Source: Brachionus manjavacas (Eukaryota; Rotifera; Eurotatoria; Ploima; Brachionidae). From it: a stretch of 64,000 nt of DNA. The position numbers and the translations under genes were made by a program. Where the stretch lies: positions 6,307,501 through 6,371,500 of the forward strand of contig JAHQIY010000005.1 of the NCBI GenBank assembly GCA_019054805.1. The letters run 5' to 3'. Below, one piece after another: positions 1 through 64,000 of this stretch (position 1 is the stretch's first letter; every line of letters begins with the position of its first letter). The notes beneath the pieces were generated by a model. It had not been told where the DNA came from, did not search any database, and saw nothing but the letters and a program-made list of their open reading frames with translations.

Positions 1-520
1 GTTACTATTTACATATCTATAGATTAACTTTGGATTTGACTTTGCGGATTGAGCTAATTTAAATTCGAAATTTTTTATTGCCTTCTTAATTGATTTGTGA
101 CACATGTTTCTAATATCAACTAAAACCTTTCTTTTTAATACACATCTGCCACTAGCTAAATATAATTGCCATGCCTTGAATTTTTTCCTAATGATCAACT
201 TTAAATCTTTAGTAACCCATGGTTTAGATAGCTTCTTTTGCTTCTTTTTTGGAATAAATCTAGAACAGGCAATGTTATAAAAGGAAATAAATTTATTGTA
301 CATTTGATCTATGTCTAAAAAATTAAAGGCACTCGACCAATTTATACTTCCCAAGAAATTTGAAAATGAAACAAAGTCGCCCATTCTATATATATTTAGT
401 TGAAGTCAGACGAAACCCATTAACCCAGCCTTTATTTGGAGAATTAAAATCCCCACACAGTATAATGCCAGAAAATTTGGATTTCCACTTGATCTCACTC
501 GATCTTTTAATGCTCATATG
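1..520 (-). mobile_element. LINE fragment: endonuclease end and EN-RT linker
   Basis: Read on the minus strand, about 520 down to 1, this is the end of an AP-type endonuclease (CGDFN motif near 440-470) followed by the linker before reverse transcriptase (KPWVTKDLK, then SAKSNPKLIYRYVNS near position 1). The linker is open from about 380 to the window edge. There is a stop (TGA, near 405) and a frame change (near 420) just after the endonuclease motif, so the copy is dead. The RT half would lie left of the window. The protein is related to, but not a recent copy of, the other LINEs here. Confidence 0.8.
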
Positions 521-1023
521 ACTTTAATGCGGACTAAAAAAATACAGAATTGAACACTTAAAAAAAAGTTCGAATAAGTCTTATACAATTCAAGACTTTA
601 GCATTATTGAAAAAATTTAAGTCACAATTAAAATTTTTCCTTACTGAGCAATCAAGGTGCAGCCAAATGAAATTTTATCCGGCCAAAAATCAAATTTTTC
701 CAGCAATTCCAAGTCTTATTTAAAAAGCACAATTCTTGAATTGTGATTTTTAAATTTTTTCAAACAAGTCATGACTTTGATTTGACTTGTGACTTTTGAA
801 CAACTCTTTTTAACATTTTGCAGAACCAGTTTATTTCATTCCATTCAAGAGTTAAAGAGTCGAAAAGAGTCGAATTGAAACGAACTTCACTGGCTCAGAA
901 ATTTTTTTGAGTTCGAAATAAAAAAAAATTAATAAAATATAAAACCTAATTTTAATTTTAAAAAATTTTATTAACTAAAGAAGGTAAATTAAAAAGTAAA
1001 TTAGTTTTGAAATCAATTTCATC
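521..1023. other. AT-rich spacer with AAGTC-type repeats
   Basis: No coding signal. Several copies of AAGTC/GACTT lie between about 570 and 800, including a small perfect hairpin, CACAATTC-tt-GAATTGTG, at 729-746. The wording resembles the element at 49894-50162 and may be an older relative. An AATAAA for the chitin-binding gene lies at 967-972 on the minus strand. Confidence 0.5.
967..972 (-). terminator. Poly(A) signal AATAAA of the chitin-binding gene
   Basis: AATAAA on the minus strand, about 52 nt beyond the stop codon at 1024-1026, a normal spacing for a short 3' UTR. Confidence 0.55.
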
Positions 1024-1521
1024 TCAGAGATAGAATTGGCTTGTTGAACAAGCAGATGGATTTTGGTTAATGAACTCACATTTTTTGGTCACTTCATCGA
1101 AGTAAGTTCTTTCGCCAACAATAGGACAAACGTAGGTTTTTCTTCGTTGACCATAGACACACGCATGGAAGATGTCGCAGTATTTGCCATCTCTCCAATG
1201 ACCAGTTGGCTTTGTGGTGCAATCAAAAGGAATACCACCGATCAAATTTTCCATTATTTTTTCTCCAGTGTTGGTATATGTTTCTTGTTTGATGGGATAT
1301 GGCCTATTTGCTACCACTTCTGCAGTTTGCGCTTGGACGTTTTTGCTTGGAGCTGGTTGCTGAGCAGGATTTTGGAAAAATTCGGATTTCACTTGAGGCT
1401 GATTCTGAGCGGTTTCATACTGGTATGAATTTTGTTCTAGATTTTGATTGTTCCAGTCTTGTTGGACCGATACTTTTGCCAAAGCAAAAATTGAAAATAG
1501 GAACAAAGCTTTGAATGCCAT
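1024..1521 (-). CDS. Secreted chitin-binding protein, one peritrophin-A (CBM14) domain
   Basis: Intronless 165-residue protein. Residues 1-19 form a signal peptide with a hydrophobic core, so the product is secreted. Residues 20-95 are a Gln/Asn/Pro-rich low-complexity linker. The C-terminal part is one type-2 chitin-binding domain with the six expected cysteines at 101, 115, 121, 132, 148 and 158 and the aromatic GHWRDGKYCDIFHAC core that stacks on chitin. This arrangement (signal, linker, single domain) matches cuticle or lorica proteins of the CPAP1 type; a gut-lining role is also possible. The start is fixed by the signal peptide, an AAAATGG context and a TATA box 52 nt upstream. No neighbour shares its function. 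The family call is firm; the tissue role is inference. Confidence 0.9.
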   Translation of the reverse strand: MAFKALFLFSIFALAKVSVQQDWNNQNLEQNSYQYETAQNQPQVKSEFFQNPAQQPAPSKNVQAQTAEVVANRPYPIKQETYTNTGEKIMENLIGGIPFDCTTKPTGHWRDGKYCDIFHACVYGQRRKTYVCPIVGERTYFDEVTKKCEFINQNPSACSTSQFYL

Positions 1522-1572
1522 TTTTGATTTATCTCAAACAAGTGAATTGATAAAATGGACAAATTTTGTCCA

Positions 1573-1581
1573 CTATTTATA
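1573..1581 (-). promoter_or_regulatory. TATA box of the chitin-binding gene
   Basis: TATAAATAG on the minus strand, 52-60 nt upstream of the ATG at 1521. A start site about 30 nt downstream would leave a 5' leader of only about 25 nt, as is common for highly expressed secreted-protein genes. Confidence 0.7.
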
Positions 1582-2289
1582 GCCATGTTGGGCTTTAAAT
1601 TTGACAAACATAGGGATTAAAGAAAAGCCACCGTAAACATTATTTGGAAAGAATTAGTTAAGATTAAATTTTGTCCAAAATTTCTTATTTAAATAATAAT
1701 ACATTTTTGAAATTAGAGTTCATGTTTAATTCAGAAAATAGAAAAGACTTTCAACAATATCAAAATTAATTTTCTATGATGCGATTTGATAGTTATTTGC
1801 ATAAAATTGTAAGCTCTACTTCTCTTTTTTAAATTAGTTTTTTCTTATACGAATACACTTTAATACAAAATAATCCAAATTTAAAAATAAGATTAGAAAT
1901 TAAGTCTTAGGTATTTTTATTGTTATTTTTTTTATTTTTCTTCAATTATTTTTTTGGTTCGAAATTTAAAGAAGGACCATAAATATTTGCTTTTTAATAT
2001 CAAAGATCAACTTTTTCTAATAACTTTTTATTTTATTAAAAATTTTTAATCAAAAATTTTTAAATTTTAAATAATTTTAATTGTATTTTAAATTTGATCT
2101 TTTGCTTAAATAATGAACAATTGATAAGATAGCTAATTTTTAAAGGGGAGATAAGATTTTTTTGGTGTAGTTTGTTGCAAAATATAATTTATTCAATGAT
2201 TATCAGTTTTATTTGAATTATTAGCAATTATTTTTAAAACATATTTTTGAAATTTTTTAGCATAATTTGTTAAACGTAAAAAAAAATCA
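1582..2289. other. AT-rich spacer, nothing recognised
   Basis: Upstream region of the chitin-binding gene. Long A and T runs, no open frame of note and no repeat that I can match elsewhere in the window. Confidence 0.5.
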
Positions 2290-3305
2290 AAATATTAAAA
2301 AAAAAATTTGACTTGACTCCACTCAAGTTTCTTCAAACTCTTTAAAATATTTATTTTAAATATATACAAAAAAAAAAGAAGACTAATTAGTGATCCTCGA
2401 GGAATACCTGTAGTTATTTGATATTCTTCGCTCAGGGGGTCATTCATCTTTACCTTAAATATCCTAGAGTCTTTAAAGGATCTGATCCAGTGAGTCAAAG
2501 AGGATTCATTTTCCTCAATTTAAAAATTAAATCTTCATGCCAAACCCTGTCAACGGCTTTAGATCAATAAACATGCCGCAAACTCTTCTTTTTCTATTTT
2601 CTTCATTAGTTTTGAGTTCCTTGTCATTTTAAATCAAATTTGGAATTAAATTTGATCCTTTTTTGTTGTAAATTTATTTATTTTTTCCTAAAAGGTCTAC
2701 TTGTAAGTGGGTTTTTTCCCATCTTCTTGATAAACTCAACCAATTTTGATTCCAGAATTTTTTTAAAGAGGTCTTTAACTCAAATGTAAGTTGATTATTT
2801 TTTGCTTGAGTTTCTGACAGCGAATTTTTTCGAAGTTTCTTCTTAATGTCCTACGTTCTTTTATCAAAATAAAAAATTTCGGGGGAAGACGGTTTTGTAG
2901 ATTTTCTGAAAAAGACAAGGAATGCTTTTATGTGAAGCAGAAATGATTTTTTCTGTAATTTTATCATTTAATTGATCTATAGTGATGGAACTTTCCGAGA
3001 TAATAACTATTCGAGAATTTAAAATCGCTGAATTATTTCCATTTTTCTTTCTAATGGTTAAACTTTGTAGCTGTTGATTTATTTTCAAATTGATAGCCCA
3101 TAGAAATAGAGGCTTCTATTGGGAAATGATCACTAGTCATGTATTGACTATTTAAGACATTGAAGTCGATAATTTTGTCAATTAATGAAGATGAAACTAA
3201 AAAAAGATCAAGGATTTCAAAGTAATTCTTATTCAAAATATTGAAAGTAGGACGCTTATTATTGATGACTGAAAAGTCTAACTCATTGATAATTCTTTCA
3301 TATTA
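2290..3305 (-). mobile_element. LINE-A copy 1: endonuclease end, linker and partial RT
   Basis: Minus strand, from 3305 down: end of the AP endonuclease (DFNVL...SDHFPIEASIS, 3051-3236), the EN-RT linker (2640-2960), then a jump into the RT palm (IDLKAVDRVWHEDLIFKL at about 2500-2590, then ITTGIPRGSLISLLFFLYI at 2330-2430). Part of the fingers is missing and there are frame changes. The linker at 2620-2890 is nearly identical in wording to 9650-9925 of LINE-A copy 2, so both belong to one family, which I call LINE-A here (Jockey/CR1-like by RT motifs). Confidence 0.8.
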
Positions 3306-3620
3306 CATAAAAAATCATTCTGCTTCACATAAAAGCATTCCTTGTCTTTTTCAGAAAATCTACAAAACAACTTCTCCCGAAAATTGTTAATTTGATAAAA
3401 GAACGTAGGTAAGTAAGATGAAACTTCAAGAAAACTCGCTGTCAAAAGCTCAAGCAAAAATTTAATCAACTTACATTTGAGTTAAAGACCTCTTTAAAAA
3501 AATTCTGGAATCAAAAATGGTTGAGTTTATTGAGAAGATGAGAAAAAACCAACCGACAAGGAAGCCTTTTAGACAATTCTGTCAGATTTAACACTACAAA
3601 GCCCGAGGGATTTTTTAAAT
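3305..3620 (+). mobile_element. Inverted piece of LINE-A linker
   Basis: Plus-strand copy of the same EN-RT linker found on the minus strand at 2690-2950. For example, the run from CTGCTTCACATAAAAGC to the end of CAGAAAATCTACAAAAC occurs in both orientations. With the neighbouring copy it forms a 250-bp inverted repeat with a spacer of about 360 bp. Confidence 0.75.
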
Positions 3621-5100
3621 GCTTTTTTAAAAAATTTAAATTTTATCTCAAGGAAAAAAAGTTTTAAAAAATTACTCAAAAAAACTGAAAATCAACAACA
3701 AATTGGATACCCTGATTACCATCGATGGTACTAAATAGTAACAAGGAGGTCAACAATCACGAAAGGGCTCATCGAAATGAGAATGACATGGGGAGAAATG
3801 CAAGATCTGATTCAGGCATCACACTTAAAAATTGAGGTATTTAAAACAAAAAACTTAAATATACTTAAATTTTTTTTAAAGAATTCTGAAATTACTTTTT
3901 TATTTTTTTAACAAATAGATTAATAATTTTACTTGCTAAATTATATATTGATTAATTGAATTAATTTTTCCGTATCATTTGAGCTACCTTGAGTATTTAA
4001 ATTAAATATTAAAAGTAAAATTTTTATCCAATTTGCAGAAAGAAATTGAGTCATTTTAAAATCAAATATTCGATCCATTGTTTCATTCGATTATTCAACC
4101 AAACCTTGGCTATTTGGATTTCGAGGTCTACCTTAACAACTTTACACTAATCCTCCCGTTATTCTATCAAATTACGAACAAAAATATTTTCAAATTCTAT
4201 ACCATTGTCGCTTTGAAAAATAGCTGGTAAACCAAGCAAATTAAAAAAAATATAAATTTCTTAATAAAGTTCTACTTTTTTTCATTTAATAATTTCTATA
4301 TAAAAAAAAGATCAATAATTTGTTTGCTTAAAGTTATAAATCCATATATTTTATAATTTAGATATTGAACAGATACAAAAGTGCTATGACACTTGGTTTA
4401 TGCGTAATTAAACGTAAATTAACGTGTTTTATGGTTAGTTTAAGGAAGGGTAATTTAAATCTAGGCGACAATATAATTTTAAATTAGAACACTTTGGGCA
4501 AAAGATCGGAATGGCAGCAGCGTTAAATTGCCAAAAATGAGCAATCAAATATTGTGCATAGTATAGTCGAACCTGAGCCAAGTGTGTTGAATTTTGCAGA
4601 AAATCTCCCAGCTAAACATCAAACTTAATAGCATTTTTGTGATTGAATTTTTTTTTAATTTAAAAATAAAGCTTCGACTTTAAAAAATAAAAAATTAATA
4701 ATCATGATGAAATATTTTTTCGCATTTAAAATTTTTTTGATAAAATTTGAAAAATGGAATTCAATCTAAAATTTCACTTTGTGAAAAATAATTAAAATAT
4801 TTTCATTTTAAAATTGATGGTAATTTTTTAAGAGAAAATGTAATTTTTCTTGAATGAAGTTATTAGAGTAGGTCATTTTGATAAAGGCTAGGTTCCAGCA
4901 ACTTCAAAAAATTAAAAAAAACTTTAAAAGTTAATAATGCTTTGGATTCAATATAAGAAAAGAGTGTCATTTTCAGTGAAGCTTTATGACCTAATTGGTT
5001 ATGTCTTTTATAAATATAAAATATTCAACACAAAATTTCAATGTAAAACATTTATTTAAAAAAAAAATTTAAAATTTAAAAAATCAGCCCAATTTTAATT
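3621..5100. other. AT-rich spacer
   Basis: Apart from the integrase fossil at about 4060-4330 no gene or repeat is recognised. A few ACGTAAATT motifs at 4408-4435 resemble those at 24.8 kb and 57 kb. Confidence 0.4.
4060..4330 (-). pseudogene. Integrase-core fossil (rve type)
   Basis: Minus-strand reading gives the centre of a retroviral-type integrase core: LGLPAIFQSDNGIEFEN, then a GRPRNP and SQGLVE stretch. This order is typical of Gypsy-like or Ginger/KRBA2-like integrases. Only this fragment is present, it is broken in more than one place, and it looks old. No terminal repeats were found. Confidence 0.6.
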
Positions 5101-5151
5101 TTAAAATCTAAACTTTTTATTTTTAAATTTTTGAAAAGAGAAAATTTCATT

Positions 5152-6348
5152 ATGAAATCTGAAAGAGAAAAATCAATCGAAAATATTTCAATAGTAAAAT
5201 GTCAAATTAATCTTCAAAGTGAGTTAATTATTCGTCAAAAAATTTTGACCGATACAGAACATCACAATTTGATCAGTATAAAGGATTTATTTTTGGCAAA
5301 AATAAACGAAATTGAAAATTTGGTTCTAAAAAATGATTCATTGAAAAAATTTTTTGTCTTCGTGCCAAATAAAAGTCAAAAAGTCTTCAAATTTAACAAA
5401 TATTGTGAATTTGACAATTTATTTGGAAAATTGATAATTTTCAATCATATGCCAGAACATAATTTCATCAAAAAATTTATGTAAATAAAAAAATAATTTG
5501 TTTTTTTATTATTTAAGTATATTTTATTTTGTTTAGATCTTTATTAAATAATGGTGATTATGAAATTGATTATGATGAAGATGATTTCTGTGTAATTTTA
5601 TTATAAACTAATCTAGATTTATTAAAACGAAATTTTTTTCAGGAAAATTTTAAATGCCTAATTCTTGTAAGCTTAGTGGGGTTAAAAAAAAACAAGTTAA
5701 TTATTGATTTATCAGACGTGGATTCAAATGAAATCAAACACATCAAGATGGAAAATAAGGCTTATTTGCCTGAGATAAGGGATGGTGACTTTGAAGTGGT
5801 ACGAGATTTTATCAACCCAAAATTGACCAAAAGTGTTTCTTTGTCTCTATGTTGCATACCCAGGATACCGAAAAATATTTTGACAATATTCACAAATCTG
5901 ACCGAACTTTTAATTCTGAAAGGTAAAATAGAAGAAATACCAAGGGGAAGTTTTGCTGAAAAAAATCATCTTACCTCATTGATTTTGAATAATTGCAGAC
6001 TAGATTCAATCGAGCCTGATGCGTTCATTAATCTAGAATATTTGGAAAAATTGAACTTGAATTCGAATAACTTAAAACGACTTAGTAAAAGAATTTTCAC
6101 CGGACTTGAACACCTAAAGGAATTTTGCAGCTAATCAAAACAAAATTTGCGCAATCGATGATGACACGTTTGACAGTGTACAACAATTGGTAAAATTGGA
6201 ATTGAATGATAACAATATTGAAGAAATAAAATTGAAAAAATCGACTAATTTGGAATATTTGGATTTAAGAAACAATAATTATATGTTAAAAATTAATTCT
6301 GATATTTTAACCAAATGTTCAAATCTTAAAAAATTTTATTTTTTTTAA
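5152..6348 (+). CDS. Leucine-rich-repeat protein, three exons, one frame break
   Basis: Exons 5152-5480, 5537-5591 and 5643-6348 join in frame across GT-AG introns of 56 and 51 nt. The start is the ATG at 5152 (MKSEREKSIEN). There is no signal peptide or membrane segment, so the product is probably intracellular. The first ~110 residues match no family I know. Exon 3 holds LRRs of the LxxLxLxxNxL type, clearest at LEKLNLNSNNLKRL and LVKLELNDNNIEEI, ending shortly before the stop at 6346-6348. Near 6118-6125 the frame shifts by one base: the repeat register is restored if one T of the TTTT run is absent, so this is either a sequencing slip or a young pseudogene. AATAAA follows at 6352-6357. 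Function unknown; LRRs usually bind proteins. Confidence 0.7.
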
Positions 6349-6351
6349 TTA

Positions 6352-6357
6352 AATAAA
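6352..6357 (+). terminator. Poly(A) signal AATAAA of the LRR gene
   Basis: AATAAA only four bases after the stop codon of the LRR gene, followed by a T-rich run. Confidence 0.45.
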
Positions 6358-6418
6358 TTTTTTTTTTTTAAATTAATTAATAAATTATTCTTACCTTTTA
6401 TGGCAATATGTATCAGAG

Positions 6419-7024
6419 TGAAAAATACTGATAGTTTGGTCGTATTTGGATAGTGTGGTTCTATAATTGCATTATATCTCCGTAAACGTTACGTCTTGGC
6501 CACTACACGATCCGTATAAATATAAGCTGTTTTCCATATATCGGGCAGCTTTCAAAACTTTTTCTTTATTTTAATTTAATAAAAACTGACTTACTCATGG
6601 TCATCCAAGTGTCATTATTTAGAAATTAATTAGAAATAATAATTCTAAAGAAATAAATTTAGAAATTTAGTCATTATTTAGAAATTAATGGAAATCCTAC
6701 TCCATTTAACTTCTAAATAATGGAATAGGATTTCGTATTTATTGATCAAAAATTAAATTTCTCGATTTTTTACTTAAACTTAAAGAAATTGTGGAATTTA
6801 TATTAAAAAGAGTTTTTAAGTGCTAGCACTTTCTTTAAATTAAAAAAATTTTTTCTAAAATTTATTTTTTTTCACTCTATTAATTTTTGACAATTGTTTT
6901 TTCTATCAAAACTAAAATCAAAAAAATGTTATAATTAATTAAATTTGATTACAAAATATTTATTTTCATTTAAAAAAAAAGTTTACATATAAAATAAATA
7001 AGACCAAACTATCAGCATTTTTCA
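6419..7024. mobile_element. 606-bp element with 29-bp terminal inverted repeats
   Basis: The left end (6419-6447) and the reverse complement of the right end (6996-7024) agree at 27 of 29 bases; both contain CTGATAGTTTGGTC. No clear target duplication. The interior is non-coding, with a duplicated stretch (TCATTATTTAGAAATTAAT at about 6612 and 6670) and a hairpin at 6691-6734 with 15 of 16 bases paired. It looks like a non-autonomous DNA transposon, possibly the end-only relative of the piggyBac-like remnant that follows. Confidence 0.7.
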
Positions 7025-7039
7025 TGATTTTATACCAAG

Positions 7040-7270
7040 TGTCTCTCCAAAGCTGAAGATTATAAATTTTCATTTACAAAAGAAGATATTTTAACTTTTA
7101 TCGGTATCATTTATGCAAGAAGTGTTTAATGCACAAATGTTCCCCTCAAAGACATGTGGTCAAGAATTAATGAAGATTGATTTTTTCTAACACTGAAACA
7201 AATCGAGCTTTACTTGTGATAAATGTAAACAATTTACATATGGTCCTAGTTTAAAGGAGAAATTTTTTGA
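7040..7270 (+). pseudogene. piggyBac-like transposase remnant
   Basis: Plus-strand reading gives FTKEDILTFIGIIYARSV, then CTNVPLKDMWSRINED and TLKQIELYL. This is the order of the piggyBac (PGBD) transposase core: the hydrophobic helix, the WS motif, then the F..I...L stretch. Stops at about 7129 and 7177 and loss of the rest of the protein show it is dead. Confidence 0.6.
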
Positions 7271-7554
7271 TTAGATCTGTAAATATTGTTAAGAACAAGG
7301 AATACGAATTTAGAGAAAACTTTTTTCTACTGGAAAACATTTTTTGCTTGTTTTTATATCAAATTTTTTATTAGGATAATTTCAGATTTTTCTTTAAAAA
7401 TAGACATGATTATTTTCAAATCGCAAAAAAAATTAATTAATGACGCATTTTGAATAATTATCAGAGTTTTTTAAACTTGGACTAGACAAGTCTCAAGTCA
7501 AAAAAATTAAGTTTGAACTTTGTAATTTTAGTGTCTTTGATTTTAACTAGGCTG

Positions 7555-7905
7555 CCACAATAATTACCTGGAACCATATAAATAACATTTGACTGATTTA
7601 GTAAGCATTCTTGTTTCTGCGTAACGAGAACTCTCCAGGCTAGAATATAAAATTTTTGTCTGAATGATTCTTATTGATGAAAGGAAGCAATCTCCTGCTT
7701 GGTAAACGATCTGATTGATTGCATTGCCACTTTCAACGATAAATGCCTCTGAGATTCCTTTCGGGGACATAGCAACCCAAACAATAAATTTTTCTCTAAC
7801 TTGTCCCTCTTATTATTTTTAAAATACTTATAAAAGTTCAAATTTAATTTCGAATTTTACTGTACACCCATTTTCATCTAATAAAAAAAATTTAATATCC
7901 TTTAA
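7555..7905 (-). pseudogene. Tc1/mariner transposase remnant
   Basis: Minus strand. A first acidic motif (KFFLLDENG, about 7870) is followed by REKFIVWVAMSPKGIS, SGNAINQIVYQ and SSLESSRYAE. This is the mariner-type DDE order DE ... VWVAMSPKGIS ... VNQ.VY ... WPDLASSHYA. In the last motif the catalytic aspartate is replaced by serine, and frame breaks lie near 7810-7850. C-terminal part (about 115 residues) only. Confidence 0.7.
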
Positions 7906-8438
7906 ATTTCGAATAAAAAAAAACAACACAATTCTAGTTTTCTTGCCTTTTTCCATTTTTTTCCACATTATAAAATTATTATTATTGATAATCGATCTTG
8001 AGGAATCTGAAAATAAAATCTGATTTCTTCAATCTAAATTAGTTATCAAAGTAAATTTATGCTTTTTTTTTTAAGATTTTTTTAAATGTTTGTAACGCCT
8101 CTACAGTGGTCTTTCAAAGTAAACCGAATATAAGGAAAAATTTAAAAATAAATTTTTCGTATCATTTTTAATTTTTAGACCAAAATTTGTGGTTAGTTTT
8201 AATTTTCATTCTTTATTTGAGAAAAAATTTGATTAGTGTCTTAAATTAATTTAAACAAGATTTTTCATTTGATTAGTTTTCAGTGGAACTTCTTTGTATT
8301 AAGATAAGCTTAAAAATTACACATTTTTTTGTTTTTAGTCTTTACAACCCACCTAATATTGAGATCCCCTCCGAATTTTTCCTAGATATCTCAAAGAAAT
8401 GTGAAAAATTCATTAATTTATTTTTTATTTAATTATTT
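7906..8438. other. AT-rich spacer, nothing recognised
   Basis: Poly-A and poly-T runs with no coding or repeat signal that I can support. Confidence 0.4.
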
Positions 8439-9960
8439 TCTGTACCGAGCTAGGGCTCCTTCAGAATAAATTAAAAAAATCAAAATCAAAATAAAAAATA
8501 AAAGTTAATAAAATGAGATAAAAATAGATGTGGCACATGTTTACATAGTTCAGGTTTCAGGAAAAAAGGAGGTAGCAATTACACAATGGAGTTGGGTATT
8601 CAATATATCTCGATTCGAAACCTTTTTTGTATTCCTCCACCAGACTCAGTCCTGTCCCAGCACATCTCTCACTTAACTCAAAAAGTCGATTCGAGACTGT
8701 TAGTAACTTTAGTTTATTAAAAGCTTCATGATGCACCATGTTGGAAAGAGTATCATATTTTAACTTAAGGATAGATCTTACTGCTTTATTCTGAAGTGAT
8801 TGTAGTTTTTTTGTTTTATTTTCTGAAAATGAATTCAAGCAAGGAAAAGAATAGTCTAAAATAGATCCGACTAAAGATTTACATAAATTTCTTAGTGTGT
8901 TTTGAGTAAGATCCCATTTTTTGTTTGACAATATCTTAATAATATTTAGCCTTTTATTGCAGCGTTCTTTAATTTCGTCTACCAGTATATTAAAACTTAA
9001 CTTAGAATCAAATTTTATACCAAGAAACTTGATTTCTTTTTGGCTCATTATTCTTTTTCAATAATTTTTTAAGTTTAGATTATCACTATCTTTTTTGTAA
9101 CTAGAAAGGACTACTGAACACGATTTTTCAACTGATATCTTCATTTTCCATTTAATAAGCCATTGTTCTAGTTCGTTGGTGTATTTATTTATCTTATTTT
9201 CTAGGTTCCTCTTTTTGTTATAAATGAAGAATGTAACTAGATCATCTGCGAAAAGCAGAGAGTATTCCTTATTTGTTTTGTTTCTTTTGGGGATGTCGTA
9301 ATACTAATTGGTCTATAATATAAAGGATCGAAGTTTTCCACGCTTTCGGGACCTTACCTTCTCTAAGAGATAAATTAAAAAGTTCCATGATTTCTATTAA
9401 TGAATTTCTAGGTAATTTTTTTAATATTAAATTATGAATCTGATCAGGTCCTGATGCCGCTTCATTTTTCAATTTTTTTTAAAGCCTGAATCGTTCGTTG
9501 AAGCAATTTGGATCATTAAAATTACACTGATTATAATTTCTAAAGTAATCAGTGTTCGAATTTAGTATTTCTATATCTTTCTCAGTATCAATTAATAGGA
9601 ATAAATATTGAAGATAAGAGTTCTCCGAAGCATTTTCTATTTTACTTATTAGTTTTGAGTTCCTTGTCATTTTAAATCAAATTTGGAATTAAATTTGATC
9701 CTTTTTTGTTGTAAATTTATTTATTTTTTTCCAGAATGGTCTACTTGTCAGTGGGTTTTTTCCCATCTTCTCAATAAAATCAAACCAATTTTGATTCCAG
9801 AATTTTTTTAAAGAGGCTTTAACTCAAATGTAAGTTGATTATTTTTTGCTTGAGTTTCTGACAGCGAATTTTTTCGAAGTTTCTTCTTAATGTCCTACGT
9901 TCTTTTATCAAAATAACAAATTTCGGGGGAAGACTGGTTCTGTCACTTAATTACTTTCCT
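8439..9960 (-). mobile_element. LINE-A copy 2, linker to 3' tail, internally deleted
   Basis: Minus strand, 5' to 3': EN-RT linker (9650-9940); pre-RT segment ASGPDQIHNLILKKLP...VPKAWKTS (9269-9472); then a deletion joins it to the RT catalytic motif [13 protein letters not shown] (about 9240). The thumb and C-terminal domain follow (IKFLGIKFDSKLSF..., 8557-9048, open to its stop). The copy ends in the family's 3' stem-loop tail at 8439-8466 and an A-rich AAATAAAT run. Only about one third of the RT palm is missing. With copy 1 and the copy at 36115-37535 it defines the family. Confidence 0.85.
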
Positions 9961-10459
9961 ATCTTTAATATTCAAAATGCATTTTAATTATTCAAAAGCA
10001 GGCTTCGCCATTTAAAAATTAATAATTAAAGTCATCATACGTACGTCTAAAAGTTCATAAATTCAAAACTAATAAATATAATCTGTAATGACATTTAATC
10101 GTTTTAAAATAAAATCATTCAATAAAAAGTTTCTTATTAAAATAATTAAACAAATTACTTTAAAATTTTAATTAATTAGTCATTAGTCTCAAGTCAAGTC
10201 CTGACTTAGAATTTTTAGAATTTTTTGCTCATTTCTAATTTAATATCATTAACTTAACTATTTAGCGATCATGGTTCTAATTTTTTTAAACTTAATCATT
10301 GAAAATTCCATTCAATTAACTGAATATGCCTAAATAAATTAATATTTAAGGTTTAACTTTATGAAAAAAAATTTGAAGATAGTTTAGTTAAAAATCTACG
10401 ATAGCCTCTAGAAAAACTCTACAAATTTCTCCAATGTTTCTTTAAGAACCTTTAATTAT
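9961..10459. other. AT-rich spacer, nothing recognised
   Basis: No gene. A short AAGTC/GACTT cluster at about 10190-10230 resembles the 49894-50162 element. Confidence 0.4.
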
Positions 10460-10690
10460 TAGTTAACTGTGTAACATTGGTTTAGAACTAGATGAAGTTC
10501 CAAAATCCTGGAAAATAGCAAATATAACTGTGATACCTAAAAAATCTTCTCCGACTCAAGATTCCATTAACTATCGTTCATTTTGTATGACGTTGTAAGT
10601 TGCCTTGGCAAGTTAATTGAACGTATTATTTAAACTAGAATATACAATTTTCTTGGGAACAATAAATTATTAATTTTGAGAAAAAACTAA
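10460..10690 (+). mobile_element. LINE-A-type RT fragment
   Basis: Plus-strand reading gives LDEVPKSWKIANITVIPKK and then an NYRS segment, the start of a LINE reverse transcriptase (WK..NI..IPKK...NYRPIS). Frame breaks follow. The same stretch reappears in worse condition at 49200-49310. Confidence 0.65.
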
Positions 10691-10929
10691 TGTTAAAATT
10701 AATCTTGATCTTGTTTTTAATAAAAATTGTTATTTAAATTTTAAATAATTTATTAAATAACTAATTATTAATTTCCTAAAATTTACGATTAAGACTAGAA
10801 TTCCTGAAGAAAATATGACAAAAAATTGTAAAAAAAAAATTTAGATCTAAAATTTTAGCAATTGAGTCTACTAAAGTTACCAAGTGTTAAAATTATTAAT
10901 TTTAAAAAAAAAATTTTTAATTTAATATA

Positions 10930-11405
10930 CTTGAGTTTTATAAAAGTTAATTTTTCTAGATTATGTGGATTCAATCTATTTCTTTCTTAATTTTGAAAAA
11001 AACCGGCTACTGAAAAAAGACTCTCAGCTGGTACCGAAGTTGGTGTTATACAAAATAATTCTTTCACTATATTAAGGCGAATTCGATTCAAATTGTTTAA
11101 AGAATAAGAGTCGATTTATTATTTCATCATTTTTATAAGCCTTGTAAAAATTTCCGGCTTGATTTTCGTAAAACTTTATCTCATCATTCAAATCATAGAA
11201 CTCAGTAATTGTGTCGTTTTTTCGTGAATATTGTAATTTCTTAATCAGACTTTTTGTTCTTTTATTTTCTTTTCTTTTACTACTAATTGAAACAGGACTT
11301 TTTGAGTATTTGAAGCCTTCGATTTATTGTCTTTTTCACTAATTTTTTTAATTTAATGGGTCTGACACACATAAATTCAGTTTATGACCTGCACAAGGCA
11401 ATTTA
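10930..11405 (-). pseudogene. hAT transposase remnant (hATC end)
   Basis: Minus strand. LPCAGHKLNLCVSDPLN (about 11345-11400) is the conserved histidine block of hAT transposases. TSVPAESLFSVAGFF followed by RNRLNPHNLEKLTFIK (about 10935-11040) is the C-terminal dimerisation motif. The two blocks are far closer than in a full transposase, so the catalytic centre has been deleted; a TAA stop (about 10989) interrupts the second block. The Penelope-like element abuts its 5' end. Confidence 0.75.
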
Positions 11406-12075
11406 TTAACCTTGTCTGGGAACTGCGGATTTAGGATTCAAGAACACATTTATAAAATCAATTATTTTAAATCTAACGTTAGCAAAGTTTTATCTGATTT
11501 CAACAACTATAGTGAAATAGGCATTCATTTCTCTTTAAAGGATCATTCTTTGAATGACTTTCAATATTTCATTTTCAATTCTAATTTAAATGAAGTGACT
11601 CTAAGAAAATCTACAGAAACTGATTTAATAAATTTATTTTTAAATTTTAATATACCAATTCTAAATAAAAAATTGCCAAAAATTAATTATATAAAAAAAT
11701 TTAGCTTTAAGAAATAGTCTAGCATAAAAGACAAACACTTTTTATTAGTAAATGTTTCATAACTTTTACTTAAAAAATTTTTGTATAAATTATTCTAAAA
11801 AATTTTTTTCTCTCTTTTTCTTTTTTCGATTTTGCTGTATCAAGAAATTATTTACAATTTTATCTATAAAAAATTTTTCTTTTTGTTATAATTTGTGTAT
11901 AATTTTTACAAATAATTTTGTAATTTCTAAAAAAATTTTTTATTATTATATTTTGTTTTTTCTTTCTCTTTTTCTTTTGATATTAATTTGTTTTAAAAAA
12001 AATAAAAAATTTTCGGTCATTTAGATCCTGAAGAAGCCTTAATCAAGGCGAAACGCGTCGATTTAATATAAAAAT
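11405..12075 (+). mobile_element. Penelope-like element, GIY-YIG end and 3' terminus
   Basis: Open plus-strand frame 11412-11716. RIQEHIYKINYF, GIHFSLKDHSLNDFQYFIF, then TETDLINLFLNF and ILNKKLP match the C-terminal half of the GIY-YIG endonuclease of Penelope-like elements (R..EH..I, HF...H...DF.F..F, E.DLI..F, LN...P). The catalytic GIY-YIG start and all of the RT are missing, so the copy is 5'-truncated. A very T-rich 300-bp tail follows and ends in a hammerhead-like motif. The 5' end lies against the hAT remnant. Confidence 0.7.
12024..12068 (+). ncRNA. Hammerhead-ribozyme-like motif ending the Penelope-like element
   Basis: CTGAAGA, a GCCTT-AATC-AAGGC stem, GAAA, then the palindrome ACGCGT and C. 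The flanks TTAGATC and GATTTAA can pair to form stem I (seven pairs, one G-T). This is the hammerhead order: stem I, CUGANGA, stem II, GAAA, short stem III, cleavage C. There is one extra A between CTGAAGA and stem II compared with the strict core, so activity is not assured. Penelope-like elements are known to carry hammerhead motifs. Confidence 0.6.
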
Positions 12076-12189
12076 TTAAATTATTTAATATTTTTATTAT
12101 ATTTGTATTATTTTTTATAATAAAATAAAAAAATTTTTTTAAAAAAATCAAATTTAATTATAACTTATAAAAATCAATTTTAGAGGTAT

Positions 12190-12335
12190 GACAACAAAAG
12201 TCCAGACAAATTAAGTTTTATTTTTCTAGACGACCAATGCTTAATAATAATGAGCAATTGTGAAGAGTGGTTTATAGATGGCACTTTCTGAGCATCGTCC
12301 ATTCAACTCATTCAGCTGTTCACAAACCCCATTTG
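12190..12335 (+). pseudogene. MULE transposase fragment
   Basis: Plus-strand reading gives FLDDQCLIIMSNCEEWFIDGTF and then a QLF motif. W..DGTF...P..F.QLF is the first catalytic-aspartate block of Mutator-like (MULE) transposases. Breaks follow at once (a TGA directly after GTF, at about 12289). Other MULE pieces in the window lie at 34.2, 37.6-38.4 and 48.8 kb. Confidence 0.5.
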
Positions 12336-12499
12336 GATTTAATTTAAAGATCTTTTTTGTAATTATTTTGATTTGAATTAGATTATTTTGTCATTATTTT
12401 CTAATTTTGAAATCAGCAATATATCAATTTAACATTATTTTCTTAAATTATTATTTTACATTAGAATCATTTGACATTAATTTACAGAAGAACATATGA

Positions 12500-13480
12500 A
12501 AATATTTATTTATTTATTTATAACCTCCTCAGGAGAAGTAAATTAAAAAAAAAATTAGAGTTTGAATAAATGTAAAAAAGTCAATTAAATTCTTATGCAC
12601 ATGAAAGAGCTCATGCTCGATACAGATATACAAAAAGATAAAATAAGTAGTAAAGAAAAAATAGAAATAGTAAGAAAAAAGAATCTACAATTTAAATTTA
12701 GTAATGTTTAGTTGACCAAGAAAGGTGAGTCTCAATTAAGTTCAATAAGTTGGTTAAATAAAATTCTATATTTTAAATCTTAAGTTGCTCAAACACAGTT
12801 CAATAGAGTCAGAGACACCATCACAGAGCTAGAAATGCCGCTTCATCTACATTATAAGCCCATTCACTCTTTCAAGTAGGGAAGATAAATTTAAATTAAA
12901 AAATGAACATAGTCTTTTAATGTCTGTTTCAAAGGAGAAGAAGAACATGGGGAGTTAATTGAGGCATTATAACAGAGTGAAATAAAGATAGAGGAGGCGA
13001 TTCCATTGAATTTAAGTGAAGTAATAAATGATTATTTTGAATAAAAATATAGTTGATCAAATTTGAAAATTCTTAGTACTTTGAGGATGCAAGACATGTG
13101 GCTACTCCATTTTAAATTTAGCATCTGTCTTAATAAGTTGTTTTGGTTTGTGTTTAAAGATTTAAGGCATCTTGAATCCATAGTAATATTCTCTAGACCA
13201 TAGGTAAATTGTGATAAGCAGAATGTTTTATAAATAAAACTATTTAGGAATGGTTATAGGACACTGATTTTCCCATGAAGAAAGAAGGCTGAATAAAAAG
13301 ATTTTTCGACTTGTTTGAATTTATTGGTCCCTATGGAGTTAAATTCTAAGTTTGAGCCTTGAACAAAATAATTTGTTACCCAAAAAATCATCTAATTTCA
13401 AATTTACTAGGAATCATAGCAGATAAAGGAGGATTGTTATTTTGAAAACTTAATTTTAATTTTTTACAGCAAAAGATAAT
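12500..13480 (-). mobile_element. LINE-B 3' end
   Basis: Minus strand. The C-terminal domain reads roughly LINKLQNK, then SHMSCILKVLRIFKFDQLY (13060-13150). The same wording, [10 protein letters not shown]...[18 protein letters not shown], occurs in the LINE-B copy at 32890-33520. The 3' end (12500-12540) is a hairpin, ACTTCTCCTGAGGAGGTTA, followed by AAATAAATAAATAAA; the 33-kb copy has the same kind of end. A LINE-A-like tail at 12602-12627 sits inside on the opposite strand. Confidence 0.65.
12602..12627 (+). repeat. LINE-A-type 3' stem-loop tail
   Basis: TGAAAGAGC-tcat-GCTCGATACAGA on the plus strand, followed by an A-rich run. It matches the LINE-A tail CTGAAGGAGC-n4-GCTCGGTACAGA with few changes and marks the 3' end of a severely 5'-truncated insertion in LINE-B. 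Confidence 0.55.
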
Positions 13481-14740
13481 CTGATAACCACCGTGTTTTA
13501 TTTTCAATACGAAACCATTCTTTTGCTTGAAAAAGATGATTGATTTCTTGATTGTTTGAAATATTTAAAAGCTTTAATTTTTCTAATCCGGCGCATTAAA
13601 ATTATTCGGAAAATTGACTTTATGGCATACACAAGAAAATATTGCAATGCCTTTATCCCCTATTTTAATATCAAATCGGAAGCAATTTCTTTTAAGAAAT
13701 TGCACTCTTATTTCATCTATAATAAGACTTAGCGCAAAGTAAGTATAGTTAATATATACTACTAATAATAATAATATTCAATTTAATTGCATTGCAGTTT
13801 ACACAGTTTTTTAACTTTTTAAGTTTTCGAATTTCAATTTAAAATTATTGCAAATATGCAATGCATATAAATTGCGCATTTAAAATTTTTGAGCAAAGAA
13901 AGCAAAGTGAAAATTGAACAAAAATTTTACTTTGCCAAGACTTAGTGCGTTTTAAAAAAATACGAAAATTATCGCATGCCATAGATAGCAAACAATAAAA
14001 ATAAAGAAAATTAATTAAAAAATTCCAAAAAAATGAAAAAAAACATTAGTTACTTGAAGTTCATGATCATGATCACATGATCAAAATTTAATATATTAAA
14101 ATCTTAATAAAAATGATGAAAAAAGCTTTTTTTAAATCTTTTTAATTAAACACAAAATGTTTGCTATTTTAATTAAATAAAATAAATCTTTTTTTTTTCA
14201 AATGATCTTTAATTGATTTTTTATAAAATGTTTTTTTTTTTAATTTTAAAGACAAATTTAAAATCCACATTAAAGCATCCAAATTATGGCTTTAAATGAT
14301 ATTTTAATATTAATCAAAACAGCGAAACAAAGTTAAATTTTGTATTGCAAAATTTCAAAATTTTGATTTTTATTTAATTTTTACTTCAGATAAAAGTACA
14401 TACAATTTTCTTCCTAATTAAAGATTAAACAAATTGTGTTTAATAAATTTGAAAAATTTAGTATTTAAAAAATTGATAAAAAATACCTATTTTTTAAATC
14501 AAAAACTGAAAATTTACATTTGATCATAAACTTTAATTTGCCATAACAATTAATTTTTTTTGTTAAAGCTGAATTTACTCAATTGATTCAAAAAACCTTT
14601 CTTAATTTTCTTTATTGGATATAACCAAGGTATTGAAGTTATTCCCAAAAAAAAAGTTTTCTTTTATACAATAAGGATTACTTAAAATGACTGGACATGC
14701 CAAAAAATCTATTTTGCAATTGTAAGACATATTCAATATG
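13481..14740. repeat. AT-rich spacer with an interspersed repeat at 14040-14400
   Basis: The stretch 14040-14400 shares wording, in order and orientation, with 30340-31060: TGAAGTT, then ATGATCATGATCACATGA, then ATCCAAATTATGGCT, GCTTTAAATGA, ACAGCGAAA and TGCAAAATTTCAAAAT. The later copy is interrupted by the 321-bp inverted-repeat element. The family is not recognised. The rest of this stretch shows nothing. Confidence 0.5.
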
Positions 14741-14744
14741 TTTT

Positions 14745-15035
14745 AGTAGTAGTAGTAGTAGTAGTTTAAACTGCAGCTTGGAGTCAACCAAGCAGAGCTC
14801 TAATGAGCTATAGCAGTCGCTTCAAATCGTTTGGCCATCCAAACATCAAGTTTTGCTTTGAAACTGTTTGTATTCCTTGAGCTGATAATTTCTTCCGGTA
14901 GTTTATTCCAATCATTGACAACCCTGTTGATAAAAAAATTAAATCTAGGAAAACAACTCCTAACTTACTCTTGTGTAAGGTTCTGTCCGTGTCTTCTCAA
15001 CTCATGTCTTCGATTTTCCATCTTGGTGTTTAAAC
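14745..15035 (-). mobile_element. LINE (CR1/L2-like) 3' end with (CTA)n tail
   Basis: Minus strand, from about 15030: ENRRHELRRHGQNL, then FNFFINRVVNDWNKLPEEI and SFKAKLDVWMAKRF, a normal C-terminus for CR1/L2-type LINEs (R.R...FF..RVVNDWN.LP...). It then ends in a (CTA)n microsatellite, read as TAG repeats at 14745-14763. One frame break in the first third. Confidence 0.75.
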
Positions 15036-15527
15036 TATTATTAACTATTAAACTATTTATTTCGAATAAACTATTTGAAAAATTCTAATTAATTGTATTT
15101 TTGTTATAAACCATTAAAAGCAGTTGACTCTTTGAAGCGTCTTATTTTCTAAACTAATTGTCATATAAATAAGAGAAAATACCCAAATAGTTATTTTTTG
15201 GTATTCCTATCCAAATTGCCAGATCCTAAGAACGAAAATATTTAATTAAAAAAAATTTCAAGTAAAAATTTTTTTGGAATCTTTTTAGTTTCTTTTATAG
15301 AATCTATGGTAAATTTTTAGATAAAGAGAAAAAAATTTTGGTTTAGATTTGCATATTACCGTAAAGACCGGCATGCAGGTAATAATAATTTTTTTTAATT
15401 TTTAAATCGTTGATGAAGATTTTTTTTGCATTAAAAAATTTAATTTTTTTTAAATTTTATTACAAAAAGATTTAAATAATGCCTGAAAAAAATTTAAATT
15501 AATCGTTGATTTACAATAAAAAAAAAC
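15036..15527. other. AT-rich spacer, poly(A) region of the tetraspanin gene
   Basis: Nothing coding. AATAAA on the minus strand at 15456-15461, about 67 nt past the tetraspanin stop, probably serves as its poly(A) signal. Confidence 0.45.
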
Positions 15528-16934
15528 TTAGTATTTAATTTTTGAATTTTCAATAGCAGTAAATGCTACAGAATCTAGATCATTCTTAAATACCCTATTT
15601 ACATACGAATATGTTCCTTTATTTAAAAAATCATTTTTTTCACCTATACTCAAGCTAAATAGATTTTGGACCGGAGTCACATCTTTACTCTTCTCGAACT
15701 TTACCACATAGCTTTCATCTTCACACTCACACTGCGCCCCATCAACACTTTCATACTGAATCAAAAATCGAAGGGTCAGAATATAACTAGCAATTAGTAA
15801 GACCCCGACTAGCTTTAAAAAATTTTTTTTAAATTTTCAAAAATTAAAATTTTTTTATTCACTTGTGGAACAAGAATTCCGGACAGAATGGACGATGTCA
15901 GCTTGTGTTTGTAGTCCAAGAACGCATAAATGGAATATTTACAGCCAGTTATGTGAATTGTTCTGTACATCTGATTCTTTTGGGCAAAAATTTTCAAATT
16001 TATCTAATCAAAAAAATTCCAAATTTACCACTGTTTCATTGCGGCGTATTCCGACGCCACAAAACATATTAAACTTGTCATGTTCCTTTTTTTTGCTTTT
16101 AAATAAAAAAGTCAAAAAATTTAAAAAAGTTAAAAATACTGGTGAATAATTGTAGCAGCAAGACGCCGGCACCGAGCATGCCAGAGTGCTTATTGACGAG
16201 CAGTTGTAATACGGGTTTATCTCCCAATCATTCGGAGAACTTATCCCGCAACATTTTAACTTTAAAAAAAAAAGAATTATTTAATTTTGATCAGATAAGA
16301 CTTGTGCAAAAATTAAAAAAAAATCATTTTGATTTAATGACTTTTGAAGAATTCTGGATTAGACTTACATCAGATTGTATTGTGTCAACTAGAGTGCGGA
16401 CATCATCATCGTCCGCATACTCGAGCAAAAACTTGCGGAATATGGAGTTGGCATGATTCATGATTTCTTTTTTGTAGGAGTATATTAGAAACACTAGATT
16501 TAGCTCGATGATCATGAGCAACACAATTCCAATTAAAAACTTAAAATTAAATTTCTATTTTCTAATCAAAAGATTAACTAATTTTGCAGACTATTTTTGC
16601 TAGGAGGGTTTTTTCGTTAAGTACGCCCAAGAGGCCACAAGCGGACAAACAGAAGAGCACAAAGCCGATCACAAATGAGGCTGTGAACACACTAAATTTA
16701 ATCGAGTTGTCCAAATGGTAATTTTGACCTTCGTAAATGTACCAAAATGAGAAAAATACCAAACACACACCAAAAATCTTTTTTTTTAAATAAATTTTTG
16801 AAAAAAGTTTTTTTTTAATTTTTAGAAAAAAAATTTACACATAATATGAATGTAAACGCGTAAAGACTCGCCCGGATCAGCCGATAGAAAAATTCTGTAC
16901 AATTTTTTGGCAAACGAAAATATTTACAAAGCAT
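15528..16934 (-). CDS. Tetraspanin, TspanC8 type, seven exons
   Basis: Exons: 16839-16934, 16592-16777, 16369-16539, 16140-16259, 16029-16085, 15863-15976, 15528-15812, all phase 0, giving 342 residues. Introns are 50-61 nt except one of 109. All are GT-AG, but the second donor (GTCTGC) is weak. Four membrane spans lie at about 24-46, 60-85, 95-115 and 249-271. The large outer loop has eight cysteines (154, 155, 171, 179, 185, 186, 200, 222) in the order KCCG, C, C, VPASCC, CG, GC. That pattern and the [10 protein letters not shown] wording match the TspanC8 group (Tspan5/14/15/17/33), which in animals escorts and regulates the protease ADAM10 at membranes. The C-terminal tail (about 70 residues) is much longer than usual. 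The family is firm; the partner is inferred from the family. Confidence 0.9.
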
Positions 16935-17002
16935 TTTAGAGTATTAAAATTGCATTTGAAATGACTAGTGTTGATCTAGAATAAATAAGATTAATTGCGG
17001 TT

Positions 17003-17314
17003 TTAAAATTCTAGCCAAGCAGTTTTAAGATTTGCGAGACTTGAAATATAAATGAAAAAAACAAATCTGACATTAAAAAGCTCATTTATAATTTTTTTTT
17101 AAATTTACTTGATTTTAATTTTGTCCCCAATGGTGCATGCATCACTCGCATCTATAATACATTCTGAATTAAGGATAATTGATTTTCGATTGATTATTTT
17201 GGACAAAAATCGATAGTATCTGCTCACGTTTGTATTAGGCTTAAGTGAAATAAAATCCGTTGGAAAATTTTTTATGAAATCGATTTTTTTTTCATAATAA
17301 ATCAATAAAATCAA
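17003..17314 (-). CDS. Possible terminal exons of an unrecognised gene
   Basis: Minus strand. One open stretch ends ...SRYYRFLSKIINRK...SDACTIGDKIKIK at about 17111. A GTAAAT donor there can be joined, with a 69-nt intron, to a short exon ending LKTAWLEF and a stop at 17003-17005, just upstream of the tetraspanin start. The ACTIGDKIKI wording faintly recalls mitochondrial ribosomal protein uS17, but no further match or convincing 5' exon was found. Codon use is protein-like but short. Treat as a candidate only. Confidence 0.25.
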
Positions 17315-17879
17315 ATTCTACTATTTTTTCTTTCATTCAGTGGATCAGATTGTTGATTCGATTTAGCAGATTTTTTTTAGAATAGCCCCTGAAATTTAAA
17401 ACAATGTTTTCATTAATAGTGCTACCATGATAAAATGAATTCAAAATATTTTACGTAAAACATCGTAATCTAGAAAATGGTATTTATCGAAAAATAATTA
17501 TAATTACCAAAAATGTCCAAAAATTAAAAAAAAAATTATTTCCATTCAAAATTTTATTTTTTAAAAATTTATTGAAAAAAAAAAATAATTAAATTTGATT
17601 ATCTTTTTTGATATTAAGTTTATTAAATTTAAGTAAATTTCGGTAAAAAATTATAAAAAATTGAAAAATTCAATAAAAAAGAAATATTTTTAGTATGGTG
17701 ACATAATCAGACTATACATATAACTTGTTGCTGTAATAGAAAAGATTTTTAGTTGTTATTTCTAAATTTATTTCAAATAAAGTCTTTAACCAAATACTAA
17801 GCATATTATTCACACACTCGGCCTGTACTACATTGATGACAGCGGTTAAGCTTTTAGATTGATTTTTTAAAAAAATTAA
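17315..17879. other. AT-rich spacer before the Gypsy fossil
   Basis: No gene. The last ~170 bp may include the remains of a 5' long terminal repeat, because a primer-binding-like TGGTATCAAG lies at 17884-17893, but no matching 3' copy was found. Confidence 0.3.
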
Positions 17880-20800
17880 AACGTGGTATCAAGTTTTTTG
17901 AATATTTGATTTTAGTGGTAAGCCGAAAGTTAAGCATTTGAGATGTTTAGAAAAGCTAAATTTTTCACTGGAAGAAAGGAAAAATATTCTTGTTTTTGAT
18001 TGTTTCAGTCGATTTTGAAAAGTAATGAAGAGAAAAGAATAGCACGAGATGTTTCAGGGAAGTCAGTTAATAATTCATTGTTTGAAACTAGCTTATTTAG
18101 CAGGAAAGGGAAAGACGAGACACGTGATTTTTCGGACAGATCGTGGAGTGATATTTCAACTGGTATTTTTAAATATAAAGCCAAAAGTTTGATTATAAAT
18201 ATGAGCGCAAAAATTTTAAAATGGAAGATACAATTCTTGAAGAATACACTTTCATTCAAAAATATGGAAAATATTTTAAAAAGCAATAATTAGAAACATC
18301 AAATTTTCAAATTGGAGAATATAGAAGCTGAAACAACAAAGTGTTTGAACGGAAAAACCTTAAGCCAAAAGAGCTTAATAATGGCAAACCTTAGCTTAAG
18401 AGTCTCATCATTTTTTACTTAGGATACAAATGTGGATATATGGCTAGCAAAATTTGATAATTATCTAGAATTAAATAGAATTTTTGGAGATAGAGAAAAG
18501 ATAAATGTGTGTAGATCGTATCTTAATTCAGAAAGTAGGAATTATACGACAAATTACAAAGTTCAAAAACCAACGATGAGACGCTTTTTGTTTAATCAAG
18601 AAGGACAATTAAGAGTAATTGCCCTCATTGTATAAGAAACATGAACAACCAATACTATAGATTGTGTAAAGATAGCAAATATAATTCATTAAATAGATCG
18701 ACGCCAATAACTACAATAAGAAATGATCAAAGAAACCAATTCTCTGCCACCAAAAATGGCATGGAATTGGTTTCTTCAAAATTTTGTAGAATCAGATAAT
18801 AACAGCTTAAAATATATCTACGGATATTTAAATGAAGAAAGGATAGAATGTTTATTAGACACTGGAAGTGTAAAAACGTTAGTTAGTCAAAATATCTGGA
18901 GGAAACTAGGGGCAAAGAATTACAAAAAACGAAAGGTTCTATTACAACTGGAATGGTCAACTGGAATGTGAATGGTCAATCTTTGAATGCGATTGGGTCA
19001 TTCACGGCTTCATTGAGAATTGGTACTAATGAAGTCAAACTTGATGTTTTTGTGGCAGTGGATTTACAACACGATTGCTTAATTGGTCTTGACTATAATG
19101 GAAAAGTGCAAGGAAATATTGGGAAGAAGAAGTTAAAGATAGATAAAACAAAGCAGTAAACCGAGTAAAATTTTCTTAAAAAGAACAAAGGAAGATGAAA
19201 TCATTTTTATCTGAAAACGAAGATTTATTTGAAAATTCGATGAAAGAACTTGGTTGTTGCAATATTACAATGCATCAGATCAACACAATAAGGAAATGAA
19301 CCGATACGAAAATCAACCAGAAGAATTCCACATAAATAAAAAATAGAAATAAAAAAACAATTAAATGAACTTGTCGAGACTAACATCATAGAACCAAACA
19401 AATAAGATTGAGCTGCACCCCTTGTTCCTGTGAAAAAGAAAAACGGAAAGATAAGATTATGCATAGATAACCGATTGCATTTTGGAGAAGATAGTTGACC
19501 TATGCAGAAAAAAATTAATAGTTTACGGTATTGATCATTTTCGTATTTACCTTTATGGTCAAGAATTTAAAATTTGCACGGACTATCAACCATTTAAATG
19601 GATGTTTAACATTAAAGAATCCCAACTAAGAATCACTAGAAGGATAAAGAAATTAGGTGAATTTCAAATTCGAAATTGAATCCAAACCTGGGAAATAGAA
19701 CGGGCATGCTGAAGGTCTCTCGCGTTAGCCTAATATAGAAGAAAGTCACGATGGGACCAATGGCGAGGACGATAGGATTATTGAGAGCATTCCGGAAATT
19801 AATTTGATTAATTTTCAGACAAATGATATTAATCCTCAATTGCAGGACAATAAAATCGAAACGATTGTAAGATGGAAATATGCACCTGTTAATAGCCTTC
19901 AAAATAGAAGTTTAATTGGCGATCTCAGGAGTATTGGTTACAATAGGACAGGTTAAGAGTAATAAATGGCGTGCTCTATAGAATATGGAAAATAGGTGAT
20001 AGCCATTTAAGATATCAACTTGTTGTCCATCGAACATGAGAAAAGATAGTCTAAGGCAAATGCACGTTTCATAATTAGGTGGACATTTTGGTATGACAAC
20101 AACAGCTGTGAAGATCGAATCTAAATATTACTGGCATGGACAGCATAACGAAGTTAAAGATTATGACGAATATGTTCGGAATTTAAGTGTCAAGAAGCTA
20201 AAACAAATGAAATTTTGAAAAGAGAACCTTTACAGCCCATCATTACATTAAGACAACTACTTGTCATATATTGGGTCCACTTCCAGTAACGAAAGACGGT
20301 GCAAGAAAATAAAAGTCTATATTTGTCACTTCACTAAATATATTGAATTGTGCAGTCTAAAAACATTAGAGGCAAATGAAGCGGCAAAGTGCTTTATGGA
20401 CCTAGTTTGTCGACATGGTGTACCAGAGAGTTTCTTGTCAGATCAAGGAAGAAATTTTGAGTCAAACCTTTTTAAAGAAGATTTAGAATTACTTGACGTT
20501 CATTATTTAAGAACTACTACTTACCATACACAATGTAACGGACAAACGGAAAGATTTAATAAAAAGTTGATTTCAATGACGGAAGTTTTATAAACGAAAA
20601 TCAGGACAACTGGGCTATCCTGTTAATCAAAATGGCTTTCGCGTACAGATTGACTGTACAAATAACAACATGACAAACCTCATTTGAATTAATGAGGGCA
20701 AGAAACTAAATTCCCTATTAACTTGGTTTTTTCAAATGATAATAGTTCTGTTTTAATAAACTACTATGTTAATGACCCAAAGACTGATATCCTTATATAA

Positions 20801-21480
20801 TAAGTTAAGAAGTATTCAAGTATCAAGATTGACCGAATGAAAATAAACTATGACAGAAATGTAAAGCAGATGAATTATAACATTGCTGATAAAGTATGGC
20901 TATTGAACTCGGAAAAAAAAAAGGGAAAACCCTAAGCTGTCTAAATCTTGGAAAAGACGCTTTGAATTTTTGCCAAAAAAAATGGCACCTACAAAATAAA
21001 ACAGATCGACGGAAAGAAGAAGCTGTTTGTCAACATTAAAAGAATTAGAAAATGCTTTAATCTAGCCGTTCAGCAAGAATAAATTTCTCTGTCTCAAAAC
21101 CTAAACATTACAATTAATGAAGATTGTAAAGAAAACAACATGGCTGCTAGGCGCCTCCCTTCATGTAATGCAGATAATTATCATCACATTACAGAAAAAC
21201 TTTCGACGACGTATCAAGTCATGCCGGTTCGATCAAATTCTGAAGACATAAGTCTATCAGAATATAATCAGTTCGCAGAGTCTAAGAAAAGGGCAGTGAT
21301 TCTCCCGGACCTTAACAATATTAATCTGCCTACACAAAAGAAGAAACGAGGAAGACCAAGGAAGATATCTATTAATACTAAAAGTGATTCCAAGTAGAAG
21401 ACAAAGATTAATAAAAGTGAAAATGAAATTTTCAAAGCTTAATAAGCACGTCGAAAATAAAGAAATATAATTTCAAAGAA
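17880..21480 (+). mobile_element. Gypsy-type LTR retrotransposon fossil
   Basis: Parts in the usual Gypsy order on the plus strand: primer-binding-like TGGTATCAAG (17884-17893, initiator-Met type); gag-like region (18000-18720, WLAKFDNYLELNRIFGD); aspartic protease (about 18830-19150, LLDTGS motif); pieces of reverse transcriptase (LVPVKKKNGKIRLCIDNR, about 19420-19470) and RNase H (CTDYQPFKWMF, about 19580); integrase (20060-20600, LSDQGRNFESNLF); and a C-terminal end with an AT-hook (KKKRGRPRK, about 21350). It is broken, with roughly ten or more breaks, and recognisable LTRs are not preserved, so it looks old. Confidence 0.8.
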
Positions 21481-21654
21481 AGAAATATATGTTCATTGAA
21501 AAAAAAAAGTAAGTTGAAGATTACTGTAACTATATATTTACTCCAACCTTTTTTAAATTATCAAAAATTTTGTACTCGTTATGGAAATATTTTAGGACCC
21601 GGGTATTTCCTTCACACTTTTTTTTATTCTTTCTCATTTTTAAATCAAATAATA

Positions 21655-21865
21655 TTTGACAATGACAGATTGGATAGTTGCAGGATGGTCTGAATTAAGT
21701 AAAGAGTATATTGCACAAACTTTTGTTTATTGCTGTATTGGAACAAATAACAGTTCAGTCTTTCATTCAGAACTTACGAAAATCTATCAGGAAAGAATTA
21801 TACCAATCGATAAACAAATAGACTTTAGGAATGAAGATGATGAGTTCAATGATATTTTTGATTAG
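21655..21865 (+). pseudogene. pogo/Tigger-like transposase C-terminal remnant
   Basis: Plus frame MTDWIVAGWSELSKEYIAQ, then FVYCCIGTN and an acidic end DDEFNDIFD. W....W..L..E.I...F..C.I followed by an acidic tail is typical of the end of pogo/CENP-B-type transposases. No DDE core is visible nearby. Confidence 0.4.
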
Positions 21866-22189
21866 AAAAATTCTGATGAAGCGAGAAAGATGATTTAAGC
21901 TCCTCCAAAGGCGAGATTTCGTTTTTCTATGATGAAAAATTTGACGAACTTATTTTAAATTTAAGTTCTGATCAAAAAAGTTTTTTTCAGAATCTGATCA
22001 TATGGCGTTTTTCAGTGAATTTATGCTAGTTATGTCGACATTTTAAACAACGAACTCAACTTAGTTTTTATGTGATTATTTTATGTAATTATTTTATTTT
22101 ATGTAATTGATTAAATTAATACTTTTGCTTAATTGGTGTAAATTTAAAAATAAAATTTTTTTATTTATTTAGTAGTAGTAGGAGTAGTA

Positions 22190-22985
22190 GTTGGATGACT
22201 GCGAGTTTCCGGATGACTCCAGCAAGAGAACCTGATTCCTATGAGCAGCCTGTACTTTGGTCGTCAATCCTCTTTTTGAAAGAGTTGCCACTTGGTGCGT
22301 CAATGACTGAATCGGGTAGCTTGTTCCACATTCGTGCTACCCTGTTGCGAGAAGCGTTATGACTGGTTAGACAGTCCTTCACTAGCTCTGGTCTGATGTG
22401 CCCTCGATGCCCGCTTCTTGGCGGTCCAACTTGTAGAGAGGAGTGCCATTCGACAGTGTCCAGTCCTTTATGAATTTTGAACATTTCTATCAAATCACCC
22501 CTGGCTCTCTTTTCCTCCAGAGTTGTCAACTTCAGTTTTAACCTGTCTAACGTATGTCATGTCGCGGAGTTGAGTTTGGACTTTGGTGGCACGGCGCTGA
22601 ACTTTTTCCAGTGTGTTTATCTCGCCGAGGCGGTATGGTCTCCATTCTTGGATTACATACTCGAAATGCAGTCTGACGTACGTAGTGTACATTTGTTTCC
22701 ATATATACGCATCCCTCGAAACCAGCGTCTTGCGAAGCACTCCGAATATGGAGTTGGCTTTTGCCGCGGATTTATCCACCTGAATCTTTGTGTCCAAAGT
22801 GTCACTCACATGGACTGCCAGGTCTTTTTCCGTTTTAGTAACCTCAAGCTCGTGTGGTATACCGGTCGACCTATCTAGGATGTGGTATTTATTCCTTGGG
22901 TTATGCTTACCGTTATGCATGACCTTACATAGGCTTCCAAGTCAAAGGAACACCCTGATCCATCTGAGTACGGTTCCTTCTACCC
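22190..22985 (-). mobile_element. LINE (CR1/L2-like) C-terminal end, unusually GC-rich
   Basis: Minus strand: KYHILDRSTGIPHELEVTK, then VSRDAYIWKQMYTTYVRLHF, INTLEKVQRRATK (22495-22920), and after one frame change LTTLEEKRARGDLIEMFKI and VARMWNKLPDSVIDA (22239-22529). This is the standard end of a CR1/L2-type ORF2 (LEKVQRRATK, TLEERRARGDLIE, WN.LP). It stops in a (CTA)n tail next to AAATAAATAAA (22165-22195). The base composition is far less AT-rich than the surroundings, and only one break is obvious, so the insertion is fairly young. Confidence 0.85.
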
Positions 22986-24119
22986 CGTGAGCCGAAAGCG
23001 CTAGCTACAGTCTATTTGTTTAAATTAAGCTCAAAAAATTAAAAATATTAAATAAAAAAATTTTAAATATTAAACACATAAAAAATAATTCATACATAAA
23101 AAATATAAATAAATGAAAAAAGAACAAAAATATTTTAAATTAAAATAAAAACAAAGGCTGAATCAAATTAAATAATAAGACTTCTTTTCTTTTTTAAGTG
23201 CAAATACATAAATCGGAAAATACATTAGATTTCCTTTTAAATCAAAAATAATGGATTGATAACTATTTTTAATTTAGTTAAATACCGCTTTTTTAACTGT
23301 TCAATTAACCGTGTTTAAAAAAGAGGTTTGTTAATATCTTGGCTCCGCAAATAAGCAAAGGCTTATTTTGTAAAGGAATTCCAAGACCTACTCCAATAGG
23401 TATTCTCCAGAAGCCCTAGATAATTTGTACATACTGTAAATATCATATAGTTTAGCTTATTTTGTCCATAATTTTCATGACTAATGCTTGGTCTTTAATT
23501 GTCTTAACCAAATTGATCCACAAAAAACAAAAAAAAAAAGAAAACAAAACAAAATATAAAAAAAAAATTTCATTTTCCGTGTATTATAGAATATATACTT
23601 TAGTTTGATTTAGTTTTTAAAAAAAAAAGGTAGGTTGTATGAGGCCTTGCTTCGGAACAACCTTGAGAGTTCATCTCTCTAAAACTTAAATCTCTCTCTC
23701 TCTCTCAGTAATATCTTAGTTCTTAAACATTTCAAATAAGTGATAGAAATGTAGGTTAAAATTTTTATTTTCATTTTAATTGGCTTTATTTATTTTCTGT
23801 TATTCAGTAAATTACAATCAATTTTAATAAATTAAAATTCTATTGTTACTCAATTTAATTGAAAATCTCCATATGTTTTTCTTCATGTCAAGATTCAATC
23901 TCTTGCATAAAGGAAAAAAAAGTGAAAAAAAAAGAAAGTCAAAAGTGTTTATTCAAGAACAACAGCTTTAATCAGATCTCCTTGCGTTCCTCATCAAGAC
24001 ATGTCACTATAGTTGGGTATCCGAAAATTGTGAAATGTCACTAAAATCGAGATACGTTAATAAGAATTTTTTTTTAAATTTAAAAAAAAAAGAAAATTCT
24101 TTTTTTAATTTTTTAAATA
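22986..24119. other. AT-rich spacer with a CT microsatellite
   Basis: A short (TC)n run at about 23692-23707 and a GGTTGT...ACAACC hairpin at about 23633-23663 are the only features. No gene recognised. Confidence 0.4.
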
Positions 24120-24180
24120 ATTTATTTATTTATTTGTTTTTCTGTATCGAGCCAATGCTTAATCAGAATAAAAACATATT
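24120..24180 (-). repeat. LINE-A-type 3' tail
   Basis: Minus strand: TTATTCTGATTAAGC...GGCTCGATACAGAAAAA followed by CAAATAAATAAATAAAT. It matches the LINE-A tail with a weaker first stem arm. No LINE coding sequence precedes it, so it is a very short insertion. Confidence 0.55.
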
Positions 24181-24366
24181 GAAAAACTAAAAATAAAGTT
24201 TAATAATATTTAAAAAAAATGAATAAAAACAAAAAATAAAGGATATATAATTCAAATAGATAAAAGTCTATATTCAATCGCTGAAAAACTGGGTCTAGTT
24301 GGTTAGTGGTATTAAGAATTAAAGCTGACTTTGACTTTTATGATAAATTATATTATTTTTGACCAA

Positions 24367-24573
24367 ATGATGGAAATAAAACCATTCTTTGACGTTTCCC
24401 TCGATAATTTTCCGACCTCCATAGGGGCAGGTTCCCACTCGGAACTGTCTAAGAAGCTTTTCAGGTTCGGCAGCACGCTCTGCGAACTCGTTAAGGATCA
24501 GAATGCCATAATTGAACAGCTTGAGTTTAAGCTAGCTTCAAAAAATTTTATTTTAAATGTTTTCTTTAATTAA
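24367..24573 (+). CDS. Small open frame, possible exon, unrecognised
   Basis: The frame from ATG at 24367 reads MMEIKPFFDVSLDNF, then SELSKKLFRFGSTLCEL and KDQNAIIEQLEFKL. Base composition and codon use for about 170 nt are clearly richer in G+C than the flanks, as in real exons, and the end suggests a coiled coil. No matching partner exon, splice donor or family was found. It could be a first exon, a captured gene fragment or part of a transposon. Confidence 0.25.
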   Translation: MMEIKPFFDVSLDNFPTSIGAGSHSELSKKLFRFGSTLCELVKDQNAIIEQLEFKLASKNFILNVFFN

Positions 24574-25494
24574 ATAATTTTTTTTCTAAAACAAATTTAT
24601 AAAATTTTTATTTTAAACTTGTAACAATTATTTTATAAAATTAAATAAATGAAATGTTAATAGTTCTTCATGGCATGGGCACAAGCCTGTTGATTAACTT
24701 TGATTATATACAAAGCTTAAAATTATTTTTTTTTCTGAAAATGAAAAAATTAGAGTACTGCTATGAAAAACTGTTTTTACGTAATTTACATGAAATTACC
24801 TGAAATTACGTAAATTTACGTAATTTTCATACCATTTTTATAAATATAAAAAATTATATAAATAAATGAGATATAAATTGTAAAAAAAATAATTATTTTT
24901 AGAAAAGTTAATAATCTGAAGTTTTTAATAATTATAAAAATAAAATCTTTTGAACAGCATTTATTAACTCATTTTATTATTTAAGAATATTATCTAGTTT
25001 TGCAAAATAAAAAATAATTTCCTTTTCTTGTTTTTGAAAATTGTTTATGCTAATTATAAGTATATATAATAAGAAATTGGTTATTTTTTAATTTCAATAA
25101 CTTTAAAAGATGACTAAGAGTCATCTAAAGTTGATTGATAAAACTCGAAATTCTCGTTAAATAAAATAAAATTAATTTTAAATAAGCTAAATTAAATTTA
25201 AGATTTTTATTAATTAATCGTTTAATATTTCATTAAAATTTTAACTAAAATAATTTTATCCAAATCTTTAAACCAGAGCTCCGCTTTGGACCTCGTTTAA
25301 TTTGAAATAACCGAAAAGTATAAAAACAGATAAAAAAATTGATATTTATTTATTAAAAAAACAATTAAATTGGTGATAGCGGTTATATTTTTGTTTTAAT
25401 TGAAATTTAATCACAATTTTTTTAAGGGCCTATTTTTAATTAGAAATTTGTTTAATTATTTTATTTACAATTAACCTTTTTTGACTTTTATAAT
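24574..25494. other. AT-rich spacer with a GTAATTTAC palindrome
   Basis: At 24778-24830 the motifs ACGTAATTTAC, TGAAATTAC and ACGTAAATTTACGT alternate in both orientations and can fold back. Nothing else recognised. AATAAA for BAIAP3 lies at 25495-25500 on the minus strand. Confidence 0.4.
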
Positions 25495-25500
25495 TTTATT
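25495..25500 (-). terminator. Poly(A) signal AATAAA of the BAIAP3 gene
   Basis: AATAAA on the minus strand, about 30 nt beyond the BAIAP3 stop codon at 25530-25532. Confidence 0.5.
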
Positions 25501-25529
25501 TAAACATTAATTTAATTAAATTATGATAT

Positions 25530-28500
25530 CTAAATGTATAATTTGTCTCTTCTTTCTTTGAGAAATTCAAGCGCTGTTTTGTCTTGGTCTTTTCGATACT
25601 CAAGTACATCAATTATCCTACTTGGAATATCTAAAAAAAATAATCAATCAAACACCTTTTTTTTGGTAAATTCATTCGATTGATACCTTTGGGTCGAATC
25701 AGCATCAATTCAGAATACTTAAGTTCTTTATAATTAATGTCACTTGATTCTCCTTTTAAACGAGGAACACTATTTAATTCCAAAAATGCCTCGCCTTCGA
25801 AGTCATTTGTCCAAACTATGTCGTGGTCCATTATTGTAAAATGAATCACATGACCTGGCTGGCTGAGGTAGCGCTCCGCTAATTTACTAAATCAAAAAAT
25901 TTTATTAGCTATTTAGTTTTTTTAGTATTTTTTGTCATAAATTACAATTCAAATGTTTCGTTATAAGTTGGATTTAGACTTTTTTTGACCACTGTTGTTG
26001 ACTTTTTTTCACAATTTACAAAAACATGCTTCGGCTTTAGATCAATTTCTACATACTAGAAAAAAAATTAATGAAACATCAAACAGCAAAAGCAAAAGCG
26101 TGACTGATAGAGTGGACTGCAGGTTTCAAAAAATCTGCAGTCAACTCGATCGAAAGGAAAAGAGGTGATTTAATTCAATCTTTTAAAATCTCTAATGGAA
26201 TCTGCCAATTTAAGATTTATTCATTCATAAATGGTCATAATTAATTGATGTTAGAAAATGTCTTTTAATAATTCAAAAGCATTAATCAAGATTTTTAATT
26301 CTATTTTTTTTTCTATTTATTTATTTAATTAAAGTTTAAGTACCATGGACAAATTGAAATAAAAATTAATAGAAAATTAAATATCCATTTTACAATTAAG
26401 TAAAAAATTCAGTTTGTTATATACAAAAATATGATTTAGATTATTCAACATACAATATTCTATTAAATAAAAATAGTATTTTATCGAGTCGGTTAGTCCA
26501 TTGTTGTTACATTCAAGGCACCATTCAATCAAAATAACACTGAATGTTAAATCATATTCAGTGCAATTTAAATGAGTCAGATCTTCTACTTTTAATAACT
26601 GTTTAATAAAAGACGTATTCTCTCTATCAAATATCTTGTAATCTTTTCTTAAAAACTCAAATACGTTTTTACATAATTTGTTATTTAAAATTTGTTTGAC
26701 AAAGAATTTTTTATGCTTATAATAAATTTGTCTAATTGACTCCAAGTGTTTTGTTTTTGTAAATTTACTGAGTCCAATAAATCGTTTTATTAAAATATTT
26801 TGCCGTAAATCAAATTCCTTTAAACTCTTTTCATAAATAAAGATATTTTTTAAATGATATCTGAAGATTGATTGAGAGAACTGTTTGTATAAGAAAGCTA
26901 TAGTTTCTGGCTTCATTAGCTTTGGTTTGCATCCAACACTATTTAGAGAGTAAAAACTTTTTTCATCTTATTTTCCACGAAATCATTTGTGGATTTCTGA
27001 TTTCCAATAGCTAGGCCTAGATAAATCAAACTTTGTATTTTAGGAATTGCAGAACCATTTAATTTAAAATCTGTTTTAAAACCAGTGCTTTTTTTTCAAA
27101 TAATATTGATGCCGATTTAGAAGCATTAAATTCGATTTTCCAATCTTTTGCATATTCTTCACAAGTTCTTAGCAAAATTTTGATAGTCTAAAGCAAAGGA
27201 AATCAAATCCATTTCTCTTTATTCTTTATATTTTTACAGGCAGAGTTCTTTTAGAATTTCATATTTAAAAAAAAATTAATTGTTCAGGAATTTACAACAT
27301 TTTCTTTATTGTAAAAAAATTTAAACTTGAAAAAGTCAATTTACTTTCTAATATTGTTGCCTGTATTTGAAAGTAAAAAGCTTAAACTTTTTAACCAACT
27401 AACAGACGAAATTAATAGCATCTGTTGAAAAATTATCAAACCTCAAAATGTTTACTTCAACTTCACAGCATCAAAAAGAAACTATCAAAATTAATCATTT
27501 AAAATCAATTCTTATTTATTCGTGGCTAAAACGGTTCACGCTGGTACCAAATAAATAAATATTTAAAAAAAAAATAAAATTATGAATTTAATTAAACCGG
27601 GCCCTAATTTATTCCAAATTTTATAAATAATAAAAAATTTTAATTTTAATTTATCATTTTTTATTAAATAATAAATCAAATTTGTAGAATGGTATATTTT
27701 TCAGGAGAAAAATGAAGTAAATAAATGTTATTCTTCTCAGAAGACATCATCCTAAAACATATCAGTATATTTGACAAAAGAAAATCTCGTGGAAATGATG
27801 CCATACCTCCTCATGTAGTGAGAAGCTGTGTAGCAATCTTTGCTTAGCTACTAGAAGTAATTTTAAAAAAACTTGCATGTTTGGCAAATTATCCAAAGAA
27901 TGGAAGGAGGCAAATATAATCTATATTGAAAAAAAGGAAGAAGAGCGAACCAGTTAACTACAGACCATTCTCACTGACTTCCATTCCATGCAAGATAATG
28001 GAAAGAATTATCAAGGAAGCAATGATGGCCCATCAAATTTGACCTGCAACACGGTTTTGTTAATAATCGATCAAACTTGACAAATCTCCTTGAAATTATA
28101 CTCAATAACAGAAGCATTGAATCACGAATTTTCTTTAGCAATTGTATTTATTGATTTTTGCAGAGGATTTAACAAGGTCTCACATAGAGCACTCATTAAA
28201 AGGCTTGAAGCTTATTGTTCAAGGGTTCTCTTCTTAATTGACTTTTTGACAGGTAGAAAACAAAGAATAGTTCTAGGTGAAAAGTCATTCGATTGGAAAG
28301 AAGTGAAGAGTGGAGTACTACAAGTTTCTGTACTTAGACCACTTCATTTTATCGCTTTCATAAATGAGTTTCCTGAAGAAGTTAACAGCGCAATAAAGCT
28401 TTTTGCAGACGACACTAAATTGATAGCCACAAAAATTGACGAACAAAACCCTCAAATTGACATTGAAAGACTTGTCGTTTGGGCAAGTAAATGGCAGATG

Positions 28501-31500
28501 AGTTTCAATGAAGAAATATGCAAATTTATTTTCTCTAAGAACCATTATTTCCATAAAAGATCTCTGTTCGGTTTAACTTCTCTTAAAGTGGGAGGTGAAA
28601 GAGGAGACCTAAACGAATTTTTTAAATGTATTAAACAGCTTAACTTAGTGACCTGGCAAAATACTGCACTCAAATGGAACTCCCTAACAAAAGACGGTGC
28701 TGCGAAACGGAAGGTTTAGAAAACAGATTACCAAGACAAGACTACGTGACCAAAAAATGACAAATTATGATATATTTAATAAAATTTATTTTAAAAAGAG
28801 TCAAAGTTAAGAAATTCACGAAAATAAAGTTAAGTTTTTTACTTTCAAAAACCGTTTGAAATGTTAAAAAAATTAGGCTTTTTCATTCTTAAGTAAATTT
28901 CAATATTATTTCACTTTTATCTTGGAATAATTTATTTTAATATCTTGATTTTGCGTTTTATTTTTAAATTCTCAACATGTAATGTTAGGTTTTGTGTTTT
29001 TTTTGACACATGAAAATATTAATTTTAGGTATTAAAAGTTTTGATAATTTTTTATCTATAATTTTCATTATCGAAAAAAATATTGCTGTTAAATTTCACA
29101 AAGCCATGTGAAATTTGTTAAATTTCACAATTTCACAAATTTCACAAATTGTAGAAAAATTTGTTTTTAGAAATAAATTTTAATCAAATTTTACTTTTAA
29201 TATTCAAAAAACTATTTTTCATAAAATTTTACCAAATTTTAAAATTTTACTTAAAAATCATTAACAATTTTCAACATTATTCTTTCAAAAAAATTAAAAA
29301 ATATAAATTTTTTCAAAAGATTTGGTGCTGTGAATTTTAAGTAAAAAATTCTTGTTTTTTTGATTAATTAAAATTAAATATAAAAAAATTAAATAATTAA
29401 AAATACTGCAACATACTCTATTGCAACTTTTTTCCCAAAATAAAATCTTTATTTTCTCTTCTCTAAGAATATCATTTATATGTTTAATTTAAACTCAATA
29501 ATCAACCTAAATATGGGGTAAATTTAATATTCTTTCTAATTTGAAAAAGTTTTAGGAAAAAATGTAGAATTTATTTTCTAATTTGAAGAAAAGTGTATTC
29601 TAATTTGAATAAATTTTTAGTTTTTGTTTTATTAATTATTAATGTAATTTTCCGCGTGTAAAGTTAAACAAATAAGTAAAAATAGATTGAAATGTTATCA
29701 TTTTTAATAATCAAAATATTAGTCCTATAAATAAGATTATCCCCCTTCTATTAAAATTATCTAACTAAAAATAAACAAAAAAACATAAAAAATAGAAGAA
29801 GTTGAAAAACTAAAAGTTGTAAAGTTGAAAGAAAAACTCAAACAACTTTTTCTTAGCACCACTGGCCTGAAAGCAGACCTTGTAGAGTGCCTCAAGCAGT
29901 ACTACAGCCTAAGCAACAACGGCTCGCAAAAATGCTTGCCTGCAGATAGCAACGACAGTGACTACCAAGAGGATGATCTGGTTATATACCATTTTTGTGG
30001 TGGTAAAGCCAGCGAAGCCGCTAGCCAACTAAACAAAAAAGAATCAGATCAAGCCAGCACAAAGAAACAAAAAAAATTAAAATTTCTTTTTTTGTTTTAA
30101 AATTTTTCATCAAACAAATTTAATTTCAAAAAATAAATTAATTTATAAAAATGAATCTGATTTTTTTTATTTTCTATTTGAATACACTTTTCTTCTAATT
30201 CGATCTTTTCTTCTAATTCCGCAATTTAGAAAACAAATTCTACATTTTTCCTGAATATTTTGTTCTAATTAATTAGAAGATACTTTCTTCAAAATTAGAA
30301 AACACATTAAATACCACCTTTTAAATATTATTGATGTTTTATTTTTGGCAACTTGAAGTTAATGATCATGATCACATGACCAAAACTTTGTAATAAAATG
30401 TTAATTAAAGGCTATCGGTTTTTTAATACCTCAAATTTATTAAAATTTACCTCAAATTTATTAAAATTTACCTCAAAATGTGGCTTAATTATGAAAAAAA
30501 AAAGATATTTTTATTGTGATAATTGTTAATTTTTTTTATTTTTAGAGGTGAGTATTAACTTTTTGCGGTTTTATAATGAAATTGCTTTCTTTTTTTTAAA
30601 TTGATGTAATTTTTTTTTATTTGAATACTTTTTTTATATTTTGCTACTTTTTTAATAAAAAAATAGTCTTTTATTAAATTTGAGGTAAATTTTAATAAAT
30701 TTGAGGTAAATTTTAATAAATTTGAGGTACTAAAAAACTTTATTTCTTAATTAAAATAGTATTAAAATATTGAGATTAGCGTTTTTTATATCTTAAATTA
30801 AACATTAGATATTTAATATCTTAATTAAAAAAAAATAATTATTAAAAATTTTTACTTAATTGATTATTCCAAAATCTTTATTTGAAAACCTTATAGACAA
30901 ATTTAAATTCAACATCCAAATTATGGCTAAAATAGACGCTTTAAATGACATTTAAATTTTTATTAAAGCATATAACAGCGAAAAAAGTTGAATTTTGAAA
31001 TGCAAAATTTCAAAATATTAAAAAATATTAATATTTAATATTAATTTCATGCAAAAATAAATCTTAATTTTTGAAAATTTAAAAAAAAATGAAAAAATTT
31101 AGTCTAATTACGATAAAAAAAGAAATAAACGTTCTTTAATTTTGTGCTTTTTTTGTTATAAAACAAAGGAATTCTTATAAAAATTAAAAAATTAAGATAA
31201 GAATAAAGAAAATCTTCAACTTTACTACTTTAGATCTTTTATTTTTATAAAATATGGTTTTTAATTAGAACTTAATTTATTATTACTTATCACAATGCAT
31301 AAAACTTGTTTGAAATAGATTAATAGCTTACTTATCTAAAAAGAACAATTAAGACTTTTTTAAGAAACTTTTTGGTTTTTGAAGATTATCTTTAAAGAAT
31401 AAATACTGAAAATCTAAAGACGATTCTTTAAAATATTCTAGACTGGAAAATTTGTCGAAATCCTCGAAACAAATCACCACTGAATAAACAAAAAATAAAC

Positions 31501-34500
31501 CAATTTTCGTTTTAATTTTATTAAGTTAAAATTCAGAATATTTACCGGATCACTGAGACCATTTTGATCCATAGGTAGTAAATTTTTGCATTTTAAAACT
31601 TTTTTTAAAAATAAAAATTAAAGAAAATTAAAAATAGCTTCCAAAAATTTACTTTCAATCGCCAAAATTTCGTCCCTTGAATGATAACAGGCACGACAAA
31701 TTAATTTTCCATTGTCACAAAATCGTTGAGAATTTTGATACTCAATCATTTCCTGATAATATGTTATAATTAATTTTTGTGTGTCCATTCTTGAATAATT
31801 TAAGTATTTCCTAAGCTGCTTAAATTTTTCCACAGACTGCAAAAAATCTGCTTCTAGGCCTTGATTTTCGGAGCTAAAAAAATCCACCAATATGTCCAAA
31901 CACTCGTACATTTTAGCAAAAAATACCGGGCTCCTCTATGAAAAAAAAACATTATTTAAAAAAAATAAAATAAAAATCTACCGATTTATCTTTGTCCAAA
32001 TCGCACTCAATTTGGTCAAGAAGCTTTATCCACTGAATTTTTAGGAATAAATTAAAATTTGATTTGAATGCAATCGGCTGATAAATCCGAAAACTTGAAT
32101 TCAAATACTCGATCAATCGAGTTATTGACTTGAAATAAAAATCAATTACATTAAAAAATTGTTAAAAAAATAGTTAAATAATCAAATTTACTTCTTTGGC
32201 TGAAGCCGATTCAGGAGATTCAAACAAATAAAACATGTGCTGATCAAGTTCTCTTAAAATTTTGTTTGCTACAATCATTTCCAAGCTTTGTTCCAAAGCT
32301 TGTACCAAAGCCTCGCAAGTATTGCTGACCACTACCTCTAAATGGGCTTTATTTATTTCGAAAAGCTGTAATCTGTCTTGTTTTTCGGCTTGGGACTGGT
32401 ATTTGTCGAATTCCAGATCGTGATAAAAGGCTCTGAATGTATCACGCACTTTATCTAGATTATTAGCTGTGATCACTAGTCTCTGAAAGTAATCCAGTTC
32501 GGAACCACATTTTTGGTAGCTTTTGCTCTGATTAGGATTGAAATTGGCATTGCATTGGAAATTTTGAGCTTTTGCATTTGACTCTTTGATTTGAGAGGCA
32601 TATTTGATGATTGCTTTTGACAAACTATCAACTATTTCGATAAAAAACATCTGAGACCCCACAAAGTCTGGCCAATGGATTAGTTTCCATATACGGTTTG
32701 TATGACTTAGCAAATTTGATATTTCTATACTTGACGAGCTCACTTTAGTCAATTCTGTCAATACGTCGTTCTTTTAAATAAAGAATTTAATTTTAGCTGA
32801 GCCTAATTTATTTAAGTTCCTTGAAAGTCTTGAATGGTTTTGAATCTGAATTGTAAGCTCAAAACATCTTTATTTATTTATTGAATTGAATTAACCTCCT
32901 TTAAGGAGAAGTAAAAAAAAAAAAAAAATATATATAAAAAGATTTTTTGTGTTTTTTTAAAAATGAAAAATTATTACCTAAAAATAAAATTACAAAAAAT
33001 AAAAAAGGAACATTAGTTCGAAAATAGAAAAAGGCATGAAAGTTAGAAAGCAAGATAATTTGGACCAAAATTCATGAATTTCTTTAATTTTGAATTAGCT
33101 CGTTTAGGCGAGTTCTGAAATGTTTTAATTTTAAATTGCATAGACATAACCAAATTGAATCAGATATACCATCATTAGAAATCAGAGTAATCTTAAGATT
33201 TTCTTTAAGTTGGTTTGTATTTACTGTAATTTTTACTGTACTTGGAAATAAGAACCAAGTCAGAGGAAAAAGATTTATTAGAGGGGGGGTCATTAAGCAT
33301 ATATTTTAAAAATTGTGATGATAGATAATTATATTTAATTGTATCAATAAAAGTTAGTTTTGAAAATAGATAAAGTTCATCAAAGTTGAAAACTTTCAGT
33401 ACTTTTAAGACTCGTGATATGTGACAATAGGCTTTTAAACCAAACATTTGTCTAATTGAGTTGTTTTGTAATTTATTTATTGAATCCTTTGTGGTCGAAT
33501 TAAACATCTTTGAAACCTTTCTCTCAATCTGTGAAAATGCATGTCAAAAATTTACACCCAACAAGCAAAAGATGATCAAGAAGAAATTCATGAAAACCAC
33601 CATGGTTTTAGTCACAAATGAAGATTCTTATAAAACGCAAAAGATCGACATGGTGCAAATTTAGCAGCAATTTAAAATCCTACCGTAAGATTAAATAGAG
33701 AAGGAAAATAAGAATGGTTTGGCAAAAGGGGACGAATAAAATTTACCTTAATTAATTAATTAAGTATCTAATTAGTCATTAGTTTACAGGAAATTTTATT
33801 TTTATCATTTCAGTTAATACCTCTTGGATGATGAAAAAAAATTACTGAGCCTAAACAATATCACTGTTTTCAATTTCTAGATTTTTATAAATGGCAATTT
33901 AGAAATTGCCTTGGAAACAATTTAAACAAAAGCGGGTTTTGAATCAAGGTATGTTGAATACTCAACTCCATTGTGTAATTGCTATCTTACTATTTCTTCT
34001 TGGGAGGTATTTAATCGATCTCTAAAATTACTTAATCGATCACTAATATTTTTCTATCTCTTATTTTACTAAATACCCTTAACTTATATTTATTAATCTG
34101 TCTCCTAAATTAAATAAAACAGCAACTAATTTTACTTAAAGTATCTCTTATTTTTATTTATTAAATTGATTTAAAAAAAAAGAATTATAAAAAAATTAAA
34201 TAATTTCAAATAAAATAATATCTTATAAGTTTTTTCTTGGTCTACCACTACCTCTCTTTAGTGAAGCTTCTACTTTCTTACTTATATCACTGCTAGTTGA
34301 TGCTTGCACTACTTTTTCAGCTTCCTTTTCAATTGTTTTTTTGTTCTTTTCTGTTGGTATAACTGTTTCTTGCGGAATTTCTTCCTCTACTTCTGTTATC
34401 TTTCGCTTTAGAACTTTGATTGAGCTGACAACTCTCTCTTCTTTATCTGCTTCTGATTGATACTCAAGCGCCTTTTTAGACTTACACGGTCTACCTCTTC

Positions 34501-37500
34501 TAGGTTTTTGTCCAACAACAACTTGTTTAGCTTCGATTGGTATTTTGACAAGTTTCATATTTGCAGCAAAGCCAACAAGATGCTTACAAATATGATCTTT
34601 AAAGAAGGAAGGACAGGAATAACTAGCTAGTCATATGTCTTGGTAAAGAGTTGAGTATCAATTGTTGGTTAGACATTTTTGAAAAATTTTTGAATTTTTG
34701 AAATTTTGAAAAAAAAATATCCACAAAAAAAACTCTCACAGGAGATAATTAAATTAAATCAAGATATAATTTCAACTGTTCATTAATTAAGTTAAGAGCT
34801 ATATTCATCATAATCATACTCATCTTCAGTAAATTTAGTGACAAAAAAACTCAGGATACATAAATATTTATTATTAGAGACAGTTAATTAATCAAATTAA
34901 TCGAATAAATAATATTATAAATAGAAAAAATAAAATAATATATTTTATTAAGTGATCGTTTAAGTAATGTAAGAGATAGATAATAATACCCCTTTCTTCT
35001 TTCTTTCCTGAACTGTTCAATAGTTAAATATTTTTCACATGTCACCTCTTACAATTTATCAATTTTTAATTGTCTTTTTCTTATATTTTTTCTTTACATT
35101 TTTATTCTATTTTGTCTTAATTTTTTTTAATTTTTTTTTATCTGAAGGAGCTTAAGCTCGGCACAGATAAAACAAATAAATAATTAATAATAATTTAATA
35201 ATTTTTTTAGATTATTTATCTAAAAAAAATCACTGTTCCTCATTATATCGGGATATGACTTAAAAATACGCAAATTAAATCTTTCAAATATTAAGTCGCT
35301 TGTATTTAACACTGTGTAAAACTAGACAAATCGAGGACTATCATATTATTATTACTATTGTTAGAATTATTATTTTGTATTTTTTCTTTCTTTTTTTAAA
35401 TATTTGTTTAAGCTAGAAGTGGCCATTTATTAATAAAGTTATTATTATTTATGATTATTTTCTTTTCTAATTATATTTATGTTATTACCGCGAACCACCA
35501 GATCCTAACAGATCCGTACAAAACTTATATTTATTTAAGGTTTATAACATAAACTTTAAAAAGAGTTATTGAACTTTATTAAAAATACTATTCATTCTTA
35601 TTATTCTATTAATTCTTATTCTTTATTTTTTTTTTAAATTAAAAACATTATTTCGAAAAAATTTCAATTTAAGTGGCTAACCGCCAAAAGTTTGGCCGTA
35701 TTTATGACGGCTTTAATTTTTAGCCGCCCGTATATTTTAGGCCGTTTAATTTGGCGGTCCAAAAAATAGACCGCCTAGCTGAACGGCCAAATGACCGCAA
35801 AAAACCGTCCATGTATTGGACCGGTCTGAGCCTATCCAACACTTTTTTATGTGCACTAAATTATTCAGTTTTTACCAAAAAAATTCAAATGAGAACTTTT
35901 TTCAAAACTTTACTATATAAATCATTACGCACTTAAATAATTTCTGAATTGAATTAAAATAATTTTTGACATGAATTTACATATTAATTTAGACTTTATT
36001 TTTATTTTTATCACTCTCTCAAAGCATGTATATCGTCGCTACATTAAACGATTACTTTTTAGCTGGAAGAGTTCCTTTTTGATAATTTTTTTTATTTTCC
36101 GTCCCTTTTAAAAATGCAGTTCATCCTGTATTAGGATGATCCCAAAAAAGAAAGGCTTCTCTCCCGACCCTAACAATTACAGGCCTATAAGCATTACGAG
36201 CTGCCTTGGAAAAATTTTAGAAAGAATAGTCACCAATAGGCTAGAAAAGTTCTTAGAGGAGAATTCCATCATAATCAAGGAGCAGTCAGGTTTCCGTAGA
36301 AACAGAAGAACAGCCGATAACTTGTTCTTTTTAATTCAAAAAGTCAGTGAATGCTTTATGCTCAAAAAAAGTGTTTGTAGTGCCTTCCTTGATATTTCCA
36401 AAGCTTTTGATCGTGTATGGCACGATGGGCTTATCTACAAATTATTTAAGTTAAATATTCCTAAATATGTAATACAGTAGATCATCTCATTTCTTCATCT
36501 TAGGCAATTTCAAGTTAATCTGAATGGCCTCTTAAGTAAATTTATTTATATCAAGGCTGGTGTTCCCCAGGGTTCAGTAATTAGCCCCTTACTTTTTAGT
36601 ATTTATATTAACGATATTCCGAAGAGGTACAAATCTTACCACAGTTACTCTTTGCTCTTTGCAGACGATATTGTAACTTTCTTCATATACAAAAAACCTG
36701 GTAATATTCAAGCCTCAATAAATAATTATTTGAAGGAATTAGAACCATGGCTAATAAAATGGAAAATGAACGTTTCAGTGTCCAAATTCTCGTACACAAT
36801 TTTCTCTAAAAGGAAAAAAAAACTTAGCCTAAAACTGAATTTATTTAACCATAATCTCCCGTGTACCAATACAATTAAATTCTTGGGTATAATTTTGGAC
36901 AATAAACTTTCCTTTAAGAACTACATTGATGAAATAAAGGAGAAATGTAACTCTAGATTAAACTTAATTAAAATATTATCAAACAAAAGTTGGGGACTTA
37001 GTCAGTACACTTTAGGTACACTTTATAAAACCCTTTATTTATAAATCTACTTTCAAATGAGTCTAATAGGAAACTTCAAGTTATTCAAAATACAGCTATT
37101 CGTTCAATATTGAAACTGAAAATGGACACTCCCCCTAGAACAACTCCACCATCTAGCCTTAGATAAACTTAAAACTAATAGGATAGACAATCGTCTTTTT
37201 GATCTCAGTGAGAATTATATCAGGTGTGGTCTAAAAAACTCAGTACCTCTGGTAACTAGACTAGTAAAAGAATATATAGCTGTAATTAGCCATAAAGAAA
37301 TATGCAATCTTGCAACACCATTGTGTGGTTTATACCTCCTAATTGATGAATTTTTTCCTTACCTTGCTTAATACTTGAAAACTTCTATCTCCTTCACTTC
37401 TCAACAACTAATTATTAACATTTGTTAACTGATCATGTATTCAAAATATGTAAAACTAAAGGAAACATTTTATTAATTTTTTTTTTTTCTGAAGAAGCTT

Positions 37501-40500
37501 GGCTCGACCAGAATTTACTTAATAAATAAAAATAAATATGGTTTGGCTCATTGCAAATCGGAAAAAGATGAAGACTACCCCTTTGCATTTAATGGTTCAC
37601 AGACGAAGACTAGCGAATACCAATAACTAATAACGCAGTAGAACCAACGAATAAAGTCATCAAGTTACATTCGACGTTCCAAAGACAGATGCCGATGGAA
37701 TATTTTTACCACTGTGCCATGCACCAAATCATCAAAAACTGGAGCCTCGATCGCAGTCTTAGAACAGATGAGCAACCAAATTTAAATCAAAAAGTTTTCC
37801 AACATGTTCCGCTTATCGCTATAAAAGACTACGATGTAGCATTTGTAAAATCTATGTCTTTTGAACTTTCATTTTTTTTTAGCTTATTTACTTTATTTTG
37901 ATTTTTTTTATCTCATTTTATTAACTTTAATTTTATTCTTTTTTTTTGATTTTTTTAATTTATTCTGAAGGAGCCCTAGCTCGGTACAGAAAACAAATAC
38001 AGAAATAAATAAAATAATTTGAGTGGCTTGAAAAAGATAAAATTATGTTTCTAGTTAAGCGACATTTTTACATACCATCCAAATAAACAAAAAAGCTAAA
38101 AAAGAAAGATGCTGAAGCGTTTAAAGATGCTAGAAACAAATGTATTTGGAAGACTTTCGACGCTTTAGTTAAGCAAACAGACAGCCTTTGTGAAATTAAA
38201 ATCAACAAAACGCAATGGAAATTGTCGCGATGCAGTTCCGATTGGAACAACAAGAATTACATTTGCAAGCACCTCATTAGAGTGTGCTCAAAATTGAAGG
38301 TTGGAGATTGCCAGATTCCTATCGCTTCGGTCAACAAGCCAGGAAAAAAACGTAATCGAGGAAGACCCACTTTGGCAGCAGCAGCACTGGTGGTAGATCC
38401 TACTGGATTCAAAAAAGCTTATTTAAATCATTAATTTAATAAAGAATCGGGTACTTAATAAATATACAGTGTAATTTCGGTTTTATGAACCCCGGTTGTA
38501 ACATGACAACCACTTCATATAACTGAAACTTCATAAGATCGACTTTATGAAGTCACTTCATAAAAAAAAATCAGGATAAAGTAAAATTTTTTATTTACAA
38601 AATTAAACCAAACGATTATCTATTTTAATTTAAACTGGATACTAATTGAATTTTAAATTACTTTGAACATATTGTATTGGTAAAACTTCATTTAAGGGTG
38701 CATGAGTTTGAACATGCTCATCAACATTTACAAAATCATCAAAACTCGAATCAAACGAATGTTTAGAGAACTTTTCGCTTAATTTTTCCAGCTAAGGTGT
38801 GTCTTTATCTATCTCGTTTATTATTTTTTTTTTGGTTGCGATATCAATCGCTTGTCTCACCATTTTTTTAATTGTACAATAAAAAAAAGTTACTTCATAA
38901 AACCAAGTGAACTAATACATGTAAATTAATATGGTTTAATTTTTTGTGTTTGAATTAGAAAATGTATCCAATGTTGAAATAACATTGAAAAAGTGCGATG
39001 TTTCAAAATTTTTTTTCGGTTTCAAATAAAAAATAATTTTAAGTAAATATTGCAAGCATCAAAAACTTGGTGTTTTTTTTATGAATTTTGACTTTAGGCT
39101 TGTGATATGATGATCTTTAAGATAATAATTTTAAAAAACCATATACGCTCTGTTTTCCATTTTTTATCAATTGAGTATTTGTTAAAAAGCACCAAACGAA
39201 AATAAATTATCACTTAAGTCAAAATTTTATAAGATGAAAACAAAGTTTTCATGGTTTTTGTCATTGAGGTAAACTATGGTTCACCTCTTACCGGAACGAT
39301 TCTTGTTCTCAGGTTTTATAAACTATTAGTCCACCTAATTTTGCGAAATAGATGAATCTTTGTTCTCCAAAGTCAAACACTTGAAGGGTGAACAATTTAT
39401 TTTAATTTTTTTTTTTTTTTTATTATAAATGCTGAAAGGCAAAGTTTTAAGAAGAGAGCGCATTTAGGTATTTATATATATGGGATTATTGAAAGAGTAA
39501 TACCAAGTCAACCAGATCATAGCAATGCTATTTCTAATGCTCCTCCAAAAAAAAAAACCTAAAAAGCTATTAACTAATTTTTATATCAGTTTCGAGAAAA
39601 AGGCATTCTATTAAATTTTGAGCTTTATTCAATTTGTTCGCATAATCTAAAAACCTTTCGTCTAATTCTATTTTGAACAAAAAAAATGTTCAAAATATAG
39701 ACCAATAGTTCACAAAACCTGAGAACAAAGTATTTCGGGTTAATAAGTGAACTATGGTTCACCTAACCGACTACATCCAGTTTTTTAATGATTGAATATA
39801 AAATTAAATCAAAATAAATTATTTATCTATTTTTTTTTCTTTTTAATTCTCATTTTTATTCTTTTTAATTTATTTAATTTTATAAGTATATTTTTTGATT
39901 TTTCATATGTTTCTAGTCTGAATGAGCTTTTGCTCGGGAAAAAATAAATAAATGAATTATTTAAAAATTAAAAAAGAATTTTTCAATATTTTTTTCAGAT
40001 TTTTAAATAAAAATTAAACTCATTCTATTTCACCAAAGAGTTTAATTTCAAATATGAAAATGCTTGCAATATTAACTTAAAATTTTTTTTAATTGAGACT
40101 GAAAATCAATTTGAAACATCGCAGTTTTTTAATGTTATTTCAACATTGGATACATTTTTAATTCAAACACAAAAAATTAAACCATATGCATAGAGAAATT
40201 TTTTTGTCTGTTTTTACTACAGAACAATGAAACTACATAAAACTGAGCAAAATTTACCTAAAAAAGTATTCAATTTCATCTGTTTTTTACTATTCACTTC
40301 ATAACTCCGAAAATTCATAAGAAAGGAGGTCATAAAAAAGAGGTCACACTGTACAATATTATTTTTTTATTCTATTCTTATGTATATGCTACTATATTTT
40401 TTTAATTTTTATTTTGTGTTTGAAAAAAATAAAGTTTTTCGAAAAAAATAAAATTGTGCTTGTTGTATTTTTTAATCTAAAAATGAATTAAAATAGTTCA

Positions 40501-43500
40501 GGTCCAAAATTATTTTGGTGCTTTTTAAGATTATTATAGTGTAAGAATGTTATTTATAGTGCACCCTTGATCAATATAGTGCATGTAAATATTATAGTGC
40601 AACTTGTGATTATTTATAGTGCAGAATGTATTTGATGCCGATTAATTAAAAAATTAGACGGCTAAGATAGCCTGGTCAATGCACTACGTATGGAAAGCAA
40701 AGAAGAACCAGCTAGAATATTTGCACTATTCGAGCCAGAAATACGACATAGTCAAGCAAGGAGAGGCGCCAAGAAGCTCTCATACAAATGTCAAATATCT
40801 AAGATGCTTGCCAGCTGTCCAGACAAACTCACAGCTGAGGAGCCAAGGGACCTAGCGATGGATAGAAGCAAATGGAGAGAGAACAGAAGTGGACAAGACA
40901 AGCCGCCGAAGCCTTAGTGGCTTCGATTTTATAATTTTATTTTATTTTATTACGGCGCTGATAATACTCACTTTTTCGCTGTCAAAACATTTATCTATCT
41001 TATTGTCCACTCTTTTTTTTATTAAGTCAATCCATCTTTTGTATGGCATGTAAAAAAGCTCATAAAATTTGAGAATGTTCAACGACAATTGATCACTTTT
41101 AATTAAAACTAAATTAAAGAAAATTACTTAACAAAAATAAATAAATGAACCTTTCGATTAAATTGCTTTTCATTCGAAAAATTATAAAAACAACTGAATA
41201 AAGTTCAAACAGATTGATTGATATTTGCTCTGTGATTGTCACGTAGTTTAGAATCGAATTTAGATTTCCCTCTAAAAAAAAAAAATAAAAAAATATAACA
41301 AATAAAAAAAGAAATTTACTCGTTAGACCATTTTCATTGTCTTTTGTTAAGTCAGGCGAGTTCATTGATGACTGTCCATATTTGCTTATTACTTGACTAG
41401 GAAATTTTTTAATATCTTCTCCGAACTTGAGAAAAAAATCAACTTCTATTATATTATTAATTCAAAAAAGATTACTTCTTCTACTAAGACTTTTTCGATT
41501 AGGTTAATAAGCTATTGTAGTAGAAAAAAAATTATATTATCAGTGTTAGAGCTTTTTAAATAAATTTACAATTAGATCAATTTTTTTGTATAAAATTGTG
41601 AAATAGTCAATGTTTGTTTCGCTAGAAAAAAGGTTAAAAATTTAAGGAATTTGACAGAAAAATTTTACTTTTTAAATATAGGATCGTAAAATCTTTGAGC
41701 TGTGAGAAGATCGAGATAAACCGTGTGACATAATTCAATTAATTTTTTTAAATTGTCATCTTCGCTCTTGCGGAAAAAAGAGGTAGCATTTTTATCAATC
41801 CAATCAGCCGAAGCATTTCGTATGACACTGGAAAGCTCATGAATGAGTGAGTTTTGAAAAGGCAAGCAATATTTGAATGCGTTTAAGTTGAAAATTTTGT
41901 TGAGGATTCTGAAAGAAAAAATTGATGATTTTGAATAATTATATTTTTTTTCTTTATAACTTTTTTAAAAACAATTTAATTATTTATTAATAATAAAGAA
42001 TTATGCAACCTTTTCTAAACTAATTTAATAAAAATTTTGAAATTTAAAAAATACTTAAAATTTTAATTTTATAAAATCGGAAGATTTTTTTTAAATTTAA
42101 TCCGAGTCCCGTGTTAAAATATTGAATTTTGAGCTTAAAATTTGAATTGAATAATTGAAATGTTATTTAAATTGTATGAAATAAATATTGTCCATTAATT
42201 AAAAAATTTGCTAATTTTTTTATTTTTTTTATTATACTTGAAAAATTAGTATTTCATACTTAGGCTATGCGATAATAAAATTTATTTTAGAATATTTTAA
42301 TTTTTTAGATAATGGAAAAAAAATATTTTGTAAATTTTTCTAAAATTTTTCAATCTAAAAAATTAGATTTTTTTTCCAACTTTGACACAAACAAATATTT
42401 GAAAATTAAAATGATCAAAAATTTCAGTCTTCAAAAATGAATGAATCAAATAATGAAATTTTTTTAATTATTTTTTATGTTAAAATATTTTAATTAATTG
42501 TTTTTATTTTGCTAAAAAGAGATTGAATGTTTACTTTTATATAAAAATGATTTAAAATTTAAATCTTACATAAGTTCTACTCGTTAAAAATTAATTATTA
42601 TTTTTTTGAGGCAAATAATGCAACAAAAGGCAGAAAAAAGAATAAAAAAGACAAATTTGTAAATAAATTAAAATTAATAACTTTTATTATCTAATTCCAA
42701 TCATTTTTGAAAAAAATTTTCAAAAACTTAATTTAATTTTTTTTTCATTTTAAATGCGCACTACTATCTAGGATCGAAATTTATTATTTATTTTTGTAAT
42801 ATCCTTATTATTAATTGCGCGCATCTTTAACCGAAATCTTTCTCTTTGGCCGACAAATAACATTTATAAAATTTTTTATTTTTTGATGCATGGGCAAAAC
42901 TTAATCCAATGTATTTAGAAATGAAATTTATATTTTTCTCTTGATATTTCTTGAATTTTATGCGACACAAAAAATAGATCTTTAAGAGATTAAATAAAAT
43001 TATTTTAAATTTTTTTAAATTTTAAAACTTCTAATTGAAAAATTAGATTTATTTTTATTTGAAAAAATCAAGCACACTTTTATATAAATTTACCTGAGAA
43101 CACTTTCCAGCTTTTGCAATCCAAGTCGATTTTCCGTAATCGGAAACACTTCTCTTATATTTGAGATCAGTTTAAAGCAGTGTTTGACCAACAGTTTGAA
43201 CGATTCTTTTAAGCTTTCACTCTTAAATAAAATAAATTTAATTTTTGAATAAAATAATTCAAGATTCTTTTTTTAATTTATTTTCAACTTTTTATTTTTT
43301 CTACAAAAAATAATTGCCAAAATTTAAAAATAAGATCAACTGACCAAGATTATGATTTTAAGCAGACAGCTGCCGTCATAATCAATAATTAAAAAATAAT
43401 GAAAGATGCAAAATTCAAAGAAAGCGCTAAAAAAGTAATTTACAATTTACGAAAATAGAAGTAAATTTTCGCAATTTAATGAAAAAGTACCCTCGACCAT

Positions 43501-46500
43501 AATATCAAATCAATACTTTAATCTGAGAAAAAAATAAACATATAGAAAATATTTATGCAAAAATAATTTGGACACTTTTTTTTTAGACAAAAATTAAATA
43601 TTTTGGCAGTGCAGTTAATAAATAAAATATACACCGTAGGCATCACTTAATCATCAGTATCTCAATTGATACACAAATATTTTTATATTTGTGTTATTGT
43701 TGATTAAAGCCCCAGCACAAATAGTCATATTGAATAAAGTATTTTTTTTTTAATTTCCCAACTTTGATGGGCGATTTCAACAAATTTTAAAAGATTGCCT
43801 GATTTTAATAATTTTTATTACCTCTTCTCTTAAAAGCGATGATGAGTCCCAAACTTTGTCTAAATTCTCCAATTTTTGCATTAGCAATTGATAAGACAAT
43901 TCTTTATCCAAATGAAATTTACTGTAAGCTATCCATTGACTAACAAAATTAGAAAGTTTATTAAAAAATAATTAATAAAAAAAAATTTCCATAACTACCT
44001 TAATGCTATTTGAAATTCATTCATGTCCCCCTGAATGCAATGCTGATGAAGTATAGTTTCCGCCTCTCGGGACAATTCTCCCTTCCACTCGCTACTCTTC
44101 TCTACACTTGGTTTTTTAAGCTCGTGCTGAATAAACAGTCTGATAATTGTTTCATGCTGACTAATCTCGTTGGTATCATTTTCTTCACGATCACCTCTGT
44201 CCTCCTTGGTTGAAAAATTTAGCCTGAGCTTGATTTTGCCTTCGACTTTAGACTTCTCGCTTCTGCCTTCAAGCTCAAACCATTTCTCGACACCACTGGA
44301 AGGCAGATCATCCAAACGAATGTTAATTGAACCCAGAAAATCATCCACAGTCTCTTCTTTGTTTGTTCTAGCTGACTGGGCTATTTGTTTAAAGTACCGA
44401 TCTAAACCTTTCAAGCCTCTGACTTCATTTAGTTTCTTAGCTGCCTCGAACACACTCGATTCGTCATCATGATCCCAGATATCCAAATGTAAAGTGTCGG
44501 TTTTTATGTCATCTATTTGACTTTAAAATTCCATAAAATAATTTAGAAATTAAATTTGGCATTTAGATAGAACTAAACATTATAAAAAGAGTTTCGAGAT
44601 GCACCACCAAAATTTAAATTATTTTAAATTTTTAACAATGTATCAGATCTTGGATAAAAAACCTAAAGAAAAATTTTGTAAAATCTTGTCTCAAGAATCT
44701 TAAAGAATTTATAAGTAATTTTCGAAAATCTTAAAGATAGATTCTTATTAAGATCTTATCGAAGCATTCTTAAAATCTAAAATGATAAAGTATAAGAAAA
44801 ACTCAGACTCAGATCTCATTAAAATTAATTAGATAAGTTAAATATTAAACAAATTTATTTAAAAAAATATATTAATTAAAACAAGTTCATGAATCATCTT
44901 CATTTTCATATATATTTTCGCAGGTAATGATACTATTGATTTGATCCTCAACAATTACGCATGTTCTTAGAATGTTAAAGCTATTTATCAATAAATTATT
45001 CAACGAGAGAATCTGAAACAAAATGGATTAATTGCAGCGTAAAAAAATTTTATCTCCTATTATTTATAATTCATTTATTTTTATTTTTGAATTTATTATA
45101 TAAAAAGATTTCGAATGAAATTAAAAAATTCTTTAATTTCTGTTAATCCTAAAATATGTGATTTATTTTAAGAATATTAATGATCCCATTATCGAAAATA
45201 AAAAGAAATCATAGCTATCTTAGCATATCCTCCTGTTTAGGACTTGTAGGATCCAATATTGAACTTGATCAAGAAATTATCCTGAAGTTCAGGATCAAAA
45301 ATCATTTTCAAAACTATTAAATCAATCATGTGAAACATTTTTAGTTATTTCACCAAACTAAATGACAATTTACAAGATGAAATAGACAAGGGAACACTTG
45401 GTCTTTTTTAAAACTAAACGAAAATTATTTAATTTTAAGATATTAAATTTAAATTGAAACTAAAAATTGAAAAATTAATTAATTGAAAAAACTTATTTTT
45501 TTCTAATTAAATTTTGTAATTAATAAATGAATTTTTTATTTTGTAATCAATTAATTAATCGATTACTTATTTTTTTATCCGTAATCGATTACATAATCGC
45601 AATGATTATGAATCTCAGTCCTGAGTCTAATAGGATTTTAGTCAAGATTTGGATAGGATTCTCTAAGGAGATCCTTAGGAGATCCAGTTTAAGATCTTAT
45701 CAAGAATTTTAATATGGGAAATTTTTTAACTTAATAAGTACCAAAAAAAAATCATTTTTCATGTGGAACATATAATGAAAATTTAGTTCTTGAGTTGATT
45801 AGTTGAAAATAAAAATAATTATTTGAATGATTTTTAATTGTGACAAGAATCTAATTTCTTTAGATTTAATCTTAAAAAAATTTGGTTTTCATTGAAAAAG
45901 GTTAAAAAAATTTCCGTAATATCTCATGATACACCTATTAATTTTACCAGTACACAAAGGTTTTGTAAAGTTCAGCACAAAAGAGCAGAAAAAATTTAAA
46001 AAAATTAAATAACTTTTTTACTAAAAGTTTAAAATTAGTTCTGTGAATGCAGCATGGTGCAACATTCAAAGTTGCATCAACTGTAAAAGTCTGCTAATTG
46101 TGTGCAAAATCTCTGAAAACGAAGCAAACCTTGATATTTGATGCAACTTTGAAAGTTAAAACCCTTAGAAAAAAGTTGTTCAATTTTTATACATTTTTTT
46201 CTGTTCTTTTTTTCATTTTGTACTGAATTTCACAAAACCTACATAAAGAAGGTATTACATTTATATCTTGAAGATAAAATTAGTTTTATTTCAATTTTGC
46301 GAGGCTCTCATTAAATTTCTTTGAAATATCATTAGATTTCCTTTAGAAATTAAAAAATTAAGAAGAAATTTAAAAAGATCCTGAGATATTTGGAGCCTGA
46401 GTTTATTGTTTGCTTACGATACCAAGCTCTTATCGGCAATAAAAGTTGTTGAAGACGCAAAAGTACTTTAACAAACTCATTAACCATTTGTTTGAATGGA

Positions 46501-49500
46501 CGAACAAATGGTTGAGATGAGCTTTAACAAAGAAAAATTTATGGTGATTCCCTACGATAAAAACAACTTGAATTTAAATTATAAACTTGGTAATTATGAG
46601 ATGGAGAGTTCACCATACGAGCGATATTTGATTTTCTTTTTAATTTTCTAAATAAAAAGCAGAAAATATTTAATTATAATGAAATAGCAATGATTGTGTA
46701 AGAAAAAATTTTTTTTAATAAATTTTTTTCCCAAAAATTCATCTTTAATTTTTGCAAAATAGTAGAATCTAATTTTTTTTATTTGCCTCACAAAAAATTA
46801 AAGAAAAGACTAATTGATTTGAAAAATCGCAATAAAATTTAAAAGAAAATTTTTTTTTTAAAAAATGGTTTTGTCTCTAATATTAAATTTTTCTATTTGA
46901 CTTCGTTCTTTGTTAAAATATTCTGATATGAAATAAAATGGATATGCTAGGAAGATTAAGTAAGTGTGGGTTCTATAATTTGAAGTGTGTTGGTCGGATT
47001 TTCAAGTGTCCCGGTAGTGAACACATGAATATACTGATGAAATAATTGCTCAAGATGGCACAACTTAAAAAGAGCAAAAGAAAAAATATAAAATTCAAAA
47101 AGTTTCGAACAGATCTTGGTATCGAGCCTTAAACATTTCCTTATTTGTTTTCAAAAACAAAAGAAAATCCTTAGTCAAGTATTTTCAAAATAGTCCTCCA
47201 TATTGTTTAGTTCAGTATGATCACATTTATACTCACAATCGAAATTCCTCCTTCCACACAGGGTTGAGAGTTGCCTTTTTAACATTAGTTGTTTGAATGT
47301 ATTTAGCTGGTAATTTTTCACTGATACCAGTCAATTTTAAATTTGTATTAGGACTTGACTTATTTTTGTTCAAATTAGAATCTTTTGAAAAATTGAGTGC
47401 TTGCGCAGTAGGATGAGACTTTTCCGATCGTCTAAAACTACTGAATCTTTTGATTAGGCTTGATTTTTGATGAGACGACTGAGAATGCTGTCCTGACTGA
47501 TTAATGTTAAAATTTTGAACTGTTGGCATTTTGGATAGGCCGTGGGTGAACGTGTCAGATTGTTGATTGATTGAGTTTTTTCGGTTTCCAGGAACAATGC
47601 CGAGCATGCAATAGGGATCAGAAAAGCCATTTGCATCCTTGGCTTCTAAATCACAGGCTTCTAATACCTCGCAGTTTAGAATTAAAATTGGTGCCTTGAA
47701 ATATTTATCGATTTAAAAAGAAAATTAATAAAAAAAAATGGAACTTTTTCTTCACTAGCCAGCTGGAACAAACGTTCATGATCTTCGGCAGTCATTTTAA
47801 AAGCCTGCTGTGCATATTTGTATAAATCAGCTATGAAGTCCGTGTGTCCGTCAATGGTGCGACCGATTTTATGTTTGATGGTGTAGATTATTTCGCAATA
47901 TAATTGTTCTTTTTTTTCTTTTGAAATGTTTAGCCATGGTTCATTTGAGTAAAAGCTAAAATGCTTTTCGTCTTGGATTTTTGTGTTGGTAGATTCGTCC
48001 TCAATCTTTCAATTAAAAATCAAGTCAAATAAATCAGGGCATAAAATGATTTTTCTAATTATTAAGTACAATTTTATTTAAAATAATTAAAATTTGATTA
48101 ATTTTTTCGAAATTTTTCAAGGCAAATCATAGAGTATGGATGGATAAACGTCTTTATTTAAATAAATAAATAAATATTGGCTCGAGCTTTCGCTCCTTTG
48201 CCAAGCTTAAATAAAATGTTTCAAAAAACAAAAAAAAAAAAAAATAAAAAATAAAATTGTTATCTCATAAGTTTTTTTTTTTTTTTTTAATTACAAAACA
48301 AGAAAAGAACTGAAAAAATAAAATAGAAGAGAAAAAAAAAAAAAAAAAAAAATATAAGACAAATTAGACAATGTTTCTATTAGTTATTTTTTCTTTTACT
48401 GCTACACTTTTAGGTTACCTAGAAAAGTATCGAATTTAAGTTTATTTATTCTACCTCATTTAAATAGTTTGTATTCGTTTATTAAATCATTAATTAATGG
48501 ATTTTTATTCTGAATCGAGTCGCTTAAGTAATTTTCATTTAGTTCCCTATATCTATCCTCTAGAACTTTAATGCCTGCTATTCTTTAAATGTTTTGAGTG
48601 TTTTCCCGATAATTTAGCTTAAAAATTACCTTAATAGCACAATTTTGAATTCTCTGTAAATTTTTAGATTTGTTGCAGACGAAGAATAGTCTAGGACCGA
48701 TCGTACAAGATGGGTTCGCTTAAAAAAAAGAATAGTAAAGCTTGCTCAAAGTGGACGAACAGTTTATATGGTCACAGCGTCATAGAATGATCAACAAGCA
48801 ACAAAAGAAATGTGCAAAGCGTATATTCAAAAATCAACTTGGGGCATTTACAATGAATATAAAATTTGGAGTGATTCAATTAATTTAATTGAGATAAACA
48901 AAGAGATTTGGGAGTTGAGTATTTGCAGTTGTCAAAATTGGAAAAAAAAATTATTTTCTCAAGTATTTTTTCTACATTTAAAAATATATATATTTTCTAC
49001 TACAAGAAATAAAAAATATCAAAAAAGTTCACATCAGTGTATTAATTAATTGATTTACTTTTATTTCAATTTGCTTTAAAATTATTTTTTTTTTTAAATA
49101 ATAAATTTTTTATTTGTTTTAATACTAGAATAATTAAATCCACAACTTAAATCAAAGAAATTACCAAAAGGAACTTTAATTGAATTAAGTAATATTTAAA
49201 ATGAGTTTGGAACTAGGCTAAGTTCCAAATCACGGAAAATAGTGTGTATAATTATATGAACCTAAGAAAATTTCTCCAAGTTAGAACTCCACAAACAAGA
49301 AACAAGAATTTCAAGTTGTAATATGGGTGTAAAATTAGAGTTAAAGACAAATGGAATAAAAAAGTAAAAACCCTTTTTGTACTTTATGCTAATCTTTTAT
49401 TTGGTCCTGCTCCGTTTTGTTCTTTCTTTACTTTTAGATAATTAAAATAGAAATTTAATTAATTTATAGTTTAAATATTTATTTTAATTTAACTTTTATT

Positions 49501-52500
49501 TCTCTCACCTACAACATGTCTGAATTACTTAACCAAGTCTGCGCCCGGCTCCCTTTTAATTTTTAACATCGACTTTTTATTTTTTAATAATTTGTGATAT
49601 GATGGAAAAAATCAAAAAATGCAAAAGGTACAGAAAGTACAAAAAGGAGCTGAGTCAAATAATATATTCTTAATATATAATAAATAATATAAAGAGTTAA
49701 TTCTCTTTGTCCATCCATTATACTCAAAGGGACATAAAATGAAAGTAATTTAATTTGGGAATTTTATTACTTATTAATTTAACTATGGAAATTGATAAAA
49801 AATTTAAAGGAAATTCACCATTATTTGAATTAAAAAGCATCTGCAACACGTTTTCCTGAATTTAAAATAAAATATTTTGAAATTGATCTTTAACAGACTT
49901 GTTTTTAAGTCACAGTTTTAAGTCTAAGTCAGAAAAATTTAAGTCAAAGTTATGACTTGATTTTTTTTATTTTTATAGTGAAGTTTAGTCGAGTCAACTA
50001 ATTTTCTGATTTTAAAACTAAGCTCTTTTTGGATTAAAGTAAAAAATCATATTTATTTTAGTTAAAAATTCAAAAAATTAGTTGACTTTGACTTTAAAAA
50101 AAAAAAAAATTTAAGTCATTGACTTGACTTGACTTAAGACTTGTGACTTAAAAACAAGTCTGATTTTCAATTTTATTTGTTTAGAAATCCAAGCTTTACT
50201 AAATAATTAACTAAGCGAATTTCGATAATTATTTATGAACCCTAGAGGTATAATTTCGCTGCTTTAATTAAATTATTTGGTAATAAATTTAAATAGAATG
50301 AACTTGATCTAATATTCAAGCTTGAATAAAGTTATTCTATAGTTTATTTGAGTTCAAAAGATCTCTTTTTGATATCTTTCCTTCGGAACTATAATTTTAG
50401 AAATAAAATTTCAAATTTGACCAAATTGGTTATTGCTTAATTTAAAAAATAAAATAAAACTAGCTAAATTAATTTTTGGCCAAACATCAATCTATCGATT
50501 TCAAAATGATAACTCCCATCTAAATTAGTTATCATTTTGAAATCGATAGATTGATGTTTGGTCTATTTTACAGATTTTCTTCTAAAACTCTTTAGAACAT
50601 TTTTTTAGCTCTCTGGTAGCTTAATTGTTTATGATTAACTCAAAAAGAATCCATAATAAATGTGGTTTAATTTTTGTGTTTGAATTACAAAATGTATCAA
50701 AATTTTATAAGAAAAAAACAAGTTTTTCGGGTCTAGTCGCTTAGGCAAACTACGGTTCGCCTTTTACTGGAACAATTCTTGTTCTCAGGTTTTATGAACT
50801 ATTAGTTGACCTAATCTAAAAATTGTTCACCTATTTTGAAATTTTTATATCTCATAATTTATATTGGAGCTAACCTTTTTAGTCTTGAACTTAGATAACT
50901 AAAGCGAAACCAAACAATTTCTGGTGACAACAATATTGAAAAAAACAAATTTATTGACTGATTCTAACTCAGAGTATATTTCCAAGAATATGAAAGGTAA
51001 ATTTATAAAAGCAAGTGTTCTTGAAGTAGTAAGGGTATTGTCGTTGGGACACGGCCCAGGTTTTTTAAAATGTTCATGGACTAGAGAATTTGCTATTATG
51101 AAATGCTGGTGTTGAAAAGCCAAGTCGAAATACAGCTCAAAGAACCATAGTTAAAGATATCTTTGTAAAAACTGTGACTTCTAATATTTGATAAGTAATA
51201 TATATTTTGCTAAAATTTTTTTTTTATTTAATAAAATTTATTTTTGATAAAAATTTAAATTATGAAATTTAAATTTTAAAATAAGAGTTAATACTAAAAT
51301 GACAAGTCATTATCACCACATTGTAAATTTTTAAAAAAGAAAAAAACTTATTTAGAGCTAATATGGAATTGGGACAATTATCTAAAGCGTTCAAATCATG
51401 GTCAATCACTCAAGCATCTATCAGATGAGAAGAGATTAAAGAAGTTGGGACTCACTACCCTGAAGTGGTCAAAGCAAGTTCAAAGAACTTGTTTAAGAAA
51501 ATGGTTGACGAAATCAATACGTCGCGATAGTTAAAGGAGTATTAAGCACTTTCGCTACTATAACGTTCCCAAATGGGTTTTCGTTTGATGGGATAAACCA
51601 GCTTAGTTCATTATTATTATTATTTTTTTTTTATTATTATTATTTGACCAGTCATTTTATATTTTGCCGTTGTCATTTAATAAAATATTATACATTTATA
51701 TTTTATTGTTTTTGTAAATGTTACAGTCAAAAGTCAAAATTTGGCATTTCATGAAATGGTATTATCAAAAAACAAACTACAAAAAATATTAAGTCCACAA
51801 AATGACTTATCTTTTTGAGAAATGTCATGAAAAATATAAAAAACTTTGAAAAACAAGAAAATTCTAATTTATAAATGACAAAGCAGATGTAAACTTTTTA
51901 ATTAAAAAAATTTAAGTTTTTTATTTTTTAAATAATTTTTTTATTTTTGTTGTATTGTGTATGCATTGTGTTAATTTGAGCTGGATATTTTTAAATTTGT
52001 TTAAATTTTTTTTATTTATTGAATGCATTGTAAAGCTTTTTATACTAAAAAAAATAAAATCTTGCAAAAGGTAGTATCAGTGATAAGCAGTATTTTAGAC
52101 GTTTTGATCGCTCCAATAGGTTACTCATAGATAGACCTAAAGTAAACTTGGGAGCAATAAATTACGTACAATATGAAAAAAAAGAAATGCAAGAAGATAC
52201 AAAGAAAGTAATTATTAAGATTTTTAGAAGAAAAGAAACCTCATAAAAACGCTGGCTTAGAAAACATCTGAATGAAGGACATGTTGAGTTTAATTCCTTT
52301 CGAAATGAGAAATTTTGATTTTTTTTTAATTTAAAAGTTAATCAACAGGCTTGCTACCATTTCGTGAAAGATTGATAAAATTATTTTTGTTTCTCTTTAA
52401 GCAAAAAGTGTCAAAAAAAATCAATTAGGAAAAATAATTTCTTTTTACTATTTACTATTGTATTTTTAGTTATTTTCCCGTTAATAAATGCTCAATAATT

Positions 52501-54152
52501 ATTTTAAAATATTTATTTAGCAATTTAGAATTTACAGAATCCTAAATGAAGTCTTAAATAATTATTTTGAAATTCCAAATTCCAAATTTCACGATCATGT
52601 CGATTTTTCGGAGGAAACCTTGAATGTATCACTTAATTTAGGTGACAAATTGAAAAATTTTGTGTTTAAAAAAATTTCAGGCTTTGTCAGATTCAATGCA
52701 AAACATTTCCAACAAAATTTCCTTTTTTTGGAAATTAAAATTTAAGATAAAAAAATTAAAACATGCTGTGTTGCACCTTTGTTGCACCTAGATATTAAAA
52801 TCAAAATTTAAAAAAAAATTTAAAAACTCACAAAAATTTACAAAAATTAAATATATTATTTTTTAGGTGGCAAAGTTGAAACTTCCCAGTAATACCAGTG
52901 TTAAAGCGAACAGGCAATAGTATTGGTATTTTTATATTTTGATCTAGGGGATCTAAATCTCAAACCATAATTGCCATATACAATTTTTTAGAATAATTTT
53001 TTTTTCACTATGTTAAAAACTACTCATTCGACTCTAAGAGTTAATTAACAGGAAAATAATAAATAAATAACTTACAAAAAAAATTTTTATCTTTTTTAAA
53101 TGCCTTTTCGCTCTATCACCAGTAATACTTGGAAAACTTAAATTTACCACGTTAAAAAAAAACGTTAAAACTTTTTCCTCTTTTAAAATATTTTATAATT
53201 CTTAATTGATAAATAAATCTTTTGGACGATTAAAATTCATAGAACAAAATTTGAATAAAATACCCAAATTCAAAATATTTACTCATTTTTTTTTTCTTTA
53301 AAAATTTTTAATAGACGTAAAAATTAAAAACGAAGGTAAAATTAATTTTTAATTTGATTGTTATTTTAATTCAATTATTAATTTTTCTGTACCGAGCAAA
53401 AGAACCTTCAAATTATAAAGAGATTCAAAAATGAAGTTTAATAATTAGGTTCTTTTTCTTTTTATTTGAATTTTTTTAAAAAAATTTGAAAAAGTTAAAC
53501 ATATTAGGCTAAAAAAGGTGTTTCACATAATTGTTTTTTATAGTTTTTTTATCTTTAATTAATTTTTTTGAAAAAATTGTACTGGAATGCCAATTTTTAT
53601 TGAAAAAAAAATTTGACTTTTTTTTCTAAAATTCACACACTTAAATAATTAGGACCGATTTCTTTTTAGTGCAAAATATTTCCTCCTTATCTTATTAATT
53701 TAAAACATAGATTATTAATTAATAGAAATAAACAAAAAATGTTCTATTTACCTCTTTAAAAAAATTGAGCTTCTTTTCATTAATACTTTTTATTGAATTT
53801 TCTAGCGCTTCCAAAAATAATCCAACATTGTCATCGTCCCTTGGAAAAAAATAGATTAATAAACAAAATTAGTTGGTAAATTTTTGTACTTAGAAGAGTA
53901 TCTTTTACAATAGTGAAATGATGATGTTTTATAATTAAAACGACTAAAGGAATCACTAAGCTGCTTTGGAGAATTTGGCAAACTGTCATTCAGATATTTT
54001 CTATCTGACTGAGCAGCGCTCTTAATTGTGGAAAAAGGCAGTCTTTTGGTCGAAAGAGACCGGTGTGGGCTAGCATGTTCAGAGGCCAGCTTGGTCAACT
54101 GATCGCGTTTAAAAGACCTTCGAATGTTGAGCAATGGACTAAATTTATCCAT
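25530..54152 (-). CDS. BAIAP3: BAIAP3 homologue (Munc13-4/BAIAP3 family), 20 exons
   Basis: Exons: 53890-54152, 53752-53839, 47745-48005, 47237-47694, 43999-44520, 43822-43939, 43094-43221, 41669-41908, 41570-41621, 41476-41511, 41320-41425, 41151-41271, 40972-41095, 32192-32770, 31982-32128, 31653-31935, 31546-31598, 25946-26055, 25687-25886, 25530-25630. They total 3990 nt, in frame, 1329 residues. C2A (about 205-440): [50 protein letters not shown]; an ~85-residue Ser/Asn-rich insert splits it. A helical MUN region follows (about 480-1150, [11 protein letters not shown]). C2B (about 1177-1300): [47 protein letters not shown]. Loop aspartates of both C2 domains are kept, so calcium binding is likely. 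Known family role: docking and priming of dense-core or secretory vesicles with SNAREs and Rab27. LPAK.IQ and IWDHDDE favour BAIAP3 over Munc13-4. Donor GTTCCA of intron 3 is weak; a small exon in the 5.7-kb second intron could be missed. Confidence 0.92.
26340..27220 (-). mobile_element. LINE C-terminal end inside BAIAP3 intron 17
   Basis: Minus strand, same direction as the host gene. Open frame 26377-26916: [40 protein letters not shown], then a helical C-terminus. Upstream, about 26930-27190, is the RT thumb ([19 protein letters not shown]) with frame breaks. The 3' end is AAATAAATAAATAG. Clade not certain; it differs from LINE-A and LINE-B at the tail. Confidence 0.65.
27700..28740 (+). 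mobile_element. LINE (CR1/L2-like) RT domain inside BAIAP3 intron 17
   Basis: Plus strand, antisense to the host gene. Pre-[20 protein letters not shown] and [19 protein letters not shown] (27780-28010), then the palm: [35 protein letters not shown] (from SGVPQGSVLGP) and the catalytic FADDTKLIA (about 28400), open to 28716. The GV.QG motif is degenerate, frame breaks lie upstream, and the C-terminal end is lost after about 28620. Confidence 0.8.
29515..30318. mobile_element. DNA element with long inverted ends carrying a SAP-domain frame
   Basis: Left arm 29515-29622 and right arm 30171-30318 are imperfect inverted copies: both read TTTCTAATTT, AGGAAAAA, TGTAGAATTT, TTTTCTAA, AGAAAAGTGTATTC in the same order from the outside in. 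TAAATAT lies just outside both ends (three bases away on the right), a possible target duplication. Between the arms lies a coding block at 29785-30100 with a SAP domain. Non-autonomous; family unknown. Confidence 0.6.
29785..30100 (+). CDS. SAP-domain reading frame inside an inverted-repeat element
   Basis: Open frame [18 protein letters not shown], then [18 protein letters not shown], an Asp/Ser-rich stretch ([11 protein letters not shown]) and a Lys-rich end. The first 40 residues match the SAP helix-turn-helix (LKV.ELK..L....L...G.KA.L...L), a motif that binds AT-rich DNA. Base composition is less AT-rich than the flanks. There is no ATG at the start of the domain; the sequence AAAATAG just before it could be a splice acceptor. 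Probably the 3' exon of a transposon protein or a captured host exon. Not certain to be expressed. Confidence 0.45.
30340..31060 (+). repeat. Interspersed repeat, second copy of the 14040-14400 sequence
   Basis: Shares GAAGTTAATGATCATGATCA, ATCCAAATTATGGCT, GCTTTAAATGA, ACAGCGAAA and TGCAAAATTTCAAAAT with 14040-14400 in the same order. Interrupted at 30418-30738 by a younger inverted-repeat element. Confidence 0.5.
30418..30738. mobile_element. 321-bp MITE-like element with 60-bp inverted ends made of 21-bp repeats
   Basis: Left arm 30418-30477 and right arm 30679-30738 are reverse complements at 59 of 60 positions. Each arm is GTTTTTTARTACCTC, then two 21-bp units (AAATTTATTAAAATTTAC plus CTC), then AAA. 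The 200-bp middle is non-coding. No target duplication is obvious. The near-identity of the arms means it is young or still homogenised. Confidence 0.85.
32890..33520 (-). mobile_element. LINE-B 3' end in BAIAP3 intron 13
   Basis: Minus strand: [39 protein letters not shown], then after one frame change [20 protein letters not shown] and a stop at about 33085. The 3' end at 32896-32913 is ACTTCTCC, TTAA, GGAGGTTAA followed by TAAATAAATAAA, the same tail as the 12.5-kb LINE-B copy. Confidence 0.7.
33890..34010 (+). mobile_element. LINE-A C-terminal scrap
   Basis: Plus strand: [19 protein letters not shown], nearly the wording of LINE-A copy 2 ([19 protein letters not shown] at about 8560-8640). 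Only this end of the protein survives. Confidence 0.65.
34223..34640 (-). pseudogene. MULE-like transposase end: SWIM zinc finger and AT-hook
   Basis: Minus strand: [18 protein letters not shown] (SWIM-type zinc finger, C...C.H; the expected first cysteine is a serine), [34 protein letters not shown] (AT-hook-like), a Glu/Lys-rich stretch and a second hook GSGRPRKNL before the stop. SWIM followed by GQK.RRGRP is the usual C-terminus of MULE transposases in invertebrates. The 111-residue frame 34223-34558 is intact, but no catalytic part lies upstream. Confidence 0.6.
34980..35185 (+). repeat. LINE-A 3' end with stem-loop tail
   Basis: Plus strand: T-rich 3' UTR ending TCTGAAGGAGC-ttaa-GCTCGGCACAGAT (35140-35166), then AAAACAAATAAATAATTAATAA. 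Same tail as the complete LINE-A 3' ends. Confidence 0.65.
35672..35832. repeat. GC-rich cluster of interlocking inverted repeats
   Basis: A 160-bp island rich in CGG/CCG in very AT-rich surroundings. Perfect pairs: ACCGCCAAA (35680-35688) with TTTGGCGGT (35750-35758); TTTGGCCGT (35691-35699) with ACGGCCAAA (35783-35791); hairpin GGCGGTC-n9-GACCGCC (35753-35775). No open frame of note. Could be one end of an unknown foldback element; no second copy in the window. Confidence 0.6.
36115..37535 (+). mobile_element. LINE-A copy 3: RT, C-terminal domain and 3' tail
   Basis: Plus strand, antisense to BAIAP3, in its intron 13. [110 protein letters not shown]: all RT blocks are present, including the catalytic FADD. 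A TAG at about 36478 and frame changes in the C-terminal part (after about 37040) interrupt it. It ends CTGAAGAAGCTTGGCTCGACC at 37489-37511 and an AATAAATAAAAATAAAT run. It is the best-kept LINE here and 5'-truncated within the RT. Confidence 0.85.
37540..38434 (+). pseudogene. MULE transposase, 3' half, split by a LINE tail
   Basis: Plus strand: [38 protein letters not shown] (37620-37740; TNN..E..N..IK is a MULE block), then [36 protein letters not shown] (SWIM finger; C..S...C.H) and [17 protein letters not shown] before the stop at 38434. Between about 37860 and 38015 lies only the 3' end of a LINE-A (tail at 37962-37990), so the LINE landed inside the transposase. The catalytic N-terminal part is absent. 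Confidence 0.65.
37862..38015 (+). mobile_element. LINE-A 3' tail inserted in the MULE transposase
   Basis: T-rich stretch ending TTATTCTGAAGGAGC-ccta-GCTCGGTACAGAAAA and CAAATACAGAAATAAATAAAA. The stem-loop core is base-for-base the one at 8439-8466. Only the last ~130 bp of the LINE were copied. Confidence 0.75.
38929..40187. mobile_element. Foldback element with arms of about 400-500 bp
   Basis: The outer arms match when inverted: ATATGGTTTAATTTTTTGTG, AATGTATCCAATGTTGAAAT, TGCGATGTTTCAAA, ATATTGCAAGCAT on the left (38929-39065) and in the same order on the reverse strand at 40187-40050. The inner arms also match (39270-39337 with 39692-39770: GGTTCACCT, TTGTTCTCAGGTTTT, GAACTATT or AAACTATT). 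A LINE-A tail lies in the right arm. A third, partial arm is at 50660-50860. Confidence 0.7.
39780..39960 (+). repeat. LINE-A-like 3' tail inside the foldback element
   Basis: AGTCTGAATGAGC-tttt-GCTCGGG (39914-39938) followed by AAAAAATAAATAAATGAAT on the plus strand: a short LINE-A tail in the right arm of the foldback, explaining why that arm is longer. Confidence 0.5.
40535..40623 (+). repeat. Array of five TATAGTG boxes about 20 bp apart
   Basis: TATAGTG (mostly TATAGTGCA) begins at 40535, 40555, 40575, 40593 and 40615: spacings 20, 20, 18 and 22. The spacers differ, so it is a spaced motif and not a simple tandem repeat. It precedes an RTE-like LINE end. Confidence 0.6.
40640..40920 (+). 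mobile_element. RTE-like LINE C-terminal end
   Basis: Plus frame 40670-40917: [38 protein letters not shown] and [12 protein letters not shown], then a stop. RM....P..I......GA.......I...L......A.DR..WR is the usual C-terminus of RTE-type (and some R4-type) LINEs. It is less AT-rich than the surroundings. No RT precedes it. Confidence 0.55.
41909..43093 (-). other. BAIAP3 intron 7, nothing recognised
   Basis: 1.2-kb intron of A/T runs without a transposon or exon that I can support. Other short BAIAP3 introns (50-109 nt and the 580-nt sixth) are equally empty, apart from an 11-bp hairpin, CACAA...TTGTG, at about 43673-43696. Confidence 0.5.
44887..45012 (-). CDS. Orphan exon-like frame in BAIAP3 intron 4
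   Basis: Minus strand, same direction as BAIAP3. After a good acceptor (TTTGTTTCAG) an open frame of 41 codons reads [39 protein letters not shown] and ends in TGA. Phase 0 does not fit the exon 4 donor (phase 2), but would fit the exon 2 or exon 3 donors. It may be an alternative last exon or an exon of a decayed nested gene. No family recognised. Confidence 0.2.
   Translation of the reverse strand: MLSLNNLLINSFNILRTCVIVEDQINSIITCENIYENEDDS
45950..46250. repeat. 300-bp imperfect foldback repeat
   Basis: 45955-46085 and the reverse complement of 46135-46245 share AGGTTTTGT, TTCAG, ACAAAA, AACTTTTTT and TTCAAAGTTGCATCAA in order. MITE-like, degenerate, in BAIAP3 intron 4. Confidence 0.5.
46400..46640 (+). 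mobile_element. LINE (CR1/L2-like) RT scrap
   Basis: Plus reading [56 protein letters not shown]. This is the RT stretch from the catalytic box (FAYD instead of FADD) to the thumb. Short frame breaks occur between the pieces. Confidence 0.65.
48176..48760 (-). mobile_element. LINE-A-related C-terminal end and tail
   Basis: Minus strand: [58 protein letters not shown] with a few stops, then poly-A-rich UTR and the tail GGCAAAGGAGC-gaaa-GCTCGAGCCAAT (48176-48205) and TATTTATTTATTT. Stem sequence as in LINE-A but flanks differ, so it is a sister family. Confidence 0.6.
48790..48950 (+). pseudogene. MULE transposase SWIM-finger scrap
   Basis: Plus frame [46 protein letters not shown] matches the SWIM start of the MULE copy at 38.2 kb ([14 protein letters not shown]). 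The following C.H half is missing. Confidence 0.45.
49200..49310 (+). mobile_element. LINE-A-type RT scrap
   Basis: Degraded copy of the 10470-10570 sequence (TTGGAACTAG, AGTTCCAAAT, GGAAAATAG, CCTAAGAAAA, TTCTCC). Too short to classify further. Confidence 0.45.
49894..50162. mobile_element. 269-bp MITE-like element with 21-bp perfect inverted ends
   Basis: Left end 49894-49914 and right end 50142-50162 are exact reverse complements (CAGACTTG then TTTTTAAGTCACA). The arms go on imperfectly inward (AAGTCAA, GTCAACTAATTTT), so nearly the whole element can fold. AAGTC/GACTT motifs recur throughout. No target duplication seen. Confidence 0.7.
50480..50561. repeat. Perfect 35-bp hairpin with 12-nt loop
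   Basis: 50480-50514 and 50527-50561 are exact reverse complements (outer CCAAACATCAATCTATCGAT, inner AAATGATAACT). The loop is 50515-50526. No other copy noticed in the window. Located in BAIAP3 intron 2. Confidence 0.85.
50660..50860 (+). repeat. Partial copy of the 38.9-kb foldback arm
   Basis: Contains TGGTTTAATTTTTGTGTTTG, AAAATGTATC, AATTTTATAAG, AACTACGGTTCGCC, TTGTTCTCAGGTTTTATGAA and CTATTAGT in the order of 38930-39340, with middle parts missing. Only one arm is present. Confidence 0.6.
51340..51655 (+). mobile_element. LINE (CR1/L2-like) 3' end with (TTA)n tail
   Basis: Plus frame [35 protein letters not shown]: the L.YE.RLK.LGL.TL..R block of CR1/L2 C-termini. A (TTA)n microsatellite at 51607-51650 forms the tail. 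Confidence 0.6.
52230..52375 (+). pseudogene. Possible PIF/Harbinger-type N-terminal scrap
   Basis: Reading [26 protein letters not shown] resembles the W.R.W...R...G.F..L..EL segment at the start of PIF/Harbinger transposases. Short, with a stop before it. Weak call. Confidence 0.3.
53340..53430 (-). repeat. LINE-A-type 3' tail
   Basis: Minus strand: TTTGAAGGTTC-tttt-GCTCGGTACAGAAAAATT (53384-53415). The right half is identical to the LINE-A tail; the left stem arm is mutated. Confidence 0.5.
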
Positions 54153-57100
54153 TTAAATCTAGGATTTTTTTTCCAAAAATCTATACATGACACAAGCTTT
54201 AAATTTTCAAATTTTTTTTCAAAAAGATCAGCAGGATAAAAAATAAGCGAAGAACAGGATTTAAAAGGATTTTTTTTCTAAATCTTTTGTGTAATTTTTC
54301 CTAAGTGATTAGCTAAAATAATTATGCCGAAGATACGACAAAACCAGGATATGAAAATGAAAAAAAAATTAAAAGCTGCACGAAATCGATTTCCTTCAGT
54401 GAGACCAAAAACAAATGCCTAGTGCTACATGCTATTCTTTAAATTCTCAATTTACGTCGAAACAAAGGCTCTATTTGCAAATGTTGATTTGCTTGTCATT
54501 TCAAAATAGATAATCAAGCGAACACAATAAGGATCTGTGAGGATTTTGTTCAAATGACATTACAGCTGTTAAGCACTCTTGGTTCTTGTTTGGGTTTAAG
54601 ATTAATGATTTAAAAATAAAATTGATTTTTTTAATTTCATTTTTTCTTTAATTAAAAATGTTTTTACAATTTTTTTCTTAATTCTACGCAAAAAATGGAA
54701 GAACATGACACAAAACTTCATTAAAAAAAGTTTCTAATTTTATAAAAACGAAAACAAAACTAAAAAGTGAGTAATAAATCATTTAAGATATTGAATATTA
54801 AAATTTCAAAAGCCCAAAAAAAAGATTTTTCTCCTATCTTTTTTTTCTTTATTTATAAAATAAATTTTAAATTTTTTTTTAAATTGTTCTGCAAACCGTA
54901 GGTATTGTAAAATTCAAATACAAATAGAACAAAATTTCTTTTTTTTTTGACAAATTTAAAATAATAAAATCCTTTATTGTATCTCTTTTTAAAATAAATT
55001 TTCTAATGCTAAAACATCAATAGTATTTAAATTTAAATTGATTTGATTTACTCTAAAAAATAAAAATGAGGATTTTATTTTAAATAAAAAAGGTGCAAGA
55101 TAAATAAACTATGTTGCAGTTTTTAAAAAATATTTTATTATCTTAAGTTTTAATTTATCAAAAAAAGAAGAATTTTTTTCAAATTTTTTTTTGAAATTCA
55201 TTACATCAAGTAGTACAATGTTGTAAAAATTTGTACAAACGAATTTTAAGTTCTGCAAAAGCTCTGCAATTTTCTGTAAAATGCACACAATCAAAAACAT
55301 TCGTGTGCCGTGTTAAGATTTGGCATCTTTTTTTTCATTTAGAATTTTTTTCTCAATTTTTGTCTCATCATTGACCAAATATTAAAAGGCACAAATCGGC
55401 TCGATTACATGAATCAATAAGTCTATCTTGCTAGCTTGTTGTAACTTATATTATTATTATTATTATAAATAATTTGCTAATAGATCGATTTTTAATTACG
55501 ATACTTTTTTTTTTTCTAGAAGACAATTTTTTTGCAAAATATTAGTAATTTAATTTTTACGTGATATAATATTGGATTTAGTTTTTGAATTTTAATTTTC
55601 AGGAAAATTAAAACAAGAAAAAATATCCTCTAATTTGTTTAAATTTTTTTATGATTAGAAAGCTAGCTACAGAATGGTTAAGAAATAATTAAAAAATTCA
55701 TTCATAAGTAATCGTTTTTATATTCAATAAAAATTTAATTTTTTATTAATTCTGATTACAATATACCATTTCAAATCAACTGCATAAAAAAAGCATAAAA
55801 AGACTTATGTAAAAATTTAATTTAAAAAATCAAAAGGAAAATTAATCAATCTGAAAAGGTTTAAAAATAACAAAACTAATTTAGATAAAATTTAATTTTA
55901 ATTTTTAAATGATATTATAATTAACATGAAAATTATTTATTTTTTTTGCAGTGTGATTGTAAAGAAAGACTTATTAACAAATGATCAATTTTTTTTTTAC
56001 CAGCCTGAAAACAAAGAGGGCAGAGTATTAATGCTTAATTTAATAAGTTCAAAAAAGTTTAAATTTTTTTCCTTTTTAATATATTTAAAAAAAGATGCGA
56101 ATAAGAAAAAGTAAAAAAATAAGCTTCAAAAATCAAGAAAATGGTGAACTAATTATTCTACTATCCACAGTAAGTGTTTTTTTTAGCTGTCATTATATAA
56201 ATTGATTGATTGAGTATAAATGTTATTACTCAATCAATTTTTTTTCAAATAAAATAAATTCAAAATTGAAAGTAAGTGAATTTGAAATGAGTAGTATTTT
56301 TTTATTAATTTGTTTTTCTTTACCTTCAGATTAAAGAAAAAATAAAGAGTTAAAGTAGAATAAAGTAAAACAAAAATAGGATGATAAATACACAATAGAG
56401 TGGAGTATTCGATAAAAAATTAACTTAATGCTTTTTAAACTCCTTATCTAATATAAATACTAATCAAATTTTTTACATCATTTAATAAACAAAATTCTGT
56501 TTTGTTTTTTCTATGATTTATTTTTTACAAAATAAAATTCGATGTTTCAATACACTTCCATTAAAAAATTAAATAGTTCCAATATATTTAATAAGTTGAT
56601 TCTACTTAATAGAATCAACACAAAAAAAAGATAAATTAGTTCTGAAAAATATGAGGAATTGTTTTACGCAATAAAAAATGTAAGAAATCTGAAATTGTAC
56701 AAAGAATTGAGTTAATTTCAATTATTGTTTTTGGGTGATAAACAATCTTTTCTAATGTATGGTATCTAATAAATACATTAGTGATTTGATAGAAGGATTT
56801 AACAGTATTTTACGTTAATTTTTTGTGATTTCTTGTCTGCTTTATAAAACAAACTTTTTCTAATTTTACCAATTTGTACTATTTGTATAAATAATAACTT
56901 TTTAACCGAAATTTACAAAGTTTTACAAAATAATTTTATTAATAAATTTTTGCACTTTTTTTTAAAACGTAAATTTCCGTAATTCAATTAAATTACCGTA
57001 AATTCGTGATTTTTTTTTACGGCAATTCTATTTAATTTGAATTTAGAGTTTTACGGTAATTTACGTGAATTGTCAAAAATTTTGTCTGTTCACAGAAATT

Positions 57101-58010
57101 AACGTAAAATATTGTAAAATAATTTTACGTTAGAATTACTGTGTATATTACTGATTCTTTTACTTTTATAAAAACTGGTAGTCTTAACGCATTTAATTAC
57201 AATGTGATAGCATTTTTACAAAATTAATAAAAACAAAAAATCATTTTTTAATTATTTTCCAGTTAAGTTGTTAATTTAAAATATTTCATGTAAAACGAAC
57301 ATATTTAAATTTTAATTTAATTATGCTAAAATCATTGATCTTCAATTCTGAGAATTTAGATAATTGAAAATATTCGAGGGAGTTCGATATTTTAATTTTA
57401 GAAAATAAATCTAAAAATTAGTATAACAAAATTTTTTTTAAATTTAACTCTGCAAAATTCTGCAAAAAAAAATAACAAATTTAATAATAGTATCATTTAG
57501 ATGATGTGCACAATGTGATGTGAATTTTGATATTGCAGACTTTACCTTTAGGCTTAACAAAGTATGTTAAATCCAAAAATGACTTTGCACTATTTCCATT
57601 AAATAATAACATTTTATTTAAAAATTAAAAATTGATTTGAACATTTGGAGCATCAAAAAAAGGTGATTAACTTCAAGTTGATGAATTCGACCCATTGTGC
57701 CCAGCTTTAAAAATTGACTTAAACGTTTTGAATTCTCTTATGTAAGGAAATCTAAAGAGACAAGGGATTCTTCTCGAAAAATGAAAGTACTAATTTAATT
57801 TTTTTAAAAAAATAAAATCAATTATTTTCAGAAAATTAAAGCATCTTATTTTATTAAAATAAATTTACATGTTGGTTTATCTTTTTTCTATCCGGAATCA
57901 TCCCAAAATTACATCAAATTCCTTATTCAATTATTATTTTAAAATATTTATAAAAAATCTTTAAATCTTTATTTCATATAAAATCATAAAAATACTGAAT
58001 TTAATAATAA
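54153..58010. other. AT-rich upstream region of BAIAP3
   Basis: No TATA box of good quality is evident. A (TTA)n run at 55452-55468 may be a LINE end. At 56965-57130 ACGTAAATT and ACCGTAAATT motifs recur in both orientations and can fold back, like those at 24.8 kb. Otherwise nothing recognised. Confidence 0.4.
55085..55330 (-). repeat. Unclassified repeat, copy 1 of 2
   Basis: Minus strand: open frame of 63 codons ending NSSFFDKLKLKIIKYFLKTA, followed by TTGCACCTTTTTTATTTAAA. The copy at 59490-59720 has NNSFFDKL and GCTGCACCTTTTTTTATTTAAA at the matching place. Shared end of an unknown element. Confidence 0.35.
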
Positions 58011-58014
58011 TAAT

Positions 58015-58305
58015 AAAAATAATAAACTACGGCAAGCAAGCTTGCGGAAGCGGTCTACAAGGAGATCGTCTTTGGTAGCACAATTACAGAAATAAGAGAA
58101 ACTGATAAGTTTGTGTAATCTAATAGACATTATTGATAACTTTAATACAATATACAAATAATAAGTAAAAAAATTAGAAGAAACTGAGACGGGTATATAA
58201 TAAAGAAATTAAAAGGCAATATAAATAAAATTATCAAGTGGTTTTCTTAAATTGATTGACTGAGTCAGAGATTGTGACCGCAGAAGGTAGGGTATTCCAT
58301 TATTA
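58015..58305 (-). mobile_element. LINE 3' end with (TTA)n tail
   Basis: Minus strand: WNTLPSAVTISDSVNQFKK and a stop, the WN.LP...V....S...FK end of CR1/L2-type LINEs, then about 230 bp of UTR and a (TTA)n run at 57998-58020. Confidence 0.6.
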
Positions 58306-59489
58306 AATTAAAAATAACAAAAAATAAATGTATATAATTTAATATTAATAATAAATAAATATTAAAATAATGACAAAATTATTAATTTTAAATATCAACT
58401 TTAAAAGATCTAGCATTCTTAACAACGAGATTTGATTTTATTTTTAAGAATTAATTTGGAAAATCTTACTCTAAAAATTTGCTTTTCAGTTTTAATAAAG
58501 TTTTCAATAAATTCATTAAATTTTTTTTAATTAATTTGATTAATTAAATTAATGGAAATTTGGGATCATCTAAAATCAGAATCATACCAAAAAATTGATT
58601 ATTAAGAAATATTTGAAATTTTGTAATTATTTACTATTTAAAAATTAAAATATAAAACCTAAAGACTATTAAAAAAAATTATTAGTTTCGTTTGTCACTA
58701 ACTAGTTACTATTATAACTCTACAGGACATTTGATTTCAATTTTTTTTTGTTGGTGAAATATATTTTACTGGAAAAACATAAATAATTAGAATTATTCAA
58801 AAAATAAATCTATACTTGTCAATAATTTTATTTCCTATAATCTATTTTTTGCATGACGTTCAACTGTAATCCAATTTCATGTCTCGTGTTCTGGATAATT
58901 CTCGATTGGCCTCGAAGATAGAAAAATTACTTTTTTAGACAGTCCTAAATAAATTAAAATTTCTAGATTTTTGGTAAATTATTCCGTTTTTTCTATATTG
59001 CCTCAAGGTTCTACTAATGCATTTAATATAGTCAGTCTATTTTTAAATTTAATTAATAAGACTCTTTCAATTAGATTATTTTTACGCATACTTTCATTTT
59101 CAGTAATCCTTAAGAAAATCTAGCATCTGAATGCTTTTAAAAAAATTTTCTTAATTATCTTTTTATTTATCAAGTCTTTGTAGTTGGATGACCACTTTTG
59201 TGTGGTAAAATAAATCAATTTTTGCTTTTTACTCTTTTGTATTTTTCATTGTTTAATTCAATTTTTAATAAATGTCTATTCTCTTTTTTTTCGATTGTTT
59301 TTCTCTCAGAAACTTAAGTCCGATACATATAAACAAATTAATAAAAATTATTTTTTTTTAAATTAAAAATAGTATTTTTAAATGCTGCACTTTTTTCCTA
59401 CTTGAAAAAAAAAATATTTTATTTAATTTTAAATCAATCAAATCAATAGTCAAATATAATCTAAAAGATACTTAAAATTTTTAGTCTTT
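58306..59489. other. AT-rich spacer, possible degenerate LINE tail
   Basis: At 59303-59330 CTCAGAAACTTAAGTCCGAT and ATACATATAAACAAATT resemble a worn LINE-A tail on the plus strand. No coding part found before it. Confidence 0.3.
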
Positions 59490-59720
59490 TTGTCACGAAA
59501 AATTTGATTTTAAATAAAAAAAGGTGCAGCATAGCATGCCATAGATTAATTTATCAAAAAAGGAATTATTCTTGTTCAATTTTTCAATCAATTTTAACAT
59601 CAACCAGATTCTACTCAAATGACAGTTAATGGTCTGTATTGCCTGGTTGACAAAAATCTCTCTCATTCGTCTGACTTTGATTTCTAAAAATATTTTCAAT
59701 TTTGTTTTCAAAAATTATTA
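59490..59720 (-). repeat. Unclassified repeat, copy 2 of 2
   Basis: Minus strand: frame KLKIFLEIKVRRMREIFVNQ, then LNKNNSFFDKLIYGMLCCTF. Shares its C-terminal wording and 3' sequence with 55085-55330. Confidence 0.35.
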
Positions 59721-59789
59721 AAATATTCATCAAAAAAGGATGTGTAACTATTTTCATTGAAACTCTTGACATGATTACGAGTGAAATAG

Positions 59790-60310
59790 TAAAGATTAAT
59801 AGTGTGGACGCGATGCTTCTTGACTTCCCGGAGACTCATAAGCCTCAGTTGGTCTAAATATTTCTTGAGTAATCGAATGCGTGGTCTTCTTGTTGAAATT
59901 ATATTCTAAATTCTTAGCGGAGTCTCACAAGGGTCTGTTCTTGGTTCAGTACTTTTCATTCGGTACATAAATGACTTCCCAAAGATTTTTATGCCATTTG
60001 CGAGGTATGATGTATGGATCGATGAGCTAAAAAATGTAAGGTGATGCACTTTGGAAGATTGAATGAGACACATAACAACAAAGAGAGTGGGAATGTAACA
60101 CTAGAGGTAACTAAATATGAAAGGTATTTAGGTGTGAAGGTATTACCTGATCTAAAGAGAATTGTTCTAGGAAATAGTTCGTGTTCAAGAGAAAACAAAA
60201 TCTTTTTTTCAGTAGACAAAAAAAAACTGCTTACGTCTATGGTAAGACCACAGTTAGAGTTTGCAGTGTATATGACTGCTAGTGGTTTCACACTGGGAGT
60301 AAAGAAATAA
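59790..60310 (+). mobile_element. LINE (CR1/L2-like), internally deleted
   Basis: Plus strand: VDAMLLDFPETHKPQLV (RT palm), then GVSQGSVLGSVLFIRYINDFP in shifted frame (about 59920-59980), a direct jump past the catalytic FADD box, then MHFGRLNETHNNKES, YERYLGVKVLPDLKR and MVRPQLEFAVY. Normal order of a CR1/L2 RT, with a deletion after YINDFP. Confidence 0.7.
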
Positions 60311-63300
60311 TTTCTTAATTGATCAAAGAACTGTTTTTTTATTTTTATCAAAAGAAAAAATTTGAGTTTCTTTCCTTGATTTTGTATCTATGATAAAAAA
60401 ATTATCATTTGTTGGTTTCATATTAGGATTTTTTTTAATTCGTTCGGAAATCACAAAATTAAATAGATATTAAAAAATAAAATGGCATTAGTCTTTGTTG
60501 CAAAATAAATCGTCCCATGAGTAGACTACAGTCAACAATATTTTTAAGGTTTTTAAAATTTTCTCTAAAGTATCGTAGGACATTCTTCAAATAGTATTTA
60601 ATATGGGTCTCTTTTTTTTCTTTATTCTTATCTTCCAGGATTTAAAAGTGATCAGAGGTTTAATAAAAAAGCAATTTCCGTGATTTTTATTTTTGGTTTA
60701 AAAAAAGGACTTAAGACAAATAATTTATAAATTGCCATCAAAATGAATGCCGAGCATCATCAATGGGGACTTCATAGATTGTTAGAAAATGGTTTTGGTC
60801 GCCTAATTTAAAATAATTTTCAAAAAAATAATATCGTTTAATAATTTTATAATTCTTCAATTAAATAGTCTTTGAATTATTAGAAGCTTTAAAACTTGAG
60901 AATATTTGCTACAAAATCATCTATTCTGATAAAAAAAAATTAAACCTAAACCCGTTATTTAGAAAAAATAAAGTATTTTTTTTTAAACTCATTATTTAAT
61001 TTTTTTGTCAAATAAAATTTTTAAATAATGAAGAAAATAAAATAAAATAAATTTTTAAAAAATTTTTTTGTTTTTAAATAATTGATTTTTTTATTTTGGA
61101 ATCCTGCATCGAATAATTGAAAGACTGTGCATTAATCTTATTAATTTTTATATCATCGCTAGTTCTTTAGAAAAATATCTCCAAATAAATTAAAATTAAA
61201 CATCTAGTCTGTTTTAGAGAGGCGTAAAAAGAATACTAAATTTTTCTTTAAAATCTCATTCTCAAACAAAGACCATTTGAAACTTGTGTAATTATTATTT
61301 TTTTGTTTCAATTTCAATTCATTAATTTAAAATTAAAAACAATTTTATTTTTTTTTTTTAAAAGTTCTTTCAATTTTTCAAATTTTCAAAAAATTGAAAT
61401 TTGATTTTCATCTAAAAACTGTCCTGTTAGTCATCAAATAAAATAAAATAAAAAATTAAGCTCATAAATGACCAGAATAACATCGAAAAAAATAAAATCA
61501 ATAGAAATTCAAAAAAAACATGCGTTTTTTAAATCGACTAAGGCCTATAACTGTCGGAAATAAATTTGTTCTTTAACAAGGACAGATTTGAAAATCGTAT
61601 TGTAGTTTGTTGCCGTCTACTAAAATATTCTTTGATGTTTTTTGACCATAATAAATTAAATTTTTATTCTTAATCATTATTAATTTATTATTGAATAATT
61701 TTTCAGTTTTTTTTGTGAATCTTTTCTGGCTTTTTTTACATGAAGATTTATTGAATAATGTAAAATAGAAAAAAATCTCGCCATAAGTTTTATACACAAA
61801 TCATTTATACTTGGAACTAATTTTATTTTTTAACTTAAGAAAAATTAAAGCAGCTTTAATAAGCAAATAATTTTTTTACTATGTCATTCATGTGATTATA
61901 TTTAATTTAACAATTTAAAATTTTATTTTTTTGCAAATATCACAAAATGTAAAAAAAATTTCAATTTTATCAATTTTTGTCACATCATCCACGTTGTGTC
62001 TAAGAAATAAATATTTTTTTCCCTAAATTTAAAACTTGGGTTACCAATCGACGCAATTTTCTACTTATTATTATTACTATTATTAAAAATATAGTTCGGG
62101 TAATACACTGGCAGCTTGGAATGGATCTTAGTCCTTTCTTTCAGCTAAATGTTTTTAGTTTATACTTTAAAAAAAAATTGAATAAATACAATAAAAGAAT
62201 TAAAAATTTATTTCTACTTGTTTTGTCTAAAAAAATCGATTTTCTTAAAGATTTTTTTATCTAATTAAACATTTTAATAAAAAAAAAAATCAAATTTTGT
62301 GTCTGTTATCAAAAGTTGTCGCTCAAGGTAGTGATTTAAAAAAAAAGGTTCCAGTCTCTTTAAAGCTTAAATTATTACTAGATTTTTAATTTAAATTAGA
62401 CACATATGGTTTAAGACTAGATCCGTAAATAATTTGAACCAAATAAAGAAAAAATTTTAGCAAAAAAGATTTAGGCAATAATAAAAAATGCTTATGTGAA
62501 TAAAAGACTCCTCTAAAATAGAGAAAATCACTTTTAATCAAGCTTTTTTAATTAATTAAATTTAAAAAAGACTTGACGAAAATTTAGAACACATCGGAAA
62601 AATATTCTAGCTTAGTTTGATGAGATTAGTGATTTTCACTTATTAATCTCATTATTATTTGGTAAACTGGTTTTAAATTGATTTTGAAGAACCAAATTGA
62701 TCTTCTAAAATCCAGAAAATAAAAGACTCTTGACAAATATTTGAAAAATTTTATTCTTGATTAAATAAAATCTTACCGCTTCATTTCGTTGTTAGACTGA
62801 AAAGTCAAATAATAAATTAATTTCTTTTCTTTTCAATAAATGAGGCTCAAATTGATAAAAATAATTTACATCATGGACCCTTTTAAATTCGAAATCATAC
62901 CTAATCAAGAAATTTTTATAAGATTTTATTTTGCAATTCGTAAAATGCTTTTTTTAATGAAGGTTAATCAAAAGTCTTCTTTTAAATAGACCGATTTACA
63001 CTTCTATGATTTAATTATTGAAAAATATTTAAATAAAATAATCATTTTAAAAAGTTAATTAGTGGAATATTTAAATCTAATTTTTTTGATCTTTTTCATT
63101 AAATCCAAGAATTCTAAATTAAGAATAATCAAAGCCTTTATCTTAAAAAATTTACTTTTAATTTTTTGATCACCGAGCTTTTAATTAATCTTGGATTAAA
63201 TCATCTGGAATTTCTTGAGCCATTTTATATCAATTTTTGTCTAAATTTTCTACTGAGTCAAAATTAAAATATTTTTAAGCGAAAATTAAAGCATTCTGTC

Positions 63301-64000
63301 TAGAAATATTTGTCAAAAATATTTAATTTTTTTTTTTTTTAATTAATTTAATTTTATATTTTTTCATCAAATCAGTTGTTCATTATTATATTTTTCTTAG
63401 CAATCTCTTGTTATATTTCCTAAATTTCATTTTAATTTGAGATTAAAATGTCAAAAAAATCTGTGAAATTGATTTTTTTATTTTTTTTAAATTTTTTTTC
63501 TCTATGTTTTATTTTCTTGAAATAACATCACTTGATATATTCAATGTATCACCTAAATCGGGTCTCTAAAAATACCTGGCAAAGTTATTTTCGTAAATTT
63601 CAATATTTACGAATTTTACTTAAATTAGATGACAAACAAAATGTATCATCACCTGAACAATTTACACAACAAATTAAATAAAAAATAATTGATAAATTCT
63701 ATTTGAATTCTACAAAATAAATTATTAAATTTTATTTAAAAAAATAAAGAATGTTTGTAAAAAACTTAGAGATTTTTTTAAACTGGCGGTTAAAACGAAG
63801 GTATTGCCATCAGACAAACCTGGAATTTTTCCTCATATATTTATTAAAAGAAAATCAAATTTTGTATTAAATTGAAGCTTTTAAGAAAATTAATTCGATT
63901 TTATGGAAAATTTTATGAAGCACTCAAAATATACTAAATTTACATAGATTTATTCATAGTATTTTTTTTTCAAAAAAAATTTATACTTTATCAATGAAAA
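60311..64000. other. AT-rich region, almost featureless
   Basis: A minus-strand LINE 3' end with (TAA)n tail is likely at 62065-62150 (CCAAGCTGCCAGTG before the tail). A 74-codon minus frame at 61573-61797 (KKSQKRFTKKTEKLF) is AT-driven and not recognised. No host gene seen. Confidence 0.4.

Follow-up and report, generated by a model that had tools for sequence, protein, structure and literature searches.

The closest described counterparts of the structure reported here are the 3' tails of stringent-type LINEs of the L2/CR1 group, such as eel UnaL2 and zebrafish ZfL2-1 and ZfL2-2. These tails carry a 3'-terminal stem-loop that is common to related LINEs and is recognised by the element's own protein (PMC4176376), and in the zebrafish L2 elements the protein region between the endonuclease (EN) and the reverse transcriptase (RT) binds this stem-loop, whose stem pairing is required for mobility (PMC4176376). 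A repeat tail is described for UnaL2, and plant L1 elements of the ME1 lineage have a 3' stem-loop whose stem changes in a compensatory way from one element to another (PMC3747384).

The rotifer Brachionus manjavacas harbours LINEs whose 3' tail is structured in a way already described for stringent-type LINEs. Here too a 3'-terminal stem-loop (H1) is common to related LINEs and is followed by a repeat tail, and recognition by the element's own protein, reported for the L2/CR1 elements, is what we infer. Unlike in the L2/CR1 tails, where specific recognition has been ascribed to the hairpin loop, in the rotifer elements this loop varies while the purine internal loop and the stems are more constant, and four family types (D, E, E2 and F) have a second hairpin (H2) predicted to abut the first. 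The plant elements belong to the L1 clade and differ in conserving a loop UCU and a CGAG flank rather than an internal loop (PMC3747384). Mammalian L1 ends in a plain poly(A) tail, unlike the family that we name LINE-A below. No paper on the tail of this LINE group was found in the open-licence literature, including by a search for Brachionus together with stem-loop and retrotransposon.

A hairpin at the 3' end of LINE-A

The window, that is, the whole stretch of DNA analysed, comprises 64,000 nucleotides (C5:6307501-6371500; G+C about 26%) of a 114-Mb assembly in 61 contigs. A first-pass annotation had listed a stem-loop motif at nine places in it, and at all nine, read in sense orientation, the motif is indeed present, either as CTGAAGGAGC-n4-GCTCGGTACAGA or in a recognisably decayed version. 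GAGCNNNNGCTC occurs six times in the window, compared with 0.06 expected from shuffles, and the exact 26-base core has 1,272 matches genome-wide (654 + 618), compared with none for a reversed control pattern. A search of the window against Rfam returned nothing that reached the gathering scores.

The RT remnant 36481-37044, used as a protein query, shows what carries the hairpin: 150 copies were scored from 5,611 first-look candidates, and a sample of 30 RT-picked loci was drawn from this search. In 27 of the 30 (L012-L038) the hairpin lies 485-700 bases past the RT match and on the same strand as the RT, and the expectations that the motif would sit at LINE 3' ends, in constant orientation to the reading frame, are thereby borne out. 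L009 is the window copy itself, with its decayed hairpin at 37489, and in L010 and L011 a downstream hairpin was not found. The end of the element is laid out as a T-rich 3' UTR, the hairpin and a variable AAACAAATAAAT-type tail; by eye, the AAACAAATAAAT-like stretch after the hairpin differs in length between copies and is followed by differing flanks. Both enzymes of a non-LTR retrotransposon were matched, the reverse transcriptase in the L035 frame (RVT_1, E 1.2e-40) and the endonuclease in an L026 frame (Exo_endo_phos_2, E 8.4e-13), and the solved structures nearest to the RT frame by sequence are R2 and L1 ORF2p. Given the position and strand of the hairpin, the tail, the two domain matches and these relatives, the repeated hairpin is therefore the 3' end of a non-LTR retrotransposon, named LINE-A here. 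R2 is not known to have an APE-type endonuclease, whereas LINE-A has an APE-type match. LINE-A copies combine a fixed 3' end and a repeat tail with variable 5' truncation. As for target-site duplications, a word of at least 10 bases is common to both sides in 5 of 29 copies, compared with 2.75 expected, and likely-looking single cases include L005 (TGACATGTCA) and L004 (AATTAATATA).

All 27 loci (L012-L038) have the outer CTG/CAG and AAG as the 5' internal loop; 25 have an intact inner stem and 25 read GGTA in the 3' internal loop, while the hairpin loop reads TCTA in 14, TTTA in eight and ATTA in five.

Recognisable LINE coding sequence stands just upstream at only three of the nine window sites, 8439(-), 37489(+) and 48176(-). 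The suggestion that such coding sequence, where it remains, belongs to a LINE-A-type protein fits the first two of these; the third belongs to a second family, LINE-B, and the other six sites are without it. At 8439..8466 (-) the exact 26-base core, with a CCTA loop and an A/T-rich tail, follows a remnant of the LINE-A protein C-terminus (8557..9057, -), an open reading frame that by eye resembles the C-terminus of the L035 frame, and LINE-A homology extends 833 bases upstream of the hairpin. On the plus strand, an RT remnant in two stop-to-stop pieces (36112..37044; RVT_1, E 1.3e-22 and 1.6e-16) belongs to the copy whose decayed, shortened hairpin lies at 37489..37511. The exact core with a CCTA loop recurs at 37962..37990 (+), read as a separate 5'-truncated copy; the homology measure gave 1,408 bases upstream of it, which in our view is over-extended into the adjacent copy 36112-37511. 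A further 5'-truncated copy, with a TTAA loop, lies at 35140..35166 (+) and retains about 150 bases of the LINE-A 3' UTR. The hairpin at 12602..12627 (+) has a TCAT loop and is a tail-only copy; another TCAT-loop copy, with an identical internal loop, lies at C1:3746062. Decay is seen in the tail-only hairpin at 53384..53415 (-), where the 5' arm is broken and two of four inner stem pairs are left, and in the tail at 24138..24172 (-), with three of four. The tail at 39914..39938 (+) has a decayed 3' arm, without CAG, and lies within a DNA transposon (38929..40187) that has captured it and whose 131-base terminal inverted repeats (TIRs) are 92% identical.

Sequence of other elements also lies in the window. 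At 22160-22941 (-) there is a remnant of another LINE, which we take to be CR1-like; it has no Pfam match and ends with CTACTACT-type repeats, where no H1-type hairpin is present. The RT of another LINE lies at 28081-28719 (+; RVT_1, E 8.1e-10), and no LINE-A core was detected downstream. A weak integrase (rve) match at 20252-20593 (+; E 8e-05, below the Pfam cut-off) is perhaps a remnant of an LTR element.

Related families and compensatory change

The copy that ends at 48 kb is LINE-B. Its 3' portion (48165..48710, -) consists of a protein C-terminus remnant, a T-rich 3' UTR, the hairpin UUGGC-AAAG-GAGC-GAAA-GCUC-GA-GCCAA (48176..48205, -) and the end ...AAATAAAGACGTTTATC with short repeats. 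Over 575 columns it shares 79% identity with L069 and over 493 columns 91% with L070; for the protein end, identity to the L070 frame is 91% (108 residues). The LINE-B RT frame (L070, 180 residues) has about 38-45% identity to LINE-A frames; the family ends in ...AAATAAAGACGTTTATC and then ATC-type repeats, unlike LINE-A, and its core has 44 exact matches in the genome. It had been noted that at this site the arms are kept while the flanks differ. The arms are not all kept, however: the outer arms are UUGGC/GCCAA in LINE-B and UUCUG/CAGAA in LINE-A, the three outer pairs beside the internal loop having been replaced on both sides. In L070 (1070-2974), two direct-repeat copies (starts 1070 and 2855), identical over at least 120 bases, flank a LINE-B hairpin. 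This hairpin directly abuts foreign coding sequence and represents either a nested insertion or a tail-only copy that is very short.

Further families came from two sets of loci. Of 12 RT loci from an RVT_1 search, four (L113, L114, L115 and L117) are LINE-A with an identical core. LINE-D (L120 and L121) has the hairpin AAAGGC-GAAAG-GAGU-n6-ACUC-AAA-GCCUUU in L120 and an (AAC)n tail, LINE-E (L116) has GCUG-AAAGG-GGAG-n8-CUCC-AAG-CAGC and an (AAAT)n tail, and E2 (L118) follows the LINE-E plan in different letters. LINE-F has a hairpin in L119 and a looser version in L122, while no two-tier hairpin was seen in L123 or in L112, the stretch of which may miss the 3' end. The second set, of 10 loci, added a LINE-F member with the hairpin (L124), a LINE-F remnant (L127) with none in the fetched stretch, which may miss the 3' end; the remaining eight are LINE-A remnants, and their 3' ends fall outside the scoring. 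LINE-C, which comprises five copies with a GCAA loop, is near LINE-B. Across the group the repeat tail is of the (AAAT)n, (ATC)n or (AAC)n type. H1 is built from an outer and an inner stem, between which lies an asymmetric, purine-rich internal loop (5' AAG, AAAG or GAAAG). In minimum-free-energy folds, a predicted H2 abuts H1 without a gap in L116, L118, L119, L120, L122 and L124, begins two bases after it in LINE-B, and is absent from LINE-A and LINE-C. In a midpoint-rooted RT tree of this genome's families only, in which the B frame fills 44% of the columns, A, B and D separate from E and F; both branches are starred, and L123 sits at the end of a long one. It is thus probable that the ancestor of the LINE group A-F already had the two-tier hairpin.

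Between families the hairpin is kept by compensation, as expected of the conserved 3' stem-loop of stringent-type LINEs, and the evidence for this is of three kinds. Among eight rows with six distinct forms of the outer arms, own outer arms pair at 32/32 positions and swapped arms at 71/208, and own inner arms at 31/32 and swapped ones at 140/208; since the arms were chosen from folds, own-arm pairing is partly by construction. A descriptor (outer and inner stems of four pairs with at least two G-C each, and a purine 5' loop ending in AAG or AAGG), the ranges of which were chosen after the test rows were known and which is thus not blind, matches four of the six rows beyond A and B, namely D, E, F_L119 and F_L124, with 0, 4, 1 and 0 matches, respectively, in 1,000 dinucleotide shuffles. 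E2_L118 fails with the AAG/AAGG motif and matches without it (0/1,000 shuffles), and F_L122 fails either way (8/1,000 shuffles without the motif). In the window, the strict descriptor is satisfied by four of the nine sites (8439, 35140, 37962 and 48176). It also matches 29885(-) and 22383(-), which we take as chance; the latter match lies inside apparent coding sequence of another LINE remnant.

Cleaner evidence than either comes from genome searches in which one outer pair was left free. In family F, 66 matches comprised 49 C-G, 16 U-A and one mispair, and in family E, 11 matches comprised nine U-A and two C-G; these searches count copies, and the underlying events may be one each. In family D there was no compensation, with 38 G-C, two A-C and one G-U among 41 matches. 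Only some of the rows have their lowest sliding-window fold z-score at H1; these scores are noisy, as AT-rich windows give extreme values.

Within LINE-A, in contrast, compensation is not supported: one-sided changes dominate in searches with freed stem or internal-loop positions. When the first stem base was left free and was not G, the old partner C was kept in 87 copies, re-paired in six and neither in seven (counted by eye in the 100 of 102 matches that were listed). Nor is an AAA 5' internal loop coupled to GATA on the 3' side: of 54 matches with AAA, 49 kept GGTA and are single changes and five have GATA and are double (by eye), a count that covers one single-change class, AAA with GGTA. 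Stem variants within LINE-A thus look like the decay of dead copies. The first-pass reading of a selected RNA hairpin therefore stands for the comparison between families, not for the evidence then cited, since CCTA, TTAA, TCAT, TTTT and GAAA are letters of the loop and do not compensate one another; the covariation check that it proposed turns out negative in LINE-A and D and positive at the free pair in E and F.

Probable recognition of the tail

Why should the hairpin be kept at the very end of so many elements? Its structure and position are observed, and it is likely that it functions as the RNA tail by which a stringent-type LINE's own RT recognises its transcript. Between the endonuclease and the RT of LINE-A lies a basic stretch, KERRK[VI]RR..QKTRC, that is kept in L013 and L035; across the EN-RT stretch the two share 55 of 75 residues, and of the 21 that are basic in L035, 16 are kept. 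By analogy with the described systems, we infer that the LINE protein, perhaps through this basic stretch, would bind H1 of its own RNA and place the repeat tail, as the start of the template, on the nicked target DNA. Reverse transcription would then begin in the repeat tail and proceed through H1, so that new copies would retain the hairpin and would often be 5'-truncated, some to little beyond it.

It is possible that the hairpin is instead a signal for 3'-end formation, export or stability of the LINE transcript rather than an RT recognition site. The hairpin does lie just ahead of an A/T-rich tail with AATAAA-like letters nearby, and its structure is preserved across families. However, the tails consist of (AAAT)n, (ATC)n or (AAC)n and not of plain poly(A), which suits template slippage at priming, and we consider this explanation rather unlikely, even though the hairpin may have a double role, serving recognition by the RT and as a 3' signal. 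That there is no selected structure at all, a young family having simply inherited a hairpin that pairs by chance, would agree with a LINE-A stem that hardly varies and with the one-sided variants there and in family D, yet it is most improbable, since families whose RTs are only about 31-57% identical to that of LINE-A keep the plan in other letters and U-A and C-G replace each other at the pair left free in the E and F searches.

If recognition by the RT is the function of the hairpin, a more specific arrangement can be imagined. As a tentative proposal, families A-F might use a two-part RNA handle that differs from the tails described so far, which are read at the loop, and in which the protein reads the purine internal loop (AAG/AAAG) between two covarying stems, H2 is docked ahead of the primer tail and the hairpin loop is free to vary. 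Were this true, family-specific outer stems could stop co-resident LINE enzymes from copying each other's RNA.

Tail-only copies and the natural series of LINEs

Several sites consist of little more than the hairpin and its tail, and it had been suggested that these are SINE-like partners mobilised by the LINE machinery. Among 38 hairpin-picked loci, upstream LINE-A homology exceeds 300 bases in 13, spans 61-300 bases in 17 and is undetected in eight, as it is at two of the eight window sites tested (12602 and 53384), although T-rich UTRs align poorly and copies beside another copy may be over-extended. Hairpins with a tail and no detected LINE-A sequence upstream speak for SINE-like elements. 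However, the LINE-A parts found in copies span 67 to about 1,300 bases, and among 30 upstream flanks only the TIR transposon is common to more than two (five flanks), the remaining likenesses being two pairs of flanks that match over 63 and 31 bases. Flanks of the TIR transposon at 38929-40187 are common to L040, L056, L067 and the 24138 site, the latter having about 250 bases (73%) in common with the transposon at 39.9 kb, and L067 and L060 contain sequence related to it. The LINE-A-type tails of this group have probably spread with the transposon.

The sole candidate for a SINE was the five-copy group with the GCAA loop. We rejected it: the group is LINE-C, as L072 and L074 run upstream into the end of a LINE-B-like protein, with coding sequence of 54-56% identity to it, the other three copies being shorter. 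The shared 5' start of four of the five copies was likewise discarded as the truncation point of the query copy, and a short body with a pol III promoter and a single 5' end, as expected of a SINE, is not what this group presents. ARAGORN found no tRNA in the window, and no SINE body joined to the tail was found in the sampled loci (about 0.35 Mb including the window, of 114 Mb). SINE-like partners are thus a highly improbable explanation of the tail-only copies, although a rare SINE may exist elsewhere in the genome; the copies in the sample look like LINEs cut short at the 5' end, or like LINE tails that a DNA transposon has carried along.

Truncation and carriage by a transposon offer a simple explanation for several tail-only sites, and the hairpin provides a strand-specific tag for LINE 3' ends in an AT-rich genome. 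More broadly, a single rotifer genome holds a natural series of related LINEs, with RT identity ranging from near 100% to about 31% and each with its own version of the 3' structure, which makes the choice of template by LINE enzymes directly testable.
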